64,000 nt of DNA from contig SOET01000005.1 of assembly GCA_021646465.1 (NCBI GenBank), forward strand, positions 62,001 through 126,000. Direction: 5' to 3'. The notes beneath the pieces were generated by a model. That model saw nothing but the letters and a program-made list of their open reading frames with translations. It was not told the DNA's origin and searched no databases. Source of the DNA: Candidatus Kuenenia hertensis. Its GTDB lineage: Bacteria > Planctomycetota > Brocadiia > Brocadiales > Brocadiaceae. Positions within the stretch are counted from its first letter, which is position 1, and each line of letters starts with the position of its first letter. The position numbers were made by a program, and so were the translations under genes. Below, in pieces: positions 1 to 64,000 of the stretch.

Positions 1-527
1 TCCACATACGTTGCCTGATTAACTTCATTATAATCAATGTAATTCCTGGTCTTGATAAAGACCCTGTTTCTTTTATCATCAACGCTTAGATTAGAAAAAG
101 GCAGGGTCAATTCTGTCCCTCTGGTTTCGGTAATTTTTGTAAAACCGCTATCCGGTGGTTCTGCCTTTGTTCCGAATAGTACCTGTTCAGCATCAACAAC
201 GAAGGTTTCTTTTCCTTCTTCGTCGGTACGATATCTTCCCCTCATTCCATCAGATGAACGCCACAAGTATAATTCCTGTGTCTGGTTAAATACACGGAGT
301 TTCTGGATGTGTTTTGGGTCAAATTTTTCATCTTTATAAAAGTGAAATACCCCGTTTTCAAATGTTCCGATGAGTACCTTATAATCAAGGTATGCAACGA
401 TATAAGATTTAACCGATATTCTGGCAGATATACATTTTTCGAAATCTTCGATGTCTTTGTTTTTCACAGGAAAGGGAATTGACTTAGATTTTATCTCGCG
501 TAATTGCAGTCCGTTAGCTTCTCTCAT
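1..527 (-). CDS. csx19: Csx19-like type III-D CRISPR protein (3' end missing)
   Basis: The frame is open from an ATG at 527 to the window edge, about 175 residues, so the C-terminus lies outside. A strong AAGGAGG (534-540) precedes the ATG, and the start overlaps the upstream RAMP gene by 14 bp, showing translational coupling. The protein has the pattern I associate with Csx19 of type III-D systems: a KVLIGTFENG stretch, then ELYLWRSSDG, a conserved LFGTKAE segment, an RGTEL-LPF segment and a TRNYIDYNEVNQATYVD segment. Csx19 is a poorly understood accessory subunit of the III-D effector. Membership of the operon is certain; the family name is from remembered motif pattern. Confidence 0.75.
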   Translation of the reverse strand, partial: MREANGLQLREIKSKSIPFPVKNKDIEDFEKCISARISVKSYIVAYLDYKVLIGTFENGVFHFYKDEKFDPKHIQKLRVFNQTQELYLWRSSDGMRGRYRTDEEGKETFVVDAEQVLFGTKAEPPDSGFTKITETRGTELTLPFSNLSVDDKRNRVFIKTRNYIDYNEVNQATYV

Positions 528-1875
528 GTGCTTCCTCCTTAAAATCTTTCAGGGCAGTAATGAATTTTTCCAATTGCTCTTTATTCTCAGAAGAAAGCCC
601 TGCAAACCCCTCTTCCAATGTTACCGTGGTATTATCCCACGTAATATCTGCCCTGACACCCTCAAACACACCCCTGCCAACAGCCTTTTCGCCGCCAACA
701 GCAAGGTCACCCGTCCACAGGTCTTTCAAAACCAAAAGCATCAGGCCTGCCTCATGGTCTTCATAATCTCTAATGGTTATCTTGACGTCCTTAATTTGTT
801 TATTTTTGTCATCATCCGCAAAAAGAGGCATAGTCTCAAACAGGGCGGTTTCAATTGTGCCGCCGGTAAAGCGGTCGATTTTGATTCGGGTTTGGAGTTC
901 GGAAGAAAAGTTTGGCAAAAGGGTTTCATCTACACGAACTTTGCCCTTTACTGCTCTTTTTGAACTATTTTTTTCGTCTACATCCCCAAACAATCTGGTA
1001 AGAACCAGTTTTGATTTCTCTATCTTGTTATCAAATACGGTATTCAAAATCCGTTCTGCCCTTGAACGAATGACACCCTTAAGCGAAGCGCCTGTTAAAA
1101 CAAAATCATTCCCGGATTTAATGCTCACGGCATCGGGCGCCTTTGGGTCTGCCGAATATGAACGGCTGATAAAAGAATTTTTTAACCGGAATATTGTATT
1201 TATAGTAAAGACACCATTTGCAATGTTAAAAGGTACTTCTGTAAATGGATTTGGGGTAGAAAAATCCTTTTTAAGCCACTGTAGTACATCTGTCTTTTTG
1301 CTGAAATTAAATTCGCACACATGAGAATCTGAAAGCCTTATTTTCCCCAAACCGCTGTTTGTTTTAGCCCCTATTTGAATGCTTTCCATTTCAAGCGCCT
1401 TACGAATTGTTGCAATCATCTGCCTGGCAAAACTTTTGTTGCTATCTGTGAGGTTTACTCCCAAATTAAGCCTGAATTTTGCTCCACGCTCAACAACCTG
1501 GTAATCGTACTTTGCGCCCTTTGCGACAATGCCATTCTTGTTGTCGATTTCGATTCCATCGCGCACAACCGGTTTGTCACTACCGCTTATAAGTGTTAAA
1601 TCTGAGCAACAGAGGGAACTCTGCTGCTCAACTTCTTTTTCTGAAATTTTTTCTTCAGAAGTGAACCCCCAGAAACGTTTCAGATCGTCTTTATAGGAAT
1701 CATCTAACTTAATGAAATGTTTCAGTACACCAACAAGTGATGTTGCAGGGATAAAGGGTTTGCCATCTACATCGTGTAACACATCAACATCGGTATGATC
1801 ATCCCTTCCACTGCCGATCAGTGTTGGTGAAAGGAGTTCAATTGTCCCCTGTAATACGATTTTTCCACCTGCCAT
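514..1875 (-). CDS. Tandem RAMP (two fused Csm3/Cas7-like domains), type III-D
   Basis: This 453-residue protein has two RAMP domains. The first (residues 1-190) has a glycine-rich SPTLIGSGRDDHTDVD loop and an FIPATSLVGVLK motif. The second (about 225-453) has an APDAVS loop and a TGASLKGVIRSRAERIL motif. In type III complexes such Cas7 subunits form the backbone, and an aspartate in the loop before the IP-x-SS-KG motif cuts target RNA. Asp29/Asp31 in domain 1 and the Asp in APDAVS in domain 2 are candidates, so two cuts per protein are possible. The gap to csx10 upstream is 6 bp and the 3' end overlaps csx19. Fusion of Cas7 units is a known feature of III-D/III-E lineages. Confidence 0.85.
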   Translation of the reverse strand: MAGGKIVLQGTIELLSPTLIGSGRDDHTDVDVLHDVDGKPFIPATSLVGVLKHFIKLDDSYKDDLKRFWGFTSEEKISEKEVEQQSSLCCSDLTLISGSDKPVVRDGIEIDNKNGIVAKGAKYDYQVVERGAKFRLNLGVNLTDSNKSFARQMIATIRKALEMESIQIGAKTNSGLGKIRLSDSHVCEFNFSKKTDVLQWLKKDFSTPNPFTEVPFNIANGVFTINTIFRLKNSFISRSYSADPKAPDAVSIKSGNDFVLTGASLKGVIRSRAERILNTVFDNKIEKSKLVLTRLFGDVDEKNSSKRAVKGKVRVDETLLPNFSSELQTRIKIDRFTGGTIETALFETMPLFADDDKNKQIKDVKITIRDYEDHEAGLMLLVLKDLWTGDLAVGGEKAVGRGVFEGVRADITWDNTTVTLEEGFAGLSSENKEQLEKFITALKDFKEEAHERS

Positions 1876-1881
1876 ATCAAT

Positions 1882-3435
1882 TTACTCCTTCTTCAGAATC
1901 CTTCTCATTTCTGAGAAGAACGATAAGAAATAGGTACGATAGAGTTCTTCTTCAAATTTCCTGACACCATCTTGATCAATACCGGCGTTATCCCAGAGAC
2001 CTTTGACTTCTGAATTATTTGTTATGTGTCTGAATACGTCGTCAATGGTAATCTCTTTCTTTTCTATATGTTCCAAAAGGGTCATTTTTTTACTTTTACA
2101 GCCTTCCAGCTTATCTCTGGCAGTAGCCCTTAAATCCTTCTCTATTGCTAAACGGTACTTACCCTTGTCTAAATTTTTTACCATGATCTCCAGCCTGCCG
2201 ATCAGCGCTTTTGAGGGAAGCCCCTTATTATTTAGATCTTCCCGGACAAACTCTTTTACATCCGTTAAAGCATTTAATTCTACGCGTTTTCTTATAAAAT
2301 CTTTAACTACGGTTTGAACAATATCTCTGGTTTTCTGTGGAATATTCCCATCTGGTTTTTTACATTTTTTTCTTATTATGTTCTTTAGCTCAAGCTTCTC
2401 TTCCTTTTGCCAGCCAAATACAATCCTGCCAAACCCTTCGCTCCTTCTTTCCCCGATGCCATTTTTCTGTAGTTCTATAAACTTCTCTCTTTTGCCCCTT
2501 TCAATACCTGCAAGCAAGAAACAGGAACCTGCCTTAAAACACGTCTCAGAGGGTTTTCGCAGTCTCCAGACAGAAACAAAATTTTCCACTTCATCTGTTC
2601 GCATAAATGCCTTTTTTATTTCAACCCCGCTGCCAAGTTTTTCTTTCAAAATACCTTCCAATGCCTTTATATCTGTTGCAGAGTAACCATTATCATTATA
2701 TATAATCGTATTTGATAGCAAGGTGAGGGATATTTCGCCATCTTCTATCGTTACCCCGTCAATTTCTGATATAAAATCTTCAGGCGCCTGTGAGATAATA
2801 TTAATTTTAACCTTACCATATTGAGCATTCCTGGAACGTCCGATATAGCCGATATATGTTTTCTCAAACATTCCCAGAAAGCTATTTAATATTGCGAAGT
2901 CTCCCAGAATATCGCCTTCAAAGGTCTGGTTCGCCTCGATGGATTCATAATTAAAGATTTCGCTGGTGGTACCCTTTGCGTAATGACGCTGATGGTGAAA
3001 ATTCAATGATTTTGACACTGATTGCCTGTAAAGAAGAGTATCTTCTTCAATGCTTCCGAATCCTTCAATACCAACAGTTTGTCTTTTAAACTCTTTATCA
3101 GTAAACAGCAAATCATATATTTCACTTTCATCATCTTTTTCGTACTGTATTGACAATGGCGCCGGATAGTATCTCTTAAACGTTCCTCTGTCATCATCAG
3201 TTACGATATTTGCATTGGTAAACCTCACCCCGCCTTGCAAAAACCAATCAAAGAAGGTTTTATTTTCGTGCGCATTATCATTAATGTTATTTTTTTGAAT
3301 GAATTTCCCTGCAAAGAATCCCATAATCACACTGCCTGGGATGTATTCCCTTGTGGCGACCATATTGGTATCGCCGACATTCATTGCAAAGAGTATAGGA
3401 GAGAGCGTTTTAATCCGAAAGGTTAGTTTATGCAT
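1882..3435 (-). CDS. csx10: Csx10-like RAMP (Cas5 of type III-D)
   Basis: The 517-residue protein starts with a RAMP ferredoxin strand (LTFRIKTLSPILFA) followed by TREYIPGSVIMGFFAGKF, the characteristic entry pattern of Csx10. A second glycine-rich loop (GIGERRSEGFGRIVFGW, around residue 340) is the RAMP G-loop. Csx10 plays the Cas5 role, capping the crRNA 5' end in type III-D complexes. The C-terminal 170 residues are helical and basic. The ATG lies 13 bp inside the end of the preceding Cas7 gene, so it is translationally coupled. Its size, position and N-terminal motif fit Csx10 better than Csm4 or Cmr3. Confidence 0.8.
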   Translation of the reverse strand: MHKLTFRIKTLSPILFAMNVGDTNMVATREYIPGSVIMGFFAGKFIQKNNINDNAHENKTFFDWFLQGGVRFTNANIVTDDDRGTFKRYYPAPLSIQYEKDDESEIYDLLFTDKEFKRQTVGIEGFGSIEEDTLLYRQSVSKSLNFHHQRHYAKGTTSEIFNYESIEANQTFEGDILGDFAILNSFLGMFEKTYIGYIGRSRNAQYGKVKINIISQAPEDFISEIDGVTIEDGEISLTLLSNTIIYNDNGYSATDIKALEGILKEKLGSGVEIKKAFMRTDEVENFVSVWRLRKPSETCFKAGSCFLLAGIERGKREKFIELQKNGIGERRSEGFGRIVFGWQKEEKLELKNIIRKKCKKPDGNIPQKTRDIVQTVVKDFIRKRVELNALTDVKEFVREDLNNKGLPSKALIGRLEIMVKNLDKGKYRLAIEKDLRATARDKLEGCKSKKMTLLEHIEKKEITIDDVFRHITNNSEVKGLWDNAGIDQDGVRKFEEELYRTYFLSFFSEMRRILKKE

Positions 3436-4112
3436 ATCGCCTCCAATTCGTGTAAAATTGATACTTCCGTATCTCCGTCATATAGTTTACATTCCACTTC
3501 GCCAAAACCGCGATTTCTTTTTGTGCCAATATGACGCAGATTAAGACAGGCCAATGCAAGCAGGTTTTTTATGGTCGACTCATGTTTTACCACATGGATT
3601 TCGCCATGAAAGATAATCCCTTTTTTCAGTACCCTTATCGTCCGCAGTGTGTGTTTATCGGCCACCCCATCCTCGGCAATGGAGGTTTGCTGACGAATGT
3701 GTGTAAATGTAGATAGCACACTTTCTCTCGAAAGAATGCCCGTCCAATATTTTTTTCCAGTATCCGTGTATTCTCTTGTATATGCTTCCCTGAGGTATTC
3801 GAACCACTGCCTGTTGTTTTCATATTCATTAATAGTTAGATTGGAGAAGTATACAGGAGCAGAGTCCATATTTCCAGCCTTGCCAAAGGCATCTTCAATT
3901 TTCGCTCCTTTCCAGTCAGCCTGGGCGCTTTCCAGCATTTCACAGGCCTCTTTCGCTGCGTCTCTTAAACACCCCTTTATACGTTTCGCCGGAATATATG
4001 GAATCCCGATATCGTCAAATACAATGTCCGAATCGATGATTGCACCAAAACCCTCACCGGAATGAATTAGTGCATCCGAGAGAAGTTTTATAGTGATGGT
4101 GTACTTCTTCAT
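3423..4112 (-). CDS. Csm3-like Cas7 RAMP protein
   Basis: A single-domain RAMP of 229 residues. It opens with a beta strand (KKYTITIKLLSDALIHSGEG), then FGAIIDSDIVFDDIGIPYIP and AKRIKGCLRDA, matching Csm3-type Cas7 proteins. The Asp in AIIDSD (Asp27) aligns by eye with the catalytic Asp of Csm3, so RNA cleavage is plausible. A C-terminal G-loop (GTKRNRGFGEVEC) completes the family signature. It overlaps cas10 by 4 bp (ATGA) and csx10 by 13 bp. With the tandem RAMP downstream the operon provides at least three Cas7-type domains. Confidence 0.85.
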   Translation of the reverse strand: MKKYTITIKLLSDALIHSGEGFGAIIDSDIVFDDIGIPYIPAKRIKGCLRDAAKEACEMLESAQADWKGAKIEDAFGKAGNMDSAPVYFSNLTINEYENNRQWFEYLREAYTREYTDTGKKYWTGILSRESVLSTFTHIRQQTSIAEDGVADKHTLRTIRVLKKGIIFHGEIHVVKHESTIKNLLALACLNLRHIGTKRNRGFGEVECKLYDGDTEVSILHELEAICIN

Positions 4113-5710
4113 TCAGTTTTTCCTCCTTGTCTGGCTTCTAATTCAAATTCCGGATAATACTCCATTAATTCAATCATGTCAAAGTAGGGGGTTTTAGAAT
4201 TTTCAAAGAGAGAGACACTGTAAGAACATCCATTTATTTCTGGCAATGTTCTTCCTCTCGCCTTCATTTCATGGACAAATGTCTCCGTTGCCTCTTTTCC
4301 CTGGGTCAACACCTGTCTGAGTTCCTTTATCTTCGATTTGGGAAATACTTTTTTAAATTCCTTGATATTATCGATTAATGTGTCAAAGCCGTACTCATGA
4401 TGTTTGCCTAACATATATGGCCCGAAGTTTAAATTCCCCTGTACTACTCTATAATGCGAACTCCTGATTTCACTCAGCGTGCCAGAAAACCCGCCGTAAG
4501 CTATGTAGAAATCAATCCAGGAACCATCTACAGCATGTCGTTCCGGTACTTCTCTTCTTCTCTTTTTTGCATTCTTACATAAGACTTCAGCTAATTCGTA
4601 ACCACGATAAAAGGGATATTTGGTTTTTGTAACTGCTATCCCTGCCGAAGAAAATATTTTTTTCCCATCACTTACGTCTTGTTCTTCAAAGAACTTCAGA
4701 AAGAGCTTTGCGAAATAGACCCCTAACCGCCCCTCACAAACAAATGTGATATCGTCACCGCCAATGATTATAGGTCTGATAGGAAGATTTGCCTTTCCTT
4801 TAACCGCAGGGTATTTCTTTTTTTTATCATCTGTATCGTAACCCAAGGTATCCTGAATATCATTAAATCCTGAGGTAATTTCATACAGAAGTTTCCGAAA
4901 GCTTTCTTCCGTGGCATTCCTGATCGTTTTTGATAATTCTCTGATTGCTTTAAGGGTCTGCGCTCCCCTGAACCGGTCTCCCATACTATTGCCGTCAATA
5001 TGAACAATAGCTATGTGACTATCCTCGCCTTTTCTTTGTCCTAATTCATCCAGTTGATCAGTAAAACGATATGACTCTCCCAGTATAGTTGTATATTTTT
5101 TTTCGAGCTTGTCTGTTGCATATTTTGAAGCAACTATTTTTGCATATGCAACGCTTGAGACATAATCCTGCTTATCTTCAGGTTCTTTATCATTCCACAC
5201 ATCCATCGAAAATCCGGTATGGGAACACTCTGCCGTAATACCGTGACGGGGAATAACCATTTGCGGAATTAACCGGCGCTTGTTTTCCTGCAGCTTTCTG
5301 AACAACGTATCAATCTCTGTCTGAAAATTGTTCAAATTAAACGCGCCGAAGGCGACTGTCGTTACAATTCCCGGCGTCTTTACCAGAAGACTCCTCGTCC
5401 ATTCTTTTACAAAGGTTTTTAGTTTTACTTCATCTTTAAAAAACAAAAGGGCGTTACCACCACCGATATAACCGACTTCAAACTTGATTTCTTCTTTTTT
5501 AATTAAATATTCATCAGGATTTTCTTCCCACTGCATAAAAGTATCGTCGTACTCACTGTTAGAAAAAATATTCCTGACTGTTTCCTGAAGAAAAGATTTA
5601 TATACCTCTTCTATTAAGTGTGAAGCGCCAATATTTTCCTTGAGTTTATTGCTCCCGAATACGTACCTCTGAATAGAAACGGTGTCAATAAAAACGGCAT
5701 GAATAGTCAT
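4109..5710 (-). CDS. cas10: Cas10, short form lacking the HD nuclease domain, GGDD intact
   Basis: The protein has 533 residues from the ATG at 5710, which is preceded by AAGGAG eight bases upstream. It starts straight in the first palm domain (VFIDTVSIQRYVFGSNKLKENIG, GYIGGGNALLFF near residue 81). The second palm has HIDGNSMGDRF (about 239) and an intact GGDD (about 318-321), the site that makes cyclic oligoadenylates. I see no N-terminal HD domain, so ssDNA cleavage by Cas10 is not expected. The retained cyclase motif and the CARF nuclease immediately upstream imply a system that works through cOA signalling plus Cas7 RNA cleavage. Full-length Cas10 proteins are usually 700-1000 residues, so this is a minimal form. 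Confidence 0.88.
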   Translation of the reverse strand: MTIHAVFIDTVSIQRYVFGSNKLKENIGASHLIEEVYKSFLQETVRNIFSNSEYDDTFMQWEENPDEYLIKKEEIKFEVGYIGGGNALLFFKDEVKLKTFVKEWTRSLLVKTPGIVTTVAFGAFNLNNFQTEIDTLFRKLQENKRRLIPQMVIPRHGITAECSHTGFSMDVWNDKEPEDKQDYVSSVAYAKIVASKYATDKLEKKYTTILGESYRFTDQLDELGQRKGEDSHIAIVHIDGNSMGDRFRGAQTLKAIRELSKTIRNATEESFRKLLYEITSGFNDIQDTLGYDTDDKKKKYPAVKGKANLPIRPIIIGGDDITFVCEGRLGVYFAKLFLKFFEEQDVSDGKKIFSSAGIAVTKTKYPFYRGYELAEVLCKNAKKRRREVPERHAVDGSWIDFYIAYGGFSGTLSEIRSSHYRVVQGNLNFGPYMLGKHHEYGFDTLIDNIKEFKKVFPKSKIKELRQVLTQGKEATETFVHEMKARGRTLPEINGCSYSVSLFENSKTPYFDMIELMEYYPEFELEARQGGKTE

Positions 5711-5722
5711 CAAACCATCTCC

Positions 5723-6997
5723 TTAATCCTGATGGATAAAACTGGCAATATATTCCCTGAGAGTGTTGCTTTTCAGATCATTTTCCCCGAGAACCAAAAT
5801 ATTGCCGGAAGTAATCCCTGTATTGATTTCCAGTTCCTTCTGCAAGTTGTCTCTTTTTGTAACATTTGCGCGTGTAATAAGAATCGCTTTTGCCTCATCA
5901 CCTCCAATCTGTTTTGTTCTGTGAATGATTTCAAACCCTTTACTTTTACATATATACTTATCGTCGGATGTTGTACAGGAGATACCTATGAGCTGGTATC
6001 CCTTTAGCACCGGGACATCAATCTCAAAATCGGTTGTCCATCCTTTCTTATCAATGACCCAGTTTTTTTCGATTTTTATACTTGTATCATCTCTCAATAC
6101 TTCACCTAAGATAACGTATACATACTCCTCCAGCCATGTTCCGTCAAGGAACCTTATGGCATATTTGCATATGTTCTTGGTTTGAGGAGCTAGAAACTCT
6201 CCTTTATCATTAAATATTTGATACCCTTCCGGCATTGACTGAGCTATTGATAACAAGGCTCCCTTTGCGGTATAATTTTTAAGTTCACACTTTAGTTCAT
6301 TTATCTTTGTTGCCAATTCTCCTACCTTTTTTATATTCTCAAAAAGATTGCGATTGTAGCCTCCGTCGGTTTGAAAATATTCATCCAAACGTCCTTCATC
6401 AATCAATTTCCGGAACTTGCAGACAGCTTCTGAAAAATCATGATTATCATCTGTATTTTTCCTTTTAAAACCATGAAGTTTTATGAGTTCTTCAAAGGTA
6501 ATCTGTACCTCACTCCGCAGATCATTCTGATTAATTATGCCGTTTTCGTCACTGATAATCTGGAAATTTCTCCCGTCGAGGTAAGAAAATGACTTCTTTA
6601 TATTTTCTACTTGTTCGATAGCACGGTACACATGGGTTCCCATTGCTTTTGTGCCACCCGTGTAATTCAAATGGACGCTGCAATTATTCGTCAATTTCTT
6701 TATGAATTTTTCTTTAATATCGTTAAGAATGGATTGTGCATTACTTGCATTTGAGAGGGAGACTTTTTTCAGAGGGAACGATAATTTCCCTTTCCCATTG
6801 TGCCTTGTTTGTAGGATTATTTCCAGATTTTCGGCCTGAACGCCGGTTCCTAATTGTCTGATAGATACGGCTTCTTCAGAATGTATTAGCCAGATATTTT
6901 GCAGGGCATTATTATCCTTTAAAAAATACTCCGCCACCACAAAATTGGGCAATGGGTTTGTTCCAATAAGGAGAACTAAATCGGTAAAAGGTTCCAT
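5723..6997 (-). CDS. CARF-domain DUF1887 effector (Card1/Can2-like) with atypical nuclease motif
   Basis: The 424-residue protein has an N-terminal CARF Rossmann domain with the DUF1887 hallmark NYTGGTKAM at residues 111-119, the cyclic-oligoadenylate-binding loop of Can1/Can2/Card1 proteins. The C-terminal third has the PD-(D/E)XK arrangement: E325-x-D327 followed by a hydrophobic strand. Where Card1 has an (I)ECK(T) motif, this protein has ISCTTSDD, with lysines only at about 347-353. The nuclease centre is therefore rearranged or altered. A GGAGGG seven bases before the ATG supports the start. It is the first visible gene of the CRISPR operon, 12 bp before cas10. Likely role: ring-nucleotide-activated nuclease. 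Confidence 0.82.
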   Translation of the reverse strand: MEPFTDLVLLIGTNPLPNFVVAEYFLKDNNALQNIWLIHSEEAVSIRQLGTGVQAENLEIILQTRHNGKGKLSFPLKKVSLSNASNAQSILNDIKEKFIKKLTNNCSVHLNYTGGTKAMGTHVYRAIEQVENIKKSFSYLDGRNFQIISDENGIINQNDLRSEVQITFEELIKLHGFKRKNTDDNHDFSEAVCKFRKLIDEGRLDEYFQTDGGYNRNLFENIKKVGELATKINELKCELKNYTAKGALLSIAQSMPEGYQIFNDKGEFLAPQTKNICKYAIRFLDGTWLEEYVYVILGEVLRDDTSIKIEKNWVIDKKGWTTDFEIDVPVLKGYQLIGISCTTSDDKYICKSKGFEIIHRTKQIGGDEAKAILITRANVTKRDNLQKELEINTGITSGNILVLGENDLKSNTLREYIASFIHQD

Positions 6998-7036
6998 TCG
7001 TACCCTCCATTAATTTTTGTTGAATGGTAAATTCAT

Positions 7037-7367
7037 TAAAGATTTCCTTCATCTGTCTTTGCCAGTATAAATCTCAAAACTTTTACGAGACCCTGAACCT
7101 TTACAAGTGCATCTTTCCAAAAAGACCTTTCGACCAAATCTTCGTGCAGTTTATAATCAGCGTCTGCCGGCAAATCCTTCTCAAAATGTTCCAGTTTTTT
7201 TTGTATTTATCCTCAAACTCAAGTACATGCTTTTTCGCCTCTTTTAATTCTTCTTCCTTTTCCTTAAGTTGTACAGACGCCACTTCCCGTATAGCGCCCG
7301 CCAATAGTGTATCTCTTAAGTCAGGATCTATTTTAGAAAGTTTATCTGGCACTGTTTTATCATGCAA
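7037..7367 (-). pseudogene. Frameshifted small coiled-coil/helical protein gene
   Basis: From 7367 downward a frame encodes VPDKLSKIDPDLRDTLLAG and a charged coiled coil ending in LEFEDKYKK. At an 8-A run (7195-7202) the sensible frame shifts: the +1 continuation reads KLEHFEKDLPADADYKLHED, then LVERSFWKDALVKVQGLVKV and ends at 7037, far more protein-like than the unshifted tail. The frame has no good start: the only nearby one is a TTG, and it lies next to a small palindromic repeat (7371-7398) that seems to replace the true 5' end. It is either a dead gene, a homopolymer sequencing error or, less likely, programmed slippage. Confidence 0.6.
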
Positions 7368-7370
7368 CGC

Positions 7371-7398
7371 GGAGCAAAGAGTCTCTTCACTCTACAGC
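7371..7398. repeat. Small palindromic repeat (AGAG-loop family), copy 1
   Basis: The sequence reads GGAGCAAAGAGTCTCTTCAC then TCTACAGC. It matches a second copy at 8044-8073 and an extended version at 27435-27486, all ending in CTACAGC. The inner part folds as a hairpin (AAGAG..CTCTT). All three sit next to the ends of genes (the frameshifted gene, DUF3800 and the AAA ATPase). It is a minor repeat family separate from the GCAAGGC REPs. Confidence 0.6.
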
Positions 7399-7448
7399 TT
7401 TTGCGTTAAATTTCCTTTACCAGTAAGCAATAGAATTTGATTTAATTA

Positions 7449-7688
7449 TCACTTTAATAAAGCTTCGATTTCGTTATCTGTGAATCCAAATTGTCGAAAA
7501 ATGCGCAGTACATATGGTGGCGACAGTTCTCCTGCTCCCATGTCAACAGGAACTACTCTTTTCTTGCCTTCAAAATAGCGAACATATAGTAAATGGTATC
7601 CTTTACCTTCTCTATAATATTTACATCCGCCGTTTTCTAATATACGAATGAGCTTTTTGGGTTTAAGAGAAGGTATATCTTTAGGCAT
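7449..7688 (-). CDS. hicA: HicA-like mRNA interferase toxin
   Basis: This 79-residue protein has the HicA fold signature: PSLKPKKLIRILENGGCKYYREGKGYH with the catalytic-type histidine after a G-x-G turn, then RVVPVDMGAGELSPPYVLRIFRQFG. HicA toxins are double-stranded-RNA-binding-like nucleases that degrade mRNA and are neutralised by HicB. The gene overlaps the upstream hicB-like gene by 8 bp, so the antitoxin is made first, an order seen in some HicBA modules. Usual HicA length is 60-85 residues, so it is complete. Confidence 0.85.
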   Translation of the reverse strand: MPKDIPSLKPKKLIRILENGGCKYYREGKGYHLLYVRYFEGKKRVVPVDMGAGELSPPYVLRIFRQFGFTDNEIEALLK

Positions 7689-7965
7689 GAACAGCTCTTA
7701 ATTCATATTCTTCAGAAACAGGTTCTTTCCCCTCTACCTTCAAAAATTCATGCAATTCCTTTATAGCGAGAGGAGCGCAAAAGATATCGGTTTCATTTTT
7801 ATATACATCTTCAAATGAGTCTATGGCCTCTTTTAGTTTTTTTATGGCATCTTCTTTTGTAATTCCTTGTCCTACCAATCCATTTTCGAGGCATAAAGCA
7901 ACTTGTTGCCTTCCACTTTTCCTTAACACTACTGTATAAAAATCCATTCCTGATTCATCCTCCAT
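7681..7965 (-). CDS. hicB: HicB-like antitoxin
   Basis: The 94-residue protein contains the HicB partial RNase H-like fold: FYTVVLRKSGRQQVALCLENGLVGQGITKEDAIKKLKEAIDSF. Such proteins bind and block HicA and often repress their own operon. The ATG at 7965 lacks a clear ribosome site, whereas the in-frame ATG at 7947 (MDFYTV) has GGAGG about 12 bases upstream and matches where HicB proteins usually begin, so the real start may be 7947. I see no C-terminal helix-turn-helix. It overlaps hicA by 8 bp. Confidence 0.82.
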   Translation of the reverse strand: MEDESGMDFYTVVLRKSGRQQVALCLENGLVGQGITKEDAIKKLKEAIDSFEDVYKNETDIFCAPLAIKELHEFLKVEGKEPVSEEYELRAVHA

Positions 7966-8043
7966 TAATACTTTGCCTGATGTTGTTACGCTATACTTAC
8001 AAAAAATTTAGTCTTTTGCGTTTTCATTTTTAACTCATACAAT

Positions 8044-8073
8044 GCAGGGCGAAGAGGCTCTTCGCTCTACAGC
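8044..8073. repeat. Small palindromic repeat (AGAG-loop family), copy 2
   Basis: GCGAAGAGGCTCTTCGC is a nearly perfect hairpin followed by TCTACAGC, the tail shared with copies at 7371-7398 and 27435-27486. It lies about 20 bp past the stop of the DUF3800 gene and could also act as its transcription terminator hairpin, although no T-run follows. Confidence 0.6.
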
Positions 8074-8091
8074 TATTACGTTGAAGATTTT

Positions 8092-10335
8092 TTACCAGTA
8101 GGTGAACGTAAAACGGCTGACAAACTCTTTAAGTATTAGTGGTAGTTCAGCACGGTCTGCTCTTTCTCCCTTCTCAAATATTTTATTTCCAGCCTCGTCA
8201 AACCATCCTGGCCATACCTTGCCATCCTTATCTTCCATTTTTTTCGGATTGAATATACCCGGATACGCGCCATTTTCACTGGCTTTAAAAAAATCCAGAA
8301 CCGGTCTTATAATTCCTCTTGCTTCAACAATATTTTCATTATTAAGGTAAGAAAGCGCCTTCCATGCCCTGGCGCAGTAGCGAAACATGTCAAAGGTTAT
8401 CTCATTTTGCCGGAAGCTTCTGAAACTAATGGCTGCATCCCAATATTTTCCAGCCACATGGGTTTGCCCCAATTTCTGAAAAAGACGTCCCATAACGATA
8501 AATATTAATTGCCACGGATGATGCGATAACTGGGCTGTTTTTTGACCTATTACAGCATCAACATCTTTGGCAAGTGCAGCGTTGTTGTCATAAAATACAA
8601 GGACACCCTTTAAGAGCAGGTGAAGTATGAATTGGAATTCCAGTTGCTCAATATTCCCCATGCATTCTTTTAACAGTTGCTTAATATTGAAACTTGCCGG
8701 ATTTTTTATTTTAAATAATAACCGAAACTCATCTTCATATGCAGACTGGTCTTTTTTGTCTATGTTCAAGTGTGCCCGATAGCAGGTTTGTTGAAAATCA
8801 CCTTCTCCTAGGTGGACTTTGGCCGATTTGAAACACGCATCGGCGGCGTCATTTTTCTTTAAAAATGCATAATTTTGCGCCAATGATCCAAATATCTTTC
8901 CCAATATCTCATTTTTCACATCCTGCCTTCCTGCGGAAGTGAGCGCTGCACAAAGTTTTTGCTCGTTTTCCTTTATTGGTTCCAGATAATGGGTTGCCTT
9001 TTCGAAGGAAAATTCATTTGTCTCAACTATGCTTGCCCGGTTAATAAGCTCATGATAGCTTCTGATTTGAGAAACCTCTTTTTGTTCCATTCTCTCAAAG
9101 ACTTTTATTGCCATCCTCATATGCTTTCTACTCATTGCGACATTGCCGGTGTGATTATAATACCGCAAACATACGTCATGATATTTATATACTATTGGAT
9201 CCCATACGGCATCAGCGTTGTTACTTTCCGAAATGCTTTCCAGCCTGTTTTTTACCGTTTTAATCAAATTTGCCATCAAATTATCTATCCGGCTGTATTG
9301 CCTGTTATTAAGAATTATATCACCGGCTTTTAAAATATTATCGAATTCTACAGGTTCCTGAATATTTCCCAGTGTAGCCATACACTTTTGAAGGGCAGGA
9401 ACTAACAAAAGGTTGTTGGATGCGCTATGTTTATCCGGTTTCAATCCTATATAATCAGCAATAAACTGGCCTGGCTTATCAAGGTGGTAATTTCTGAGTA
9501 TATTTTCGGGCAGGTCGTAATCCGATGAGCAATAAAAGAAAATTCTGTCTTCCTTTCCGCCAAAGTTTGTCCGTAACTGACTGTGGAGTTTTTTCATGTC
9601 TTGTTTGCATTGCGCCGCAATACCAAATAGCTTATTGCAGATCAGATCGGCAGCCGTCATGAATGGGCTATCCCATTCGGTGTACGGCATCATTCCGTAA
9701 GAGACTTTTCTTGCGCACGCAAAGCCCAATGAATCCTGCAAACAGAGCATGATACTCTTTAAATCTTTTTCGTTGATAGCGGTATACCAGAGCTGTCCTG
9801 TGGCAGACCTTACTTTCAGATATCCCTGGTTTGAGAGATTCAGGTCATACGCTTTAGGATATTCTATACGCCTGTGCGCCAGTTTTATATCTAACAAAAC
9901 ATTTTCAGAGTCGAAACCAGGATGATAGAATACTATTGCCTTGAGCAGATTTAGCAAAAGGTGGCGATAAAGCTGTGCGCCCGGAGGTTGATTTGCCCCT
10001 GCCAAATCTCCCGCGTCGTAAATGAAGACAATTTTTGCTTCGGGCATTTTTGTGTTAAAAAAATGCAACATCTCCTCTTTGAGTTCGTTCTGTTTGCGGC
10101 TGTCAATCAATTTATCAACATCTGAGACATGTATATCTGTGACCCTTTCTATCTTTTTAAGGTAAGGTTTCGCCAGGGTTATCATTTCTTCTTTTAGCGT
10201 CGCTTCTTTTTCTTTTAATTCAGGAGGAATCACAACCCCGCCTATTACACGTACAGGAGTCTTTCTGCAGGTATCCTCCGGAGGTCTCTCAAAATCTCCG
10301 CTTTCATCAATATGGATTTCGTATGTTTTTGTCAT
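8092..10335 (-). CDS. DUF3800 domain protein fused to helical repeats
   Basis: The 747-residue protein begins YEIHIDESGDF, the acidic DESG motif of DUF3800, a fold related to RNase H. VRVIGGVVIPPE follows, then a second acidic strand (VLLDIKLAHRR) and SPFMTAADLICNKLFG, the usual C-terminal motif with the conserved AD. DUF3800 spans about residues 1-280. The remaining 460 residues look all-helical with TPR-like spacing (for example ACFKSAKVHLGEGDF, AGKYWDAAISFRS), so probably a partner-binding scaffold. The ATG has GGAT nine bases upstream. It is the last gene of the helicase group, 167 bp after the helicase. DUF3800 proteins often accompany defence genes; the biochemical role is unknown. Confidence 0.75.
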   Translation of the reverse strand: MTKTYEIHIDESGDFERPPEDTCRKTPVRVIGGVVIPPELKEKEATLKEEMITLAKPYLKKIERVTDIHVSDVDKLIDSRKQNELKEEMLHFFNTKMPEAKIVFIYDAGDLAGANQPPGAQLYRHLLLNLLKAIVFYHPGFDSENVLLDIKLAHRRIEYPKAYDLNLSNQGYLKVRSATGQLWYTAINEKDLKSIMLCLQDSLGFACARKVSYGMMPYTEWDSPFMTAADLICNKLFGIAAQCKQDMKKLHSQLRTNFGGKEDRIFFYCSSDYDLPENILRNYHLDKPGQFIADYIGLKPDKHSASNNLLLVPALQKCMATLGNIQEPVEFDNILKAGDIILNNRQYSRIDNLMANLIKTVKNRLESISESNNADAVWDPIVYKYHDVCLRYYNHTGNVAMSRKHMRMAIKVFERMEQKEVSQIRSYHELINRASIVETNEFSFEKATHYLEPIKENEQKLCAALTSAGRQDVKNEILGKIFGSLAQNYAFLKKNDAADACFKSAKVHLGEGDFQQTCYRAHLNIDKKDQSAYEDEFRLLFKIKNPASFNIKQLLKECMGNIEQLEFQFILHLLLKGVLVFYDNNAALAKDVDAVIGQKTAQLSHHPWQLIFIVMGRLFQKLGQTHVAGKYWDAAISFRSFRQNEITFDMFRYCARAWKALSYLNNENIVEARGIIRPVLDFFKASENGAYPGIFNPKKMEDKDGKVWPGWFDEAGNKIFEKGERADRAELPLILKEFVSRFTFTYW

Positions 10336-10502
10336 TGTTTATCCTTTACCCTGTTGGTAAAGATGAAATAAAAGCCTTATATGTTACTGGAAAGTCGCCA
10401 CTGCCGATATATCCGGCGTCAAGCGCCTCCATGAGTCATTTTATCAGCGTCTTTTTCCGCACTATGGCACATGTTACGGCAGTGGCAAATCAATCCAAAA
10501 AA

Positions 10503-13500
10503 TTAAATACGTATCTCAGGGATGATTTTCCTGATTCCTTCAATAGCCCTTTCCAAAGAATCAGGTTCATTGTGCTTACCAACAATTTTAACAATTCCGG
10601 CATCATTTATTATAATCATAGCCTTCGTTTTTTCTTTTAATCTGTTTATTGTTTTCCCTTTGGCGCCAATTAACAGTCCAATCTTTTCTGTAGGGATTTT
10701 TACCTGTTTACTACGGTATACCGCCCTTTTAATTGAAAGATTTATAGTTATGACATCATTCTCTATTATTTTTTTTATATTTTTGATCATGACTTTAACT
10801 TTTTGTCCTATTTTAAGGAAATCATCGATTTTTTCTACATGCTTATAATCTACTTCCCATATATCAATGCATCCACCGGCACCATTTTCTAACTCCGCAA
10901 GGGCAAATGTTTCATTAATCTTAATGATATTCGCTTCCTGAATACTCCCTACCGGATATTTTTCTACAAGATATTCATAGGGAACTAACATAGTCAAATC
11001 TGTCATGGAACGACCTTGCTTATCCTCGTATTGCCTCATAACACGGACTTGAACTTCCTGCCCTTGCTCAACTACTTCGGTGGGATGTGCTAGTTGTTTC
11101 CATGAGAGATGTTTTAAAGAAATTTTGCCCATACCTCCCCTGTCAAGGCTGACAAGCACAGAATTATCATAGATTCTGAATATTCTGCCTTCAACAAGTT
11201 CGCCAGGTTTATATTCCGGCACACCAACCCTGCTGCCTTTTTTGTGTTTAGCATTTTGTACGCATGCCGGATTGTACACCTCTATCTGGTTTGATAACCG
11301 GTAAAGCGTTTTTATCTCTTTTCTATAAAGAGGTTTATCGCTGATTTCCAGCAGTTTATCTCTTGTTGCAATAGTCATAGGCAGTGTTGTGTGAAGCTTT
11401 TCTGTCTTTTCAACCCAAATCACTCCGCATCTGGCTTTTTCATTCTCGATAAATTCCACAAGGCCATCGGGTCTGGGATAAATAAATACACTTGCTTCTC
11501 CCGTGACTCCGCCTATCTTTACCGAATATCTCTTACCCACTTCATATATTGTGGAATCATCACGTTTTTTCTTTAGGAGGGCCGCATGGCAAATTCTTGT
11601 TGGCAGAGAAAAGCCTTCGGACTCTGCAAAGATTGAAAAATATATTTTGTATCCTGCTATCAGAATCACTTCCGCTTCTATTCCACTATGACGAATAGTT
11701 TTTAATTTTTCGTGCACCTTTTCCTCATCAACCGGCAGCAGCGTAAGCTCTATCCTCCCACCCTGTCCATGTTCCACGATCATCTCAAATTGCATATTGA
11801 GCATGAAACAATCAACCAGCTCCCACTGATCAACAAAGGTCAGCCTGTCAGCCTCAACGGTAAATTCTGCTCCTGACCGCATCTCTTTTACCGTCAGCGC
11901 TTTTTCTCTGCCATTGCTGAGTTCACGTACACCCAGAACCTTTACCGTTACCCTTTCGTTCGCCTGCAAAAGATTTTTTGTGTCATTTTTCTTATTTTCT
12001 GGCTTATAGTCTTCCAGAAGTATTAACGGCTGGTTCGGATCGGTAAAGTCATGTTTCACCACTATGCAGGTATCTATATTCGGATCGCAATTACCTTGCC
12101 ATTTGTAATATGGCGTAATTTTCTTTGCCGCCTTTATCTCATCTGTTTCAATACGTGCAGGGTTTATTTTGTCATTTGAATCTTCTCCTGCTTCGGTTGC
12201 TGGAGTATCCGGCACAGTGCAGGTAGCATTCAATTCTTCGCCGTCATAATCCGCATCATCGTCTGCCGCAATATCGAACGATAGAAATGGTTCATCTTCT
12301 GTCAGATTATAGGTTATCCTTCCGGCAGATTCATCCGATAACCCTGCTGTTGCGCTAATATCGTGAGACTCTTTTTCAAAGGGCTTTTCTTCGCAATCAA
12401 TCTCGCCTTCTTCAATTACCGGATCCAACGGCTCCGGGTACTTTATTTTGCTGCCTGCAATGATATTCCCCAGGGCATCTCTTATTTTTTTGTAGCATGC
12501 CCCAAGCGGATAATCCACATCAAGAAACAACCTGCGTCTGTACATACCAGGCTGTAATTCTTTCTTTGCTTCAAGAATCTTTGCAATCCTGCGCGCCAAC
12601 TCCAGCGGTTCGCAATTGCGCAGCTCCGGCCAGTCTGCTTCTAACCTTACAAGCATTGAAAGCTGGAGGGATTTTATGATACCTTTTCCATCCTCTTTTC
12701 TCTCATTTACTTTCCTCTTAAGCGCAATAAAACAACCGGGAGGGTTTTCTGCGAAAATGGAATCCCCGCCAATAATAATCTCATATTCACTTTTACCTGA
12801 CAGCGGTCTGATTATCCCATTATCATATTTATAGATAAAATCTTCAGGCAAAGACACCGCAAGGATTATGCGCAGGCGATCGAGCAATCCAAAATTTACC
12901 GGACGGTCTTCATCCGATTTCTTTCCCACAGAGAGCATCTCAAGGTATTTGTCGCGCATTGGGATGGCTATTTCTTCGATCTGCTTGCCTTCAATAAAGA
13001 ATAACCGGCATCGATACTCCTTTTCCATAGCATCTCCGGCTTCCGACCAGATGGAGAATATTTTAAGCAGAAGCTCCATGTCGTCCTTGCATGGTTCTGC
13101 TATTCTTTTAAGGGAATTCTCAAATGTCTCTTTTGATTCAAAATCCCACGTATTGGGATTCATAAGCATGCCGTTTTTAAGCCCCATATTCAACACTGTT
13201 GCAAGGGTTGCCATTTCAAGGCCGCAGGCATACCGGTCTGCCATGATTAATTGATCTGCGACAGGAACATCCGTTGCGAAGGAATCGAGTTCCAGTCCGT
13301 AATCAGTAAGGTCGCCTTCCCCATCCAGGGCATTTAAAGTCTTTAATGTTTCAGCGGAACGTTTCAGTTCCGATTCGCCGGGTTTTTGAATCCATTTGAA
13401 CTCATTTTCATCCAGCAGGTTGTCGATCCCAGCTTTTTTTGCCTTGAGCATCACCTGATCAAGTGAAGACCTTTGTATTTCCGGAGTAGTATGGTGAAGA

Positions 13501-15236
13501 AATTCCTTCTCAAACTGATCGTCTGTATAAAGCATGTGCGCCTCACCGTCCCGGACACGGCCTGCACGCCCCCATCGTTGCCTGCATCCTGCCTGGCTGT
13601 GAAAAATAGCCGGCAGCCTGGTTGCAGAAAGTTCGCTATCCCATTCGGACTGGTTGATTAATCCGCTGTCTATTACGTAAACAATGCCGTCAATAGTGAG
13701 CGAGGTCTCGGCTACGTTTGTGGATATGATTACACGGCGGTCGGTAATTACTTTATCAAATGTAGTTTGATCGATGCTGTTCAGTCCGTCATGAGTAGTG
13801 AAAATAATCTGATGTTCATTTGTGCAAATATTTGTTTGATCCGGTTCCGGAACGATTAATTTCCACTGACTAAGGTTGATCTCCTTAAGTTTCGCATTCT
13901 TTTTTATTTCTGCTTCGTATATTTTTTCAAGTTCCTCAGGAGCGTCCTTTGCCGATTTATAATCGAGCAGGAGGGCTAATATCTTAAGTCCATTGCGCAT
14001 ATCATGGCTGCACAAAATTTTTAAAATCTTTTTGCAGATAACAGTTGTCATTTTTTCAAGCGCTCGGTCGAGGCTCTCTTGCGGCAGGTCTTTGTATAAT
14101 GGATATACTTCAATTTCACGTTCCCTCAGGTCACGTTTTTTAGTTATCTCTTCTTTGATACACTTTACACATTCCTCGATAGGCCCTGCACCTGTCAGGA
14201 ATCCCAGTATATTGCCTTCACATTTATCCCCGTTCTTGATTGCGGTCAGGATATCCAACACCCTGGCGGCCATTTTCTTAACGACCTCTTTTTTCAAATA
14301 TTTACTATCTTTGCCTAACTTTTCGTCATGAACGGGGAAAAAAGCCTTAACCGTATGTTGTTTAGTGCCTCTGAACTTGAGCATACCCACCTTTTCAGGG
14401 CCGCCAAAATGATTTTGAAACAGTTCGGCATTGATTGTAGCACTGGCAATGATAAGTTTAAGATGCGGAAAACGGGGCAATAATTTCTGCAGCAATCCAA
14501 GTATCAGGTCTATATTAAGACTTCTTTCATGGGCTTCGTCTATCATAATGACACTCAGGTTTGATATCTGGCCGCTTACAATCCAGTTTATCAAAGTGCC
14601 GTCCGTTACATATACCAGCTTGTTGCGCCAGTCAGAAGCCGGCTCGCCGCGGTGGCGAAACCCGACATCAAACCCTGCGCCAAGACTCGAACCATGCAGA
14701 TCCCTTGCAACGAACTCCGATATGCTCCTTGTAGGCTGAGTCCTGGGCTGCGTGATTACTATTTGACCGTAACGGGTAAATATATCCTGCGGTATGCCGT
14801 CCGGCGGAACCATCAGACGGTATGGCAGGAATGTGGACTTGCCGCTGCCGGTAGGGCCGACCACGACAACCACCTGATATTTCTGCATCGCACTGATGAG
14901 CATACGGATATCATCGTCATTGATGCCAAACTCAATGTGAGAGCCAGGCCGTCCGAATTTGGCTTCTATCCTGACCTGTTCATGCTCCCTCTTTGGATGC
15001 CAGAGCTTGCCAAGCCGGCCAGCTCTCAGGTTTTCAGTGGGGCTGCGGGGCAGTCTTGCCTTTACCGGTATTTGCGGAATGCCAATAGCCCTTGCTTCCC
15101 TGCTATGCTGCCTCCTGCATTTGGGGCAACGCTCAGGGCGTGAAAGCCCTCGCACGCTTCCGCTCTGCAAAGACGCTTCAGAGTAACCGAATTCTATACC
15201 GCAATCTTTACAATGACACTTAAATTCATAAGCCAT
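10503..15236 (-). CDS. Giant DEAH-box (HrpA-type) helicase with zinc finger, S1 and KH domains
   Basis: The protein has 1577 residues. Residues 9-40 form a C-x2-C...C-x2-C zinc ribbon. The motor has Walker A GPTGSGKST (127-135), DEAHERS (233-236 for DEAH), SAT (265-267), and motif VI QRWGRAGRVRDG. This is the DEAH/HrpA class, which unwinds RNA. After an acidic low-complexity linker (near 950-1050) come S1 domains (about 1343-1410 and 1428-1500) and a C-terminal KH domain with a GAKG loop (about 1524-1527), the S1-KH pair resembling the tail of PNPase. I know of HrpA-type helicases of about 1300 residues but not of this combination. It lies 3 bp after the unknown 399-residue gene, so they are co-transcribed. 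Likely role: RNA surveillance or anti-phage RNA remodelling (inference). Confidence 0.85.
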   Translation of the reverse strand: MAYEFKCHCKDCGIEFGYSEASLQSGSVRGLSRPERCPKCRRQHSREARAIGIPQIPVKARLPRSPTENLRAGRLGKLWHPKREHEQVRIEAKFGRPGSHIEFGINDDDIRMLISAMQKYQVVVVVGPTGSGKSTFLPYRLMVPPDGIPQDIFTRYGQIVITQPRTQPTRSISEFVARDLHGSSLGAGFDVGFRHRGEPASDWRNKLVYVTDGTLINWIVSGQISNLSVIMIDEAHERSLNIDLILGLLQKLLPRFPHLKLIIASATINAELFQNHFGGPEKVGMLKFRGTKQHTVKAFFPVHDEKLGKDSKYLKKEVVKKMAARVLDILTAIKNGDKCEGNILGFLTGAGPIEECVKCIKEEITKKRDLREREIEVYPLYKDLPQESLDRALEKMTTVICKKILKILCSHDMRNGLKILALLLDYKSAKDAPEELEKIYEAEIKKNAKLKEINLSQWKLIVPEPDQTNICTNEHQIIFTTHDGLNSIDQTTFDKVITDRRVIISTNVAETSLTIDGIVYVIDSGLINQSEWDSELSATRLPAIFHSQAGCRQRWGRAGRVRDGEAHMLYTDDQFEKEFLHHTTPEIQRSSLDQVMLKAKKAGIDNLLDENEFKWIQKPGESELKRSAETLKTLNALDGEGDLTDYGLELDSFATDVPVADQLIMADRYACGLEMATLATVLNMGLKNGMLMNPNTWDFESKETFENSLKRIAEPCKDDMELLLKIFSIWSEAGDAMEKEYRCRLFFIEGKQIEEIAIPMRDKYLEMLSVGKKSDEDRPVNFGLLDRLRIILAVSLPEDFIYKYDNGIIRPLSGKSEYEIIIGGDSIFAENPPGCFIALKRKVNERKEDGKGIIKSLQLSMLVRLEADWPELRNCEPLELARRIAKILEAKKELQPGMYRRRLFLDVDYPLGACYKKIRDALGNIIAGSKIKYPEPLDPVIEEGEIDCEEKPFEKESHDISATAGLSDESAGRITYNLTEDEPFLSFDIAADDDADYDGEELNATCTVPDTPATEAGEDSNDKINPARIETDEIKAAKKITPYYKWQGNCDPNIDTCIVVKHDFTDPNQPLILLEDYKPENKKNDTKNLLQANERVTVKVLGVRELSNGREKALTVKEMRSGAEFTVEADRLTFVDQWELVDCFMLNMQFEMIVEHGQGGRIELTLLPVDEEKVHEKLKTIRHSGIEAEVILIAGYKIYFSIFAESEGFSLPTRICHAALLKKKRDDSTIYEVGKRYSVKIGGVTGEASVFIYPRPDGLVEFIENEKARCGVIWVEKTEKLHTTLPMTIATRDKLLEISDKPLYRKEIKTLYRLSNQIEVYNPACVQNAKHKKGSRVGVPEYKPGELVEGRIFRIYDNSVLVSLDRGGMGKISLKHLSWKQLAHPTEVVEQGQEVQVRVMRQYEDKQGRSMTDLTMLVPYEYLVEKYPVGSIQEANIIKINETFALAELENGAGGCIDIWEVDYKHVEKIDDFLKIGQKVKVMIKNIKKIIENDVITINLSIKRAVYRSKQVKIPTEKIGLLIGAKGKTINRLKEKTKAMIIINDAGIVKIVGKHNEPDSLERAIEGIRKIIPEIRI

Positions 15237-15239
15237 ACA

Positions 15240-16439
15240 TTAACACCATGGGTTGCCTTTTTCATAGTTATCGTCTTTTTTTCTGTAATAATAGGGAATA
15301 ACCGTCAATTGCCTGTTTTTCTGAGTTTTTAAGAACTGTATCAATCCCCGGTAAAAACCTATTACAGCCGTTTCCAGGCCTGTCTGGTAAAGATGTATAC
15401 AAAAAGGTTTATTTCTCAGTTCTTCTAACAACTCAACTGTCCTTGCCGTGCATATAGCATCCGTTTCGGCAAAAGGACGGGGAACAGATACCTCCCTGTT
15501 TCTAAACCACGCCATATCGACATGGCTATCCATTGCAAGATGCCTCATACTAATCAGTGAGACTTTCAACGGGTCATTATCTGACAACTCCTCATGACTT
15601 GTACGTATTAAACACCGTAAAGGAAATGGCGCTGCTTCAGACCCATCCATATATATGACCCGAATGAGTCCTTCTTCCTGGTCAGGATTTTCCTTATAAA
15701 CATATTTATTGAGGGCGTCAGTAATTACTGGATGGGGTTGATTACTAAAGTTTACTCCTACTCCCGTTTGCAATGCTTTTTCAATCTGAGACGTGAGTAC
15801 CTCCAGCATACCCTGCCGCTCTTTCGGGGTAAGCGTATCCTCCATATCAAATCCAACGTTTTCCTTTGACAGCGTGTGGATAGTATGCATGGAAGTTTCA
15901 GGAATGGTTAATGAAATGTTGCCTGCTGCATTTCCCATGCTTAATAATTCTTTTCCATTTGACACGAAAAATTGTATTGCCTCTATTATCCCTGCCCCTT
16001 TTCCCTGCGCGCTGGAAAAAAAATTAAGTCGTTTAATAACATCTTCATGGTCTGAAATGGCTGCCACTTCAGTAATTTTTTGAAATTCGCTTATCTGCTC
16101 CGCAATCTTATCAGGCGGGAAAAAATTGGCGGCAATTCTTGAAGCAGAGGCAAATGAAAGCGTTTTATCATCTGTATAAAGCAACCGTAACATCGGCAGA
16201 TAGCATTCGCTTAAGACCTCTTTCTCCATATCTTCCTTAAAACGGGAAATGGCAGCCTGAATCCTGCGGCAGCATAAACGATAACGCATCCATTCGTCCG
16301 CAAGATTAACTCCTTTTTTTAAGCGGCGTTCAATAGCAAGGGCATCTTTGACAAAAAATGAGATATCTGCCAGGGGATCATCCTGCCTTTCCCAATATTT
16401 TTGCGGCAAGAGATAAAGATGTAATTTTGAAGTGTTCAT
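15240..16439 (-). CDS. Unknown protein of the helicase group (399 aa)
   Basis: I do not recognise a family. The protein is soluble with no signal peptide. The N-terminal half is helical and basic (ADEWMRYRLCCRRIQAAISR). The middle has short glycine-rich patches (SSAQGKGAGIIEAI). The C-terminal part has alternating strands and helices (FPLRCLIRTSHEEL, NKPFCIHLYQTGLETAVIGF). It sits 5 bp after the SUKH gene and 3 bp before the helicase gene, so it is translated as part of one unit and probably works with the helicase as an adaptor or sensor. Confidence 0.7.
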   Translation of the reverse strand: MNTSKLHLYLLPQKYWERQDDPLADISFFVKDALAIERRLKKGVNLADEWMRYRLCCRRIQAAISRFKEDMEKEVLSECYLPMLRLLYTDDKTLSFASASRIAANFFPPDKIAEQISEFQKITEVAAISDHEDVIKRLNFFSSAQGKGAGIIEAIQFFVSNGKELLSMGNAAGNISLTIPETSMHTIHTLSKENVGFDMEDTLTPKERQGMLEVLTSQIEKALQTGVGVNFSNQPHPVITDALNKYVYKENPDQEEGLIRVIYMDGSEAAPFPLRCLIRTSHEELSDNDPLKVSLISMRHLAMDSHVDMAWFRNREVSVPRPFAETDAICTARTVELLEELRNKPFCIHLYQTGLETAVIGFYRGLIQFLKTQKNRQLTVIPYYYRKKDDNYEKGNPWC

Positions 16440-16444
16440 TCGTG

Positions 16445-18055
16445 TTATTGCCGCATAATCCTCACAGACTCCATACGGCGGACAACCTCCTGGTCCAGTT
16501 GATTAATAAAGTCGGGGCAGATAATGAGTTTAATTTCTTTATCATTAAACTCGCCGGAGATACTTGCAATCGTTTCCGGTGCGAGTCTTTTAAAATCGGC
16601 AGGATACATTATACAGACCGGACCCGAATGATTCAGTCTTGTTTTTAGTTGCAATTCATGCGCCTGTTTCAAATCGTCGCACCACCTTAACTCAATGTCA
16701 TCGAAATCATACGCCCTTGGCAATACTTTCAAACACTCCCCCGGCTTTATTTCCAGGGTTGAGCCTTCCTGATAAAGCCAGGGGACTATAATTGTTCCAT
16801 CTGTATTATCAAAATGATATATTTTTGCACAAACCTCCGGATCGAAAATGATTTCCAGCTCTCGTTCGTCATCTTCCAGTTCCATGATTACGTTTTGTTC
16901 ATCATACTCACGACTCTTCAATTTCCTGTCGAGATATCCGCCCATAAGCGCCGTGCGGCAACACACCAAATCGTAATAGAAGAGATGCCAGGCTTCCGGG
17001 GTAAAACTTCCTTTCAGAAGGGATTCAGGATGACTGCTGCTGAAAATCAAACTCTCAATCTCCTGCTGTGTCCAGACGCCACGATGAACTGCGTATGCGA
17101 CACTCATGGCTGATAACTTGCCGGATTCATCCATCATAATGATTTTTTCCCGAAGTTCCTGATTAAATTCAGAGAGGGCAAGATAAAGCTCCTTTGATTC
17201 TTTTGGGGTAATGCCACCCTCGGAAATATGTGTAAAATCAATACCCAGCCTCTTTGCCAGAGTATGCAATTCGAATGGTATTCTTCCGCCTTCCACATTT
17301 TTAGTAAAGCGTACCTCCATTGATCCGCCGGATTTGTAAGCATCTGACAAGATAATAAGCGCCAGCGCCCGACATCCGCTATCGGCTTCATACTCAGGTA
17401 TCTCCGCCGTCAGGAACAGGTCAACTTCATGGCGGTTATACAACTTGTCATGCCTGACAGCCGTAATACCCAATATAACATCCTGTACGCAAAAACGATA
17501 GGGTCTCCATTTATGGCTTCGGGGCAACTGGCCGCCAGCCTGATGGTCATACCGAAAACCCTTATTTTCCATGTGCCATTCAAGCCGTTCCAGTCCTTTT
17601 TTCCACCATTTCCAGCTATAAATAGTACGGTAGAGATAGTCATCAAAATCTTCATGAGTTTCTATTGTTTTCTTCGAACCGGGCAAATTGCCATCCCATA
17701 TAACGACCTGTGAAGATGATATGCCAACATCGTTATCACAATACAGACAGGCAAACCTGTCTTCACCAAGATCCTGGAAGGGAAGAAGATTCAATGGGAA
17801 TCCAGGGTCTAACAGGCGCAATAATTCGGTAAGACCGGTGACGGAAAGTTCCGCAGGTTCATCGGGAGAATAGCCATAAATATGTATGTAATCCGCCTGG
17901 AACACACCATATTTTTTTATAAATGTCCGGTAAGGAAGCGGCAATTTCAGATTTATGTTGTTTTCTATATCAGAGATATCATTTTCAGTAAGCGGTTCTG
18001 AAGTTTTGATATCCTGTGAAAATCCTTGCAGTATAAGTGATAACTTGTTTTTCAT
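16445..18055 (-). CDS. SUKH (SMI1/KNR4)-domain protein, 536 aa
   Basis: The ATG at 18055 is chosen because a further-upstream GTG falls within the AGGTG ribosome site. Residues 1-150 match the SUKH pattern: NDISDIENNINLKLPLPYRTF, a KKYGVF turn, FPLNLLPFQDLGEDRFACLYC and VVIWDG. SUKH domains are best known as immunity proteins against polymorphic nuclease toxins. The remaining 390 residues are unrecognised. In this group it follows the PD-(D/E)XK-like gene by about 37 bp, so it could restrain that nuclease, a toxin/immunity logic inside a defence operon. The SUKH call rests on motif pattern only. Confidence 0.7.
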   Translation of the reverse strand: MKNKLSLILQGFSQDIKTSEPLTENDISDIENNINLKLPLPYRTFIKKYGVFQADYIHIYGYSPDEPAELSVTGLTELLRLLDPGFPLNLLPFQDLGEDRFACLYCDNDVGISSSQVVIWDGNLPGSKKTIETHEDFDDYLYRTIYSWKWWKKGLERLEWHMENKGFRYDHQAGGQLPRSHKWRPYRFCVQDVILGITAVRHDKLYNRHEVDLFLTAEIPEYEADSGCRALALIILSDAYKSGGSMEVRFTKNVEGGRIPFELHTLAKRLGIDFTHISEGGITPKESKELYLALSEFNQELREKIIMMDESGKLSAMSVAYAVHRGVWTQQEIESLIFSSSHPESLLKGSFTPEAWHLFYYDLVCCRTALMGGYLDRKLKSREYDEQNVIMELEDDERELEIIFDPEVCAKIYHFDNTDGTIIVPWLYQEGSTLEIKPGECLKVLPRAYDFDDIELRWCDDLKQAHELQLKTRLNHSGPVCIMYPADFKRLAPETIASISGEFNDKEIKLIICPDFINQLDQEVVRRMESVRIMRQ

Positions 18056-18092
18056 AAGAAATAACACCTTTTGGATACGATAACGCTGTGCG

Positions 18093-18869
18093 CTAAGAAA
18101 CGTCTATATATTCATGAATTTCAATAGTATTCTTTCCTTTTTCTTCCAGTTCCTTATTCAATTCGCATATTGCCTCTTTTGTTTCCGAAGTAAACTGATT
18201 ATTCGTTACTATGTGATATTCATGGATACTTCCGGACATGATTTTATCTGCAATAACTTCAAGTTTTGTATTACTTATACCACAACTTGAGCCTGCCTGA
18301 CGGTATTTAAAATCGACGCCGATATTCCTTTCACCGCGATGTATAATAATATCAGGCTGTTTGGGTTCCTCCGGTGTGAATAAAAAAGTTTCCAGGATAG
18401 TAGTCATGGCGTCAGCGGGATATTGTGAAGAAAGGTGTGAGCCAATTGAAAAGATATCGCCTGAGCGTAAAAATAAATTATTATTCGGGTTACTCAATAA
18501 TTGCGATATTGCAACTATCTTATACGCAAGGCTATTTACCGTTTCTAATTTCCATGAGTTGTCTTTAATATGATTAAAGACGTTCAAGGCTCTTTTGTTC
18601 TTGCAGGCTATATTCTTCAGTGCATTTGGTAAGGCTTTGGCATATTTGTCTGATAATTTTGAATTACCAAGTGCACGGATTAAATGCTTAGAATTTATTT
18701 GTGGAAGTTTTAATAAATACTCTAACGTTTCATTTTGTAAACCTAACGACTGTGCACGGTCTTTGAATGCTTTCAGAATTTTTGTTGCCTGAGTAGAAGA
18801 AGTACTGGATTTTATACTTGATTTGATCTGGTGATAATCTTTTTCAGTAATATGAAGCGTACAGCCCAT
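18093..18869 (-). CDS. Candidate PD-(D/E)XK-type nuclease, first gene of the helicase group
   Basis: The 258-residue protein has a helical N-terminus (1-160). A possible nuclease core follows: QPDIIIHRGERNIGVDFKYR (Pro172-Asp173, then Asp186-x-Lys188). That arrangement fits the PD...DXK signature of restriction-like endonucleases, followed by a helix and a strand (EYHIVTNNQF). No close family is recognised and no signal peptide is present. As the promoter-proximal gene of the five-gene minus-strand group it could be the effector. An alternative is a non-catalytic restriction-fold protein. Confidence 0.6.
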   Translation of the reverse strand: MGCTLHITEKDYHQIKSSIKSSTSSTQATKILKAFKDRAQSLGLQNETLEYLLKLPQINSKHLIRALGNSKLSDKYAKALPNALKNIACKNKRALNVFNHIKDNSWKLETVNSLAYKIVAISQLLSNPNNNLFLRSGDIFSIGSHLSSQYPADAMTTILETFLFTPEEPKQPDIIIHRGERNIGVDFKYRQAGSSCGISNTKLEVIADKIMSGSIHEYHIVTNNQFTSETKEAICELNKELEEKGKNTIEIHEYIDVS

Positions 18870-19331
18870 GTATTATATTATCCTCCACGTGGGTTCATGT
18901 TACAAACATGAACCCGCCTTGTGGTGCATTTCAGTACTGCGAACGGCCTAATGTATGCCCAAATCCCACCGCCTTCAAGGGATATTGGTGTATCATATAA
19001 ACATCTCCGAAGTAAAAAGTCAAGCCATATTTGCACGTAGCGTTACTCATCGGTTTTTTCGCAAACCGATGCTTTTTCACACGCCTCTGCAGGTTCAGGT
19101 TTGTGACCTGAACCCTTGTGTTTATTCGGGAAATAACGACAGTTACAAGTAGTAGCGAAATCGCTGTTTCAGCGGAAGGAGCAATATAAAAGACAGGGAG
19201 GTTCAAATTGCAAATTTGAACCCGCAGGAAATTGTATCAAAAGCGTCCTGTCCTGCTTGTGATATTTCCAAATCGAGCTGCCTGTCTGCATGCTGTCACA
19301 CAGCACAGGCAGGCGCAGACAGCGGAACTTG
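18870..19331. repeat. Intergenic palindrome cluster (GGGTTCA...TGAACCC type)
   Basis: No convincing gene is seen here. The stretch carries several imperfect palindromes built on a GGTTCA/TGAACC stem: 18892-18916, about 19088-19113 and 19198-19222. Related copies occur at 20262-20282, 24343-24370 and 25670-25697. A further inverted repeat, CCTGTCTGCATGCTG with CAGCACAGGCAGG, lies at about 19281-19315. The cluster separates the helicase group from the REP-rich block. Confidence 0.65.
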
Positions 19332-19714
19332 AGGTTTGTGAGCAAGGCTAAAGGCCTTGCCCTACGGTTTTAAATCAATCGTTCAGGCTGGGTGTATTTT
19401 CTCATGCACCAAAACCGAAACAGACGCTGATACACAAAATGTACGAGACACCCTTATTGATGTAATTGCAGTTACTATAAAAACTCATAAATCTTTTCGC
19501 AATTATAAAAGTATCTAAAACGGCCGGAATAAAGAAGTAGGGCAAGGCCTTCAGCTTTGCTCGTTTCAATCACTTGTTACTTGTTAACGTAATTATGCAT
19601 ATTTTTACGCCGGCAGAATTGCTTTTATCTCAATATTTGCCATAAAGCATGAGTACGATAAAAAAAATTTTTTCCTGCACCATAATGCATAGTGCGCCTG
19701 ATAAATAAAACAGA
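19332..19714. repeat. 383-bp long repeat, copy A (inverted relative to 48853-49235)
   Basis: This segment is the reverse complement of 48853-49235 at about 90% identity by eye, and both units measure 383 bp. Matching landmarks are TGTGAGCAAGG at the left, CAGTTACTATAAAAACTCA, AACGGCCGGAATAAAGAAG, TTTCAATCACTTGTTA, and ATAAATAAAACAGA at the right end. Each unit contains two GCAAGGC REP palindromes but most of it is unique sequence. No open frame of note and no terminal inverted repeat are seen. The two copies bracket the REP-rich block. Confidence 0.88.
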
Positions 19715-19816
19715 CTCGAAAAAGATTAGCAGTTGATTAAATGAGCCCAAACTTTTATACTGTTGCTTCTACTGCGGTTTCAGTCAGAAACCTGAACCTG
19801 CGAAAGTACCGCTTTT

Positions 19817-19893
19817 CGTAGGGCAAACCCTTTAGGTTTGCCTGGCGGTGTATACAGACCATACAGAAGGCAAGGCTAAAGCCTCGCCCTACG
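19817..19893. repeat. REPIN-like doublet (type B and type A REPs), inverted copy
   Basis: A type-B palindrome (GTAGGGCAAACCCTTTAGG...) and a type-A palindrome (GGCAAGGCTAAAGCC...) face each other across about 25 bp. The same composite, in the opposite orientation, occurs at 24486-24564, 25790-25863 and 27900-27973. Two REPs in opposite orientation with a short spacer is the REPIN structure mobilised by RAYT transposases, and a RAYT gene is present at 39168-39635. Confidence 0.8.
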
Positions 19894-19971
19894 TTTTCTC
19901 AGGATACCGGGAGTATTCACAATTTTTAACAAATTAATGTAACTTTACAAAGAAAGGAGGTGTTAAATTTT

Positions 19972-20145
19972 ATGGATAATGAACAAGGAGAAAAGAGCGG
20001 GATTGATGCTGTGAAAGAGATGTTCGACATGGTATCTCTTCCACCTAACGACAAAAAAGCCGGAGACGGCATAGATATTCCTTGCAAAATATCTTTGATT
20101 GTCAGAGAAACAGGAAAAATAATAAATCCGAGACGTCGCCGGTAA
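19972..20145 (+). CDS. Small soluble protein, 57 aa, unknown
   Basis: This is the only plus-strand gene between 7 and 36 kb. A very strong AAAGGAGGTG (19953-19962) precedes the ATG at 19972. The peptide begins MDNEQGEKSGIDAVKEMFDM, continues SLPPNDKKAGDGIDIPCKIS and ends with a basic RRRR tail. There is no signal peptide or membrane segment. It is divergent from the caspase gene side and flanked by REPs. Function unknown; the ribosome site and unbiased composition are the main support. Confidence 0.6.
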   Translation: MDNEQGEKSGIDAVKEMFDMVSLPPNDKKAGDGIDIPCKISLIVRETGKIINPRRRR

Positions 20146-20208
20146 AACAACCATAAAAGACTGGTAGGATGCAATTACCATGTAATATTAATCCTTTCTC
20201 TGCACGAG

Positions 20209-20282
20209 GCAAACCTAAAGGGTTTGCCCTACGAAAAAGCACTCTTCCCTTTGCGGGTTCAGGTCTGTGACCTGAACCCGCA
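20209..20282. repeat. Type-B REP plus GGGTTCAGG palindrome downstream of the caspase gene
   Basis: A type-B REP (AGGCAAACCTAAAGGGTTTG, closing in CCCTACG) is followed by a GCGGGTTCAGG...CCTGAACCCGC hairpin at about 20262-20282. Both lie between the convergent ends of the 57-residue gene and the caspase-like gene and could serve as bidirectional terminators. Confidence 0.7.
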
Positions 20283-20305
20283 AAAATTAACCTCACGGAA
20301 GAGTA

Positions 20306-23300
20306 TTAATAAACTTTAGCAACAGGGGTATTCTCCATTAATGTACTATCCACCTTCGGGCATTGTTTGCCGTTGGTTAACGTCCGTACTTCTCTCGTGA
20401 GATATTGTTCCAGTTCTTTTATGGTTATCCATTCGTCATTATCAGCATTGGCTTCGCCTTTTAATCCTTTAATCAGACAGTGGGTAAAAACCCCGCCATT
20501 CCACTTTGTGTCTTCCTGCGAATACCCCTCAGCGCTCGATGCTGAAAATGTGGCAACGCCCGGCGTCGGATGCTTACTTAATTCTTTCACCAGACTATTT
20601 ATCCTGTCATTGAGTTCCCGCACCTCCAGCCCCCTTCTTGTGTAGCGTTCAGACAATCCGCTCAATCCTGAGTGGCAGGCGTCAAGATACAATATAATTT
20701 TTCCCGCTTTTATATCGTTGCGAATAATATCGGTGAGTTCATTATCAAAAAGCGCCGTGCCCCGGAGGTTGTTTGTGTCGCTGTCGTAGCACAGGCAATA
20801 GAATCTGCCGTCGGTATCTATTATTCCATGCGTAGCAATGTATATTTCCACTGTGTCTTCCTTTGTTGCCCTCCCCATGAATTTGGTTAACGCCTCTATA
20901 ACTCCCGCCCTCGTGGCGCGTGAGTCGGTGAGAAATTTTATATGATTACCCTGTATTTTCCCTCCGTTTTCTGATCTGAGAAATCGATAGAATCTCTCTG
21001 CATCACTTGCCGCATATTTCAGATTATATTCCTCATTGAAAAAATTACTGATACCGATTACCACCGCATAGATATTCCCCAGTTTCATATTTCTTGTAAC
21101 TTTTATAATCTTCTCCGTTACAAGATTGTTTCTGTCATTGCCTGTTATTTTTATCTCATTTTCTCCGGAGGACAGAAAAATGTGTCCGTCAAAAACCGTT
21201 TTTCCCCCGTATTCCTCCTTTTTAATTATCAGGTTTTTTTCGTTCGTAAAATCTTCACTTGCCGGGACAACCCTCAAAGGCTTATCATTTAGATATACGG
21301 AAAGTTGCTGCACCGCATTCCCTCTGCCAAATGTAACAATGCTTCCGTGTAACGAGATGGCGGCGTCTGTAGTTTGTGAATTGTTGTGCGGATAATTAAT
21401 ATACAGCTCCGGCGGTATAGCGCTGACCGGCGCAGTGAATCCTTTTCCCGCTCCCTCGCCTGCGGGTTCCACCCTTTGCACCATTGCCGTTTGCTCAACG
21501 ATCTGATACGAATATTCCTTAACAAGCGGCGGAAATTCTTCCTGAGTTATCTCTATCTTTACCGGCATGGTTCCTATTTCAGTATTTCCTTTTACAAGAA
21601 AAGTAACATCCTTAAATTGGCTTTCGCCCGCCTTCACAATCCCTATTATTTCTTCCTTCTCAAACGATATATCTTTGCGATACACATGAAATCTCATTCG
21701 TACTCCTGTTGCATCAAGGGTGCCATTGTTTGTTACATTCACCCTGAATCGTGGCCATGAGTTTCGGGATATTTTATCCTGCGAACCTTCATTAAGAAGG
21801 ACGGAATCACACTGCAATTCTGGTATTTTTACCGTTACAGGAAACGTGATTGCCTTTGATATTCCGGGAAAACCTTCCTGATACAAAGCAATATCAAGTA
21901 CCAATTCAGAATTCCCATAAGAACGACTTATTGAAACCGGTATATTTACGGTGCGGCCTGAACTGCCAGGTAATATGGCGCCTATAGCATTATCATAATA
22001 TCCTACGCTTGCACCTGATGTTTTAGGAACAATCAGCATAGTTACCCCTTCTGCAACATTTTTTCCGCTGTTTGCCGCTGTAATTTTTAAAATGTATGAC
22101 ATGCCGTTTTCCAGGGCGGATACCTCTTTACCGAAGGCGTCGGTAATTTTGTATGAGCAGGAAAGGTTCGGTTTAACCGGTTCAAAAGGAACTGAAAAAT
22201 CCTTTTTTGTTGCAATTCCCCGCACATCAGTTGCTGTTATTGTATAAGTAATTTCATTTTGAAAAAAAGTACGCGGTATTTTAAATGCAAGCGTGGCTTT
22301 TTCTGTCATATAGGGGTCTATAAATGTTAAAACATCCTTTTCCTTCATAGCTTCAATGCCAGGAGAGGTATTGCTCAACCGAACCGCTGTCTGTAATGCC
22401 TTGCCCTTCCCTTCGTTTTTAAGAAATACGTGCAGTTCTATTGTTTCGTTATTCTCAGGGATGCCGTCGCCATCGCCTATTGCAAGTCCGGAGGCATCAT
22501 TAATAATGCACGACGTAAATAACAATACCGGTTTAATCAGCTCTGCCGTGAGAACCTGAAGCTCGATGGGTCTTGAGCTATATCCCCTTTTTTCATTTGC
22601 TTTAATCAAAAAAGAAGCCGCCCCTGATGAAATATTAATATCCGCCTGTACGGGAATGCTGATAGTTTTTGATGCGCCACTATGGAGGTCGCCAATTGAA
22701 ATTGTTTCCGGAAAGGTAATATGGGGAAATTGCGAATTACAACTGATGCTTACGTCAAAAGCAGTGCCTTTCCCCTCGTTTGTTACTGTGGTATGGATTA
22801 TTGATTCCTCACTGGCGTCTAACTTATTATTAGGGATGATGGAAGCGCTGTCCGAATACTGTACCTGAACGACAAGATTTGACGGCAATGTTTGTCTCTC
22901 CAGCTCTTGTTTCTTTTGGAAATTCAATAATTCAACATAACCATCGATGGGATTGGGATGATGCGTTAAATAACTACTTAATTCCATGAATACATCTCTG
23001 CTGATTTTTGTCAGGGCATCGCTGTAGTTTGTATTAATCGCATTGTTCTTTCTTTCCCGATAACTTCTATTGTCAGTAACAGTATACGAGATCGCGGTCG
23101 ACCCTCCAAAGAGAGGTATTAATGTTTCTCTTTTTCGGTCTAACAATTTTGCCCCGCTATTACTGCTTCCCGATACATTTATTGGGATACTATCAAGTAC
23201 TTCTCCATTTGATTTTAAAATTTCCACTTCTGTTTTAAAATTCAGATTAACGAAACTCGTACTTTTTTGTGTAAAATCAGTAAAACCCTTTGGAATAAAG

Positions 23301-23662
23301 TTAATAAATAAATCGTACTGATTTTCACCGGTATCGGAAGAATTTATAAAATTCACTTCCTGAAAAATACAGGGGAAGAAGTCTTTGCATCCTGCAATTA
23401 GCGTTCTTAGTGGGAAATAGCTGTAATAGTTGTTTCCTCTGCTACGGAAAGACATATTATTGTCTTTTTCCGGGATAAATGATAAATGTTCTATGTTGTT
23501 TGTAATAACAGCAACTCGAAGCGGGTATTTCTCATGATTTTTTACGTTTGATAAATCCTGTTCGGTAAGAGGGGTATGCAGCGTTGCGCATCCATTGATA
23601 TAAACAATGCATAACAGAAGGAAAAGAAAAGGGATATTGTAATGTAGTACTTTGTTTTTCAC
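20306..23662 (-). CDS. Caspase-like (peptidase C14) lipoprotein with CARDB-type repeats
   Basis: The 1118-residue protein starts with a lipoprotein signal ending in YINGC (lipobox), so it should be anchored in the envelope. Residues about 270-730 hold four tandem beta-sandwich units of CARDB type (for example HTTVTNEGKGTAFDVSI, LHVFLKNEGKGKALQTAV, VNVTNNGTLDATGVRM). An Ig-like unit follows (about 770-860). The C-terminal 256 residues are a caspase/metacaspase domain: YAVVIGISNFF, catalytic His about 945 (THG) and Cys about 996 (LDACHSG), both present. The start is a GTG. Extracytoplasmic caspase-like proteins of this form are known in genomes, but their substrates are not. DUF4384 and FlgT-like proteins at 36.8-42.4 kb may be functional partners. 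Confidence 0.87.
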   Translation of the reverse strand: MKNKVLHYNIPFLFLLLCIVYINGCATLHTPLTEQDLSNVKNHEKYPLRVAVITNNIEHLSFIPEKDNNMSFRSRGNNYYSYFPLRTLIAGCKDFFPCIFQEVNFINSSDTGENQYDLFINFIPKGFTDFTQKSTSFVNLNFKTEVEILKSNGEVLDSIPINVSGSSNSGAKLLDRKRETLIPLFGGSTAISYTVTDNRSYRERKNNAINTNYSDALTKISRDVFMELSSYLTHHPNPIDGYVELLNFQKKQELERQTLPSNLVVQVQYSDSASIIPNNKLDASEESIIHTTVTNEGKGTAFDVSISCNSQFPHITFPETISIGDLHSGASKTISIPVQADINISSGAASFLIKANEKRGYSSRPIELQVLTAELIKPVLLFTSCIINDASGLAIGDGDGIPENNETIELHVFLKNEGKGKALQTAVRLSNTSPGIEAMKEKDVLTFIDPYMTEKATLAFKIPRTFFQNEITYTITATDVRGIATKKDFSVPFEPVKPNLSCSYKITDAFGKEVSALENGMSYILKITAANSGKNVAEGVTMLIVPKTSGASVGYYDNAIGAILPGSSGRTVNIPVSISRSYGNSELVLDIALYQEGFPGISKAITFPVTVKIPELQCDSVLLNEGSQDKISRNSWPRFRVNVTNNGTLDATGVRMRFHVYRKDISFEKEEIIGIVKAGESQFKDVTFLVKGNTEIGTMPVKIEITQEEFPPLVKEYSYQIVEQTAMVQRVEPAGEGAGKGFTAPVSAIPPELYINYPHNNSQTTDAAISLHGSIVTFGRGNAVQQLSVYLNDKPLRVVPASEDFTNEKNLIIKKEEYGGKTVFDGHIFLSSGENEIKITGNDRNNLVTEKIIKVTRNMKLGNIYAVVIGISNFFNEEYNLKYAASDAERFYRFLRSENGGKIQGNHIKFLTDSRATRAGVIEALTKFMGRATKEDTVEIYIATHGIIDTDGRFYCLCYDSDTNNLRGTALFDNELTDIIRNDIKAGKIILYLDACHSGLSGLSERYTRRGLEVRELNDRINSLVKELSKHPTPGVATFSASSAEGYSQEDTKWNGGVFTHCLIKGLKGEANADNDEWITIKELEQYLTREVRTLTNGKQCPKVDSTLMENTPVAKVY

Positions 23663-23999
23663 TCTTGGAACGTATCCATATTAAATAAATACTAAAACAA
23701 ATGAACTAAATGGAATCGATGCCTTCATACGTTATCAGTCATTCTATGATGATTCAACGGTTCAGAATTTCAAAAGTAGGGCAACCCCTTCAGGGTTGCT
23801 GTTCCCCGAGTTTTGCATAAGACGCTCTTTCAGGCAACACAGTAACAATCAAAATATCCGCTCTATTGAACAAGCAAGGCTAAAGGCCTTGCCCTACATC
23901 GCAAAAACGGATAAATGTACCGAAGGATTAATCTAAAGGTTTAGCTGTTGTTAGACAGGATAAACAGGATTTATATTGGAGTTTGCTTTATTAGGCTTT
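23663..23999. repeat. Intergenic region with two REP palindromes
   Basis: There is no gene in this 337-bp gap. It contains REP-type palindromes at about 23776-23805 (GTAGGGCAACCCCTTCAGGG) and 23874-23898 (CAAGGCTAAAGGCCTTGCCC). The rest is unique AT-rich sequence upstream of the GTG start of the caspase-like gene. Confidence 0.7.
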
Positions 24000-24275
24000 C
24001 TATGGCACTGATTCCAATTCTATTTTCCCGATTCTTGACAGGATTTTAGGACGCATATCTTTGATCGTTACATAAACCACCTTGTCACCGTGCGCTTCCA
24101 TATCCTTTCCCATTTTAAGATTAAATTCTTTCAATTCCTGATCAAATTCAGTCAGGAGTATAATTTCCGCATCCATTGGAATTTTTTCTTTAATTTCCGG
24201 ATGCTCAAATAAATAACGGCTAAACTCTGCGCTGATTTCAATATTTCGTTCTATCATTTCTTTTTCTTTACTCAT
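24000..24275 (-). CDS. DUF5647-like small protein, 91 aa
   Basis: The protein is soluble: RNIEISAEFSRYLFEHPEIKEKIPMDAEIILLTEFDQELKEFNLKM and then DKVVYVTIKDMRP. The pattern (an ISAEFSRYL helix, an IP-x-DAEI strand and a D-x-EL-x-x-FN helix) fits the DUF5647 family as I remember it, small proteins often found near toxin-antitoxin genes. The function is unknown. The gene stands alone, with repeats on both sides, and is complete. Confidence 0.6.
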   Translation of the reverse strand: MSKEKEMIERNIEISAEFSRYLFEHPEIKEKIPMDAEIILLTEFDQELKEFNLKMGKDMEAHGDKVVYVTIKDMRPKILSRIGKIELESVP

Positions 24276-24342
24276 CCTTTTTCTCCAAAAAATTCTCTTT
24301 ATAATATACCCAATTAGATTTCAAATCATTCTTTAGGCGGGT

Positions 24343-24564
24343 TCAAATTTGTAACTTGAACCCCACGTTTTATGCTGTTCCCGCCAGCCAGTTGTATTTT
24401 ATACTGCCACCTTCAACATTGATTCTAGCAGAGGCAGGTTTCAAACCTGTCTCTGCATCCCTTATTTCTATTCCAAAACGTAAACGTAGGGCAAGACTTT
24501 AGCCTTGCCTTTTGTATGGCGCATGCACCGCGAGGCAAACCTAAAGGGTTTGCCCTAGCCCTAC
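24343..24564. repeat. Composite repeat block: TTCAA palindrome, GAGGCAGG palindrome and REPIN doublet
   Basis: Order: GGGTTCAAATTTG palindrome (24343-24370), GCAGAGGCAGGTTTC...CCTGTCTCTGC (about 24430-24456), then a type-A/type-B REPIN doublet (24486-24564). The same order, with close spacing, recurs at 25670-25863, and the REPIN half at 27900-27973, so a roughly 200-bp unit has been duplicated. Eye identity is highest from the TCTATTCCAAA stretch through the doublet. Confidence 0.82.
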
Positions 24565-24654
24565 GCCGTGGTCACAGATAAAAAACCGAAGGATTTAATC
24601 TGCATTTTTTTTGCAGGTAATCGTTGGGATATACCGTCTGTTTTATTTTTCATA

Positions 24655-25071
24655 CTAAAAGAGCTTATTAACTACCTTCATAAAATCCGCAAAATCACCG
24701 ATATCGTTTCTTGCGTATTCCAGAATATTTCTATCCTCAATTTCCCAATAGCGGTGAATAAGCTTGTTTCTGAATTTTACCATTTTTTTAAGCCTCACAC
24801 TTAAGTTTCCTTCAAGGATACCTTCTTTTTCAAGGACTTCAAAACATTCGCCAAAAGAAGACACGCCTTTGTTAAATTTCTTTGCTGCAATATGAGCGCA
24901 AACACTTCCCGTTGCTTCGATTGTCTGCAGGAGATAGTATTTCATTGCAGCCATATTTTCCTTTTTCGACCAGAACTCATTATCAGGCAGATGTGATAAT
25001 CTCCGAATTTCCTGAAGCGCCTCATTCATTTCTGAAAACCTGTTTTTGATCTTTTCCTTATCCAGTTCCAT
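24655..25071 (-). CDS. hepT: HepT-like HEPN ribonuclease toxin
   Basis: The 138-residue helical protein carries the HEPN R-x4-6-H signature as RNKLIHRYWEI near residue 105, preceded by LKKMVKFRNK. This is the DUF86/HepT family, toxins that act on RNA and are silenced by AMPylation from the partner MntA. The gene lies 9 bp after the nucleotidyltransferase gene, the antitoxin-first order of type VII modules. Catalytic Arg and His and the following Tyr (the AMPylation target region RX4HXY) are all present, so the toxin looks intact. Confidence 0.88.
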   Translation of the reverse strand: MELDKEKIKNRFSEMNEALQEIRRLSHLPDNEFWSKKENMAAMKYYLLQTIEATGSVCAHIAAKKFNKGVSSFGECFEVLEKEGILEGNLSVRLKKMVKFRNKLIHRYWEIEDRNILEYARNDIGDFADFMKVVNKLF

Positions 25072-25080
25072 ACTTTTATC

Positions 25081-25509
25081 TTATTCAGGGATTAATTCTT
25101 TTAGTGACAGAAGGGAAATATATTCATTCGATAAGGCGTCAAGAGAAGTATTTTCTATCAAATCCGTAAGCAATTGATCATCCCTTGAAAAGAGAAGTAT
25201 GCCGTCTCTGAATACACTTGTCAAAAAAGATGAGGGGGCATAGTTCAAGACTTTACAATCAAAAATATCAAAAGGCATACTGCACTCTTGCGCAATTTTT
25301 TGAGAAAGTTCGCATTCATAATCAAATACATCTTCTTTATTCATATTTTTAACATAAGTCCCAATATCAATATCTCTGAAAGAAGGGGCATTTATAACAG
25401 ACCCGAAAATAAAAGCAAAGACAATTTTATCTTCTCTTAAAAGTATGTTTTTAATTACCTCTGTAATTTTTTTACGTTGTGAAAAATTAATTGTCATACA
25501 TTGATCCAT
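25081..25509 (-). CDS. mntA: MntA-like minimal nucleotidyltransferase antitoxin
   Basis: The 142-residue protein contains the nucleotidyltransferase motif FAFIFGSVINAPSFRDIDIG, i.e. G-S-x10-D-x-D, plus a third acidic residue further on. MntA proteins AMPylate HepT and block it. It is the first gene of the pair, followed after 9 bp by the HepT-like gene. An AAAGGGAA just before the ATG at 25509 supports that start; a second ATG at 25497 is possible. Complete module. Confidence 0.88.
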   Translation of the reverse strand: MDQCMTINFSQRKKITEVIKNILLREDKIVFAFIFGSVINAPSFRDIDIGTYVKNMNKEDVFDYECELSQKIAQECSMPFDIFDCKVLNYAPSSFLTSVFRDGILLFSRDDQLLTDLIENTSLDALSNEYISLLSLKELIPE

Positions 25510-26035
25510 CGGTTCCCTTTAATCTTAAAAGATAGTTCATTGCCATTTTAAATAAATATTTAAATAAATATTAATTTGCCCTACGTACTGCAAAGAATTC
25601 ATCGTTCTTGCCATACTATTTTAGGCTAAGAAACCCGCCCTGCAAACACGGTAACACCATCTCAATTGCGCGGGTTCAAATTTGTAACTTGAACCCCATA
25701 TTTTATACTGCCACTTTCTGCATTTTTTCCCGCAGAGACAGGTTTCAAACATGTCTCTACTGCCCGTATTTCTATTCCAAATCGTAAACGTAGAGCAAGA
25801 CTTTAGCCTTGTCTTTTGTATGGCGCATGCACCGCGAGGCAAACCTAAAGGGTTTGCCCTACGTTACTGCAAGAAATTTCATCGTTTTGACAAAATATTC
25901 GTCAGGTAAGAAACCCGCCCTGCAAATACTTTAACAACACAAATGTGAAAACTGAATTTATTTGACTATACTTTTGATTTTCATTTCACGGATGTTGAGC
26001 GTGATACTCCTTCAGTCGCCTGTATATTTCCTGAA
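25510..26035. repeat. Intergenic repeat region with second copy of the composite block
   Basis: No gene is supported. It holds a TTCAA palindrome (25670-25697), GCAGAGACAGG...CATGTCTCTAC (about 25735-25761) and a REPIN doublet (25790-25863), repeating 24343-24564. Short repeats of AAGAAACCCGCCCTGCAAA occur at about 25628 and 25910, showing that the junction sequences also duplicated. Confidence 0.75.
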
Positions 26036-26153
26036 AATACTTTTTTTCGGCAGGCAATGCCGTGCCCTACATTGTGCTAATCTGTGAAAATCTGTGTAAT
26101 CTGTGGATTATTTTTATCCCTCTTTGTGATTACTAAATCATGGATGTTTCATT
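26036..26153. repeat. 118-bp direct repeat, copy 1 (matches 36713-36832)
   Basis: The stretch reads GGCAGGCAATGCC...GCCCTACA, then CTGTGAAAATCTGTGTAATC and on to AATCATGGATGTTTCATTT. Copy 2 at 36713-36832 has the same order with only a few substitutions and a short indel. Each copy abuts the stop codon of a minus-strand gene (AAA ATPase here, DUF4384 there). It includes a degenerate REP palindrome at its left end. Confidence 0.85.
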
Positions 26154-27396
26154 TGATCAGCCATTTCCATAACGGCAAATAATGTATTTCTTTTCCGCCA
26201 AATGTTTCCTTTTCTTCATAGTCCCATGTAAGCACCGTCAGGTTATCACACGCCGTCTCGTCCGCTACTTTGCTAAGGGCAGTTATCTCTCTCTTTTTCG
26301 TTTTATCGTTATCAACGTTGTAGCATATCTGGAGCAACTGACTCACCCTTAACCCTTCCTTGATAGCAAAGTCCACTTCCTTGCCGTCCCTGGTTTTGTA
26401 ATAATAAGGTATCTTTTCTCTTCTCATGAGTTCTATAGCCGCCATGTTTTCAATCAACCTTCCTTCATCAGGGGCTGTCTTGAACTTAACCGCATGTATC
26501 ACACCGATATCATAGGCATAGACCTTTTTAGGGCTTTTCATCTGCTCCTTGACCTTTTGGGAAAATCTCTCAATACTGAATACCAGGAACGCCTCGCTAA
26601 GATAATCGGTATAGTTTTCCACCGTGTGCACGCTTTTAAAATCAAGGGCGTTTTTGAGCCTTGTGTAGGAAAATTCATTTGAGTGATTAGTGATCAGGTA
26701 GAGGCCCAGATCGTGGAGTTTTCCGGCATAACGGATATTGTATCTCTTTACGATATCTTTAAACAAAATACTCTCAAACAGGGTAGAAACGTAGCTTCTG
26801 GGATCAATGTTCTTTATCAGAACTTCAGGATATCCCCCTTTGTCCAGATATTCGTTCAGGAGGTTAAGGATTGATCCCTGCCGTTCTTTCATGTCCAGGG
26901 TTTCATCTATTGCAAAATTTCTCGCTCTAAGGAATTCAGAAAAAGAAAACGGGAATATCTGAAACTGGATATGGCGTCCTGTCAGGTGGGTAGCAAGTTC
27001 CCTGCTCAACAGGCGTGAGTTTGATCCGGTGATTACGAGATTAAACCCCTTGCGGTGAAGTCTGTTTATGAAGAGTTCCCAGTTATGGAGGTTCTGAATC
27101 TCATCAAAGAGAATGTATTTTGTCTCTCCATACACCTGCCTGATAGCTTTCAGGAGGTTGTCATAGTCAGAGACAACAAGAAGCCTCTCATCGTCGAAGT
27201 TCAGATAAGCAAAATTCAGCCCTTCAAGCATCTGTATTGCGAATACGGATTTGCCAGCCCTTCTTGGCCCAACAATGACCTTGATGAGGTTATGACTCAT
27301 GCTCTTCCTGGCTTCCGGCAGTCCTTCTCTTTGAACATACTGTGTTCCAAGCAATTCGTCCCGCTCCGCCTTGTGGCTTAGCACGATATCTTTCAT
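26149..27396 (-). CDS. AAA+ ATPase with DUF4143 (AAA_14 type)
   Basis: The ATG at 27396 is chosen because GAGG precedes it and the longer frame runs into repeat DNA. The 415-residue protein has Walker A GPRRAGKS, an NFDDERLL strand, Walker B ILFDEIQNLHNWE, sensor ITGSNSRLLS and the FPFSFSEFL motif. The C-terminal DUF4143 part shows KEVDFAIKEG, a restriction-endonuclease-like strand. These ATPases are very common in anaerobes and genome islands, spread horizontally, and have no firm function. A perfect 20-bp inverted repeat lies 119 bp upstream. Confidence 0.88.
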   Translation of the reverse strand: MKDIVLSHKAERDELLGTQYVQREGLPEARKSMSHNLIKVIVGPRRAGKSVFAIQMLEGLNFAYLNFDDERLLVVSDYDNLLKAIRQVYGETKYILFDEIQNLHNWELFINRLHRKGFNLVITGSNSRLLSRELATHLTGRHIQFQIFPFSFSEFLRARNFAIDETLDMKERQGSILNLLNEYLDKGGYPEVLIKNIDPRSYVSTLFESILFKDIVKRYNIRYAGKLHDLGLYLITNHSNEFSYTRLKNALDFKSVHTVENYTDYLSEAFLVFSIERFSQKVKEQMKSPKKVYAYDIGVIHAVKFKTAPDEGRLIENMAAIELMRREKIPYYYKTRDGKEVDFAIKEGLRVSQLLQICYNVDNDKTKKREITALSKVADETACDNLTVLTWDYEEKETFGGKEIHYLPLWKWLIK

Positions 27397-27434
27397 CTTT
27401 GCCTCATTAATTATACTTACAGCGACTTTTTGAT

Positions 27435-27486
27435 GGAGAGCGAAGCGACACTTCGCCCGAACGAAATAATTGCTTCGTTCTACAGC
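27435..27486. repeat. Small palindromic repeat (AGAG-loop family), extended copy 3
   Basis: The copy starts GGAGAGCGAAGCGACACTTCGC, then CGAACGAAATAATTGCTTCG and ends in TTCTACAGC. It lies just upstream of the ATPase start and shares the tail with the 7371 and 8044 copies. It contains two stacked hairpins. Confidence 0.55.
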
Positions 27487-27514
27487 ACAGCTTTGAATTC
27501 CCTTAACATTAAGC

Positions 27515-27558
27515 CAATCATACTGCACAAAATAACAGTATTTTGTGCAGTATGATTG
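27515..27558. repeat. Perfect 20-bp inverted repeat with a 4-nt loop
   Basis: The arm CAATCATACTGCACAAAATA (27515-27534) is followed by ACAG and then its exact reverse complement (27539-27558). It lies 119 bp upstream of the ATPase ATG on the same transcription path. No T-run follows on either strand that would mark it as a terminator. It could be an operator, a recombination site or a tiny mobile element end. Confidence 0.85.
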
Positions 27559-28112
27559 ATTATATGCTCAAACAATAAGATTTTACAGGAGAATTTGTAC
27601 CGGATAAAAAACTCCTGCTTTTGAAAAAGCTGTGGGGTCTTTCATTAGAAGGTTTTTATCAAGCGAAAAAGATTTCCCTGTTTTTCCTTCGGTCTTCATC
27701 TGTCTGGTATTGTTGTGCCGTATATGCTGCCAGTTTTTATGCTGTTAACGACCTTCATTGGTCTTCTGATAAACCAAGTAAATATTTCATGGCACATCCG
27801 ATGAAAAGAGAAAATAAACATATTGAATCAATAAAATGCCGGTATAATAAATCCATTCCGAACTGCCTTATTTACCTATTTCTACTCCAAATCGTAAACG
27901 TAGGGCGAGGCTTTAGCCTTGCCTTTTGTACGGTATATACACCGCCAGGCAAACCTAAAAGGTTTGCCCTACGTTAAAACAAAAAAACTTCATGGTTTTT
28001 ACAAAATATTCGATAAACATTATTTCATTTTTTTATATTAAAAGGGTTTATTACCTGCCATCAAAAATCTGTAGAATTTCCGTTATCAGTTTATTATACA
28101 TTTTTTGGTCTT
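27559..28112. repeat. Intergenic region containing a REPIN doublet (27900-27973)
   Basis: I see no supported gene in this 550-bp stretch. The doublet GTAGGGCGAGGCTTTAGCC ... CAGGCAAACCTAAAAGGTTT, preceded by the conserved TCTACTCCAAATCGTAAAC leader, matches the units at 24486 and 25790. The remaining sequence is unique. Confidence 0.7.
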
Positions 28113-30656
28113 TTACTTTTTCTTCTTTTTCTTCTTCTTTTTCGTTTTCTTTTTCTTCTTATTATTGCTTTTATTTCCTTTTTTCGTTTGCTTTGATTTT
28201 TTACTCTCTACTTTTGTATTTTTTTCTTCTCGTTTTTCATCGTCTTTGTCTTTTCTGCCAAATGAATAGGATTTTGAATAATGAGTTGTTTCTCTTGATT
28301 TTGAAATTTTTACAGGTCTTTCTTCAATCATTCTATTATATATAGGTTGTATGCTCATATTTTTAGTTGAAGAAGCTTGCTGTAGGTTTGCTTCTGTAAC
28401 TAATGTATCGGTGGGCACTTCTTGCACTATATCATTTGAGTTTACTGTTTGTTCCCCCTTTGGTTTGGTAATTGTTTTAAAAGGGGTTATAGAATATTTA
28501 GTAAAAGAGTTTTTTTTAATAAGATAAGCAGTAACCTTTGGATACTTTTTGTCTGGGTATCTTGCGTCCCAATCCTGTATGTATCCAACATAGTTACCGG
28601 GTACATTCTTGTCATCAGTCAACCAGATTCGCAACTTTCTTGTTTTTTCTTTATCCACTACTCCCTCATACCACCCATCAGGCTTTTTTTTCAGATTTGC
28701 CTTACGGATAGTTTTTCTGTTAACGAGATAATTAAATGAAAGTTCCTTTTGGGAAACATTAAGTTTTATCACAGCATACTCCTCCCCTAAGCTTTGATTT
28801 ATATTCCTTTTCTCCGCCGCTTTGATTTGCTCCAAGTCGGCGGAAAAACCAAACACCCAGTTTACCGATCGTAAGTCGGTAGATGATTTATCTAAAGATG
28901 ATTTACCGGTAGTATACTCCTTTGCTATTTTAATGTTTCTTTTATCCTTATTATTGGTAATATTTGCTACTATAATAAATATTAATACCGATAATCCCAC
29001 CCCAAGACCTATATATTTGTTTCTACGCTTACGGGCTACTATATTTGGTTCTATAGATAACGTTACATTTACACTTTCCGTTCCACCGTTGGACAGAATC
29101 TCAATCGTTCCCGTGTCTCTGAATCCAAAAGCCAAGCCGGATGTATTAACATTAAATGCAATATCTTGCTTGTGCTTCGTTGTATCAATATTATTTTGTG
29201 ATACTTTAAGCCACTTCTTATTAGTTTTAATCGGACCACTTAATATACCCCCGCCTACATTGCTTATAGTGAAACTGTCTGAAACAACAGCACCTTTTCG
29301 CATATTAGAAAAGATGAAATTTGTTTTGCTTATCTCAAGTTTGGGTGTTCCGGCCGTAGAAATGTAGGAAGTTTGAGAGCCATATTTTTTTACCTCGCCA
29401 GTAATTACTTTTTCTATTTCCTTCTTAGGAAGTTGAAGTTTTAATCCCATTTCAATTATATACTCTTTCTCGTCTGCAGTTATTATCCCGTCTGAAAGAG
29501 CCATATCAATATATGTTCTTAGATAATCAATCCTTTCCTCTATGGTTTGTATAGACTTGGTTGGATCTCCTAATGGTACTTGCAATCCTACATGACTCGG
29601 GAAGCTATCTTTATCTTCACCGAATTTATTATTTTTTGCACACCAGGGGCAGTAATTAAGATGATTTAGATAAAAATGATTGTCATTCTTCGAGCACTTC
29701 TTAAAACCACCTATTGATCTACTTAAAATGTCCATCCATTCTTTAGCAGTTGGACGCTCCTTTGGATTGCTATGTCCATCAACAAAACATCTATAAAACA
29801 ATCTTTGAATTTCGGGGTGAATTATTTCATAAGACGGTGCATCTGCATGGGGAATGATTTCTTTTAAATTTCTGCCATACGGAAACATGCCTTTTTGGAT
29901 TTTATAAGGAATTTGTGGAGCTTCACCGCTAAACTGCCATTTCCCACTAAAGGGATGAAACCCTTCCATAAGTAGTTGAAATATTAATACACTTAATGCA
30001 AAAGTATCCGTATCAAATGTTCTATCAATATCTTTATACGATTTTCCTATAAGTTCCGGAGCGCTATATTCTTCTTTTCCTACCAAACACAGATAAACCT
30101 TATTTGAAGAATCATCTTTTACTTGAAAAGAATCACAATCGATCAATGTAATTAAGGCATCTGATGCAATAAGTACGTTACTCTCGTTTATATCTCCAAC
30201 ACAATAACCACGTTCATGAATCGCAGCTATTGCACTTGAGATGTTACGAGCCACAACTAACAAATGTCGCCAAGTAATACCACCAAAATACTTTCTTCGC
30301 CTGTCTTCTGGGTTTATGTAAAGAAGTGCCTTTGAAAATATTTTCATATCCAGTTTAGGCATGACAAATCCAGAAAATTGAGTATTTCCTTGATCGGCAT
30401 ACAGTATCGAAGACGGCCATGCAATTGACCTATGTATTTGATTGTTCTTGGGATTGTAGCAGGGATCAGATGGTGGATTTTTGACCATTGCAATAAGCTT
30501 ACTGTGATGTTCTGGCGTGATTTTTTCTTTAAAATATATTTTGGCACAATCTGAAGGATTGCCATGAATTGAAAAAACAGGACCTTCACCGCCTCTACCA
30601 ATTTCCTTATCAAGGTAGATTTTCTTACCTTTGTCAGAATAGTAAACATCATTCAT
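28113..30656 (-). CDS. TerY-P-type protein kinase with zinc ribbon, TerB, Ig-like and membrane segments
   Basis: The start at 30656 forms an ATGA overlap with the VWA-PP2C gene. Of 847 residues, 1-330 are a protein kinase: glycine loop GRGGEGPVF (20-28), Lys39, catalytic Asp155 in VGDINESN, and Asp173 in LIDCDSF replacing DFG. A zinc ribbon (YCPWCAKN) follows, then a TerB-like helical segment (DMALSDGIITADEKEYI), a BACON/HYDIN-like beta domain (SDSFTISNVGGGILSG), one membrane helix (GVGLSVLIFIIVANI) and an extracytoplasmic domain ending in a polylysine tail. Kinase, PP2C and VWA genes together are the TerY-P triad described in tellurite-resistance-type stress systems. The fused TerB, Ig and membrane parts would make it a transmembrane sensor kinase. 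Confidence 0.85.
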   Translation of the reverse strand: MNDVYYSDKGKKIYLDKEIGRGGEGPVFSIHGNPSDCAKIYFKEKITPEHHSKLIAMVKNPPSDPCYNPKNNQIHRSIAWPSSILYADQGNTQFSGFVMPKLDMKIFSKALLYINPEDRRRKYFGGITWRHLLVVARNISSAIAAIHERGYCVGDINESNVLIASDALITLIDCDSFQVKDDSSNKVYLCLVGKEEYSAPELIGKSYKDIDRTFDTDTFALSVLIFQLLMEGFHPFSGKWQFSGEAPQIPYKIQKGMFPYGRNLKEIIPHADAPSYEIIHPEIQRLFYRCFVDGHSNPKERPTAKEWMDILSRSIGGFKKCSKNDNHFYLNHLNYCPWCAKNNKFGEDKDSFPSHVGLQVPLGDPTKSIQTIEERIDYLRTYIDMALSDGIITADEKEYIIEMGLKLQLPKKEIEKVITGEVKKYGSQTSYISTAGTPKLEISKTNFIFSNMRKGAVVSDSFTISNVGGGILSGPIKTNKKWLKVSQNNIDTTKHKQDIAFNVNTSGLAFGFRDTGTIEILSNGGTESVNVTLSIEPNIVARKRRNKYIGLGVGLSVLIFIIVANITNNKDKRNIKIAKEYTTGKSSLDKSSTDLRSVNWVFGFSADLEQIKAAEKRNINQSLGEEYAVIKLNVSQKELSFNYLVNRKTIRKANLKKKPDGWYEGVVDKEKTRKLRIWLTDDKNVPGNYVGYIQDWDARYPDKKYPKVTAYLIKKNSFTKYSITPFKTITKPKGEQTVNSNDIVQEVPTDTLVTEANLQQASSTKNMSIQPIYNRMIEERPVKISKSRETTHYSKSYSFGRKDKDDEKREEKNTKVESKKSKQTKKGNKSNNKKKKKTKKKKKKKKK

Positions 30657-32203
30657 ACGGCATTCCCTTTCTGGCATTCATTTAAAGTTGCAATAACAAG
30701 GGTCTTGTCATCGTCAGAATTTTCACAAATTTTCTTTGATAATAGTAGGTTTTTAATATCTTCTTCACCTTCTTTTATATCTTTAATCTCCTCAATATAA
30801 GAAAAGATAGGTTCACAGAAACCCTCAAAAGGAACCAAACCATTTGGGGTTTTTCGCAAAGCGGCCCGTTGGCATCCATCACTGAAAGCCATGACTCCCA
30901 AAATACCTGAAATTATTGGAGTAACTCTTAGCAAACGTTTCCAATCTTTTCCAGTAAGTGGCGATACCTCATTTGTATATTCAGACTCTTCAGGCCCAGA
31001 GATAAGTCTTAAACCTTCATTGGTTTTTGTAACGACTGCTCCGTCTCCTATGTGGGCAACCACCACATTGTCTTTATACATAACAACCACAATTATAGTG
31101 CAGGCAAGTTCTTTCAGTTTACAATGATATTCTGCCGCTTTTTTCCCCAATACCTTTCTTGCATAAACAACAGACTCTTTTGCAACGATTTCGAGGCGTA
31201 TTTCTTCTGCCAAATTTTTTTTAACTAATTCCTTAACGCCATACACAATGGCATCCACTGCTATTCTTGCTCCGGCTTCGCTTTTGGATGCGCTACCCAG
31301 CCCATCTGCAATAGCAATAATCCCCAAGCCAGATGGAAAAACTTCAAATGAGTAAGCATCCTGGCAAGGTGTACCATTGACTACATGAAGTGGACCTATT
31401 GCAGCAGCACCAATAATACGATGATAAGATTGAATTGGAATCGGTTCTTTTTGTTCTTCTATTACTCTTTCTGGCAAATTTTCTATACATGTTTTTAGAT
31501 TTTCATCACAAACCCACTGAGAAACAATACTCCTCGTTACCAATTCGTTAAATCTTATATTGTCTTTTAAGTATTCAGGTGGTCTTTTGACAGGTGCTAT
31601 TTTCCGCAATAACTCAATAACACCATTTTCAGTACCTATCCCTGTTAGAACATTTCCTGAAGCAATCGAACCTTCCAGATTACGTAGCATTGCTATTATC
31701 ACAAATGTAAAGAAGTACAAATTTCCGAGATTATCACTTTCTTGAATTACTTCCACAGTATCTCTCCACATCGTACTACCTGGAATTAAATCAATGGGTT
31801 CACTTCCTGCAATCAAAACAATAACAGGCTTATGCCATTCCATATTGTTCTTCTTGTAATATTCTTTTCTTTCTTCAATAAGGGCTAACGCTTTAAGAAT
31901 ACCCAACCCCATTAAACAAGTCCCATTTATAGCAATAGGTGGTAAATCAAATTTTTCAATAGATGACCACGTATGCACAACATTAATGCCAGAACCAAAA
32001 GTAACAACGGATAGATCAACACTTTTATCAGCGAACGCATCTGTTTCCAAATCGTGTTTAAAATTAATCAATGCTTCATTTAATGCATCAAATTTACTTT
32101 TTTCTCGCATCGATTCTGAAGTGTCAACAAGCAAAATCACTGGTATCCGTGACTGTTGGGGGCAAGGTGTTTGTTCATTTTTCTGTAACACTGCATACCT
32201 CAT
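30653..32203 (-). CDS. VWA-PP2C fusion (TerY-P phosphatase component)
   Basis: The 516-residue protein has two domains. Residues 20-210 are a von Willebrand A domain with the MIDAS motif VDTSESM and a downstream TCLMG threonine site. Residues about 260-500 are a PP2C phosphatase: TPCQDAYSF, IADGLGSASKSEAGA and VVAHIGDGAVV carry the metal-binding aspartates. PP2C enzymes reverse Ser/Thr phosphorylation, so it should oppose the kinase encoded immediately downstream (ATGA overlap). In described TerY-P loci the VWA and PP2C are often separate, so the fusion is a variant. No strong ribosome site is seen at this start. Confidence 0.87.
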   Translation of the reverse strand: MRYAVLQKNEQTPCPQQSRIPVILLVDTSESMREKSKFDALNEALINFKHDLETDAFADKSVDLSVVTFGSGINVVHTWSSIEKFDLPPIAINGTCLMGLGILKALALIEERKEYYKKNNMEWHKPVIVLIAGSEPIDLIPGSTMWRDTVEVIQESDNLGNLYFFTFVIIAMLRNLEGSIASGNVLTGIGTENGVIELLRKIAPVKRPPEYLKDNIRFNELVTRSIVSQWVCDENLKTCIENLPERVIEEQKEPIPIQSYHRIIGAAAIGPLHVVNGTPCQDAYSFEVFPSGLGIIAIADGLGSASKSEAGARIAVDAIVYGVKELVKKNLAEEIRLEIVAKESVVYARKVLGKKAAEYHCKLKELACTIIVVVMYKDNVVVAHIGDGAVVTKTNEGLRLISGPEESEYTNEVSPLTGKDWKRLLRVTPIISGILGVMAFSDGCQRAALRKTPNGLVPFEGFCEPIFSYIEEIKDIKEGEEDIKNLLLSKKICENSDDDKTLVIATLNECQKGNAV

Positions 32204-32290
32204 CTTAAAAAGTTTTATTTAAATAATCCTCTGCAAAGAGAGCTATTTCTAAATGTAGTAAATATTTCTAAGATAAATCATTAATTTGAG

Positions 32291-32986
32291 CTACGTAGAA
32301 ATTTCTCCCCATCCTGCTGCAACGGGATTCTCCAATGCTACTTGTTCTCCCATCTTTGATGTCGATACCTTCGATTGGCTCTTGGAAAGCCATGTGAATA
32401 AATCCTTAAATTTGCCTTCTTTCAATCTAATTGGCGGTCTATTTGGTGGTGCAATTTGCCTTAATAAATCAGTGTTCGCCGTCTCCACTGCCACTGCGAA
32501 AAACATAAATTTCTTGTTGTTTTCCCCATCATGAACTTTTCTTGTGACTTCATTCCATTTTAAATCACCTGGCACCATATCCGTAGGTTCACCATCGGTT
32601 ATCATAAAAATCCATGGTCTATAGTAATCTATACCCTTGTTTTTATATTGCTGTTTCCTTTGCTCTATAAGCTCAATAGCTTTGAGAATAGCATCTCCCA
32701 TAGGCGTATATCCGTCGGCAGAAAGAACCGGTGGTTCAAATTCTTCGATAGAAGAAAAATCATGTGTTACGGCCACACTACCACCAAAGGTAATAACAGA
32801 GATATCCACGCGCTTAGATGCCAGATCATCCTTGGATACATCTTCTTTAAATATTGTCAAACCATTTGTTAATGCGTTGATTTTTCCACCCTCAGACATC
32901 GAACCAGATGTGTCGAGCAATAATACCGTTGCACAATGTGGTTGGTGTGGATTCGCAATTTCAATACGATCTTCTAACTTAGCCAT
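32291..32986 (-). CDS. terY: TerY-like VWA-domain protein
   Basis: The 231-residue protein is essentially one VWA domain: MIDAS LLLDTSGSMSEGGKI (Asp-x-Ser-x-Ser complete), ADGYTPMGDAI (the Thr of the site) and MITDGEPTDM (the Asp). This is the TerY layout. A GGAGGG ten bases before the ATG supports the start. It heads the VWA, VWA-PP2C, kinase order on the minus strand. VWA proteins of this class bind metal ions and protein partners and are possible kinase substrates or scaffolds. Confidence 0.88.
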   Translation of the reverse strand: MAKLEDRIEIANPHQPHCATVLLLDTSGSMSEGGKINALTNGLTIFKEDVSKDDLASKRVDISVITFGGSVAVTHDFSSIEEFEPPVLSADGYTPMGDAILKAIELIEQRKQQYKNKGIDYYRPWIFMITDGEPTDMVPGDLKWNEVTRKVHDGENNKKFMFFAVAVETANTDLLRQIAPPNRPPIRLKEGKFKDLFTWLSKSQSKVSTSKMGEQVALENPVAAGWGEIST

Positions 32987-33155
32987 TGAACCCTCCTTTA
33001 AAAATTTTCAACTATAAGGTAAATAACCATTTGTTTTGTTAGACTTTTTGTAATACCTAACGTATGGACATTATAAATCACATCCACATCAGGAAGTTGT
33101 ATCTATAGTGCTGAAGTTACCACAATTTTAAGCATATCTTATTTTTGGAAACGTA

Positions 33156-33353
33156 TTAATCTTTAAAAATACCCACAATCGCATCGGTAACACTCCTCCC
33201 AAATGACCCAAAAGCATCAATAATCATATATCTTTGTCTATAATATAGATAACCAAATATTTGAACGATGAAACTTGCTGTGTAACCCGTAATTTGCAAA
33301 CCTGCAATTAGAAGCCTTCCCAATAGCTTAAAAGGATTCATTAATACATTCAT
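33156..33353 (-). CDS. Small hydrophobic protein of the TerY-P locus (65 aa)
   Basis: The ATG at 33353 is chosen because GAGGAG lies four to five bases before it. The peptide begins MNVLMNPFKLLGRLLIAGLQ, continues with a hydrophobic GYTASFIVQIFGYLYY stretch and ends DAFGSFGRSVTDAIVGIFKD, an amphipathic helix. It probably attaches to or spans the membrane once. Position between terB-like genes and the VWA gene, on the same strand, suggests a role in the stress module, perhaps anchoring. No family recognised. Confidence 0.65.
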   Translation of the reverse strand: MNVLMNPFKLLGRLLIAGLQITGYTASFIVQIFGYLYYRQRYMIIDAFGSFGRSVTDAIVGIFKD

Positions 33354-33442
33354 TTTCTCCTCTTTCATAAACTGTTAAGTGACTTATACAGAGGGTAACT
33401 TTATCGTTTTATATCTGAAAATATTCTTTAATGTTAATGCTT

Positions 33443-33514
33443 TTACAACTTGCAATTGGGACATTCTGCACGCTCTATATCTTTTGGTGACATACGCTCA
33501 AAAGGATTACCCAT
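33443..33514 (-). CDS. 23-residue CxxC microprotein
   Basis: An AAGGAGGT lies eight bases before an ATG at 33514, opening a 23-codon frame that ends at 33443. The peptide begins MGNPFERMSPKDIERAE and closes with CPNCKL, a C-terminal Cys-x2-Cys pair suited to metal or redox chemistry. It sits between the TerB gene and the small hydrophobic protein on the same strand. Nothing longer in any frame explains the excellent ribosome site. It looks like a real tiny gene, or possibly a leader peptide. Confidence 0.6.
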   Translation of the reverse strand: MGNPFERMSPKDIERAECPNCKL

Positions 33515-33671
33515 TTTTATTACCTCCTTTTCGAATTAATCAAAGTTAAATGACTACTACCTAAATCCTGCAAACAAGGCAAAGCCTTGTTGCAGGATTT
33601 AGGTTTAATTCTATTCAGCAAACACTTTACTCTTCTTGTTTTCTCATTTAAAATCAAACTCCTCAGTATCG

Positions 33672-34085
33672 CTAAAAGACCGAAAAATCATTTTTTAACG
33701 CTATAACGTCAATAATATCCTTGATAACTCCTTCTGAAATCTGAAAAGAATCAACATAGGACTCCAGCAATTCTTTTTCAGCACCTGCAAGCATTCCATC
33801 GGCCATAGCAATATCAAGTAAATTGGCTATAACTGTAACTTTTTGATTTTGATCGAGTGTTTCACCAACAATTTGAACACAGTCAGAAATTGATTTATCC
33901 TTATACACTTTAAATGCCTGATCAAAGGCATTCCTATCACCTCTTTCTATACGCCCCAACGTTGCAAGCTCATCTTCCTCTATAGACCCGTCAATTCCTA
34001 TCATAGTCATTGCTGCCAGTGCCAAGGCGCCTTTCGATGTTAATTGAATATCCTTGCTTCCGCTTAGTTTATCAAATATTCCCAT
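33672..34085 (-). CDS. terB: TerB-like protein
   Basis: Starting at ATG 34085 (AAGGGAG upstream) the protein has 137 residues. It shows the TerB features: ALALAAMTMIGIDGSIEEDELATLGRI in the first half and NLLDIAMADGMLAGAEKELLESYV in the second, the two repeats with acidic D-G-x-I/L-x-x-x-E metal-site motifs. TerB proteins are cytoplasmic or membrane-associated helical proteins of tellurium/stress-response systems. It is the same module as the TerB segment inside the kinase. It clearly belongs to the TerY-P locus. Confidence 0.8.
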   Translation of the reverse strand: MGIFDKLSGSKDIQLTSKGALALAAMTMIGIDGSIEEDELATLGRIERGDRNAFDQAFKVYKDKSISDCVQIVGETLDQNQKVTVIANLLDIAMADGMLAGAEKELLESYVDSFQISEGVIKDIIDVIALKNDFSVF

Positions 34086-34190
34086 AATTTTATCTCCCTT
34101 TTCGTGCAAATAATTCTTGAGATAAACCACCTGCTTAATGGGTGGTCATGAATCTTTTACACAGACTTACTTATTTACCACTATAATAGC

Positions 34191-34802
34191 TTACTTCTGC
34201 TGCATTCTTGCTATTTCTTTCGCGGCTTCAATGCCAATTCCACTATAAGGGTCAAATTCTACCACCTTTTCAAAGGCTTCCACTATCTTTGATGTGCTAC
34301 CCCATCCACCCTGCAATTTCATTGCATAGGCATATCCAATTAATGATTCTTGGCTAGGCATATAGTTGTAAGAATTATTAAATGCTTCAAATGCTAATTT
34401 CAATTTATCAGCAGCAACATAGCAACGGGCAGCAGAATAAAAAGCTCCTGCCCTAATAGTATTAGATGAAATAAAATCATTTCCGCTTTCTTCGTCTTTT
34501 ACTTCTATTTTCAGATTAGGATCTAATTTGTCTGCAGTGGATAGAATATTAAGAATAAGTTGCAATTCTTTGTCTATTTCACTTTTTAATTTCTTTTTTT
34601 TATTTGCATATTTTATTTTCCCCTTTATCACTGCTTTACCAGCAGAAAATATGCCTCCGATGGCGTTTATTTCATCCCTTATTTCTGCCCTTTTCTGGTC
34701 AATTTCACTCATCACCAGTTCTGAATGTTGTGACAGGTCTTCACTAATGCTGCTTGCCAATGTTAAATAGTATCTTGCATCTTCCTTATAGCTTTTTTCC
34801 AT
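34191..34802 (-). CDS. Coiled-coil plus TPR-like protein (203 aa)
   Basis: The ATG at 34802 is preferred over a GTG lying in the ribosome site. Residues 20-75 form a charged coiled coil (VMSEIDQKRAEIRDEIN) with a small glycine stretch (IGGIFSAGKAVIKG). Residues 110-200 show TPR-like repeats (AGAFYSAARCYVAADKLKLA, AFEKVVEFDPYSGIGIEAA). The protein is soluble and without a signal. Position beside terB suggests a scaffold protein of the phosphosignalling module. The family is not recognised. Confidence 0.7.
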   Translation of the reverse strand: MEKSYKEDARYYLTLASSISEDLSQHSELVMSEIDQKRAEIRDEINAIGGIFSAGKAVIKGKIKYANKKKKLKSEIDKELQLILNILSTADKLDPNLKIEVKDEESGNDFISSNTIRAGAFYSAARCYVAADKLKLAFEAFNNSYNYMPSQESLIGYAYAMKLQGGWGSTSKIVEAFEKVVEFDPYSGIGIEAAKEIARMQQK

Positions 34803-34847
34803 AATCACCTCTCAATCGATCGTTAATATGATATTTATTTTCACACC

Positions 34848-35009
34848 TCAAGCCCCAACAAGATACTTATGCCGACAGCCCGGGCAAGAATTTCCTTTTG
34901 TTCCATGTTTGCTGCACCACCAAGCTCCACATTTTGGACACCGAGCAAAAATTTTTCCACTCTTTTCGGTTGATGTACATCCGGATGCCGCACATTGAAT
35001 AACAGCCAT
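34848..35009 (-). CDS. 53-residue zinc-ribbon protein
   Basis: From an ATG at 35009 with GGAGG eight bases upstream a short frame ends at 34848. Cysteines and histidines are spaced as in treble-clef fingers: QCAASGC, then ARCPKCGAWWC with SKHG, then CPGCRHK. That makes a probable two-zinc ribbon. It lies upstream of the coiled-coil/TPR gene on the same strand, apparently as the first gene of the TerY-P block. A longer frame in another register over the same DNA has a poor composition and no ribosome site, so this one is preferred. Confidence 0.72.
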   Translation of the reverse strand: MAVIQCAASGCTSTEKSGKIFARCPKCGAWWCSKHGTKGNSCPGCRHKYLVGA

Positions 35010-35182
35010 AATACTTCCCTCCTTTTTTTAATTACAAAGTTAACGAAATAAACCGGCAAATTTTGCCGCCATTAGACACTTTGTAAGAAATAAATTCAAT
35101 TATTTATTTAGGAAATAATATTTATAACCACGAAGGATGCGAAGGTCGCGAAGATGGAAAAACAGAAAATATACAAAACATA

Positions 35183-35222
35183 AGGGACAGGCAAGGCTAA
35201 ATGCCTTGCCCTACATTATAAA
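35183..35222. repeat. Type-A REP with shared flanks
   Basis: The palindrome GGCAAGGCTAAATGCCTTGC plus CCTAC is flanked by CATAAGGGACA and ATTATAAAC. The same palindrome with the same flanks occurs at 36493-36536, showing a duplication that includes flanking DNA. It lies between the TerY-P block and the ParE-type module. Confidence 0.75.
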
Positions 35223-35243
35223 CTCAGGTTAGTCGCAATTTTA

Positions 35244-35567
35244 TTATTCGGGATTATCTCGTTTTCGAATAGATAAACTTCTTTTCAATGTTTTTGGATT
35301 CCTTGCACAATGAAATAAACCATATACAATAACCTTATCTTTATCGACTCTATAATAGATCGCATAAGGAAAACGTTTAAGTAAACATCGTCTGAAATCT
35401 TTATACACTGTCTTATAGACTAACGGATTTCGTCTGATTTCTTCCGAAAGGGCATAAAAGATGCGAAGAAAATCTTCACCAAGCCCTATTCCTTTCTCCT
35501 CATACCAAAAATAGCCTTTTATAGAATCTTCTTCTAATTCAGGAAGAAACAACAAAGAATATATCAT
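35244..35567 (-). CDS. ParE/RelE-family toxin
   Basis: The 107-residue protein has the family pattern: FLPELEEDSIKGYFWYEEKGIGLGEDFLRIF, then RRNPLVYKTVYKDFRRCLLKRFPYAIYYRVD and VIVYGLFHCARNP. ParE proteins poison gyrase and RelE proteins cut ribosomal mRNA; the sequence alone does not decide, though the Y-x-R-x-D strand and the H-x-x-R-N-P end are ParE-like. It overlaps the antitoxin gene by 4 bp (ATGA-type), antitoxin first. Intact length. Confidence 0.88.
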   Translation of the reverse strand: MIYSLLFLPELEEDSIKGYFWYEEKGIGLGEDFLRIFYALSEEIRRNPLVYKTVYKDFRRCLLKRFPYAIYYRVDKDKVIVYGLFHCARNPKTLKRSLSIRKRDNPE

Positions 35568-35782
35568 TTCCTCTTCCCGATACGATTTTGTAATTCCTCA
35601 ATAGATAACAACTCCCCGGGAGAATAATCTTTCGCTAATCGTGCGTCTAATTCATCCTTGTGACTCTTCGGAACAGGAATCTCCGATTCCTTAGAAGATA
35701 CGCTCTCCCACAGGTCTTCTACGAAAAGTATTTTTTCTGGTGTACTCATTTGTGCTATTTCAGGAACATCATTTACTCGCAT
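35564..35782 (-). CDS. Addiction-module antitoxin (ParD-like, 72 aa)
   Basis: The 72-residue protein follows the addiction-module component pattern: STPEKILFVEDLWESVSSKESEIPVPKSHKDELDARLAKDYSPGE. Small acidic helical proteins with this motif pair with RelE/ParE toxins. The ATG at 35782 has AGGTTAGG upstream. The stop overlaps the start of the toxin gene by 4 bp. No DNA-binding helix-turn-helix is apparent. Confidence 0.85.
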   Translation of the reverse strand: MRVNDVPEIAQMSTPEKILFVEDLWESVSSKESEIPVPKSHKDELDARLAKDYSPGELLSIEELQNRIGKRK

Positions 35783-36057
35783 TTGCCTAACCTCCTAATT
35801 TGTTTTTTTTATTATAAACGGATACATATCTATTTCGTAATGAAATCCCTCATTTATCTTTGATCCCCACCGGCCTATCGTCAGGCAGGTATTTTATATC
35901 GTTGCTTAAGCCATCGCTCGCATATGGCGTAATTATCCAGATAAACACCGTCAGATTAATGTTGGGTATCATCAGCGCTCTACCCGGCCTGACTATATAG
36001 CTGGCTGATTCATCCGGATAACAAACAAGCATTAATTGGAATTTTATAGTCAAACAA

Positions 36058-36369
36058 TTGACATACTATCATTTTTTGGATAGGATGCCTTATGTGGAAA
36101 CTGCAACGAAACATTGTTATATTGTCCGTAATCCCTCCATCCTTGGCGGAGAAGCTATCGTTAAAGATACAAGAACTCCGGTTCGTGCTATAGTAGAAAA
36201 CTGGCGACTTGGACTTTCTCCGGAAGAGATCGTCATTCACCTCCCGCATCTCAGTCTTGCACAGGTCTTTGATGCACTGAGTTATTACAGCGACCATCAG
36301 AAAGAGATTGATACTTCTATTGAAGAGAACAAGAAAAGAACACTACGGCATTATTGTAGCAACCCGTAG
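36058..36369 (+). CDS. DUF433 antitoxin-like protein with fused/truncated end
   Basis: The core reads VRNPSILGGEAIVKDTRTPVRAIVENWRLGLSPEEIVIHLPHLSLAQVFDALSYYSDHQ, the DUF433 fold of VapB45-like antitoxins. The likely start is ATG 36085 or GTG 36094; the TTG at 36058 belongs to a promoter-like TTGACA-17-TAGGAT (36058-36086) that overlaps the gene. The C-terminal residues (KKRTLRHYCSNP) look accidental, because the +1 frame there encodes the tail of the partner toxin. The module was cut by a deletion. Confidence 0.75.
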   Translation: MTYYHFLDRMPYVETATKHCYIVRNPSILGGEAIVKDTRTPVRAIVENWRLGLSPEEIVIHLPHLSLAQVFDALSYYSDHQKEIDTSIEENKKRTLRHYCSNP

Positions 36370-36457
36370 AAATGTATACGAATTAGCCCGCAGGATAGCG
36401 CGTTTTCTTGAATTACACAATAAAGAATACATCAAAAATCAACTTTGGTACGTTTAA
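36335..36457 (+). pseudogene. Remnant of a DUF5615/PIN-like toxin C-terminus
   Basis: In the +1 frame relative to the DUF433 gene the DNA encodes KEHYGIIVATRRNVYELARR followed by IARFLELHNKEY and ends at a stop at 36457. This resembles the end of the PIN-like toxins that follow DUF433 antitoxins. No start or catalytic acidic residues remain. A deletion of the front of the toxin gene has joined its tail to the antitoxin gene, so the module should be inactive. Confidence 0.55.
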
Positions 36458-36492
36458 TCCGCCACGAAACCTCCTGCCTGAAACAATGAAAA

Positions 36493-36536
36493 TTCATAAG
36501 GGGACAGGCAAGGCTAAATGCCTTGCCCTACATTAT
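36493..36536. repeat. Type-A REP with shared flanks, second copy
   Basis: The palindrome and flanks duplicate those at 35183-35222 (CATAAGGGGACA on the left, ATTATAAAC on the right). The right end coincides exactly with the premature stop of the truncated antitoxin gene at 36533, suggesting insertion into it. Confidence 0.75.
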
Positions 36537-36649
36537 AAACCTCGCTTAACCATGCGCTCAAAGACGAGTTCACGCATTTTTTCCTCATAAGCTGCATCTT
36601 TGGGCTGTGACCGGATTACCCCGGTCATCTTTTCTTTCACGCCTGACAT
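36533..36649 (-). pseudogene. Truncated Phd/YefM-type antitoxin-like gene (38 aa)
   Basis: From ATG 36649 (AAGGA upstream) the peptide reads SGVKEKMTGVIRSQPKDAAYEEKMRELVFERMVKRGL and then stops inside REP sequence. The SQP-D-x-x-YEE-x-MREL-x-FERM-x-RGL pattern is common in small antitoxin-like proteins that normally continue with a basic tail (EDS-x-x-GR). Here the end is missing and no toxin follows, so it is a broken addiction module. Confidence 0.5.
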
Positions 36650-36712
36650 ATTGCGATCCTTATATCTCTCTGTGAGTCTAAGTTCGATGTATAAGAATTT
36701 CTTTCGAAAATA

Positions 36713-36832
36713 CTTTTTTCCGGCAGGCAATGCCATGCCCTACATGCTAATCTGTGAAAATCTGTGTAATCTGTGGATTATTTTTATTCCTCTTTGTAAT
36801 TGCTAAATCATGGATGTTTCATTTTTTGATTT
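36713..36832. repeat. 118-bp direct repeat, copy 2 (matches 26036-26153)
   Basis: It is nearly identical to copy 1: CTTTTTTCCGGCAGGCAATGCC, then ATCTGTGAAAATCTGTGTAA, then ATCATGGATGTTTCATTTTT. The right end overlaps the last codons of the DUF4384 gene at 36819, so the repeat contributes its stop region. Confidence 0.85.
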
Positions 36833-38765
36833 TAAACGGATACATATTGATATCGTAATGTAACTTGTTATTTGTCCCTGAAGTTTCATGATAGTAGTGT
36901 GAAGATGCATTTGGCGTTGGTTCAAGACCTCTACTTCCTCTTGTCCTGAGAATTTCAAATAAACCTTGCATTTCCATTTCATCCACGCTTCTGTACATCT
37001 CATGCTTGTTTTCATGAATGGCGCTTTGCATGGTAATTGTACGTGGAAATTTTTCGTGAATGATTGATGAGATATCGGCAGGGGTGATTTCTTTGTCCAC
37101 CGCAATCGCAAGGAGATAATCTATGCCTGCCGGCTCGTTTGTTTTTAATGCGTATTCGATGCTTGCCCGGGGTGACGGCACGGAATATTCCTTTCCCGCA
37201 CGAACAAAGTTGTCCATCTCATACGCATTCGGAAATAACTGGAGATACCTGTGATTGCTCATAATATCATATATGTAAACATAACAGTCTTTTTTTATCC
37301 GGAAAAAGACTCTCGCTGACTCTCCTATCCGGTATTCCTTTTTTTCCGTCCATATATCAATCGCCTTGCTTCTGTTTGTATTATTATCAGCGGCGCCCAT
37401 GCCAAGCAGCAACCAAACCGGGCTTAATTTCCTGACACTCTTTGCGGCAATAACCATCCCTGGTATTGTGTCGTTTCTCATGCCGGTACTTAGCATTCGT
37501 ACATGAATTTTGTATGTTTGCTCACTTTCTCTATAACCGAATGCCCCGACAATCAATGCCTCTATTCCATTGCCAGCCAGTTCACCCAGGGAATTTTCCG
37601 CATCAACGCTTAATGTCTCTCTCAAGGCAATTTCCTTCAGTACGGAAGAAAGTAATTGCCGCTCCTGAAGTATTATGCCTTTCTCATGTCCTTTTTCCAT
37701 AATTTTTTCCATCAGACAAGATACGATGTCCATCCCGATCTGTGATGAATCGTTTTTTCCCAAATCCACAAATGGGCTTACCGCAATGTTTTTTCTCGTC
37801 AGGAGGTCGCATTTTGTTACTATTTCATCCGCTATTGATTCCATTGCGTAGCCGGAGTGTAAATTCATTATTTTATCCATCAGTATCTGTGAAGGGGTTT
37901 GTTTATATGCATCTTCCAGCGCTTCCATGGCAGCATCATACAAACCTGATGCTGCATGTTTTTCCGCCTTCACTATTAAATCTTTTGCCAATTTATCAGT
38001 AATTTGTTCAACACGCTCTTTTGCCCTGTATTGGATGCCCTGCGCTTCCTCAGAAATCCCTAAATGAGTCTCCTGCAATATTCTGAGCAGTGTGCTATAT
38101 TTGGATAGCGCATTTTGCAGTTCGCCGCACCGGTCATAGGAAAGGGCGAGATAATACAGTATCTTTACATCTTCCGGTTTTTTTATGGCAAGGGTGTTAA
38201 AACGGTTAATTGCCTCCCGGCAGTTGTTTTCTTTTAAAAAGGTAAGGCCCGTCTCTGATTCAGGGTCTATTCCCAGTATCGTATTTTTAATACGTTTATA
38301 CTCTTCTACCGGATACCGTACCAGCAGATTGACATTATAAAGGACTCTGTTATTCTCAACGTTTTCTTCAGCAAACGTATCTATTTCTTTTACCCCATGG
38401 GCAATTTCAGACGATAAAAGCCTTACCTTTTCACGAATATAGCTTTCCGCATCTGAAATTCCCGGACTATAAGCAATGCCTTCCTCGTGGCGCAGTTTTT
38501 CATAATCAATGGATATCTTCGACTGAATCATCTTTGCTATTTTGCCCACGGCGTTTTGAAAGGCATCGTCTTCACCTGTTTCTCTGGATAATGCGCGGGT
38601 TTTCCTGCCGATAAAGTACAGGTAGTTTTCGTCTTCTTCGGGAACTTTGTTTATCCAATCGGGAAAATGGCGGGACGTTGGTTGTTTCACGACATATTTT
38701 TCCGTAGTACAGCCAATAAGGAGAATGAAAGGGATGATGAACAGCATAGGAAAAGGTTTATTCAT
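36819..38765 (-). CDS. LPP20/FlgT-type lipoprotein with TPR and DUF4384 domains
   Basis: The ATG at 38765 has AAAGGAT upstream and opens a lipoprotein signal ending in FILLIGC. The mature protein has an LPP20-like section (DDAFQNAVGKIAKMIQSKISIDY, residues 50-170), TPR-like helices (DVKILYYLALSYDRCGELQNALSKYSTLLRI), a CsgG/FlgO-like section (RKNIAVSPFVDLGKNDSSQIG) and a C-terminal DUF4384 domain (YRIGESARVFFRIKKDCYVYIYDI, LQLFPNAYEMDNFVRAG). DUF4384 is often linked to caspase-like domains, which supports a partnership with the caspase-like lipoprotein at 20.3-23.7 kb. The last residues come from a direct repeat. Confidence 0.82.
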   Translation of the reverse strand: MNKPFPMLFIIPFILLIGCTTEKYVVKQPTSRHFPDWINKVPEEDENYLYFIGRKTRALSRETGEDDAFQNAVGKIAKMIQSKISIDYEKLRHEEGIAYSPGISDAESYIREKVRLLSSEIAHGVKEIDTFAEENVENNRVLYNVNLLVRYPVEEYKRIKNTILGIDPESETGLTFLKENNCREAINRFNTLAIKKPEDVKILYYLALSYDRCGELQNALSKYSTLLRILQETHLGISEEAQGIQYRAKERVEQITDKLAKDLIVKAEKHAASGLYDAAMEALEDAYKQTPSQILMDKIMNLHSGYAMESIADEIVTKCDLLTRKNIAVSPFVDLGKNDSSQIGMDIVSCLMEKIMEKGHEKGIILQERQLLSSVLKEIALRETLSVDAENSLGELAGNGIEALIVGAFGYRESEQTYKIHVRMLSTGMRNDTIPGMVIAAKSVRKLSPVWLLLGMGAADNNTNRSKAIDIWTEKKEYRIGESARVFFRIKKDCYVYIYDIMSNHRYLQLFPNAYEMDNFVRAGKEYSVPSPRASIEYALKTNEPAGIDYLLAIAVDKEITPADISSIIHEKFPRTITMQSAIHENKHEMYRSVDEMEMQGLFEILRTRGSRGLEPTPNASSHYYHETSGTNNKLHYDINMYPFKIKK

Positions 38766-38888
38766 GGCATATCCTTTTTCTGAATTTTTGTATGACATCA
38801 TAACAATTTTATTATCTGAAAAAATTAATCCGTATATTCGTAGGGCAAACCATTCAGGTTTGCCTTCATGGTATAGTATCACATCACA

Positions 38889-39072
38889 GGGTGCATTCCC
38901 GGTTTTTTGTAAAACTCATCATTTATTATGCTTCGACTCCGCTCAGCATGACGCTTACCGTCACCCTGAGCGGAGTCGAAGGGTTGAGTTTCTCAGTAAG
39001 CTGAGAACCTTTTTCTTATCCGGCAGAATATACGATAATTGCGTTTTTTACAAAAAAATCGGGAATGCACCC
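38889..39072. repeat. MITE-like element with GGGTGCATTCCC termini
   Basis: The left end GGGTGCATTCCCGGTTTTTT (38889) and the right end, its near reverse complement (to 39072), enclose 184 bp. Inside is a long hairpin, CTTCGACTCCGCTCAG with CTGAGCGGAGTCGAAG (38931-38982), a REP widely met in other bacterial genomes. It lies 96 bp past the stop of the RAYT gene. The element at 39771-39962 has closely related termini. Confidence 0.75.
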
Positions 39073-39116
39073 AGTATCACAAGCATCCTGTTTGTGTTTT
39101 TAACGCTTACTCAAGA

Positions 39117-39145
39117 CAAGCAAGGCTGAAGGCCTTGCCCTACGT
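39117..39145. repeat. Type-A REP next to the RAYT gene (3' side)
   Basis: The palindrome GCAAGGCTGAAGGCCTTGCC followed by CTACG lies 23 bp past the RAYT stop. Together with type-A and type-B copies on the 5' side (39652-39680 and 39742-39768) the RAYT gene is flanked by REPs, the arrangement expected for a REP-mobilising transposase. Confidence 0.85.
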
Positions 39146-39167
39146 TTTGTGTTGTATGCAAGCTGGG

Positions 39168-39635
39168 TTATTTCATTTCTATTTCAAAGGAACCGAGAAA
39201 TTTGTATTTCCGATAGTCATCTACCAGCCCTTTTCGTACCGGATTATGGAAAATATATTGGGCAATTTTTATTGTATCTTCCGCTTTTCTCAGGACATGT
39301 TCGTAATAATTTATCTGCCAGAGCGGGTTTCCATTTTCTTTTTTATAATAAAAACCAGTATGTTTTTTGTATGAGGAAAGAAACTTTCTCATGTCGGAAC
39401 AATCGTCATTGCCTTCAATTAAAAGATGAAGGTGGTCTGGCATAAAACAATATGCCCATACTTTAAAACCAAAAGAGACCGATTTCCCTCTTAAAATAAT
39501 GACAAGCCATTCTACAAGTTTCTCATCGTTAAATAGATTTTTTTTATCATGTGTACATATTGTAATGAAATAACGATAGCATCCCTTATATTCGAAGTGT
39601 TTTAAGCGTATACGTTTTTTATAGTCAGACGTCAT
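39168..39635 (-). CDS. REP-associated tyrosine transposase (RAYT, Y1/HUH family)
   Basis: From ATG 39635 the protein has 155 residues. It begins MTSDYKKRIRLKHFEYKGCY, then YFITICTHDKK, the HUH metal motif MPDHLHLLI, and the tyrosine helix region (KKHTGFYYKKENGNPLW). QYIFHNPVRKGLV follows near the end, typical of the Y1_Tnp family. RAYTs cut single-stranded DNA at REP hairpins and are thought to spread REPINs. The gene is single-copy in this window and looks intact. It is the likely agent for the roughly 30 REP copies found between 19 and 49.3 kb. Confidence 0.9.
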   Translation of the reverse strand: MTSDYKKRIRLKHFEYKGCYRYFITICTHDKKNLFNDEKLVEWLVIILRGKSVSFGFKVWAYCFMPDHLHLLIEGNDDCSDMRKFLSSYKKHTGFYYKKENGNPLWQINYYEHVLRKAEDTIKIAQYIFHNPVRKGLVDDYRKYKFLGSFEIEMK

Positions 39636-39651
39636 TTCATTAATGTTTTTG

Positions 39652-39768
39652 TAGGGCAAGGCATTCAGCCTTGCTCCCCTGGAAACGTTCGGAAATTTGT
39701 TAATAAAAACGAGATTATATACTCCTCTCAAAACACCATGAAGCAAACCTAAAGGGTTTGCCCTACGA
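39652..39768. repeat. Type-A and type-B REPs on the 5' side of the RAYT gene
   Basis: GTAGGGCAAGGCATTCAGCC... (39652-39680) starts 16 bp upstream of the RAYT ATG. A type-B palindrome (GCAAACCTAAAGGGTTTGCC) is at 39742-39768. They face each other across about 60 bp, a wide REPIN-like pair. Confidence 0.8.
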
Positions 39769-39770
39769 AT

Positions 39771-39962
39771 GGGAGCATTCCCAAATTTTTGCAAAATTCC
39801 AAAAGAGATCCTGACTCGTTCCAAAGTTCCAGCTTTGGAACGTAATTGCTTTAGAAGCTTCGCTTCTCATAACAGAAAGCATGAGCTTCCTTCACAATTG
39901 TGTTCCCAAGCAGGAACTTGGAAACAAGAATGATGGTTTTGCAAAAATTTGGGAATGCTCCC
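39771..39962. repeat. MITE-like element with perfect 26-bp terminal inverted repeats
   Basis: The left end (39771-39796) starts GGGAGCATTCCC and continues AAATTTTTGCAAAA. The right end (39937-39962) is its exact reverse complement. The 192-bp unit contains inner palindromes (TTCCAAAGTTCCAGCTTTGGAA, simplified; and GAAGCTTCGCTTC). CCTACGAAT flanks both sides as a 9-bp direct repeat (39762-39770 and 39962-39970), consistent with a target duplication. Confidence 0.85.
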
Positions 39963-40012
39963 CTACGAATAGTATTCCAGCCAAAGTCTATTGTCATAAG
40001 CCCTATGAGCAG

Positions 40013-40040
40013 GCAAGGCTAAAAGCCTTGCCCCACGGTT
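40013..40040. repeat. Type-A REP between the MITE-like element and the FlgT-like gene
   Basis: GGCAAGGCTAAAAGCCTTGC plus CCCACG forms the usual hairpin, lying about 45 bp past the stop of the FlgT-like gene at 40082. Confidence 0.75.
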
Positions 40041-40081
40041 TTGTGTTTGTTGCAATGCTTTACGAGTACATGCATGACTTT

Positions 40082-41272
40082 TTAATGTTTGACTAATTCT
40101 ATTTTGTTCCGGTTATATTTTATTATTTTCAAATCAAGGTCATTGCACCTTGCGGCCAATTCTTCCGCGGTAAAAATGGTCTTAATATCAAAGATAGCCG
40201 GATTACCTGCTTGCCATTCCCTTTGAAATACATGAACGACGCCTCTTAAGGCGCAAAGTTTATTTTTTAAGGTTATATATTCCGAATAACCGATATTGTT
40301 TATTTCCAGTTCCACGGTTCTTGTTTGTGAAGGCCCAAGGTATAACGGAATATCCCATACAAGCTCCTGAGCCAGGTTTTTGCCGCACAATTTTATTGCC
40401 TTGATCCCCGCATCCCAGCCGGTAATGCTTGTATATACTTTTTCCGTATTGTTTATATCAATGATCTTTCCCGTTTCCGCAATTATAGCCTTAACGGAAG
40501 CATATGCCTTGCAGGAAACCATGCCTGATTCATAAAGAATTTCCGGCACTGGTAATTCCCTTGTATAGACTTTTCCCGTGATAACAACATCTGCTCCCAC
40601 GTTGCGTGCAAGCTTTCCGGCAACGTCACTATTCCCTTTCCATACATGTTCCATCAGTTCTTCTGCACGCCTGTTTTGTTTTATTTGTTCCGCATCGACA
40701 CAATGAAAACCGCATTTAACCATGCATTCTATCAGCTCGGTTTCAAGTACGGAATAGGGAGGATCGGTATCAAGATTTTTCTCGTCAATTAATACAAGGA
40801 AACGTGGATTCCCCATCAGGTCTATAATAATTTTCAGGGCGTCATGCTCATCTTTTTCTATATACCCATTTACCACTTCAGCATTTATTTTTACTGAATA
40901 AAGATTTTCATCGCGCACACATTCTTCGTTTATTTCCCAGTTGCGTATATAACCCTGAGACCTTGCCAGAATGATGTCTTTCAGTATGATGAATAAATCC
41001 ACCTGTGTCTCAGACTCGATGGAAATACCGGTCCCTTTTTCCACCGCCCTTCGATAAGCATCCCGGAGCGCCTCGTCTCTTGCACCCGCCTTGTCATCAT
41101 TTATAATCGCGCCAACACCTTCAACGGTAACAAGCTGTGTTTTACCTGCAATCGCATTATTTTGATTAGCAATCGAGGCGGTAAAACTCATTAATGCAAT
41201 AAGAAACATAATAAGTGGCTGTCTTTTAAAGCATACAATTGCATATATTACGTTATCAGGTTTTTTATTCAT
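40082..41272 (-). CDS. FlgT/LPP20-like exported protein (396 aa)
   Basis: A signal peptide (PLIMFLIALMSFTASIANQNNAIAG) precedes a FlgT N-terminal-like domain: TVEGVGAIINDDKAGARDEALRDAYRRAVEKGTGI with a conserved alternating Ala/Arg helix. The middle part (VLIDEKN...ELIECMVKCGFHCVDAEQIK, VGADVVITGKVYTRE) resembles the FlgT/CsgG-type middle domain. FlgT family proteins in other bacteria shape the flagellar H-ring; no flagellar genes occur here, so an envelope-scaffold role is more likely. It is one of three related proteins (36.8, 40.1 and 41.4 kb) in the cluster. Confidence 0.75.
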   Translation of the reverse strand: MNKKPDNVIYAIVCFKRQPLIMFLIALMSFTASIANQNNAIAGKTQLVTVEGVGAIINDDKAGARDEALRDAYRRAVEKGTGISIESETQVDLFIILKDIILARSQGYIRNWEINEECVRDENLYSVKINAEVVNGYIEKDEHDALKIIIDLMGNPRFLVLIDEKNLDTDPPYSVLETELIECMVKCGFHCVDAEQIKQNRRAEELMEHVWKGNSDVAGKLARNVGADVVITGKVYTRELPVPEILYESGMVSCKAYASVKAIIAETGKIIDINNTEKVYTSITGWDAGIKAIKLCGKNLAQELVWDIPLYLGPSQTRTVELEINNIGYSEYITLKNKLCALRGVVHVFQREWQAGNPAIFDIKTIFTAEELAARCNDLDLKIIKYNRNKIELVKH

Positions 41273-41296
41273 GCTAAAATGTGTCCCATTATAATG

Positions 41297-41400
41297 ATGA
41301 ATTACAAAAAATCGGGAATGCTCTCATTCAAATCTGAATGACATGAGGCAAACCTGAATGGTTTGCCCTACGATTATTGTCAAAATGTGAAATTGTACAT
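41297..41400. repeat. Half MITE end plus type-B REP
   Basis: TTACAAAAAATCGGGAATGC (about 41306) is the terminal sequence of the MITE-like elements, here without a partner. It is followed by a type-B REP (GAGGCAAACCTGAATGGTTT..., 41343-41371). The stretch separates the two FlgT/LPP20-like genes. Confidence 0.6.
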
Positions 41401-41436
41401 TTCGCTTTTTGTAATTTATGCAATACCCTGTTCACT

Positions 41437-42357
41437 CTAATCAATTAATATCGTTAATGATTTATCTATTGTAAGTATATCGGTGTTAGCCATCATTTCG
41501 CTTATCTTCAGGGCATCTTCATTTGCTATAATCAAATCAGTGTTATTTCCTTCCCGGATGTTTCCGGCTGTAATTTTCAATGGATTGTTTCCCGTGTCTT
41601 CCAGCTTTATGCTTAACAAATCCTTTGTACTGACACGATACACAGGATGAACAGGGCCGCAGATTTTTTCTCCGTTTTCGTTGTATATATTTACCAATAT
41701 TGACGGTGTAAGTTTCAGCCCCCTTGCATCAATAACAATACCGGAATATGAAATTTTTGGAAAAGATAGGGCTTTACTATCAGCATTTTTTTTCGTTTCC
41801 TTCAATAGCGTATGGATTAATTTGCCGACAGGCGCACGCATTGTTACCTCATATACCCCTTCATTCCAATTTTCATCAATAACCTCCGCATCTTTCAGTG
41901 TGCCGTTTATTTGAGACTGTATTACCTCGCTTAACTCTGAAATATCTGAGATTATTGTTTTGGAATCAAGCTGTATTCCTCGTATCATTTCGAGCAAATT
42001 CCTCTGTGCATCGACAATTGCAACACGTCGCGCAAGTACTTTTTTCTGAGCGGGGTTTTCCGCATTTGATATCCCCATGCCTTTTGCAACTACGTATTTC
42101 GTTTCCCAGTTAATTTGCCTGGTTTTGCCTTCCTTTTCAGACAGTTTCAGTTGACCGCTTTCATGGTACATGTATTTTTTTTCGTCAGCATTCGCCATGG
42201 GACCGGCAATAAACACAATCGTATTTAACATTATCCCTATGCAGAAAAAACTATTCTTTACCATATTCATACTATATTTCCCCATTTTTAAAGGCAAACA
42301 AAGAAGATGATTCGTGCAATCCGGCGCTCTTTTTAAAAAATATTGACGGGCATTCAT
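41437..42357 (-). CDS. LPP20-family exported protein
   Basis: Two starts compete. ATG 42357 overlaps the upstream gene (ATGA), while ATG 42270 has GGGGA upstream and opens a good signal peptide (VKNSFFCIGIMLNTIVFIAGPMANA). The mature part has the LPP20 pattern: VAKGMGISNAENPAQKKVLARRVAIVDAQRNLLEMIRGIQLDSKT and a NEGVYEVTMRAPV strand. LPP20 proteins were first known as outer-membrane lipoproteins in Helicobacter; their function is unclear. Here there is no lipobox cysteine. Likely part of the same envelope module as the FlgT-like gene downstream. Confidence 0.78.
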   Translation of the reverse strand: MNARQYFLKRAPDCTNHLLCLPLKMGKYSMNMVKNSFFCIGIMLNTIVFIAGPMANADEKKYMYHESGQLKLSEKEGKTRQINWETKYVVAKGMGISNAENPAQKKVLARRVAIVDAQRNLLEMIRGIQLDSKTIISDISELSEVIQSQINGTLKDAEVIDENWNEGVYEVTMRAPVGKLIHTLLKETKKNADSKALSFPKISYSGIVIDARGLKLTPSILVNIYNENGEKICGPVHPVYRVSTKDLLSIKLEDTGNNPLKITAGNIREGNNTDLIIANEDALKISEMMANTDILTIDKSLTILID

Positions 42358-42617
42358 TTATTTTCTGATACAAGACGTTCCAAATGTATCTGTGATTTTG
42401 AGAATATGCTCTCAATGTATTGCAATAGTACTGAATTTTCGCGCGTAAAATGAAGATCAATATTAAACCTTTCAAGCATGTAAGGAGTAACGCCGACGAC
42501 AGCAATACCAATAATAATTCCGAAAACAAGCCCTCTTATTCTGTTCAACCAGCCGGACAATCCCAATAAGCCAAATAGTATAATCACCCCTGCGGCAGCA
42601 ATATCCCATCTGCTCAT
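42354..42617 (-). CDS. Small inner-membrane protein (87 aa)
   Basis: The protein is short, with two membrane segments (DIAAAGVIILFGLLGLSGWL and GLVFGIIIGIAVVGVTPYML) separated by a basic RIR turn, and a soluble C-terminal helix of about 30 residues. The stop overlaps the LPP20-like gene start by 4 bp, suggesting coupling. No family recognised; a CvpA-like resemblance in the first helix is too weak to use. Confidence 0.7.
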   Translation of the reverse strand: MSRWDIAAAGVIILFGLLGLSGWLNRIRGLVFGIIIGIAVVGVTPYMLERFNIDLHFTRENSVLLQYIESIFSKSQIHLERLVSENK

Positions 42618-42789
42618 AATGCATCCTCCCTTTATTTATGCGTATTTTGCAGTGTTGATATAAATAATGCAATAAAAAATATAAGTAGTAAATATTCCAT
42701 CGTTTTATTATTCCAATTATTTGAAATATTATAGTTGATTAAGGTAAAATATTTTCCGTGTTACATGTAATTGTTTGACGCAATCGATG

Positions 42790-42815
42790 CAAGGCTAAAG
42801 GCCTTGCCCTACGTT
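42790..42815. repeat. Type-A REP
   Basis: GCAAGGCTAAAGGCCTTGCC followed by CTACG, overlapping the last codons of the 118-residue membrane-anchored protein (stop at 42795), so the REP has entered the gene end. Confidence 0.8.
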
Positions 42816-43151
42816 TTTTTCTCTGTTTGTTCCGGCTAAGTTGTGCGGCGGGAGTTTTTTGTTAACATTTTCCGTATCTTTGTTATACACCTCTTTCATT
42901 ACCTCCCCTATTAACACCTTGAATGTTTCAATGTCGTCTTTCAGTCCTTTAAGGTCGTTTAATGGGTCTGTATCGTTATAAAACTCCTTGCCGGTTTTTG
43001 ACGTCTCAGCGCCTTTGGTATTTTTTCCTTTTAATATTTTGAGTACTGGAATTGAAAAATATTTTCCGTTTTGCTTATATAGCTGGCTGGTAATAAAGCC
43101 TAAACTATACACTGCTATGAAAAATGTTATTAATAACAATTTATTTTTCAT
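42795..43151 (-). CDS. Membrane-anchored small protein (118 aa), end altered by a REP
   Basis: One N-terminal membrane helix (KLLLITFFIAVYSLGFITSQLY) precedes a charged periplasmic segment (DPLNDLKGLKDDIETFKVLIGEVMKEVY, a possible coiled coil). The last residues (REKNVGQGL) are encoded by REP DNA at 42790-42815, so the original end has probably been replaced. No family recognised. It stands between the TonB-position gene and the 87-residue membrane protein. Confidence 0.65.
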   Translation of the reverse strand: MKNKLLLITFFIAVYSLGFITSQLYKQNGKYFSIPVLKILKGKNTKGAETSKTGKEFYNDTDPLNDLKGLKDDIETFKVLIGEVMKEVYNKDTENVNKKLPPHNLAGTNREKNVGQGL

Positions 43152-43266
43152 CCCGGTATTTTCTTTAAAAAAAATGCAATTACTCCTGGCATCAAACTAT
43201 TACGTTACACTCTTTAACTCTCTGTATTTATTAATCATTCCGATTCCAAAAAATGGTGCAATAATT

Positions 43267-44163
43267 TTATAAAACAATTTCTTTTAATTCCTGATCTTCA
43301 ACCTTTCGGAACGTTCCGTTTTTAAGATATACATCTTCCACCAAGAGTATCCAATAGCCCTGAGGTGTTTTTACAATACGTGCATTTGTATAGCTAACAT
43401 CTGAAATGTTCGCCGATATGTATTTTATTGCCTGTGTCTCTTTCCAGTGAAAATATCCGGCAGAGCGTCCCAGTGCGAGAGACACCTTTAAGTCTTCTTC
43501 CAATACATTCTGTTTTAATAATTCTTTTTTCAGCAAGAAGAGAAGATCTCTTTCCAATTCAATGGTTCTGTTTGAATTATTAAGGTAAAAACTCTCTATT
43601 TCACCCTTTGTGGCGAGTTTTTCAAACCGAAGGGTATCTCCATTGCAGACAAGCAGATATCCGGGTTTTGAATGTGGATAAGCAACGATTTTAAAATCAA
43701 AGTAGGTTATAATTTCCCTGATGGTTTCGGTTGTTATATCCGGGGGGAATTTTACCCTCATGTTTGTTACCAATGTACCTTCTTTTGGCAGGGACTTTTT
43801 GTATATTTCATATTCTTCTTTGCTTAAATATTTTTCCTGCTTTTTGTGCTGATCCGGTATTTCTATGATCTCTTTTTCTGGCTTATTTTCTTCTGTTGCG
43901 TGTTTGGCAGAATCATTGTTTTTGTTGTTTGTCATTTTTTCTTCTGTATTATCGGGCTTGAAATTAAGATCCTGCTTTTCTACACTTTTTTTATCCTGAG
44001 CAATATCGGATAAAAGATTTGCCGGTAAAAGAGAGGGGGGTTTTGTATCAGCAATATTCTGTACCTTTTTAGGTTTAATCTTATTGCTATGCAACATAAA
44101 AGCAGACAACAAAAGGAGATTGAAGAACAATGATACAAAAAAATATTTGACTAGTCTTTTCAT
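43267..44163 (-). CDS. Putative TonB-position envelope protein (298 aa)
   Basis: The gene follows exbD with a 4-bp overlap, where tonB or tolA usually lies. The protein has an N-terminal membrane helix (YFFVSLFFNLLLLSAFML), a long charged spacer (residues 40-130, many Lys/Glu/Asn), and a C-terminal globular part (residues 135-298). The spacer lacks the Pro-Glu/Pro-Lys repeats of TonB, and no YP motif is seen at the end, so homology is unproven. The layout (helix, extended spacer, folded end) suggests it transmits ExbB/ExbD energy across the periplasm. Confidence 0.65.
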   Translation of the reverse strand: MKRLVKYFFVSLFFNLLLLSAFMLHSNKIKPKKVQNIADTKPPSLLPANLLSDIAQDKKSVEKQDLNFKPDNTEEKMTNNKNNDSAKHATEENKPEKEIIEIPDQHKKQEKYLSKEEYEIYKKSLPKEGTLVTNMRVKFPPDITTETIREIITYFDFKIVAYPHSKPGYLLVCNGDTLRFEKLATKGEIESFYLNNSNRTIELERDLLFLLKKELLKQNVLEEDLKVSLALGRSAGYFHWKETQAIKYISANISDVSYTNARIVKTPQGYWILLVEDVYLKNGTFRKVEDQELKEIVL

Positions 44164-44573
44164 CTGTTTTTCCCTGTAGATTTAAAATAAACTCTTGAAA
44201 ATTGTGCATTTCTTACGGTTTCCAGGACATGCAAGGCGCTTTCCAGAGGTACTTCTTTATCTCCGTTGATTATGACAACAATATTGTTTTGTGCGTTTTT
44301 TTGTTTCATGAGCCGTTCCACAAGTTCTGTATGTGAAGCGACCGGTTCCTTGTCTAAAAAGAGTTTTTTTTCTTTTGTCAATGATATGGTGACAAATTTG
44401 TCCGGATTCATATGCTGTGATGTGCGTAATTCCGGGTTGTCAACCTTGACCAGGTCAAGAAATACCATCTTTGTCATGCCGATAATACAAAAGATCACCA
44501 CAATGAATATAATATCAAGCAAAGCTATCATATTGAATTCCGGTGTGTGGCTGTGTCTGCTTAAGCTATTCAT
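44160..44573 (-). CDS. ExbD/TolR-family protein
   Basis: From ATG 44573 the protein has 137 residues. The N-terminal section FNMIALLDIIFIVVIFCIIGM carries the single transmembrane helix with the conserved proton-path Asp, here in LLDIIF. The periplasmic domain follows (ITISL-type strand, VVIINGDKEVPLESALHVLETVRNAQFSRVYF). It overlaps the TonB-position gene and is downstream of exbB by about 210 bp containing REPs. ExbD subunits use the proton gradient to drive outer-membrane processes. Length is usual. Confidence 0.87.
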   Translation of the reverse strand: MNSLSRHSHTPEFNMIALLDIIFIVVIFCIIGMTKMVFLDLVKVDNPELRTSQHMNPDKFVTISLTKEKKLFLDKEPVASHTELVERLMKQKNAQNNIVVIINGDKEVPLESALHVLETVRNAQFSRVYFKSTGKNR

Positions 44574-44665
44574 ATAAAGAATCCTGTTGTGAAGGGATAA
44601 AAGTAAAAATGTGTGGCACGGTTTAACCGTACATCCGCATAACAATTTTCCATTTTGAAAATAGT

Positions 44666-44790
44666 CGTAGGGCAAACCATTCAGGTTTGCCTCATGGCCT
44701 CCAGATCTTAATTTAGCATCTCATTTTTATTGGCAAATTTCTGCGCTTTTCCAGAGGGGCAGAGCAAGGCTAAATGCCTTGCCCTACGCC
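44666..44790. repeat. Type-B and type-A REPs between exbB-like and exbD-like genes
   Basis: GTAGGGCAAACCATTCAGGT (44666) and GCAAGGCTAAATGCCTTGCC (44763) lie between the two genes. The second touches the last codons of the ExbB-like gene. The pair separates genes that normally form one operon, so a promoter or processing change may have resulted. Confidence 0.75.
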
Positions 44791-45398
44791 CTACGTTTCA
44801 AACTTGCCAGTCTGAACTGTTTTATACCGGATTCAATTCTGGAAAGTGTTGTATCAGCCATTCCGCCAAAGATGTGTGCGGCGGTAATATTTGCTATTGC
44901 AACAACCAATCCAAGAAAAGTAGTTGCCATAGCCTCGGATATTCCTCCTGCTATATACGACATGTCCGCTGTTTTGCTCATCGTTCCGAACGCTTTGATC
45001 AATCCGGTAATGGTACCCAACAAACCCAATGAAGGCGCAATAACGGCGCATGCGTTCAATATGCGTAAATAGCTGTGCGATTGGCCAAACTCCTTATCAA
45101 CTGCTATTGCAGCCACGGTATTTATTTCTTTTTCATCAGGTATGTCCGGCAGGAAATGTCCCAAAACCCTTACTACGATATCCTTTGATTTGTGTGCAAA
45201 CTGATATGCCTCTTTCAGATTTCCGCTTTTAATACAGTCAGAGATTTTTATAACGTGACCGGGATTTTTTCTTTTCCACAGGAATAACCAATAAAAAGAC
45301 CTTTCAATAATTACACCGACGGATAATATCCACAGAAAAAGTAATAATATCCCGATCAGTCCGCTATTTTTTAATACGATGTTAATGATCTCAGACAT
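44784..45398 (-). CDS. ExbB/TolQ/MotA-family proton channel protein
   Basis: The ATG at 45398 is preceded by GGAG seven bases upstream; a GTG further up lies in that ribosome site. The 204-residue protein has the three expected membrane helices: SGLIGILLLFLWILSVGVII, IAPSLGLLGTITGLIKAF with the conserved Gly-rich motif, and EAMATTFLGLVVAIANITA with the channel Thr. This matches ExbB/TolQ. It pairs with the ExbD-like protein downstream. C-terminal residues are encoded near a REP (44763-44790). Confidence 0.88.
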   Translation of the reverse strand: MSEIINIVLKNSGLIGILLLFLWILSVGVIIERSFYWLFLWKRKNPGHVIKISDCIKSGNLKEAYQFAHKSKDIVVRVLGHFLPDIPDEKEINTVAAIAVDKEFGQSHSYLRILNACAVIAPSLGLLGTITGLIKAFGTMSKTADMSYIAGGISEAMATTFLGLVVAIANITAAHIFGGMADTTLSRIESGIKQFRLASLKRRA

Positions 45399-45429
45399 TA
45401 ATTTCTCCACAGGTAAAAAAGTAAATGTA

Positions 45430-45555
45430 ACATGTAGGGCAAACCCTTTAGGTTTGCACCCATGGCATTCAACCAGGAATCTGCAATCTCTTTTTATTAT
45501 TAATTTTTTTTAAGCATTTTCCCAGAAGGCAAGGCTAAAGGCCTTGCCCTACGTT
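45430..45555. repeat. REPs upstream of exbB-like gene
   Basis: A type-B REP (GTAGGGCAAACCCTTTAGGT, about 45435) and a type-A REP (AGGCAAGGCTAAAGGCCTTG, about 45530-45554) sit in the 370-bp gap before the Cys-motif genes. No gene is seen in the gap. Confidence 0.75.
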
Positions 45556-45682
45556 TTCAAATCAGCATAAAGGTGTTATCTCATACAAGGCAGGCAAAAA
45601 CACACTTCGGCGTGTTTCTACACAATATAGACAAACAGCAAGTACATTTTAAATATGGTATTCTCTTGCAATCAAAAGAAAC

Positions 45683-45761
45683 TTGGGATGGCATTGTTAA
45701 TGGAGGGAGGCCCCTTCCTCCTTCAAAATGCGTTCAGCACAAGATCACATTGCCATCCCAA
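45683..45761. repeat. 79-bp inverted-repeat element (TTGGGATGGCA ends)
   Basis: TTGGGATGGCATTG (45683-45696) and its near reverse complement CATTGCCATCCCAA (45748-45761, one mismatch) enclose an inner GGAGGGAGGCCCCTTCCTCC palindrome. It lies directly past the stop of the first Cys-motif gene and is different from the REP families. It could be a strong terminator hairpin or a tiny mobile element. Confidence 0.7.
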
Positions 45762-45772
45762 TAGAAAACTGT

Positions 45773-46144
45773 TTAATCGTGACGTCTGCTAATCATATCG
45801 AACATACCTTTTTTGCCGTAGACCAATGAACACCTATAGCAATTATTGCAGGTAAATTCACAGAGCCCGAAAGTCCTGGATGCGATGTATTTTTGTATAG
45901 CATTCATTTTTTCTGTGGAAAGGGAATGATTCATTATTACCATATTTCCGGATGGAGCAATTCCATTTGCATTCATTCCTTCATCGCCTTCCGGTGTATT
46001 CTGAATATTTCGGGCATAGTGTTGTTGCCTGACAACATCTGAAGGGGGTCTTTCGTAATCCAGTAAATTGGCGCTGTCAAAGGAATCAATTCCCTGATTT
46101 GCTGAAAATGTATATCCCAAAAAGATCAATAACAGGATAATCAT
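45773..46144 (-). CDS. Secreted small protein with LCEFxC...CYxC motif (short form)
   Basis: The ATG at 46144 follows AAAGGGGGAAA. A signal peptide (IILLLIFLGYTFSANQG) is followed by a low-complexity middle section (DYERPPSDVVRQQHYARN) and the C-terminal motif FGLCEFTCNNCYRCSLVYGKKG. The four-cysteine motif is shared with the neighbouring 46187-46981 protein but no other similarity is seen. It may bind a metal or heme or form disulphides in the periplasm. Family unknown; the pair looks co-transcribed. Confidence 0.7.
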   Translation of the reverse strand: MIILLLIFLGYTFSANQGIDSFDSANLLDYERPPSDVVRQQHYARNIQNTPEGDEGMNANGIAPSGNMVIMNHSLSTEKMNAIQKYIASRTFGLCEFTCNNCYRCSLVYGKKGMFDMISRRHD

Positions 46145-46186
46145 TATTTTTCCCCCTTTTTTCAGATCACAACGAAGCACAATAAA

Positions 46187-46981
46187 TTATTTTTTGACTT
46201 CCCTGCCATAAAGCAGATTGCATACATAGCAACTTGATTTGCCGCATGAGAATTCACAAAGGCTATATGTAATGAATTTCATGTCGTTTAAGAGAGATTT
46301 TGCCTCCCGGAAATTGACATTGTATGCTATGCTCTTTAAATTGTTTCTTGCCCTGAGTGCTTTTTCTGCATGGACCTCTTTTAATGTTTTCTCATCCTTC
46401 TTATCAGTTAAAAAGGGGTTTGAAAGATTGTTTATTCCTTCTTTTGTTTCCACTTCCAGCAATAAACCGGAAATTCTGGCCCGGACCTCTGCAAGATCGG
46501 AACGTAAGAAATTCAATTTATTTTCCAACTCATTCTTTCTTCTCCGGTACGTCTCTTCGAATGATATCCATGTGTTTCCGGCAGCCTCTTTGCTTGTTGA
46601 TTGAAGTACATTGTTAATTCTGGGATATTCATTTCTGACAATTTTCGGCAATAACTCCAGTTCCTTTTCAACCAATGCAATCTCATTCAGCAGCTCTTTT
46701 TCTTTCGACTGATTGTATGTGAGCTGCGCCTTTGCGATGTAAATATCACTGCTGCTTTTCATCACATTCTTATAGTTATTCTGTGCAGTAGCGGCAATTT
46801 CTTTAAAATGCGAATAATCTATCTGTTTTTTTGCGCCATCGTCTTTAGGGTCCGGTTGGTTATCATGGGTATTTGCAACCTGATTCTTTTCCTGTGCTAT
46901 AACCTCGAATGTATAATCTCCGCCAAAGACTGCAAAACAAGGAAATGCAACGATCACCAATATAAAAATAAGCTGTTTCAT
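46187..46981 (-). CDS. Exported coiled-coil protein with LCEFxC...CYxC motif (long form)
   Basis: From ATG 46981 the 264-residue protein has a signal peptide (KQLIFILVIVAFPCFAVFG) and a long helical coiled-coil section (residues 60-220, e.g. NEIALVEKELELLPKIV and RRKNELENKLNFLRSDLAEV). The C-terminus holds TYSLCEFSCGKSSCYVCNLLYG, the same cysteine motif as its neighbour. The coiled coil may span periplasmic distance and the cysteine end may anchor or sense. It sits 42 bp before the short form and belongs to a four-gene minus-strand unit with the coiled-coil and TPR proteins upstream. Confidence 0.72.
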   Translation of the reverse strand: MKQLIFILVIVAFPCFAVFGGDYTFEVIAQEKNQVANTHDNQPDPKDDGAKKQIDYSHFKEIAATAQNNYKNVMKSSSDIYIAKAQLTYNQSKEKELLNEIALVEKELELLPKIVRNEYPRINNVLQSTSKEAAGNTWISFEETYRRRKNELENKLNFLRSDLAEVRARISGLLLEVETKEGINNLSNPFLTDKKDEKTLKEVHAEKALRARNNLKSIAYNVNFREAKSLLNDMKFITYSLCEFSCGKSSCYVCNLLYGREVKK

Positions 46982-47015
46982 GTTTATCACCTTTCTCCTT
47001 AACGTGATTTTATAA

Positions 47016-48023
47016 TTAATAATGGCTTTTTTCAGCCTGTTTGGTTATCCAGTCTTCAAACGATTCATCGGTGGTTGTAACAAACATTTCCAGAGAAGTT
47101 TCATCCGGGGAAGAGGCGAGAAAATTAGTAAGTTCGGAGGTAACCTCATCCATAATTCCGGAGAAACTATTTACCATGTTCCATACATCCTGTACTTGTT
47201 CGCCCCATTGTACTGACGTACCATCCTCAGATATCCCCCTTGATGCCACGGTAATATTCAAAAGCAAATTGCAGACTTCTGCTGCAGAGGAAAATTTCTC
47301 CCTTTCAACATTAAGCTTATCAAGCAATTGTCCTACATGATTTCCGAGTCTGCTATAGTATTTCCCCTGTTTTTCAATCATTACAAGTGCTCGCTTCATA
47401 CCTTCGAGTTGTCCTGGAATTTTCTGGTTATTGTAATTAAGCACATCGAGCTGTTTCTTTAACTGATACAATTCATCTTTTAATTCATCGGTAGGTTCTT
47501 CCTGATATTTCCTTGCCAACTCGCTGGCCTTTTTGTTTAATTCGATAATTTTATTGGAATTTAATTGTGAGCGTGAGGATATCTCCTGTAATTTGCTTTC
47601 AAGACGCTTCTCAGCATTGCCAAATTCCCTGTTAATTGCAGTAAATGCATCAGAAATTCTGTCTTTTTCCTTAATGACGCCTACCATTTTTCTTTCTATG
47701 GCAACAATGTTATCACTAAAAACACGATGAAGTTTACTCAGCGTTTCATCATTACGATTTTCTTTGACTGCGGTAAGTGAATTTTTAATATCTCCGATTG
47801 CCTGTTTAAATGATTCTCTCAGCGGTTTCGCTGTGTTTAATGAATTGCTAATGTCTTTTTTGGGTTTTTCTATATCGATATTGAACTCGCTTAAATCCGG
47901 AAGAAACCCTGTATTTGCCCGGTGTGAAGGGTTACTGTCCTGAACGTCAGCCCACACGTCCGCAATTCCGGCATAGAAGAAGGAAGTTAAAAATATCGTT
48001 AAGAGGCATATAAATTTCTTCAT
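47016..48023 (-). CDS. Exported coiled-coil protein (335 aa), unknown
   Basis: A signal peptide (KKFICLLTIFLTSFFYAGIADVWA) leads a protein that is almost entirely helical: long heptad stretches (residues 90-240, e.g. RLESKLQEISSRSQLNSNKIIELNKKASEL and QLKKQLDVLNYNNQKI). The last 100 residues look globular (VWNMVNSFSGIMDEVTSEL). No family is recognised. The gene is 34 bp upstream of the long Cys-motif gene and downstream of the TPR lipoprotein, on the same strand. Confidence 0.7.
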   Translation of the reverse strand: MKKFICLLTIFLTSFFYAGIADVWADVQDSNPSHRANTGFLPDLSEFNIDIEKPKKDISNSLNTAKPLRESFKQAIGDIKNSLTAVKENRNDETLSKLHRVFSDNIVAIERKMVGVIKEKDRISDAFTAINREFGNAEKRLESKLQEISSRSQLNSNKIIELNKKASELARKYQEEPTDELKDELYQLKKQLDVLNYNNQKIPGQLEGMKRALVMIEKQGKYYSRLGNHVGQLLDKLNVEREKFSSAAEVCNLLLNITVASRGISEDGTSVQWGEQVQDVWNMVNSFSGIMDEVTSELTNFLASSPDETSLEMFVTTTDESFEDWITKQAEKSHY

Positions 48024-48062
48024 CTTTCATTACTCCTTAATAAGAATAAAATATTTTATTAT

Positions 48063-48776
48063 TTAAAAATTTGCGTTGTTTTTTCCTTTGTCTTCTGACG
48101 ATATTTTTCCGGAGATTAAGGGAGTATTTTCGCTGTTTCCGGTAGCATATCGCAGTACTTCCAACAGGTAATTATCTTCAGAGGTAACGGGAAGGGAGTG
48201 TTTCTTTAAAAAACGTATATAATTTTCATAATCGTGTATTGCGGATTCATAATCTTCCCTGGCAATATACACAATAGCCCTGTTGTGGTAGATATATCCG
48301 GAAACATTACTTTCACCATCGAGTTCAACAGCAGTACTAAAATCGTTTATGGCATCTGAATATCTTTCCTCTATTGTGTTAATTCTTCCCCGAAGGTTTA
48401 AGGCATAAACATTCAGCGGATCCTGTTTTATAGCCTTGTTCACATCTTTAAATGCTTCCTTATAGTTATGCATCTTAAAATAAATTTCCGCACGGTAATA
48501 ATATGCCAGTGATGAATTGCCAGGCTTTGCTTTAATGGCTTCGGTAAAAGAATGCAGCGCCTTTTCATATTCCTTTATGCGCCATTCGGCGATACCTTTA
48601 TTGAGAAGTCCATAATAATCGTTTGAATCCTTTAATACTTTCTCATAGGTGGTTATTGCCTCACTATATCTTCCGCTCTGCATTAGTTGATTGCCGCGGC
48701 TAACTGTATTTGTTGCAGCACAGCCAGCAGTAACAACGCATCCGAAAATAACGGCCAATAAAAGGGTTTTACTCAT
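48063..48776 (-). CDS. TPR-repeat lipoprotein (237 aa)
   Basis: ATG 48776 follows AGGAGGT. The signal peptide ends in VVTAGC, a lipobox, so the protein should be lipid-anchored. At least five TPR units follow (GRYSEAITTYEKVLKDSNDYYG, EYEKALHSFTEAIKAKPGNS, NYKEAFKDVNKAIKQDPLN, RYSDAINDFSTAVELDGES, DYESAIHDYENYIRF). TPR lipoproteins commonly scaffold outer-membrane assembly. It is the most upstream gene of the four-gene set; the 383-bp repeat copy B lies 77 bp upstream of its start. Confidence 0.85.
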   Translation of the reverse strand: MSKTLLLAVIFGCVVTAGCAATNTVSRGNQLMQSGRYSEAITTYEKVLKDSNDYYGLLNKGIAEWRIKEYEKALHSFTEAIKAKPGNSSLAYYYRAEIYFKMHNYKEAFKDVNKAIKQDPLNVYALNLRGRINTIEERYSDAINDFSTAVELDGESNVSGYIYHNRAIVYIAREDYESAIHDYENYIRFLKKHSLPVTSEDNYLLEVLRYATGNSENTPLISGKISSEDKGKNNANF

Positions 48777-48852
48777 TTTTCTACCTCCTGTATAACAAAG
48801 TGAATAAAATTTATGCGAAATAACAATCAGGCAACTTCGAATCTTTTTTCTG

Positions 48853-49235
48853 TCTGTTTTATTTATCAGGCACACTATGCATTATGGTGCAGGAAAAATA
48901 TTTTTTTATCGTACTCATGCTTTATGGCAAATATTGAGATAAAAGCGATTCTACCGTCATAAAGATTTGCACAATTACGTTAACAAGTTAACAAGTGATT
49001 GAAACGAGCAAGGCTGAAGGCCTTGCCCTACTTCTTTATTCCGGCCGTTTTATATACTTTTATACTTGCGAAAAGATTTGTGAGTTTTTATAGTAACTGC
49101 AATTATATCAATGAGGTTGTCTCGTATACTTTGTGTATCAGCGTCTGCTTGGTTTTTGGTGCATGGAAAATACACCCTGCTTGAACGATTGATTTAAAAA
49201 CGTAGGGCAAAGCCTTCAGCCTTGCTCACAGACCT
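48853..49235. repeat. 383-bp long repeat, copy B (inverted relative to 19332-19714)
   Basis: Starts TCTGTTTTATTTATCAGGC and ends GTAGGGCAAAGCCTTCAGCC, TTGCTCACAGACCT. Copy A is the reverse complement with roughly 10% differences by eye and the same length. It lies between the TPR lipoprotein gene and the sigma-factor operon, marking the right limit of the REP-rich block; no REP copies are seen to the right of it. Confidence 0.88.
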
Positions 49236-49346
49236 GTAAGATTAAGAGTGCCTCATTCTGGTAAAAACAATATTTGATTATTTAACATTTTTTGCACCAA
49301 TTATTCTTTCAATACTGATAATTAATAGTAAAGGCCATTAATTAAA

Positions 49347-50006
49347 ATGACTAAAGAAGATCTTGAATTAATCGCATTGAGGGATACTGCGAAGAAGGGC
49401 GGTGAAGAGGGAAAGAAGTCCACAGAAAAATTTTTTGAAATTATCGAGCCTTTAATACAAATGTATGTAACCTTAACGGTTAAGTATTACCCAAGCCACT
49501 TAACACGTAATGATTGTGTACATGAAATGCGATATATTGCATTTGATGTGTTTTTAAAAGAGTGGAATCCTTGCATTAGTTCTTTCAGGACTTGTTTTTC
49601 AGGTAGAAAACAAAGAATTTATGATGCCCTTAAAGAACATCACAGCATTTTTCACAATGAAAATAAATTAATCTCAATTGATGAACCAATACATGATAAA
49701 AATGGTACGGAAGAAAGCATTTTAGATACAGAACCGGACAAAAAAACAAAACCACCTGATATTCAAGCGACTAATTTTGAATTGCAGGAGCACGTTAATA
49801 CATTGTTTAATTCTGCCTTAGCAAAACTAAGCGGGGATGAAAAGGAGGTTTTTCTGGCACACACTTTTGGAGAATTAAAGTTAACTGAAATAGCCGACAA
49901 AATGGGTAAACCATATAATACTGTAAAATCTTATTATGAAAGGGCAAAACAAAAATTGAAGAGCAATAATAAATTAAAAAAATTGTTCGAGGAAGGCGAT
50001 AAATAA
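49347..50006 (+). CDS. Sigma-70-like (ECF-type) RNA polymerase sigma factor
   Basis: The 219-residue protein has a region-2-like part (NDCVHEMRYIAFDVFLKEWNPCISSFRTCFSGRKQRIYD) and a clear region 4 (ALAKLSGDEKEVFLAHTFGELKLTEIADKMGKPYNTVKSYYERAKQKLK), the helix-turn-helix that reads the -35 element. Spacing fits an extracytoplasmic-function factor. It is followed after 1 bp by a gene with two zinc-finger segments typical of anti-sigma factors, so it is probably held inactive until a signal appears. No target promoter can be named from this window. Confidence 0.82.
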   Translation: MTKEDLELIALRDTAKKGGEEGKKSTEKFFEIIEPLIQMYVTLTVKYYPSHLTRNDCVHEMRYIAFDVFLKEWNPCISSFRTCFSGRKQRIYDALKEHHSIFHNENKLISIDEPIHDKNGTEESILDTEPDKKTKPPDIQATNFELQEHVNTLFNSALAKLSGDEKEVFLAHTFGELKLTEIADKMGKPYNTVKSYYERAKQKLKSNNKLKKLFEEGDK

Positions 50007-50007
50007 A

Positions 50008-50793
50008 ATGAGTACTAATTGCTTAAGCGAAGAACAACTATTTACTTATTTGAAAAGTCCTTACGATTGTAATGAAAATCAGCTAATTGAAGAACATTTG
50101 ATGTTTTGCAATAAATGCAGGGATGAACTTAATATACTTGATACATTAATGACGGGCTTGAGGATTTATGGCAAACATGCCACACAATTAGTAAAGGAAG
50201 GAAAATCGTTACATATAAAAAATGAGGTTATGCAAAGATATATTAATGAGACTTGTGATGAAGATGAGAACAAAGAGATCGTGACACACATTGCCGGTTG
50301 CAGTAATTGCTTGAATGACATATTCGCTATAAAAAAGTTGCTCTATCAAATTAGAAATGAACCGGCTATTACAAAAAAAAGTTTTCTTATCGCCCAGTTT
50401 GCGCTTCATTATCCCAAAAGGATCCCGGTTGTTGAACAGGAAGCTAAAGATTTATTTAAAAACGCGGCATGGAAAGAAATTGCTCTATTTGAAATTGTTA
50501 AGCCATTTAGTTTTGCATTTACAGGAGACAGTGACGAATCAGCCAGACATAATGAAGACTATCGAAAACTGGAAACTGACAAATTTATTATTGAAATGAT
50601 CCAGCCATTGGCAAAAGAACCAACGACTACAATTGGCATAGTCGCAAAAGAGAAATTAGAACAGGCAAAAGTAACAATCTGTACTGAGAAAGAAATTTCA
50701 CAAACAGTTACGTTTGATAATAACAGGACCATTATTAATAAAGAAGGCATGCAAATAGAAACAATACGGTATATCAAAGTGGAAAAAATATGA
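50008..50793 (+). CDS. Putative zinc-finger anti-sigma factor (two HC2-like fingers)
   Basis: Residues 1-50 contain IEEHLMFCNKCRDEL, the H-x3-C-x2-C core of zinc-binding anti-sigma domains. A second copy is in residues 70-100: EIVTHIAGCSNCLNDI. Two fingers in one protein is a doubled anti-sigma domain. The C-terminal 140 residues (KDLFKNAAWKEIALFEIVKPFSF onwards) look like beta strands with no membrane helix. It starts 1 bp after the sigma gene stop and overlaps the 96-residue gene by ATGA, so the three are coupled. Confidence 0.78.
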   Translation: MSTNCLSEEQLFTYLKSPYDCNENQLIEEHLMFCNKCRDELNILDTLMTGLRIYGKHATQLVKEGKSLHIKNEVMQRYINETCDEDENKEIVTHIAGCSNCLNDIFAIKKLLYQIRNEPAITKKSFLIAQFALHYPKRIPVVEQEAKDLFKNAAWKEIALFEIVKPFSFAFTGDSDESARHNEDYRKLETDKFIIEMIQPLAKEPTTTIGIVAKEKLEQAKVTICTEKEISQTVTFDNNRTIINKEGMQIETIRYIKVEKI

Positions 50794-51080
50794 TCGAGCC
50801 TGCACCACATGTATTGAATACATTAAAAAAGGCAAGAAAAGAGGGTTTACCCATCGCAGAATGGCGTAAAAATGCATTATTTCTTTTTGAATATCTTTGC
50901 GATACGGACCAGCAAACCGGTATGCCGTCATATGATGCAGTAAATTTCCTGTCAAAAGAAATCGCATTAGAATGTGTAGCGGAACTCGATTGTTATTTCA
51001 ACACTTTTGGATTCACCAATCAAAGGGAAACCGACCAATGGCATGAATTGTCACGACTACTTAGGAAGATCTATGAGTGA
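50790..51080 (+). CDS. Small soluble protein of the sigma operon (96 aa)
   Basis: It begins at an ATG overlapping the anti-sigma stop (ATGA) and reads MIEPAPHVLNTLKKARKEGL, then an acidic patch (CDTDQQTGMPSYDAVNFLSKEIALECVAELD) and ends in a basic helix (RLLRKIYE). There is no signal peptide and no recognised family. It overlaps the next gene at GTGA. Its tight coupling on both sides suggests a partner in controlling the anti-sigma or the membrane protease-like protein. Confidence 0.7.
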   Translation: MIEPAPHVLNTLKKARKEGLPIAEWRKNALFLFEYLCDTDQQTGMPSYDAVNFLSKEIALECVAELDCYFNTFGFTNQRETDQWHELSRLLRKIYE

Positions 51081-52153
51081 AAGTTAATGCAATAATGGTC
51101 GAAGGAAATGATCAGAATATGAGAGGGACGATACATAGCATCATTATTGCTCCCACAAATAGTGATAACAGGGTAATACCTCATAAATATTTCAATTATC
51201 TTGAAGAAACGATACAGAGAATTCTTACGTCAAAAAATAACAAGAACTCAGGATTTACTATTGATACAAGGTTGAAAAACGAAGATATTTCGTGTAACGA
51301 CCTGAGTTCTATGGGCCTTTCTATTGCCATAGGTATTTATATATGTTTGGATAATCAGGAAAATTTATGGGAAAGCAAATGGCAGGAGTGGTGTTTCACC
51401 GGACAAATTGGAGATATAGAAGGGAATATTGTAAAAATAGGAAATGGTATAGAAAAGGTTAAAACAGTAATAGATGATGGAATAATTCGTTTTGCTGTCT
51501 TTCCGGGTGACAACAAACCGGAGATAGAAAATTGGTTAAAAAAAGAAAAATATGCGTATTACGAACAATCCGGCGGGGAAGAAAATATTTTGAAAAAAAC
51601 GCCTTCATTTTTAGGAAGGCTGTGGCAGTGTTTTTTTAAAAAATCCTTCTATGCAAAGATTGCATTACTGTTTTGGATAATATCAATAGTGTATGTTCCA
51701 ATCAGATTTTACTTTTGGGATTCTCTCTTAAGCCTTGAAAATAATACTAACTGCGTATGTTTACAATTACCAGTAAAGGATGTCAATAAAGCTAAAAGTA
51801 TATTGATAAAAAAAGGATTTCCCGAAAGATTATTAAACGTAAATATTTTAACATCATTGACAAAAGCACAGGCAGGAACAAAAGCATTATTCGGTTATAA
51901 AAATCACGAACTTGAACTGGAAATTGTTTCATCATCAGATGTAACAATGATACTGACTTTCATCTCTACCGCTTATATTGGCATATTTATCTCTGTTATT
52001 TTTGCCTTTACTTTAGCGCACAAAGGTCCTAAAAGCAAATTCATATCAAAAAAATATCCTTACACGTCTATACATCTGGCAAAGCTGAATAAAGAGATTG
52101 TTTTCGTTGGGAATATTAAAGAGATTGAAAAAATTGTTCAAAACAAAATGTAG
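51077..52153 (+). CDS. Membrane protein with an N-terminal Lon-protease-like (S16/S5D2) domain
   Basis: The start is GTG 51077, overlapping the preceding TGA. Residues 1-150 resemble the Lon proteolytic fold: CNDLSSMGLSIAIGIYICL has a Ser (about 78) where Lon has its catalytic DGPSAG Ser, and FTGQIGDIEGNIVKIGNGIEKVKTV mirrors the strand-helix that carries the catalytic Lys (candidates 127 or 129). RFAVFPGDNK then matches the IP-x-NK region. Two membrane helices follow (ALLFWIISIVYVPIRFYFW and LTFISTAYIGIFISVIFAF) flanking a soluble loop. I infer a membrane-bound protease or pseudo-protease that acts on the anti-sigma factor. Lon-like domains in RadA/ComM are non-proteolytic, so catalysis is uncertain. 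Confidence 0.7.
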   Translation: MKVNAIMVEGNDQNMRGTIHSIIIAPTNSDNRVIPHKYFNYLEETIQRILTSKNNKNSGFTIDTRLKNEDISCNDLSSMGLSIAIGIYICLDNQENLWESKWQEWCFTGQIGDIEGNIVKIGNGIEKVKTVIDDGIIRFAVFPGDNKPEIENWLKKEKYAYYEQSGGEENILKKTPSFLGRLWQCFFKKSFYAKIALLFWIISIVYVPIRFYFWDSLLSLENNTNCVCLQLPVKDVNKAKSILIKKGFPERLLNVNILTSLTKAQAGTKALFGYKNHELELEIVSSSDVTMILTFISTAYIGIFISVIFAFTLAHKGPKSKFISKKYPYTSIHLAKLNKEIVFVGNIKEIEKIVQNKM

Positions 52154-52192
52154 ATCAAATAATCAAATAAATAGAAGGGCGATAACAACTGA

Positions 52193-52342
52193 CAAATCCT
52201 CATTACCCACAAACTCAACTCCACTGCCAACACGGTTATTGTAACCTATTTACTCCGGTGGGAAACCGAACACTGTTTCAAGAAACTCAAAGATACTTTT
52301 TACTTTGACCATTATACATGTATGGTACATCCAAAAGATTGA
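52193..52342 (+). pseudogene. Transposase C-terminal remnant (DDE family)
   Basis: The frame reads ITHKLNSTANTVIVTYLLRW, then ETEHCFKKLKDTFYFDHYTC before a stop. The Y-x-x-RW-x-x-E-x-x-F-x-x-LKD pattern is the final catalytic-Glu region of IS4-like transposases. Nothing upstream encodes the rest. TTTGGGGACAGTTTGGGGAC at 52501-52520 lies nearby. It is a degraded insertion next to the 3' end of ssrA. Confidence 0.6.
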
Positions 52343-52577
52343 ACGATACTGGAAACTCTGCCCTACCGTCTGATCTCTTACTTATTGGATCAAGATACTA
52401 TTTTTTACGAACAAAGCCATTATTAATGAAATTTAACGTATTTAGCATTGAACGGGATAAGTTGCAAAAATACTTATAATTCCGAAAGCAGCAATTCAAT
52501 ACTTTGGGGACAGTTTGGGGACGGTTTTTTTGATGTGTTAAAAATGTTAAGTACTTTAACAACAAATACTTAAAAAA

Positions 52578-52928
52578 TGGAGGCGGCGGGAATTGAACCC
52601 GCGTCCCTGGACGCTTCAATATAGGCTTCTACGTATATAGTCTATTTTTTAATTTCGCCGTCAAAACCCCAATAGACAGGGTTTTTAAGGACTAGCGCAG
52701 CTAAGAAGTTCATTCAGACCCCGCTAACGCAAAAGGACTAAACTAACCCGCTGTTCTTCGTTTCATTAATCTCGCAGGTAAAACTAATGAAACGTGGCTG
52801 TCAATTAAGCAGCCATTGCCATTGGTTCTTCGGCATTTAATTGTTTTGCCAGGTTTTTAATGAGGCCGCCTGACAACCTCAATACGCAACCTATACCTCA
52901 TACTATCCGGTCGAATCCTTTCGCCCCC
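52578..52928 (-). ncRNA. ssrA: tmRNA (ssrA)
   Basis: The 5' end GGGGGCGAAAGG (52928 downward) pairs with the 3' acceptor strand CGCCTCC next to the T-arm (GCGGGTTCAATTCCCGC). CCA is not encoded beyond the discriminator A at 52578. The tag open frame reads AKQLNAEEPMAMAA and ends in TAA at 52805-52807, giving the usual small hydrophobic end. The pseudoknot-rich middle is visible as several short complements. tmRNA frees stalled ribosomes and labels the unfinished protein for proteolysis. The 3' end faces the accessory half of the window. Confidence 0.95.
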
Positions 52929-53400
52929 TTCTCGTATCTTTATTTTTTAAGGAACTAATTATTAAGCTTTTTTAACAAATGAGTCGTTTTATAAATTTTA
53001 ACATAAACAAGGGAAAATGCAATTCCCCAAATTATATTACTCAAAATTATTGCCTGGTTTTTTTGTGACCAATTTCACAACAGTATCATCAATAATCGTT
53101 TTTTTTTTAAATAGTGGCAAAGTCTTTCGTTTTCATAATTCGGATTTAACAACAGCATTAAAAACGTATTATATTCAAAAATAATTAAAATTTTTTCAAA
53201 TCAACCTTTTTTCATGAAAGCATACTATTAGTTATAACTATTTAAATAAATGTTAGATATGCTATTTATTAAAGAAAAAATATTAGCGAAAAAAACAAAG
53301 GCTCAACCTCTTATTTTATCTCTTCAAGGACTAAAATTTATAATTTACTATCTATGGGCATGAGAATCGCTCTTATGCGATTCAACGTTAGAAATTGTTT
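52929..53400. other. AT-rich intergenic region upstream of ssrA
   Basis: Very AT-rich spacer with no convincing gene. It must carry the ssrA promoter (reading left), but I cannot fix -10/-35 boxes with confidence. Confidence 0.4.
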
Positions 53401-53432
53401 TGAAATTTGATAGTTTCGGAGAAGTAAAAATT

Positions 53433-53768
53433 ATGATTAATAACGTAAGCCCGTCAGCATCAGAATTGTTAAAGCAAATACAAAGGTTGTCTTCTCAAAC
53501 AAAGCCAAAAATGGAAACGCGGCCTGTTTACAAAAGCAACGAAGTAAACACACACACAGAAAATATTAAAAAGATACTTACCAATATAAAAACAAAGACA
53601 TCAGACAAAACACAAAGGGAAAACAAGGTAACAGTTCAAAAAACTGATGAAACAAAGATGAATAATCGCGGGAAAAATCTGCATGTGGCGGAAAGCTATA
53701 AACCAATACAATTAGAAAAAATTCCTATCAGCAGACAATTAGGTTCGTTCCTTGACACTTATTTTTAA
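53433..53768 (+). CDS. Small basic protein (111 aa), unknown
   Basis: From ATG 53433 the peptide starts MINNVSPSASELLKQIQRL, is rich in Lys, Thr and Asn through the middle (low complexity, probably disordered) and ends in a short hydrophobic QLGSFLDTYF. GGAGAAG lies about 11 bases upstream, with a TTG start 33 bp earlier as an alternative. It stands alone and is followed by a clear terminator. Family unknown. Confidence 0.6.
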   Translation: MINNVSPSASELLKQIQRLSSQTKPKMETRPVYKSNEVNTHTENIKKILTNIKTKTSDKTQRENKVTVQKTDETKMNNRGKNLHVAESYKPIQLEKIPISRQLGSFLDTYF

Positions 53769-53776
53769 ACTGTTTT

Positions 53777-53804
53777 GCCGTAAGAACGGAACACGGCTTT
53801 TTTT
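53777..53804 (+). terminator. Rho-independent terminator after the 111-aa gene
   Basis: GCCGT (53777-53781), a short loop and ACGGC (53793-53797) form a stem followed by a run of seven T. It lies 9 bp past the stop, as expected for this gene. Confidence 0.8.
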
Positions 53805-53950
53805 ACAATCCCGATCCTTACACAAAATCAAACAACGTAATCAATAGTGGCATCTTCCCCCTGATTTTTATAAATTGCATATCATTCGTTATTCTTACAT
53901 TATTTCAGAAAAAACATAGCTATTTGTTCCAATATATCCCCTAATAAAGC

Positions 53951-54001
53951 AGCAAGCTGGTTTTTGAAGAAAAGGAGGAAAACAAAAACCAGCTTGCTTT
54001 T
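53951..54001. repeat. 16-bp perfect hairpin with an SD-like AAGGAGG in the loop
   Basis: AGCAAGCTGGTTTTTG (53951-53966) pairs exactly with 53983-53998; the 16-nt loop contains AAGGAGG. A TTTT follows the right arm. It looks like a strong terminator or RNA element but the presented ribosome-site sequence in the loop is unusual. Confidence 0.75.
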
Positions 54002-54114
54002 AAGAAAGAAGGGTAATTTTGCTATTTAAAACAATTATATTTCATAAAAGGTTCCAATATGATAATGTAAAATTTGTTTTTGTGTTTCTTTAATTTTAAG
54101 TATAATCATTGGCT

Positions 54115-54567
54115 ATGGTTCGCAGCATAACCTTACTCTATTGTCTCTGTTTAGTATTTTTAATTGGATGCGGTACAGCGACCACTAAAAACCCTGGTAC
54201 TGCAGAACAAAAAATAACCAATCTATCGGAGTCGGTTCACTTGTTGGAACAAAAAGTAAATAACTTATCGAATTATTGTTCTTTAATAGTTGGTGATGGC
54301 AACAGACTTCACAACGAAATGGAGGATATCTATCTCTCGAATAGCTATCTCACCAAAAAAATAGAGACACTGGCAAATTCCATCCATAGTTTGCAAAAGT
54401 GCGTATCCGGGATGGAAGCAAATTATACTGCTATGGAAGAAGCATTGAACAATCAGATTTGCAACCTTCAGAAAGCAGAAATTGAATTGTCAAACAGGCT
54501 GGAAATGTTACGGTTGGAAACAAAAGGCTCCCGGAAAAAAGAAAATATTTCTTCGGATATGCCTTAA
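54115..54567 (+). CDS. Lipoprotein with coiled coil (150 aa)
   Basis: ATG 54115 opens a signal peptide (RSITLLYCLCLVFLIGC) with a lipobox Cys. The mature part is a coiled coil: TNLSESVHLLEQKVNNLSNY and LQKCVSGMEANYTAMEEALNNQI. No enzyme domain is seen. It is the first gene of a plus-strand run that continues to plsC. Confidence 0.7.
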   Translation: MVRSITLLYCLCLVFLIGCGTATTKNPGTAEQKITNLSESVHLLEQKVNNLSNYCSLIVGDGNRLHNEMEDIYLSNSYLTKKIETLANSIHSLQKCVSGMEANYTAMEEALNNQICNLQKAEIELSNRLEMLRLETKGSRKKENISSDMP

Positions 54568-54640
54568 TTATATATATGTTGATATCAAATCATACCCATT
54601 ATAACCAATAAACATTTACCGCCATTTCTATCAAAAACTA

Positions 54641-54850
54641 ATGAAAAAAATCCTTTTTATAACCGGTATATGTTTTTGTTATATCATTATTATCTACCTT
54701 ACTTATTGCGCCGTTGCCAAAGTACACAATATTCACGACCCCGCATATGCAAAACGGGTAGTTATTACTACTTTTTTTGCTAATTTATTTCTCTTTGCGG
54801 GGAGTATTTATCTGATTCTTAAATTGAAAGGTTTACCAAAACAAAAATGA
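54641..54850 (+). CDS. Small two-helix membrane protein (69 aa)
   Basis: The protein contains two membrane segments (ILFITGICFCYIIIIYLTYCAV and VVITTFFANLFLFAGSIYLIL) and a short basic tail (KLKGLPKQK). It overlaps the HtrA-like gene by 4 bp (ATGA), so it is translated with it and could be a membrane partner. No family recognised. Confidence 0.75.
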   Translation: MKKILFITGICFCYIIIIYLTYCAVAKVHNIHDPAYAKRVVITTFFANLFLFAGSIYLILKLKGLPKQK

Positions 54851-56334
54851 AAATCGCAAAAAGTTTCTTTATCAACTTAACAGTAACACTTTTTCTTTTT
54901 TTATCCAGTACATCTGCCTTTGCAAATCAAAATACTAATATCGAAACGTTGAGGCAGGAACTCATCGAACTTGAAAAATACACAAAACCCCTTATAGAAA
55001 TATTCAGAAAGGTTTCCGAGTTGGTTAGCCCTTCCGTTGTAAGCCTGATTACAGAAAAAAAACCATACGGTGATCAACCTTCTCCGCAAACTACAATTCC
55101 GGATCAAAACCCACATGCCAATGCAATACCGAAAAAAGGGCTCGGTTCCGGCATTATTGTGGATGAAGGGGGTTACATTTTAACAAACAATCACGTCATC
55201 AGCGATTTTTCCCCTGAAGAAATCACTGTGGCCACTTATAACGATGAACATTACAGTGATATTAAAATTATTGGCGTCGATCCCAACACAGATTTGGCAA
55301 TCATAAAAATCGATGGGAGCGGATTTGTTCCGGCAAAGTTTGGCAACCCTGACGAAGTACAGGTAGGTGATTGGGTTATAGCCATCGGTAATCCTTTCGG
55401 ATTCCAGCAAACTGTTTCCATGGGCATTATCAGCGCCAAAGGACGAACACACGTAATTCCATTTGCGCTTCCCTTTCTCTATGAAGATTTTTTTCAAACT
55501 GACGCAGCCATCAATCCGGGAAACAGCGGAGGACCACTGGTTAATTTAAGGGGAGAAGTTATTGGAGTGAATACTGCAATTGCTACCCGTTCCGGAGGTT
55601 TTCAAGGGGTGGGCTTTGCGCTCTCCGCAAGTATTGCGCAAGAAACTGTTGAAACACTTATCAACACCGGTACAATCGTGAGAGGCTACCTTGGTATTGG
55701 CACACAGGACATTACCGATGAGTTTGCAATGATGCTTGGTTTTGAAAACAAACATGATATCGTAAAGTACTTTGAATTAAACAGAGAAAACGGTGTATTT
55801 GTCATGGAAGTATGGAGCGATACTCCGGCATCTAAAGCAGGAATTCTCCCGGGTGACGTTATTTTTGAAATGGACAGCAAAGTTATAAAAAATTCACTTG
55901 ATTTGCAACGCGTTATCAGGCATGCAAAAATCGACGCTCGTATTGTGATCAAGGTCATAAGAAACGGAGTCGAAAACACCCTGGTCGCCACGGTTGAACA
56001 ACAACCTGAAAGTCTTTCCGGTAAAACGTATACTGCTTTCAGAAAACAGGAAGAACCCGCAAAATTCTCAATAGGGCTGGTTGTCAATGATTTAAGTTAT
56101 GAAATTGCCAAATCACTGGGACTGGAAAATGAAAACGGTGTGTTGGTAATTGAAGTAGACGATAATAGTCCTGCCGGGCATGCAGGGATAAAACCCGGAG
56201 ATTTGATTACCAAAGTTGGAACGAAAAATGTCAATTCGGTTATTGAATTTATGGGAATTATTGAAGAATATTTAAGTTCGAATAAAACAATCACTGTGTA
56301 TGTAAAAAACAAAGGATTTATTACTTTAAAATAA
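54847..56334 (+). CDS. HtrA/DegP-family serine protease with two PDZ domains
   Basis: A signal peptide (FFINLTVTLFLFLSSTSAFA) leads a trypsin-like domain: LTNNHVI (His about 116), NTDLAIIKID (Asp about 149) and NPGNSGGPL (Ser about 227), all three present. Two PDZ domains follow (GVFVMEVWSDTPASKAGILPGDVI and GVLVIEVDDNSPAGHAGIKPGDLI). It is a periplasmic quality-control protease of the DegP/DegQ type. It overlaps the small membrane protein at the start and is followed at once by plsC. Confidence 0.93.
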   Translation: MKIAKSFFINLTVTLFLFLSSTSAFANQNTNIETLRQELIELEKYTKPLIEIFRKVSELVSPSVVSLITEKKPYGDQPSPQTTIPDQNPHANAIPKKGLGSGIIVDEGGYILTNNHVISDFSPEEITVATYNDEHYSDIKIIGVDPNTDLAIIKIDGSGFVPAKFGNPDEVQVGDWVIAIGNPFGFQQTVSMGIISAKGRTHVIPFALPFLYEDFFQTDAAINPGNSGGPLVNLRGEVIGVNTAIATRSGGFQGVGFALSASIAQETVETLINTGTIVRGYLGIGTQDITDEFAMMLGFENKHDIVKYFELNRENGVFVMEVWSDTPASKAGILPGDVIFEMDSKVIKNSLDLQRVIRHAKIDARIVIKVIRNGVENTLVATVEQQPESLSGKTYTAFRKQEEPAKFSIGLVVNDLSYEIAKSLGLENENGVLVIEVDDNSPAGHAGIKPGDLITKVGTKNVNSVIEFMGIIEEYLSSNKTITVYVKNKGFITLK

Positions 56335-57081
56335 ATGTATAAACTTTATCAAATTTTTTTTACCATATATTCATGGTTAACATTTGTTTTATTTTGGATG
56401 CTTTCCACGTTTCTTTCAGTGCTTCTTAGCATGGATACAAAAAACAAAGAAAAGGTATTTAATACAATGGAAAGGATTTTCAGCCGTATTTCTTTTAAAA
56501 TCATTGGCATGAAGGTCACTTTAGAAGGTTTGGAAAATATCCCCAAAAACGAACCCGTCATTTTTATTGCAAATCATCAAAGCATGATGGATATAAAACT
56601 TTCTCTTGCGTACATCCCGGTTAACTTCAGTTTTATCTCAAAAGAGGTTATCTTTCGAGTACCAATCCTGGGTGCATATATGTCTGCATCAGGGCACATC
56701 CCTATTAAACGGGAAGAAGACAGAAAGGCATACACCAGTCTTATAAAAGCAATTAATGAATTAACCGCAAAACAAAAGTCAGTGGTAATATTCCCTGAAG
56801 GGACAAGAAGCGAAGACGGAAACCTGGGAACATTCAAAAGAGGTATTTCACTTATCGTTTTAAAATCAAAGAGAAGAGTCATACCTATGGCAATAGACGG
56901 AAGCAACCGATTTATGCCAAAGCGTGGATTTTTATCTCATCCTGAAAGCAGAAACGTGAAAATATTCTTTGGCAAACCTCTCTGTTTTGATAATTCCAGG
57001 ACCGATCGCGAATATACCATTTATGTAACCAATACATTGAGGAACGCGGTGCAGGAACTTTTAGACACAGCGAAAAAATAA
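56335..57081 (+). CDS. plsC: 1-acyl-sn-glycerol-3-phosphate acyltransferase
   Basis: The 248-residue protein has an N-terminal membrane helix (FFTIYSWLTFVLFWMLSTFLSVLL) and the acyltransferase motifs NHQSMMD (H-x4-D) and FPEGTRS. It makes phosphatidic acid by transferring an acyl group to lysophosphatidic acid at the inner membrane. The ATG abuts the HtrA stop codon, so they are co-transcribed. Length and motifs are complete. Confidence 0.92.
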   Translation: MYKLYQIFFTIYSWLTFVLFWMLSTFLSVLLSMDTKNKEKVFNTMERIFSRISFKIIGMKVTLEGLENIPKNEPVIFIANHQSMMDIKLSLAYIPVNFSFISKEVIFRVPILGAYMSASGHIPIKREEDRKAYTSLIKAINELTAKQKSVVIFPEGTRSEDGNLGTFKRGISLIVLKSKRRVIPMAIDGSNRFMPKRGFLSHPESRNVKIFFGKPLCFDNSRTDREYTIYVTNTLRNAVQELLDTAKK

Positions 57082-57293
57082 TATCCTCATCTATTTACGC
57101 GCTTGTCCATCATCACCACGGAAAGTACACTGTAAAAAATTGCACTTTCCCATTGCAAATTCTGCGGCGGTCTTTCTGTAACTGGTTTTTAATATTGACT
57201 TTGATATTATTTATATATAAATTAAAGTAATTGTTAATTTTAAACAACAAAAAACATTTATCATATAACTCACCTTTTTTAAGGATTTTACCA

Positions 57294-58586
57294 TTGAAAA
57301 ATCCCTTAATTTTCATCTGCCTGTTAGCATGCTGCCTTGGCTGTTCATACGGTAACAAAGGAAATATCGGGAGTCAAAGCAAAACAAGAAAATATCAGAT
57401 GGCAATGGATTATAACAATCTCGGAGCAAAATATGTTGGCAAGGACATGGTAGCAGAAGCAATCATTCAATTTAAAAGAGCCATTTCTTTAAACCCTGAT
57501 TTTGCAGAAGCACATAACAACCTTGGTGTGTCTTATTGCAATATTAAGGAATATGATGAAGCAATAAAAGAATTCAAATTAGCGATTAGGTTGAATCCTG
57601 ACTATTCCAAAGCGCACGATAATTTGGGCTTTGCATACAGAAACAAAGGATTGTATGAAGAAGCAATCGCCGAACATCAACGTGCGTTAAAAATAAATCC
57701 ACAGGATATGGAGGCAAAAAAGAATTTAGAAATTGCCAGGAGGGAAGCAAAAATTGATGAAAAGAAAAGAGAGTTTCAAATCGAAAGTAAAGGTATTTCT
57801 CCCGGATATATTATAGGTTATAATCAGTATACAAGAGGATTATTTGACGATGCCCTGTCTTCATTCAAAGATATCATTGCAGAATACCCCAATGATTTGA
57901 TGTCGTATTACTACCTCAGCTGCGCTTATGTTATGAAAGGTATGGTAAATGACGCAATAAGCGTATACAAAGACCTGTTGGCAAAAGATCCTTCCAATAT
58001 CATCGTTCGATTTAACCTTGCAGATGCGTACATGGAAAAGGGGCTTTATGACGAGGCGGTTCTGGAATACGAAAATATTATACGAATCACTCCAAACAAT
58101 ATCCATGCGTTGTGCAAACTTGGAGAAGCCTATGCGGAAAAGGGATTGCCGGGAAAAGCAGCCCTCTTTTACAATAAAGCAATTGCTTCAAATCCTGATT
58201 TTTCTAAGGCATACAAAGAACTTGGCAGCGTTTATATGCAATCGGGCCTTTACGATAACGCAATATCCGTGTGGAATAAATTTCTTGAACTAAATCCAGG
58301 CTCCTCTAAAATACATTTTAATCTGGGCGTGGCATATACAAAGAAAGATATGCTCACAGAAGCGGCAACTGAATTTAAAAAGGCACTAAATTCTGATCCG
58401 GAAAACATACAAGCCCGTTATAATTTAGCCTATGTTTATGACGAAAGCGGGTTGTTAGATGAAGCCTGTAATGAATACAAGATTGCCGCCGAATTGATCT
58501 CGAAAGAGAAAAACAAAAAAAATATAAAATCTGCTGATAAACAAAATGAATCTGAAGAATTAATCGTTACATTTGGAGAAAAATGA
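57294..58586 (+). CDS. TPR-repeat lipoprotein (430 aa)
   Basis: The preferred start is TTG 57294 (AAGGATTTTACCA upstream), giving a short signal ending in CCLGC. The mature protein is a string of at least nine TPR units, e.g. AIIQFKRAISLNPDFAEAHNN, AIKEFKLAIRLNPDYSKAHDN, ALSSFKDIIAEYPNDLMS, AISVWNKFLELNPGSSKIHFN. It ends in a charged tail. It overlaps the next small membrane gene by 4 bp. Such proteins are scaffolds of outer-membrane complexes. Confidence 0.85.
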   Translation: MKNPLIFICLLACCLGCSYGNKGNIGSQSKTRKYQMAMDYNNLGAKYVGKDMVAEAIIQFKRAISLNPDFAEAHNNLGVSYCNIKEYDEAIKEFKLAIRLNPDYSKAHDNLGFAYRNKGLYEEAIAEHQRALKINPQDMEAKKNLEIARREAKIDEKKREFQIESKGISPGYIIGYNQYTRGLFDDALSSFKDIIAEYPNDLMSYYYLSCAYVMKGMVNDAISVYKDLLAKDPSNIIVRFNLADAYMEKGLYDEAVLEYENIIRITPNNIHALCKLGEAYAEKGLPGKAALFYNKAIASNPDFSKAYKELGSVYMQSGLYDNAISVWNKFLELNPGSSKIHFNLGVAYTKKDMLTEAATEFKKALNSDPENIQARYNLAYVYDESGLLDEACNEYKIAAELISKEKNKKNIKSADKQNESEELIVTFGEK

Positions 58587-58837
58587 CAATTGAAAGAAAA
58601 ATGACCATGAAGCCAAAACTAAAAGTATTTATTATAATTATTATGGCATTGATTATTACGCTAATCTCACTCTATTCGTTCGTAAGCGTTTCCCGTGCAA
58701 TAGATCAAATACGTGGCGCCGATTTATTCTGGAAATGTTTTGCAATATGGATAAAGAGTATCATACTAACCCAAGGGGTGCTTGTCGTAGGAGGGCTTTT
58801 TTTGTTCGTGCTGAGAAAACCAAAAGGTACCGGATAA
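58583..58837 (+). CDS. Small membrane protein (84 aa)
   Basis: The ATG overlaps the TPR lipoprotein stop (ATGA). Two membrane helices are clear (VFIIIIMALIITLISLYSFV and IKSIILTQGVLVVGGLFLFVL) with an intervening soluble segment of about 30 residues. No recognised family. Probable inner-membrane partner of its neighbours. Confidence 0.75.
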   Translation: MTIERKMTMKPKLKVFIIIIMALIITLISLYSFVSVSRAIDQIRGADLFWKCFAIWIKSIILTQGVLVVGGLFLFVLRKPKGTG

Positions 58838-58844
58838 TTCATAA

Positions 58845-59264
58845 ATGTTGCGTTTTATTATAATTTTTGCCGTATTCTATCTCATTTACCTTTCACTAAA
58901 AAACAGTTTAAAAGGAAAACAAAAAAGGGATGTTAGAAAAAGCAACACGGATCAAAAAAATGATGTTTTCAATACAAATCATGTAAAAGAAATTTCTTAT
59001 ATTTTTTACTCTGCGACAAAAGACAATTCAACATGTGATGTTTGCAAGGAACTCGATGGAAAACATTTTTTGCCTAATCATGAAATACATCATTCAATAA
59101 AACCCCCTCATAACAGTTGCAAAAATCCGGACGGGTGTCGTTGTTCCCTTGTCTATGTAACTGAAGGTGAAAACCAAAGTAAAAAAATAGAATCAATTTT
59201 AAAAAAATATGGCGGTACGTGCAGTAGAAGCACTATAGAAAAAGAACTCAAACTTAAAAGGTAA
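58845..59264 (+). CDS. Membrane-anchored protein with zinc-binding phage-head-like Cys/His cluster
   Basis: One N-terminal membrane helix (LRFIIIFAVFYLIYLSL) is followed by a basic linker and a C-terminal part with TCDVCKELDGKHF, then HHSIKPPHNSCKNPDGCRC. The C-x2-C...DGK...PPH-x2-C...CRC pattern is that of the C-terminal domain of phage Mu F-like head morphogenesis proteins. Here it is alone and membrane-tethered, so it is a domesticated zinc-binding unit rather than a phage structural gene. Function unknown. Confidence 0.65.
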   Translation: MLRFIIIFAVFYLIYLSLKNSLKGKQKRDVRKSNTDQKNDVFNTNHVKEISYIFYSATKDNSTCDVCKELDGKHFLPNHEIHHSIKPPHNSCKNPDGCRCSLVYVTEGENQSKKIESILKKYGGTCSRSTIEKELKLKR

Positions 59265-59279
59265 GCAAATATCTTATCC

Positions 59280-59606
59280 ATGAGCATACCGAAAACAATT
59301 ATCGTTTTTGTTACAGCAAGTTCAATAAATGAGGCTCGGGAAATTGGAAAAACATTGGTGGAAGAAAGGCTGGTCGCCTGTTGCAATATCATTAATTCCA
59401 TTGAATCCATCTTCCAATGGCAAGGAAAAATTAACATCGAGAGCGAAGTACTTATGATCTGTAAAACGAAGGAAGAACTTTTTAAACGGGTTGAAGACCG
59501 TGTTCGCAAATTGCATAGTTACGATGTACCGGAAATTATCGCCGTACCTATAACTCACGGCTCAAAAGATTATCTGGATTGGGTCGGAAAAGAAACTATT
59601 CAATGA
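59280..59606 (+). CDS. cutA: Divalent-cation tolerance protein CutA
   Basis: The 108-residue protein has the CutA pattern: IVFVTASSINEAREIGKTLVEERLVACCNIINSIESIFQWQGKI and the end SYDVPEIIAVPITHGSKDYLDWV. CutA forms a trimer with a signalling-protein-like (PII) fold; its cellular role is linked to metal tolerance but remains unclear. Length and motifs are typical. Confidence 0.93.
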   Translation: MSIPKTIIVFVTASSINEAREIGKTLVEERLVACCNIINSIESIFQWQGKINIESEVLMICKTKEELFKRVEDRVRKLHSYDVPEIIAVPITHGSKDYLDWVGKETIQ

Positions 59607-59820
59607 GATTGCAATCTTATTTTTCACTTCAATAAAAACAATTATAAGAAAACCCACATACTTTCCCACCCATTGTATTTGCTCTTGTTTTTTTCAACAT
59701 TTTTAGGAATTTTAATCAATATTTTTTTATTTGAAAGGCATTGATATATGATTTAAAATTACTAAATATTGTGATTATAAAAAGTTAAGACTATTTTTTT
59801 ACGTTTTAAGGAGTTTTAAA

Positions 59821-60849
59821 TTGGCGAAGGCATTGGCATTGTTATCCGGTGGTTTAGATAGTACGTTGGCGATACGCGTTATTCAGGAACAAGGAATTGA
59901 GGTTATAGCTCTGAATTTTGTTACTGTATTTTGCCGCTGCACTTCTCACGGCAGTTGCAAATTGGAAGCAGTAAAGGTTTCAGAAAAATTTGGAATACCG
60001 ATAAAGGTAATTAATACCACAGACCGATTCCTGGAAATAGTAAAAAAACCAAAACACGGATATGGGAAACACATGAACCCCTGTATTGATTGCAGAATTA
60101 ATATCTTCCGTGCGGCAGGTGACTACATGCGTGAAATTGGTGCAGATTTTATTATTACCGGGGAAGTTTTGGGACAAAGACCTATGTCTCAGCGAAAAGA
60201 AGCCATGAAAATTATTGATAAAGAGGCAAATCTTACGGGGCTGGTATTGAGACCACTATGTGCAAAGCATATGGAACCGACTATTCCGGAGAAATCGGGA
60301 CTTGTGGACAGAGAAAAGCTGCTCCAAATCAGAGGACGTTCCAGGAAAGAACAGATACAGCTTGCTGATGTTTTTGAAATCAAAGATTATCCTTGTTCTG
60401 CCGGTGGATGTTTACTCACTGATCCGGAATTTGCACACCGTATGAAAGATCTGATAGAAACATCTGATGCCGATGTAAACGATGTAAATCTCCTAAAAGT
60501 AGGGAGACATTTCAAAATCGATAGCACAACAAAAGCCATTGTAGGCAGAAATGAAACGGAAAATGAACGAATAGCCGCTCTTTTTAGAGAGGGCGATTAT
60601 CTGTTAAGCCTGGTGGATGAACCTGGCCCAATCACTCTGGTTCGTGGTGAAATTACTGAAGAAAAAATTCATACTTCAGCACGCATAACCGCAAGGTATG
60701 GAAAATCACAATTCCTCCCTCGGGCAAAAGTGGCGGTGAGAAAATCGAATAACGGTTCACCTGCAAAATTAATCGAAATTGTTCCTATGTCCCGTGAAGA
60801 AGCTGATGTTCTCATGATTAACAAGAAAAATACTCTTAACTATAAATAG
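59821..60849 (+). CDS. PP-loop ATPase, ThiI/TtuA-like tRNA thiolation enzyme
   Basis: The TTG start at 59821 is supported by AAGGAG eight bases upstream. The 342-residue protein has the PP-loop SGGLDST (9-15) and cysteine pairs CRCTSHGSCK and NPCIDCRIN, plus PCSAGGCLL further on. Such Cys pairs are found in tRNA sulphur-transfer enzymes. A GPITLVRGE section may bind RNA. It should activate a tRNA base with ATP for sulphur insertion, though the exact modification cannot be named. It stands alone after a 200-bp AT-rich spacer. Confidence 0.8.
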   Translation: MAKALALLSGGLDSTLAIRVIQEQGIEVIALNFVTVFCRCTSHGSCKLEAVKVSEKFGIPIKVINTTDRFLEIVKKPKHGYGKHMNPCIDCRINIFRAAGDYMREIGADFIITGEVLGQRPMSQRKEAMKIIDKEANLTGLVLRPLCAKHMEPTIPEKSGLVDREKLLQIRGRSRKEQIQLADVFEIKDYPCSAGGCLLTDPEFAHRMKDLIETSDADVNDVNLLKVGRHFKIDSTTKAIVGRNETENERIAALFREGDYLLSLVDEPGPITLVRGEITEEKIHTSARITARYGKSQFLPRAKVAVRKSNNGSPAKLIEIVPMSREEADVLMINKKNTLNYK

Positions 60850-60892
60850 CAAAATGGTTCTCAGACAATCCTTCTTATTGAACAGGAAATAA

Positions 60893-62119
60893 TTGTGGCC
60901 ATTAGATTTACATTTTTCCCAAATTAAAACAAAACACTTTTCAACCATGAAATTTATCTCTTTTAAACTTCCAAAATATCTTGATAAATTTAAAAAAACA
61001 TCTTCGTCGGAGGAAAAACCCTCCTTTATTAAAACAAATAAACAATTTTCTTTGATTATCGGAATCATCTTTGTCGTTTGTACTGTTTTACTTTTTTGTT
61101 ACTGGTTTCTTAAAGAAAAGCCCTATTATGAAAAACTGCTTTCACAAAAAGACGAACAAATAAAAACGTTAAAATTTTTACGCATGAAGCAACAAAAGAT
61201 TGATGAAAATACTTACGAAACAAAAATTGCCGAGTATGAGGAAAAATTGAAAAATGAATATGTCCCTAAATCTCTTTATGATGAAAAAATAAAGGAATAT
61301 ACAGAAAAATTAACCTCTTATACTGATGATTATTTTTCCAAAAAGGAACATGAAGAAAAACTGAAAGCATTGGAAGAAAAATACCGGGAAGATCATTTAT
61401 CGAAAATAGATTCTATAAAAAAAGAAAATGAAAAGAAAGTGACAAGGCTCGAGCAGAAAATATCCTTGCTAAAGGATAAAAATTTTGAACTAACGAGTAT
61501 TTCTGACAAATCAATTAGTTTTATTGAAAAAGAAAAAGATGAATTAGAAAATGCTCTCCCCATTGAGAGAAAGAAAGCTTTAATACCTTCATTAATTCTT
61601 CCTGAAACTCAAAATAAAACACTCGGTCCCTCTACACTCAAAAAACTTGTTGCAATAAAGGAAAAGTTAGAAAATATCGAAAAAATGAATATCGGCTTAA
61701 ATCCGGATACCTACCTCGAATTAGGACTTATTTCTTATTACAATGGTCAATATGACAAAGCAATAGAACAATGGGAAAACGCCGTTTCTCTCAATAAAAA
61801 CAATTTAAACGCGTACTTGTGCCTTGGAATAGTGTACAACCAGGAAAATATGTCGGAAAATGCTATCGTAATTTTAAAACGTGCAATAACAATTAATCCA
61901 AAATACGCAACTTTACATCTTGCTCTGGCACGTATTTATGAAGAAAAAGAGATGTTAGATAACGCCATCTATGAATATTCAAAAGTATTGGAAATAGAAC
62001 CAGATACAACTGAAATATTAAATATTTTGGGGAATTTATACGAAAAAAAAGGAATGAAGGAAGAGGCCAAAAAGGCATTTGACCAATATAAAAAATTAAA
62101 AAATGATACTGCTAAATAG
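60893..62119 (+). CDS. Membrane-anchored coiled-coil and TPR protein
   Basis: Start is either GTG 60893 (AGGA seven bases upstream) or ATG 60947. The protein has one membrane helix (FSLIIGIIFVVCTVLLFCYWFL), a long charged coiled coil (residues 80-215, e.g. YEEKLKNEYVPKSLYDEKIKEY) and three or more TPRs near the end (YDKAIEQWENAVSLNKNNLNAY, AIVILKRAITINPKYATLHLA, AIYEYSKVLEIEPDTTEIL). No enzyme domain. It likely spans from the inner membrane into the periplasm or cytoplasm as a scaffold. Confidence 0.78.
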   Translation: MWPLDLHFSQIKTKHFSTMKFISFKLPKYLDKFKKTSSSEEKPSFIKTNKQFSLIIGIIFVVCTVLLFCYWFLKEKPYYEKLLSQKDEQIKTLKFLRMKQQKIDENTYETKIAEYEEKLKNEYVPKSLYDEKIKEYTEKLTSYTDDYFSKKEHEEKLKALEEKYREDHLSKIDSIKKENEKKVTRLEQKISLLKDKNFELTSISDKSISFIEKEKDELENALPIERKKALIPSLILPETQNKTLGPSTLKKLVAIKEKLENIEKMNIGLNPDTYLELGLISYYNGQYDKAIEQWENAVSLNKNNLNAYLCLGIVYNQENMSENAIVILKRAITINPKYATLHLALARIYEEKEMLDNAIYEYSKVLEIEPDTTEILNILGNLYEKKGMKEEAKKAFDQYKKLKNDTAK

Positions 62120-62164
62120 CACCCTCCCTGTGACTTAAACATGAAATGCTTTGCATTATACTTA

Positions 62165-62851
62165 TTAACATGCCCCTTTTTTACTCAAGACCGCAAACAC
62201 GGTTAAAAAGATAATTTTAATATCCAGAAATATCGATCTGTTACGCACATACTCTATATCATATTTTACCCAATCACTAAATTTCCCGGTGGATCTGCCA
62301 TAAACCTGCCATAAACCCGTTAGACCAGGTTTTACCGTAAGCCTTATGTCTTTCCATACTTCATAACCAGCCATTTCTTCTTTCGCCAACGGCCTCGGCC
62401 CAACAAGACTCATTTCACCTTTGAAAATATTAATAAACTGTGGTAATTCATCAAAGCTCCATCTTCGTAGAAATGAACCAATTCTCGTGATCCTTGGATC
62501 TCTTCTTATTTTAAACACCGGCCCTTCCATTTCATTTATAAGATTTTTTTTCAGAATCTCCGCATCATCTACCATCGTTCTGAATTTAAGCATAAAAAAT
62601 TCTTTGCCCATCTTCCCGCAGCGCTTTTGTTTAAAAAAAACAGGTCCCCTGCTATCCAATTTTATTAAAGCAGCAACAAAGAAAAATATTGGAGAAAAAA
62701 ACATTATTAAAAACATACTACAAACAACATCGATAAACCTTTTTACAACATTTTCTAAATTGTGTTGCAAATTGGCATAATCATAGTTTGAATCAATATT
62801 TGAGTCAAAAATATTTTGCGAATCTACTTTGTTTGATAACATATGTATCAC
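62165..62851 (-). CDS. Undecaprenyl-phosphate sugar phosphotransferase (WcaJ/RfbP type, short form)
   Basis: The 228-residue protein has a membrane helix (MFLIMFFSPIFFFVAALI) followed by the bacterial sugar-transferase core: GPVFFKQKRCGKMGKEFFMLKFRTM, RDPRITRIGSFLRRWSFDELPQFINIFKGEMSLVGPRPL and VKPGLTGLWQVYGRS. It starts polysaccharide repeat-unit synthesis on the lipid carrier. It lacks the long N-terminal membrane domain of WcaJ, like the short PglC-type enzymes. No other polysaccharide genes are in view. Confidence 0.93.
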   Translation of the reverse strand: MIHMLSNKVDSQNIFDSNIDSNYDYANLQHNLENVVKRFIDVVCSMFLIMFFSPIFFFVAALIKLDSRGPVFFKQKRCGKMGKEFFMLKFRTMVDDAEILKKNLINEMEGPVFKIRRDPRITRIGSFLRRWSFDELPQFINIFKGEMSLVGPRPLAKEEMAGYEVWKDIRLTVKPGLTGLWQVYGRSTGKFSDWVKYDIEYVRNRSIFLDIKIIFLTVFAVLSKKGAC

Positions 62852-63300
62852 CTATCTCCCCACAAAGTTAAAAAATACAATTGCAATGCATACAATTAAA
62901 AATTATAAACATCACTATTTGATTTCAAAACTATCGCAACGACAAAAATAGTTTTTGCAATTATCTCTATTCAACACTAATTTTTAGATAATTATCGGCA
63001 ATAAAACAATAAATATGAGCAATATTTATAGCACATGTTTTTTAAACAAACATTATTATGACCTCAATTACCAATAGTTTAAGACAAGGCCGATATTATA
63101 TTCAATTAAAAAATTATTGTAAGCAAAAAATAATTATTCTTTAGTTTATCAAGAAATTATTTTTTTAAGAATAAATAATCCCTGTATTTAACCAAAAAGG
63201 GCTATTATAGTATTTGCCTGCTTCTTTATATTCAATATTTTATAAAAATATTTATTTAATGAATATGACGTTTGTCACAATTATAAAAAAAATGAGGTAT
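62852..63300. other. AT-rich intergenic region
   Basis: This 449-bp spacer between the sugar-transferase start and the PgpA stop is very AT-rich with no gene I can support. It may carry the promoter of the sugar-transferase gene. Confidence 0.45.
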
Positions 63301-63825
63301 CTACCTGTACAGATAAATGAACAGTATTCCTGCTGTCAAAACGGAGGTTACTATAAGTGCGTAGAAACCGGCAATAACATCATCGAGCATAATCCCCAGA
63401 CCTCCGGATATGCTCTTTTCCAGATGCCTGATGGGACGTGGCTTCCATATATCAAAAATACGGAAGGCAATAAATGCTGTTACTATAATGGAAATCAAAA
63501 AGCAGGGAAAGAAATCGTGGTTAATGCGTTTATAGAAAAAAGGCAAGGGAAACAGGGCTATCCATTGGCCTACGACCTCATCGACAACAATGAACCCCGG
63601 GTCTTTCTTCCCGGCGCTTTTTTCGATGCTGTTTGACGCCCACACACCAACAAAAAACAAAATAACGGTTGCAGAGATAAATGCATAAGGACCAGTATAT
63701 GCGGAAATTAAATAAGCAAAAGGAATTGCTGCCAGACTGCCCCATGTACCTGGCGCCTTCGGGAGAAGCCCCGAACCAAACCATGTGGCAATAATCCTAC
63801 TAATATACTCACTCTTGTTTTTCAT
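63301..63825 (-). CDS. pgpA: Phosphatidylglycerophosphatase A
   Basis: The 174-residue protein shows the PgpA motifs: ISRIIATWFGSGLLPKAPGTWGS, FIVVDEVVGQWIAL and FRIFDIWKPRPIRHLEKSISGGLGIMLDDVIAG, with four membrane-spanning or re-entrant segments. It removes a phosphate from phosphatidylglycerophosphate to give phosphatidylglycerol at the inner membrane. Complete and typical length. Confidence 0.93.
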   Translation of the reverse strand: MKNKSEYISRIIATWFGSGLLPKAPGTWGSLAAIPFAYLISAYTGPYAFISATVILFFVGVWASNSIEKSAGKKDPGFIVVDEVVGQWIALFPLPFFYKRINHDFFPCFLISIIVTAFIAFRIFDIWKPRPIRHLEKSISGGLGIMLDDVIAGFYALIVTSVLTAGILFIYLYR

Positions 63826-63972
63826 GTAATGTTGAAGAATAAATAGGAAAGCGGCTTAAAAACGTAACAACGGTCTATTGTAATTATTTTTTATCGTTTT
63901 GCCTCAAATATTTTTTCTTACCGGTAAATTTATGGTATGGTAAATAATATCATATGCTTTTGTGAGGACATT

Positions 63973-64000
63973 GTGAAAAAACATTCAAATATACCTATAT
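63973..64000 (+). CDS. Possible start of a gene running off the right edge
   Basis: GAGGACATT precedes a GTG at 63973 that opens KKHSNIPI before the window ends. Only nine codons are visible, so this is a weak call based on the ribosome site and divergent position from pgpA. Confidence 0.3.

Follow-up and report, generated by a model that had tools for sequence, protein, structure and literature searches.

Our analysis suggests, with a probability of roughly 55%, that a four-gene operon of Candidatus Kuenenia hertensis encodes a membrane Lon-like protease that frees a sigma factor by cutting a soluble anti-sigma factor, and that the freed sigma factor induces an envelope machine. The operon occupies positions 49347–52153 of the window, by which we mean the whole stretch of 64,000 nucleotides that was analysed; coordinates below refer to it unless a contig is named.

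The four-gene operon and its relatives

The first gene (49347–50006, plus strand) encodes a 219-aa ECF-like sigma factor of the sigma-70 family, which is matched by TIGR02937 (E=1.6e-17) over residues 27–206, corresponding to sigma-70 regions 2 to 4 as in ECF-type factors, and by PF08281 (Sigma70_r4_2, E=2.5e-12). After a gap of 1 nt follows the gene for a soluble double-finger anti-sigma of 261 aa (50008–50793, plus strand), in which PF13490 (zf-HC2) matches twice (E=2.4e-7). This gene overlaps by 4 nt that of a 96-aa protein of no known family (50790–51080, plus strand), which in turn overlaps by 4 nt the GTG-started gene for the 358-aa Lon-like protein (51077–52153, plus strand); neither of these last two proteins matched a curated family in Pfam or NCBIfam. 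The ORF listing and the sequence agree with the original prediction that all four genes abut or overlap by 1–4 bp, and a double-finger anti-sigma does stand beside a sigma factor, as had been proposed. All four ORFs are real genes, as Ca. Scalindua has the same set with conserved sequence.

Both fingers of the anti-sigma (H30-C34-C37 and H94-C98-C101) have the H-x3-C-x2-C arrangement of the ZAS family, and all six ligands are invariant in the four-copy alignment. In the structural model (pLDDT 78), the finger domains are helical, residues 169–179 have low confidence and a well-predicted beta-sandwich spans 183–260; for the anti-sigma, Foldseek returned generic beta-sandwich matches only. We found no membrane helix in this anti-sigma, either by hydropathy (the highest 19-residue value being 0.96) or in the model, and it therefore lacks the transmembrane helix of the membrane anti-sigma factors that are released by regulated intramembrane proteolysis.

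The Lon-like protein is carried by 3 of the 62 genomes searched in the order Brocadiales (anammox planctomycetes), namely the window's own genome, Candidatus Scalindua sp. SI037_bin72 (G058; locus L004) and Ca. Scalindua rubra (G061; locus L012). Both Ca. Scalindua genomes have the four-gene set, and S. rubra has two copies of it and a 3' remnant, so that the linkage to sigma and anti-sigma genes, on which the prediction had staked itself, proved stable. Identity to the window copy is 31–38% for the Lon-like protein, 40–48% for the anti-sigma and 45–52% for the 96-aa protein; the sigma genes are diverged yet homologous when full ORFs are compared, directly in S. rubra (E=1.7e-7) and through a profile in SI037_bin72. 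In copy A of S. rubra, other genes have been inserted and the anti-sigma is set apart from the pair of small and Lon-like genes, while in copy B the sigma gene looks broken.

A profile of the four copies found no further Lon-like copy among 392 genomes across the phylum, where it reached housekeeping Lon only. Against the genome contigs, the single Lon-like sequence found nothing and the four-copy alignment found matches in the two Ca. Scalindua genomes only; the viral contigs searched held no Lon-like relative. A match to the Lon-like protein in genome G050 (E 0.005, in a broken frame) was dropped, as it was absent from the profile search. Elsewhere in the phylum the anti-sigma profile had weak matches, but as these covered the zinc-finger part alone and left out the C-terminal domain, we did not treat them as relatives.

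Lon relationship and predicted membrane topology

Taken alone, the 358-aa ORF had no match in Pfam, NCBIfam, PADLOC or PDB, with no Pfam or NCBIfam family even at E<=1. The profile of the four copies did retrieve Lon in the phylum search, where three genomes of the family had matches with E of about 2e-4 to 9e-4, and in PDB it gave weak Lon matches (8dvh, 4ypm and 5e7s, E 0.07–0.5) that had the right register and aligned the TG...G...IGG..EK segment. Profile-profile comparison with five Brocadiales Lon domains scored 19.5, against a maximum of 8.6 across 30 column shuffles, and placed Ser78 and Lys127 in register on the Ser-Lys catalytic pair of Lon. The AlphaFold model is weak overall (pLDDT 59), with residues 81–160 at 71–87; the Lon proteolytic domain 6wys was the top Foldseek match of this low-confidence model (prob 0.99, E 0.023, TM 0.51 by target length). 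The Lon-like identity first proposed is supported by the four-copy profile, by the register of the dyad and by the first rank in Foldseek, and we are confident that the protein is homologous to Lon. The suggested profile check against peptidase S16 came out divided, as the four-copy profile reaches Lon but the single protein has no curated-family match.

Ser78, Thr108 and Lys127, which correspond to Ser679, Thr704 and Lys722 of E. coli Lon, are invariant in all four copies. Of the catalytic residues that had been put forward, Ser78 and Lys127 thus stand, but the alternative lysine, Lys129, is not conserved. This invariance is thin, the known sequences being just four, from three genomes, and the dyad may not track function, given that copy B of S. 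rubra keeps the Ser and Lys despite its broken-looking sigma gene. The protein is likely to be active as a protease. It shares the Ser-Lys dyad and the TG...G...IGG..EK segment with the LonA of the same organism but, unlike it, has neither an N domain nor the AAA+ module of the ATP-dependent LonA and LonB enzymes, for which no match was found within the 358-aa chain, and it has membrane helices instead.

These helices, also part of the original prediction, were recovered by hydropathy as two per copy in four of four copies, with charges that fit an N-in/C-in topology. The Lon-like domain (about residues 1–160) is followed by TM1 (about 195–213), a loop of 75–80 residues, TM2 (about 291–309) and a short tail. 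Because the positive charges favour both ends inside, the Lon domain is predicted to be cytosolic and the loop of about 75 residues periplasmic.

A shared promoter element, an envelope operon and a mobile island

What links the module to a function had escaped the original prediction: a conserved promoter element, a co-occurring divergent ExbBD operon and an island in ssrA. The intergenic regions of all three loci have the element TGCACCA-N16-TGAT[A/T]A in common. Pattern search for exact TGCACCA-N16-TGATAA found 4 sites in the 64-kb window and 0 in 100 shuffles; across genomes, there are 4, 4 and 5 exact sites in the three carriers and 21 in total in the other 59 genomes of the order. The predicted sigma promoter, with a -35-like TGCACCA and a -10-like TGATAA (49293–49321, plus strand, exact), lies 25 nt before the start codon of the sigma gene, and the element also precedes the orthologous sigma genes, at 53 nt in SI037_bin72 and, with 1 mismatch, at 38 nt in copy A of S. 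rubra. On the minus strand, a second copy (48863–48891) lies 86 nt before the start of a TPR-lipoprotein gene that opens a divergent operon, and is exact in both Ca. Scalindua genomes as well. A third, internal copy (43232–43260, minus strand, exact) lies 80 nt before the gene for a 118-aa protein; its counterpart is exact in S. rubra (L012 17499) and weak, with 2 mismatches, in SI037_bin72 (L004 11693). The fourth exact site of the window falls inside an inverted 91% copy of the promoter at 19332–19735. S. rubra has an extra site 307 nt before the gene for a PEGA-domain protein, which resembles, by eye, the protein encoded beside Lon-like copy A.

From this placement in three genomes, the sigma factor very probably controls its own gene and the divergent operon, and would do so by recognising the element, which makes sigma activity and regulon testable in an E. 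coli reporter.

All genes of the divergent operon lie on the minus strand, and most of them recur with their order kept in both Ca. Scalindua genomes. The TPR lipoprotein (48063–48776; TPR families, orthologues in L004 and L012) is taken to start at the ATG of MSKTLLLAVIFGCVVTAGC, the ORF being listed to 48875. It is followed by a secreted coiled-coil protein of 335 aa (47016–48023), a second secreted coiled-coil protein ending in CEFSCGKSSCYVCNLLYG (46187–46990; orthologues in L004 and L012) and a small protein whose tail is Cys-rich, with the C-terminal sequence CEFTCNNCYRCSLVYG (45773–46180). The MotA/TolQ/ExbB proton-channel protein (44784–45410; PF01618, E=2.7e-23) and the ExbD/TolR protein (44160–44675; PF02472, E=4.8e-22) come next, together with a single-span periplasmic protein (43267–44163; orthologues in L004 and L012, no informative Pfam match) that is TonB/TolA-like by position only. 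Beyond the internal promoter element are the 118-aa single-span membrane protein (42795–43151), an exported protein that is LPP20-like by eye (41437–42357; orthologue in L004, no Pfam match), an exported protein with a FlgT_N-like domain (40082–41272; PF16548, E=8e-6, just below the cut-off) and a lipoprotein with TPR and DUF4384 (36819–38882; PF14326, E=3e-19). The operon encodes an energised envelope machine. In the search of 62 genomes, the 335-aa protein occurs in exactly the same 3 genomes as the Lon-like protein, for which the chance would be 2.6e-5 if the two were independent, although this co-occurrence may amount to few independent events, as few transfers may have brought the locus to the three carriers.

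Downstream of the Lon-like gene lies ssrA (52578–52928, minus strand), whose 3' end forms a perfect 26-bp repeat (52578–52603, plus strand), at contig position 114578, with its other copy at 18583–18608 of the same contig (C42). This repeat occurs once in each congener stretch, and the alignment of two congeners runs rightwards from the ssrA 3' end and not leftwards; the genes of the left flank are syntenic in genome G002, and next to the left repeat lies a tyrosine integrase. Taken together, these observations indicate that the repeats are att sites, the ssrA copy marking the right end, and that the operon is the last cargo of a 96-kb island integrated in ssrA. The island also carries, about 43 kb from the operon, type III CRISPR genes that include those for a Card1-like nuclease and for a Cas10 bearing the GGDD motif, as well as a caspase-like gene and vWA/kinase-like genes. 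The system marks a mobile anammox island bearing an uncharacterised ExbBD envelope machine.

Proposed mechanism and its place among known systems

In the mechanism that we propose, the sigma factor would be held in the resting state by the soluble zinc-finger anti-sigma, perhaps together with the 96-aa protein, a candidate adaptor or co-inhibitor. The 358-aa protein would act as a membrane-anchored, ATPase-less Lon-family protease with its Ser-Lys site in the cytosol, and its Lon domain would be activated when the periplasmic loop senses a signal from the envelope. The anti-sigma would then be cut, most likely in the flexible linker at about residues 169–179 and possibly with the 96-aa protein as adaptor, and the freed sigma factor would transcribe from TGCACCA-N16-TGATAA promoters both its own operon and the divergent ExbB/ExbD machine with its lipoproteins.

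The same sigma factor and regulon could also be controlled by sequestration with no cutting, which we regard as unlikely, though by no means negligible: the Lon-like domain would dock the anti-sigma, directly or via the 96-aa protein, and the signal would shift the balance of partners. The weak overall similarity to Lon is in keeping with such an arrangement, and a small protein coupled between the anti-sigma and the membrane protein fits partner switching, but the invariance of Ser78, Thr108 and Lys127 even in the copy of 31% identity would be unexpected for a pure docking domain. It is a good deal less probable that the Lon-like protein is an output, that is, a membrane protease in charge of quality control for the envelope machine and simply co-transcribed with the sigma/anti-sigma pair, while the anti-sigma senses a signal of its own, such as redox via the zinc fingers in the manner of RsrA/ChrR. 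The operon does lie behind a predicted autoregulated promoter and the fingers weakly match the RsrA/ChrR models; against this, the Lon-like gene is translationally coupled with the anti-sigma and small genes, and its catalytic domain is predicted to be cytosolic and not on the envelope side. Least probable is that the module is a defence arm of the island's type III CRISPR/Card1 set, in which second messengers from Cas10 would trigger the Lon domain directly or via a partner, for although the GGDD-motif Cas10 and the Card1-like nuclease share the island, and CalpL/CalpT/CalpS (PMC11417357) and Craspase (PMC10028731) offer precedents, the Lon-like protein has no CARF or SAVED match, the type III locus is some 43 kb away, what the sigma factor is predicted to regulate is an envelope operon, the window has no exact copy of the element close to the cas genes, and neither the 96-aa nor the Lon-like protein had a PADLOC match. 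Of the mechanisms considered, proteolytic release of the sigma factor is, in our assessment, the most likely.

To our knowledge, proteolytic release of sigma factors proceeds either through a membrane anti-sigma cut outside or within the membrane, or through a CRISPR-gated cytosolic protease; the pairing proposed here, of a soluble anti-sigma with a Lon-family protease that spans the membrane, would be a third layout if true. The RseA/DegS/RseP and RsiW-type systems have a membrane anti-sigma, which is first cut either outside the membrane or within it. The route proposed here would likewise lead from an envelope signal to an ECF sigma factor by proteolysis of an anti-sigma, but with the protease and not the anti-sigma in the membrane, the anti-sigma being soluble and the cut cytosolic. 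In the open-access literature searched, we found nothing relevant on a membrane Lon/anti-sigma pair.

In the CalpL/CalpT/CalpS system of type III CRISPR, a Lon-SAVED protease cuts an anti-sigma and thereby frees an ECF sigma factor (PMC11417357). Here too, a Lon-family protein without AAA+ is encoded beside anti-sigma and sigma genes, the cutting of the anti-sigma being our proposal. The original prediction drew this parallel while noting the lack of a CARF or SAVED sensor, and indeed we found no such match and nothing resembling a cyclic-oligoadenylate sensor. The parallel holds for the mechanistic principle of a Lon domain and an anti-sigma, but it does not extend to membership, because the SAVED/CARF domain is missing; nor is there the CRISPR linkage, as the operon has no cas genes and the type III genes lie elsewhere on the island. 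Two membrane helices take the place of the sensor, the C-terminal half of the protein consisting of helices and loop; the anti-sigma is of the zinc-finger type and not CalpT; and there is an extra 96-aa protein and a predicted envelope regulon.

A membrane-anchored, ATPase-less Lon-domain protease is known from Bacillus subtilis as YlbL/DdcP (PMC6051672), which differs in its single anchor, its PDZ domain and the position of its Lon domain outside the cell, and which acts on a division inhibitor with no sigma system. In the type III-E Craspase Csx29/Csx30/CASP-sigma, also described from Ca. Scalindua, a protease cuts an inhibitor and frees an ECF-like sigma factor with predicted sites at its own locus (PMC10028731), but that protease is a caspase-like CHAT enzyme gated by a guide RNA, and the protein folds are unrelated.

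More tentatively, the whole may constitute an undescribed circuit whose layout is opposite to that of regulated intramembrane proteolysis, in which the transmembrane sensor-protease is an ATPase-less Lon-family enzyme whose cytosolic cut in a soluble anti-sigma drives an ExbB/ExbD machine; machine and regulator would be inherited together, in this case by way of a mobile island. If true, this would mean that CalpL-style Lon domains are coupled to other sensors too.

An island in ssrA and its cargo

The Kuenenia Lon-like operon lies at the right end of a 96-kb genomic island (contig C42, 18583-114603) that sits in the 3' end of ssrA (window 52578-52928). The island is flanked by perfect 26-bp repeats, the left one adjoined by a tyrosine integrase gene, and two congeners have a single repeat each. 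Its cargo includes type III CRISPR genes (window 514-6997), encoding RAMP proteins, a Cas10/Cmr2 protein with a GGDD motif (4109-5713) and a Card1-like CARF nuclease (5723-6997), as well as vWA, PP2C/vWA-like and protein kinase-like genes next to one another (28113-32986), the kinase-like assignment coming from PADLOC matches and the vWA/PP2C ones made by eye.

Genes within and around the Lon-like loci

In the divergent envelope operon (minus strand), two neighbouring secreted proteins (window 45773-46990) carry similar Cys-rich tails, CEFSCGKSSCYVCNLLYG and CEFTCNNCYRCSLVYG, and these tails are kept in Ca. Scalindua. A Y1 (IS200-like) transposase gene lies within the operon at 39168-39824; a gene resembling it adjoins the Lon-like gene of Scalindua sp. 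SI037_bin72 (L004 2239-2739). Caspase-like (Peptidase_C14) genes occur inside or close to the Lon-like/sigma locus in all three carrier genomes (window 20306-23662; L004 396-1991; S. rubra L011 13349-14446). In the second S. rubra operon copy (L012 4778-9950) the sigma region appears broken, with ORFs of 91 and 336 aa, and downstream lies a third Lon-like gene, a 3' remnant only.

Further copies of the promoter element

The predicted sigma promoter, TGCACCA-N16-TGATAA, recurs in window 19332-19735, a 91% inverted copy of the divergent promoter (48832-49235) containing one exact and one near match, with no gene evident downstream. The element is also found in S. rubra (L012 957-985), 46 nt upstream of a multihaem cytochrome-like gene, a position that suggests a wider regulon.
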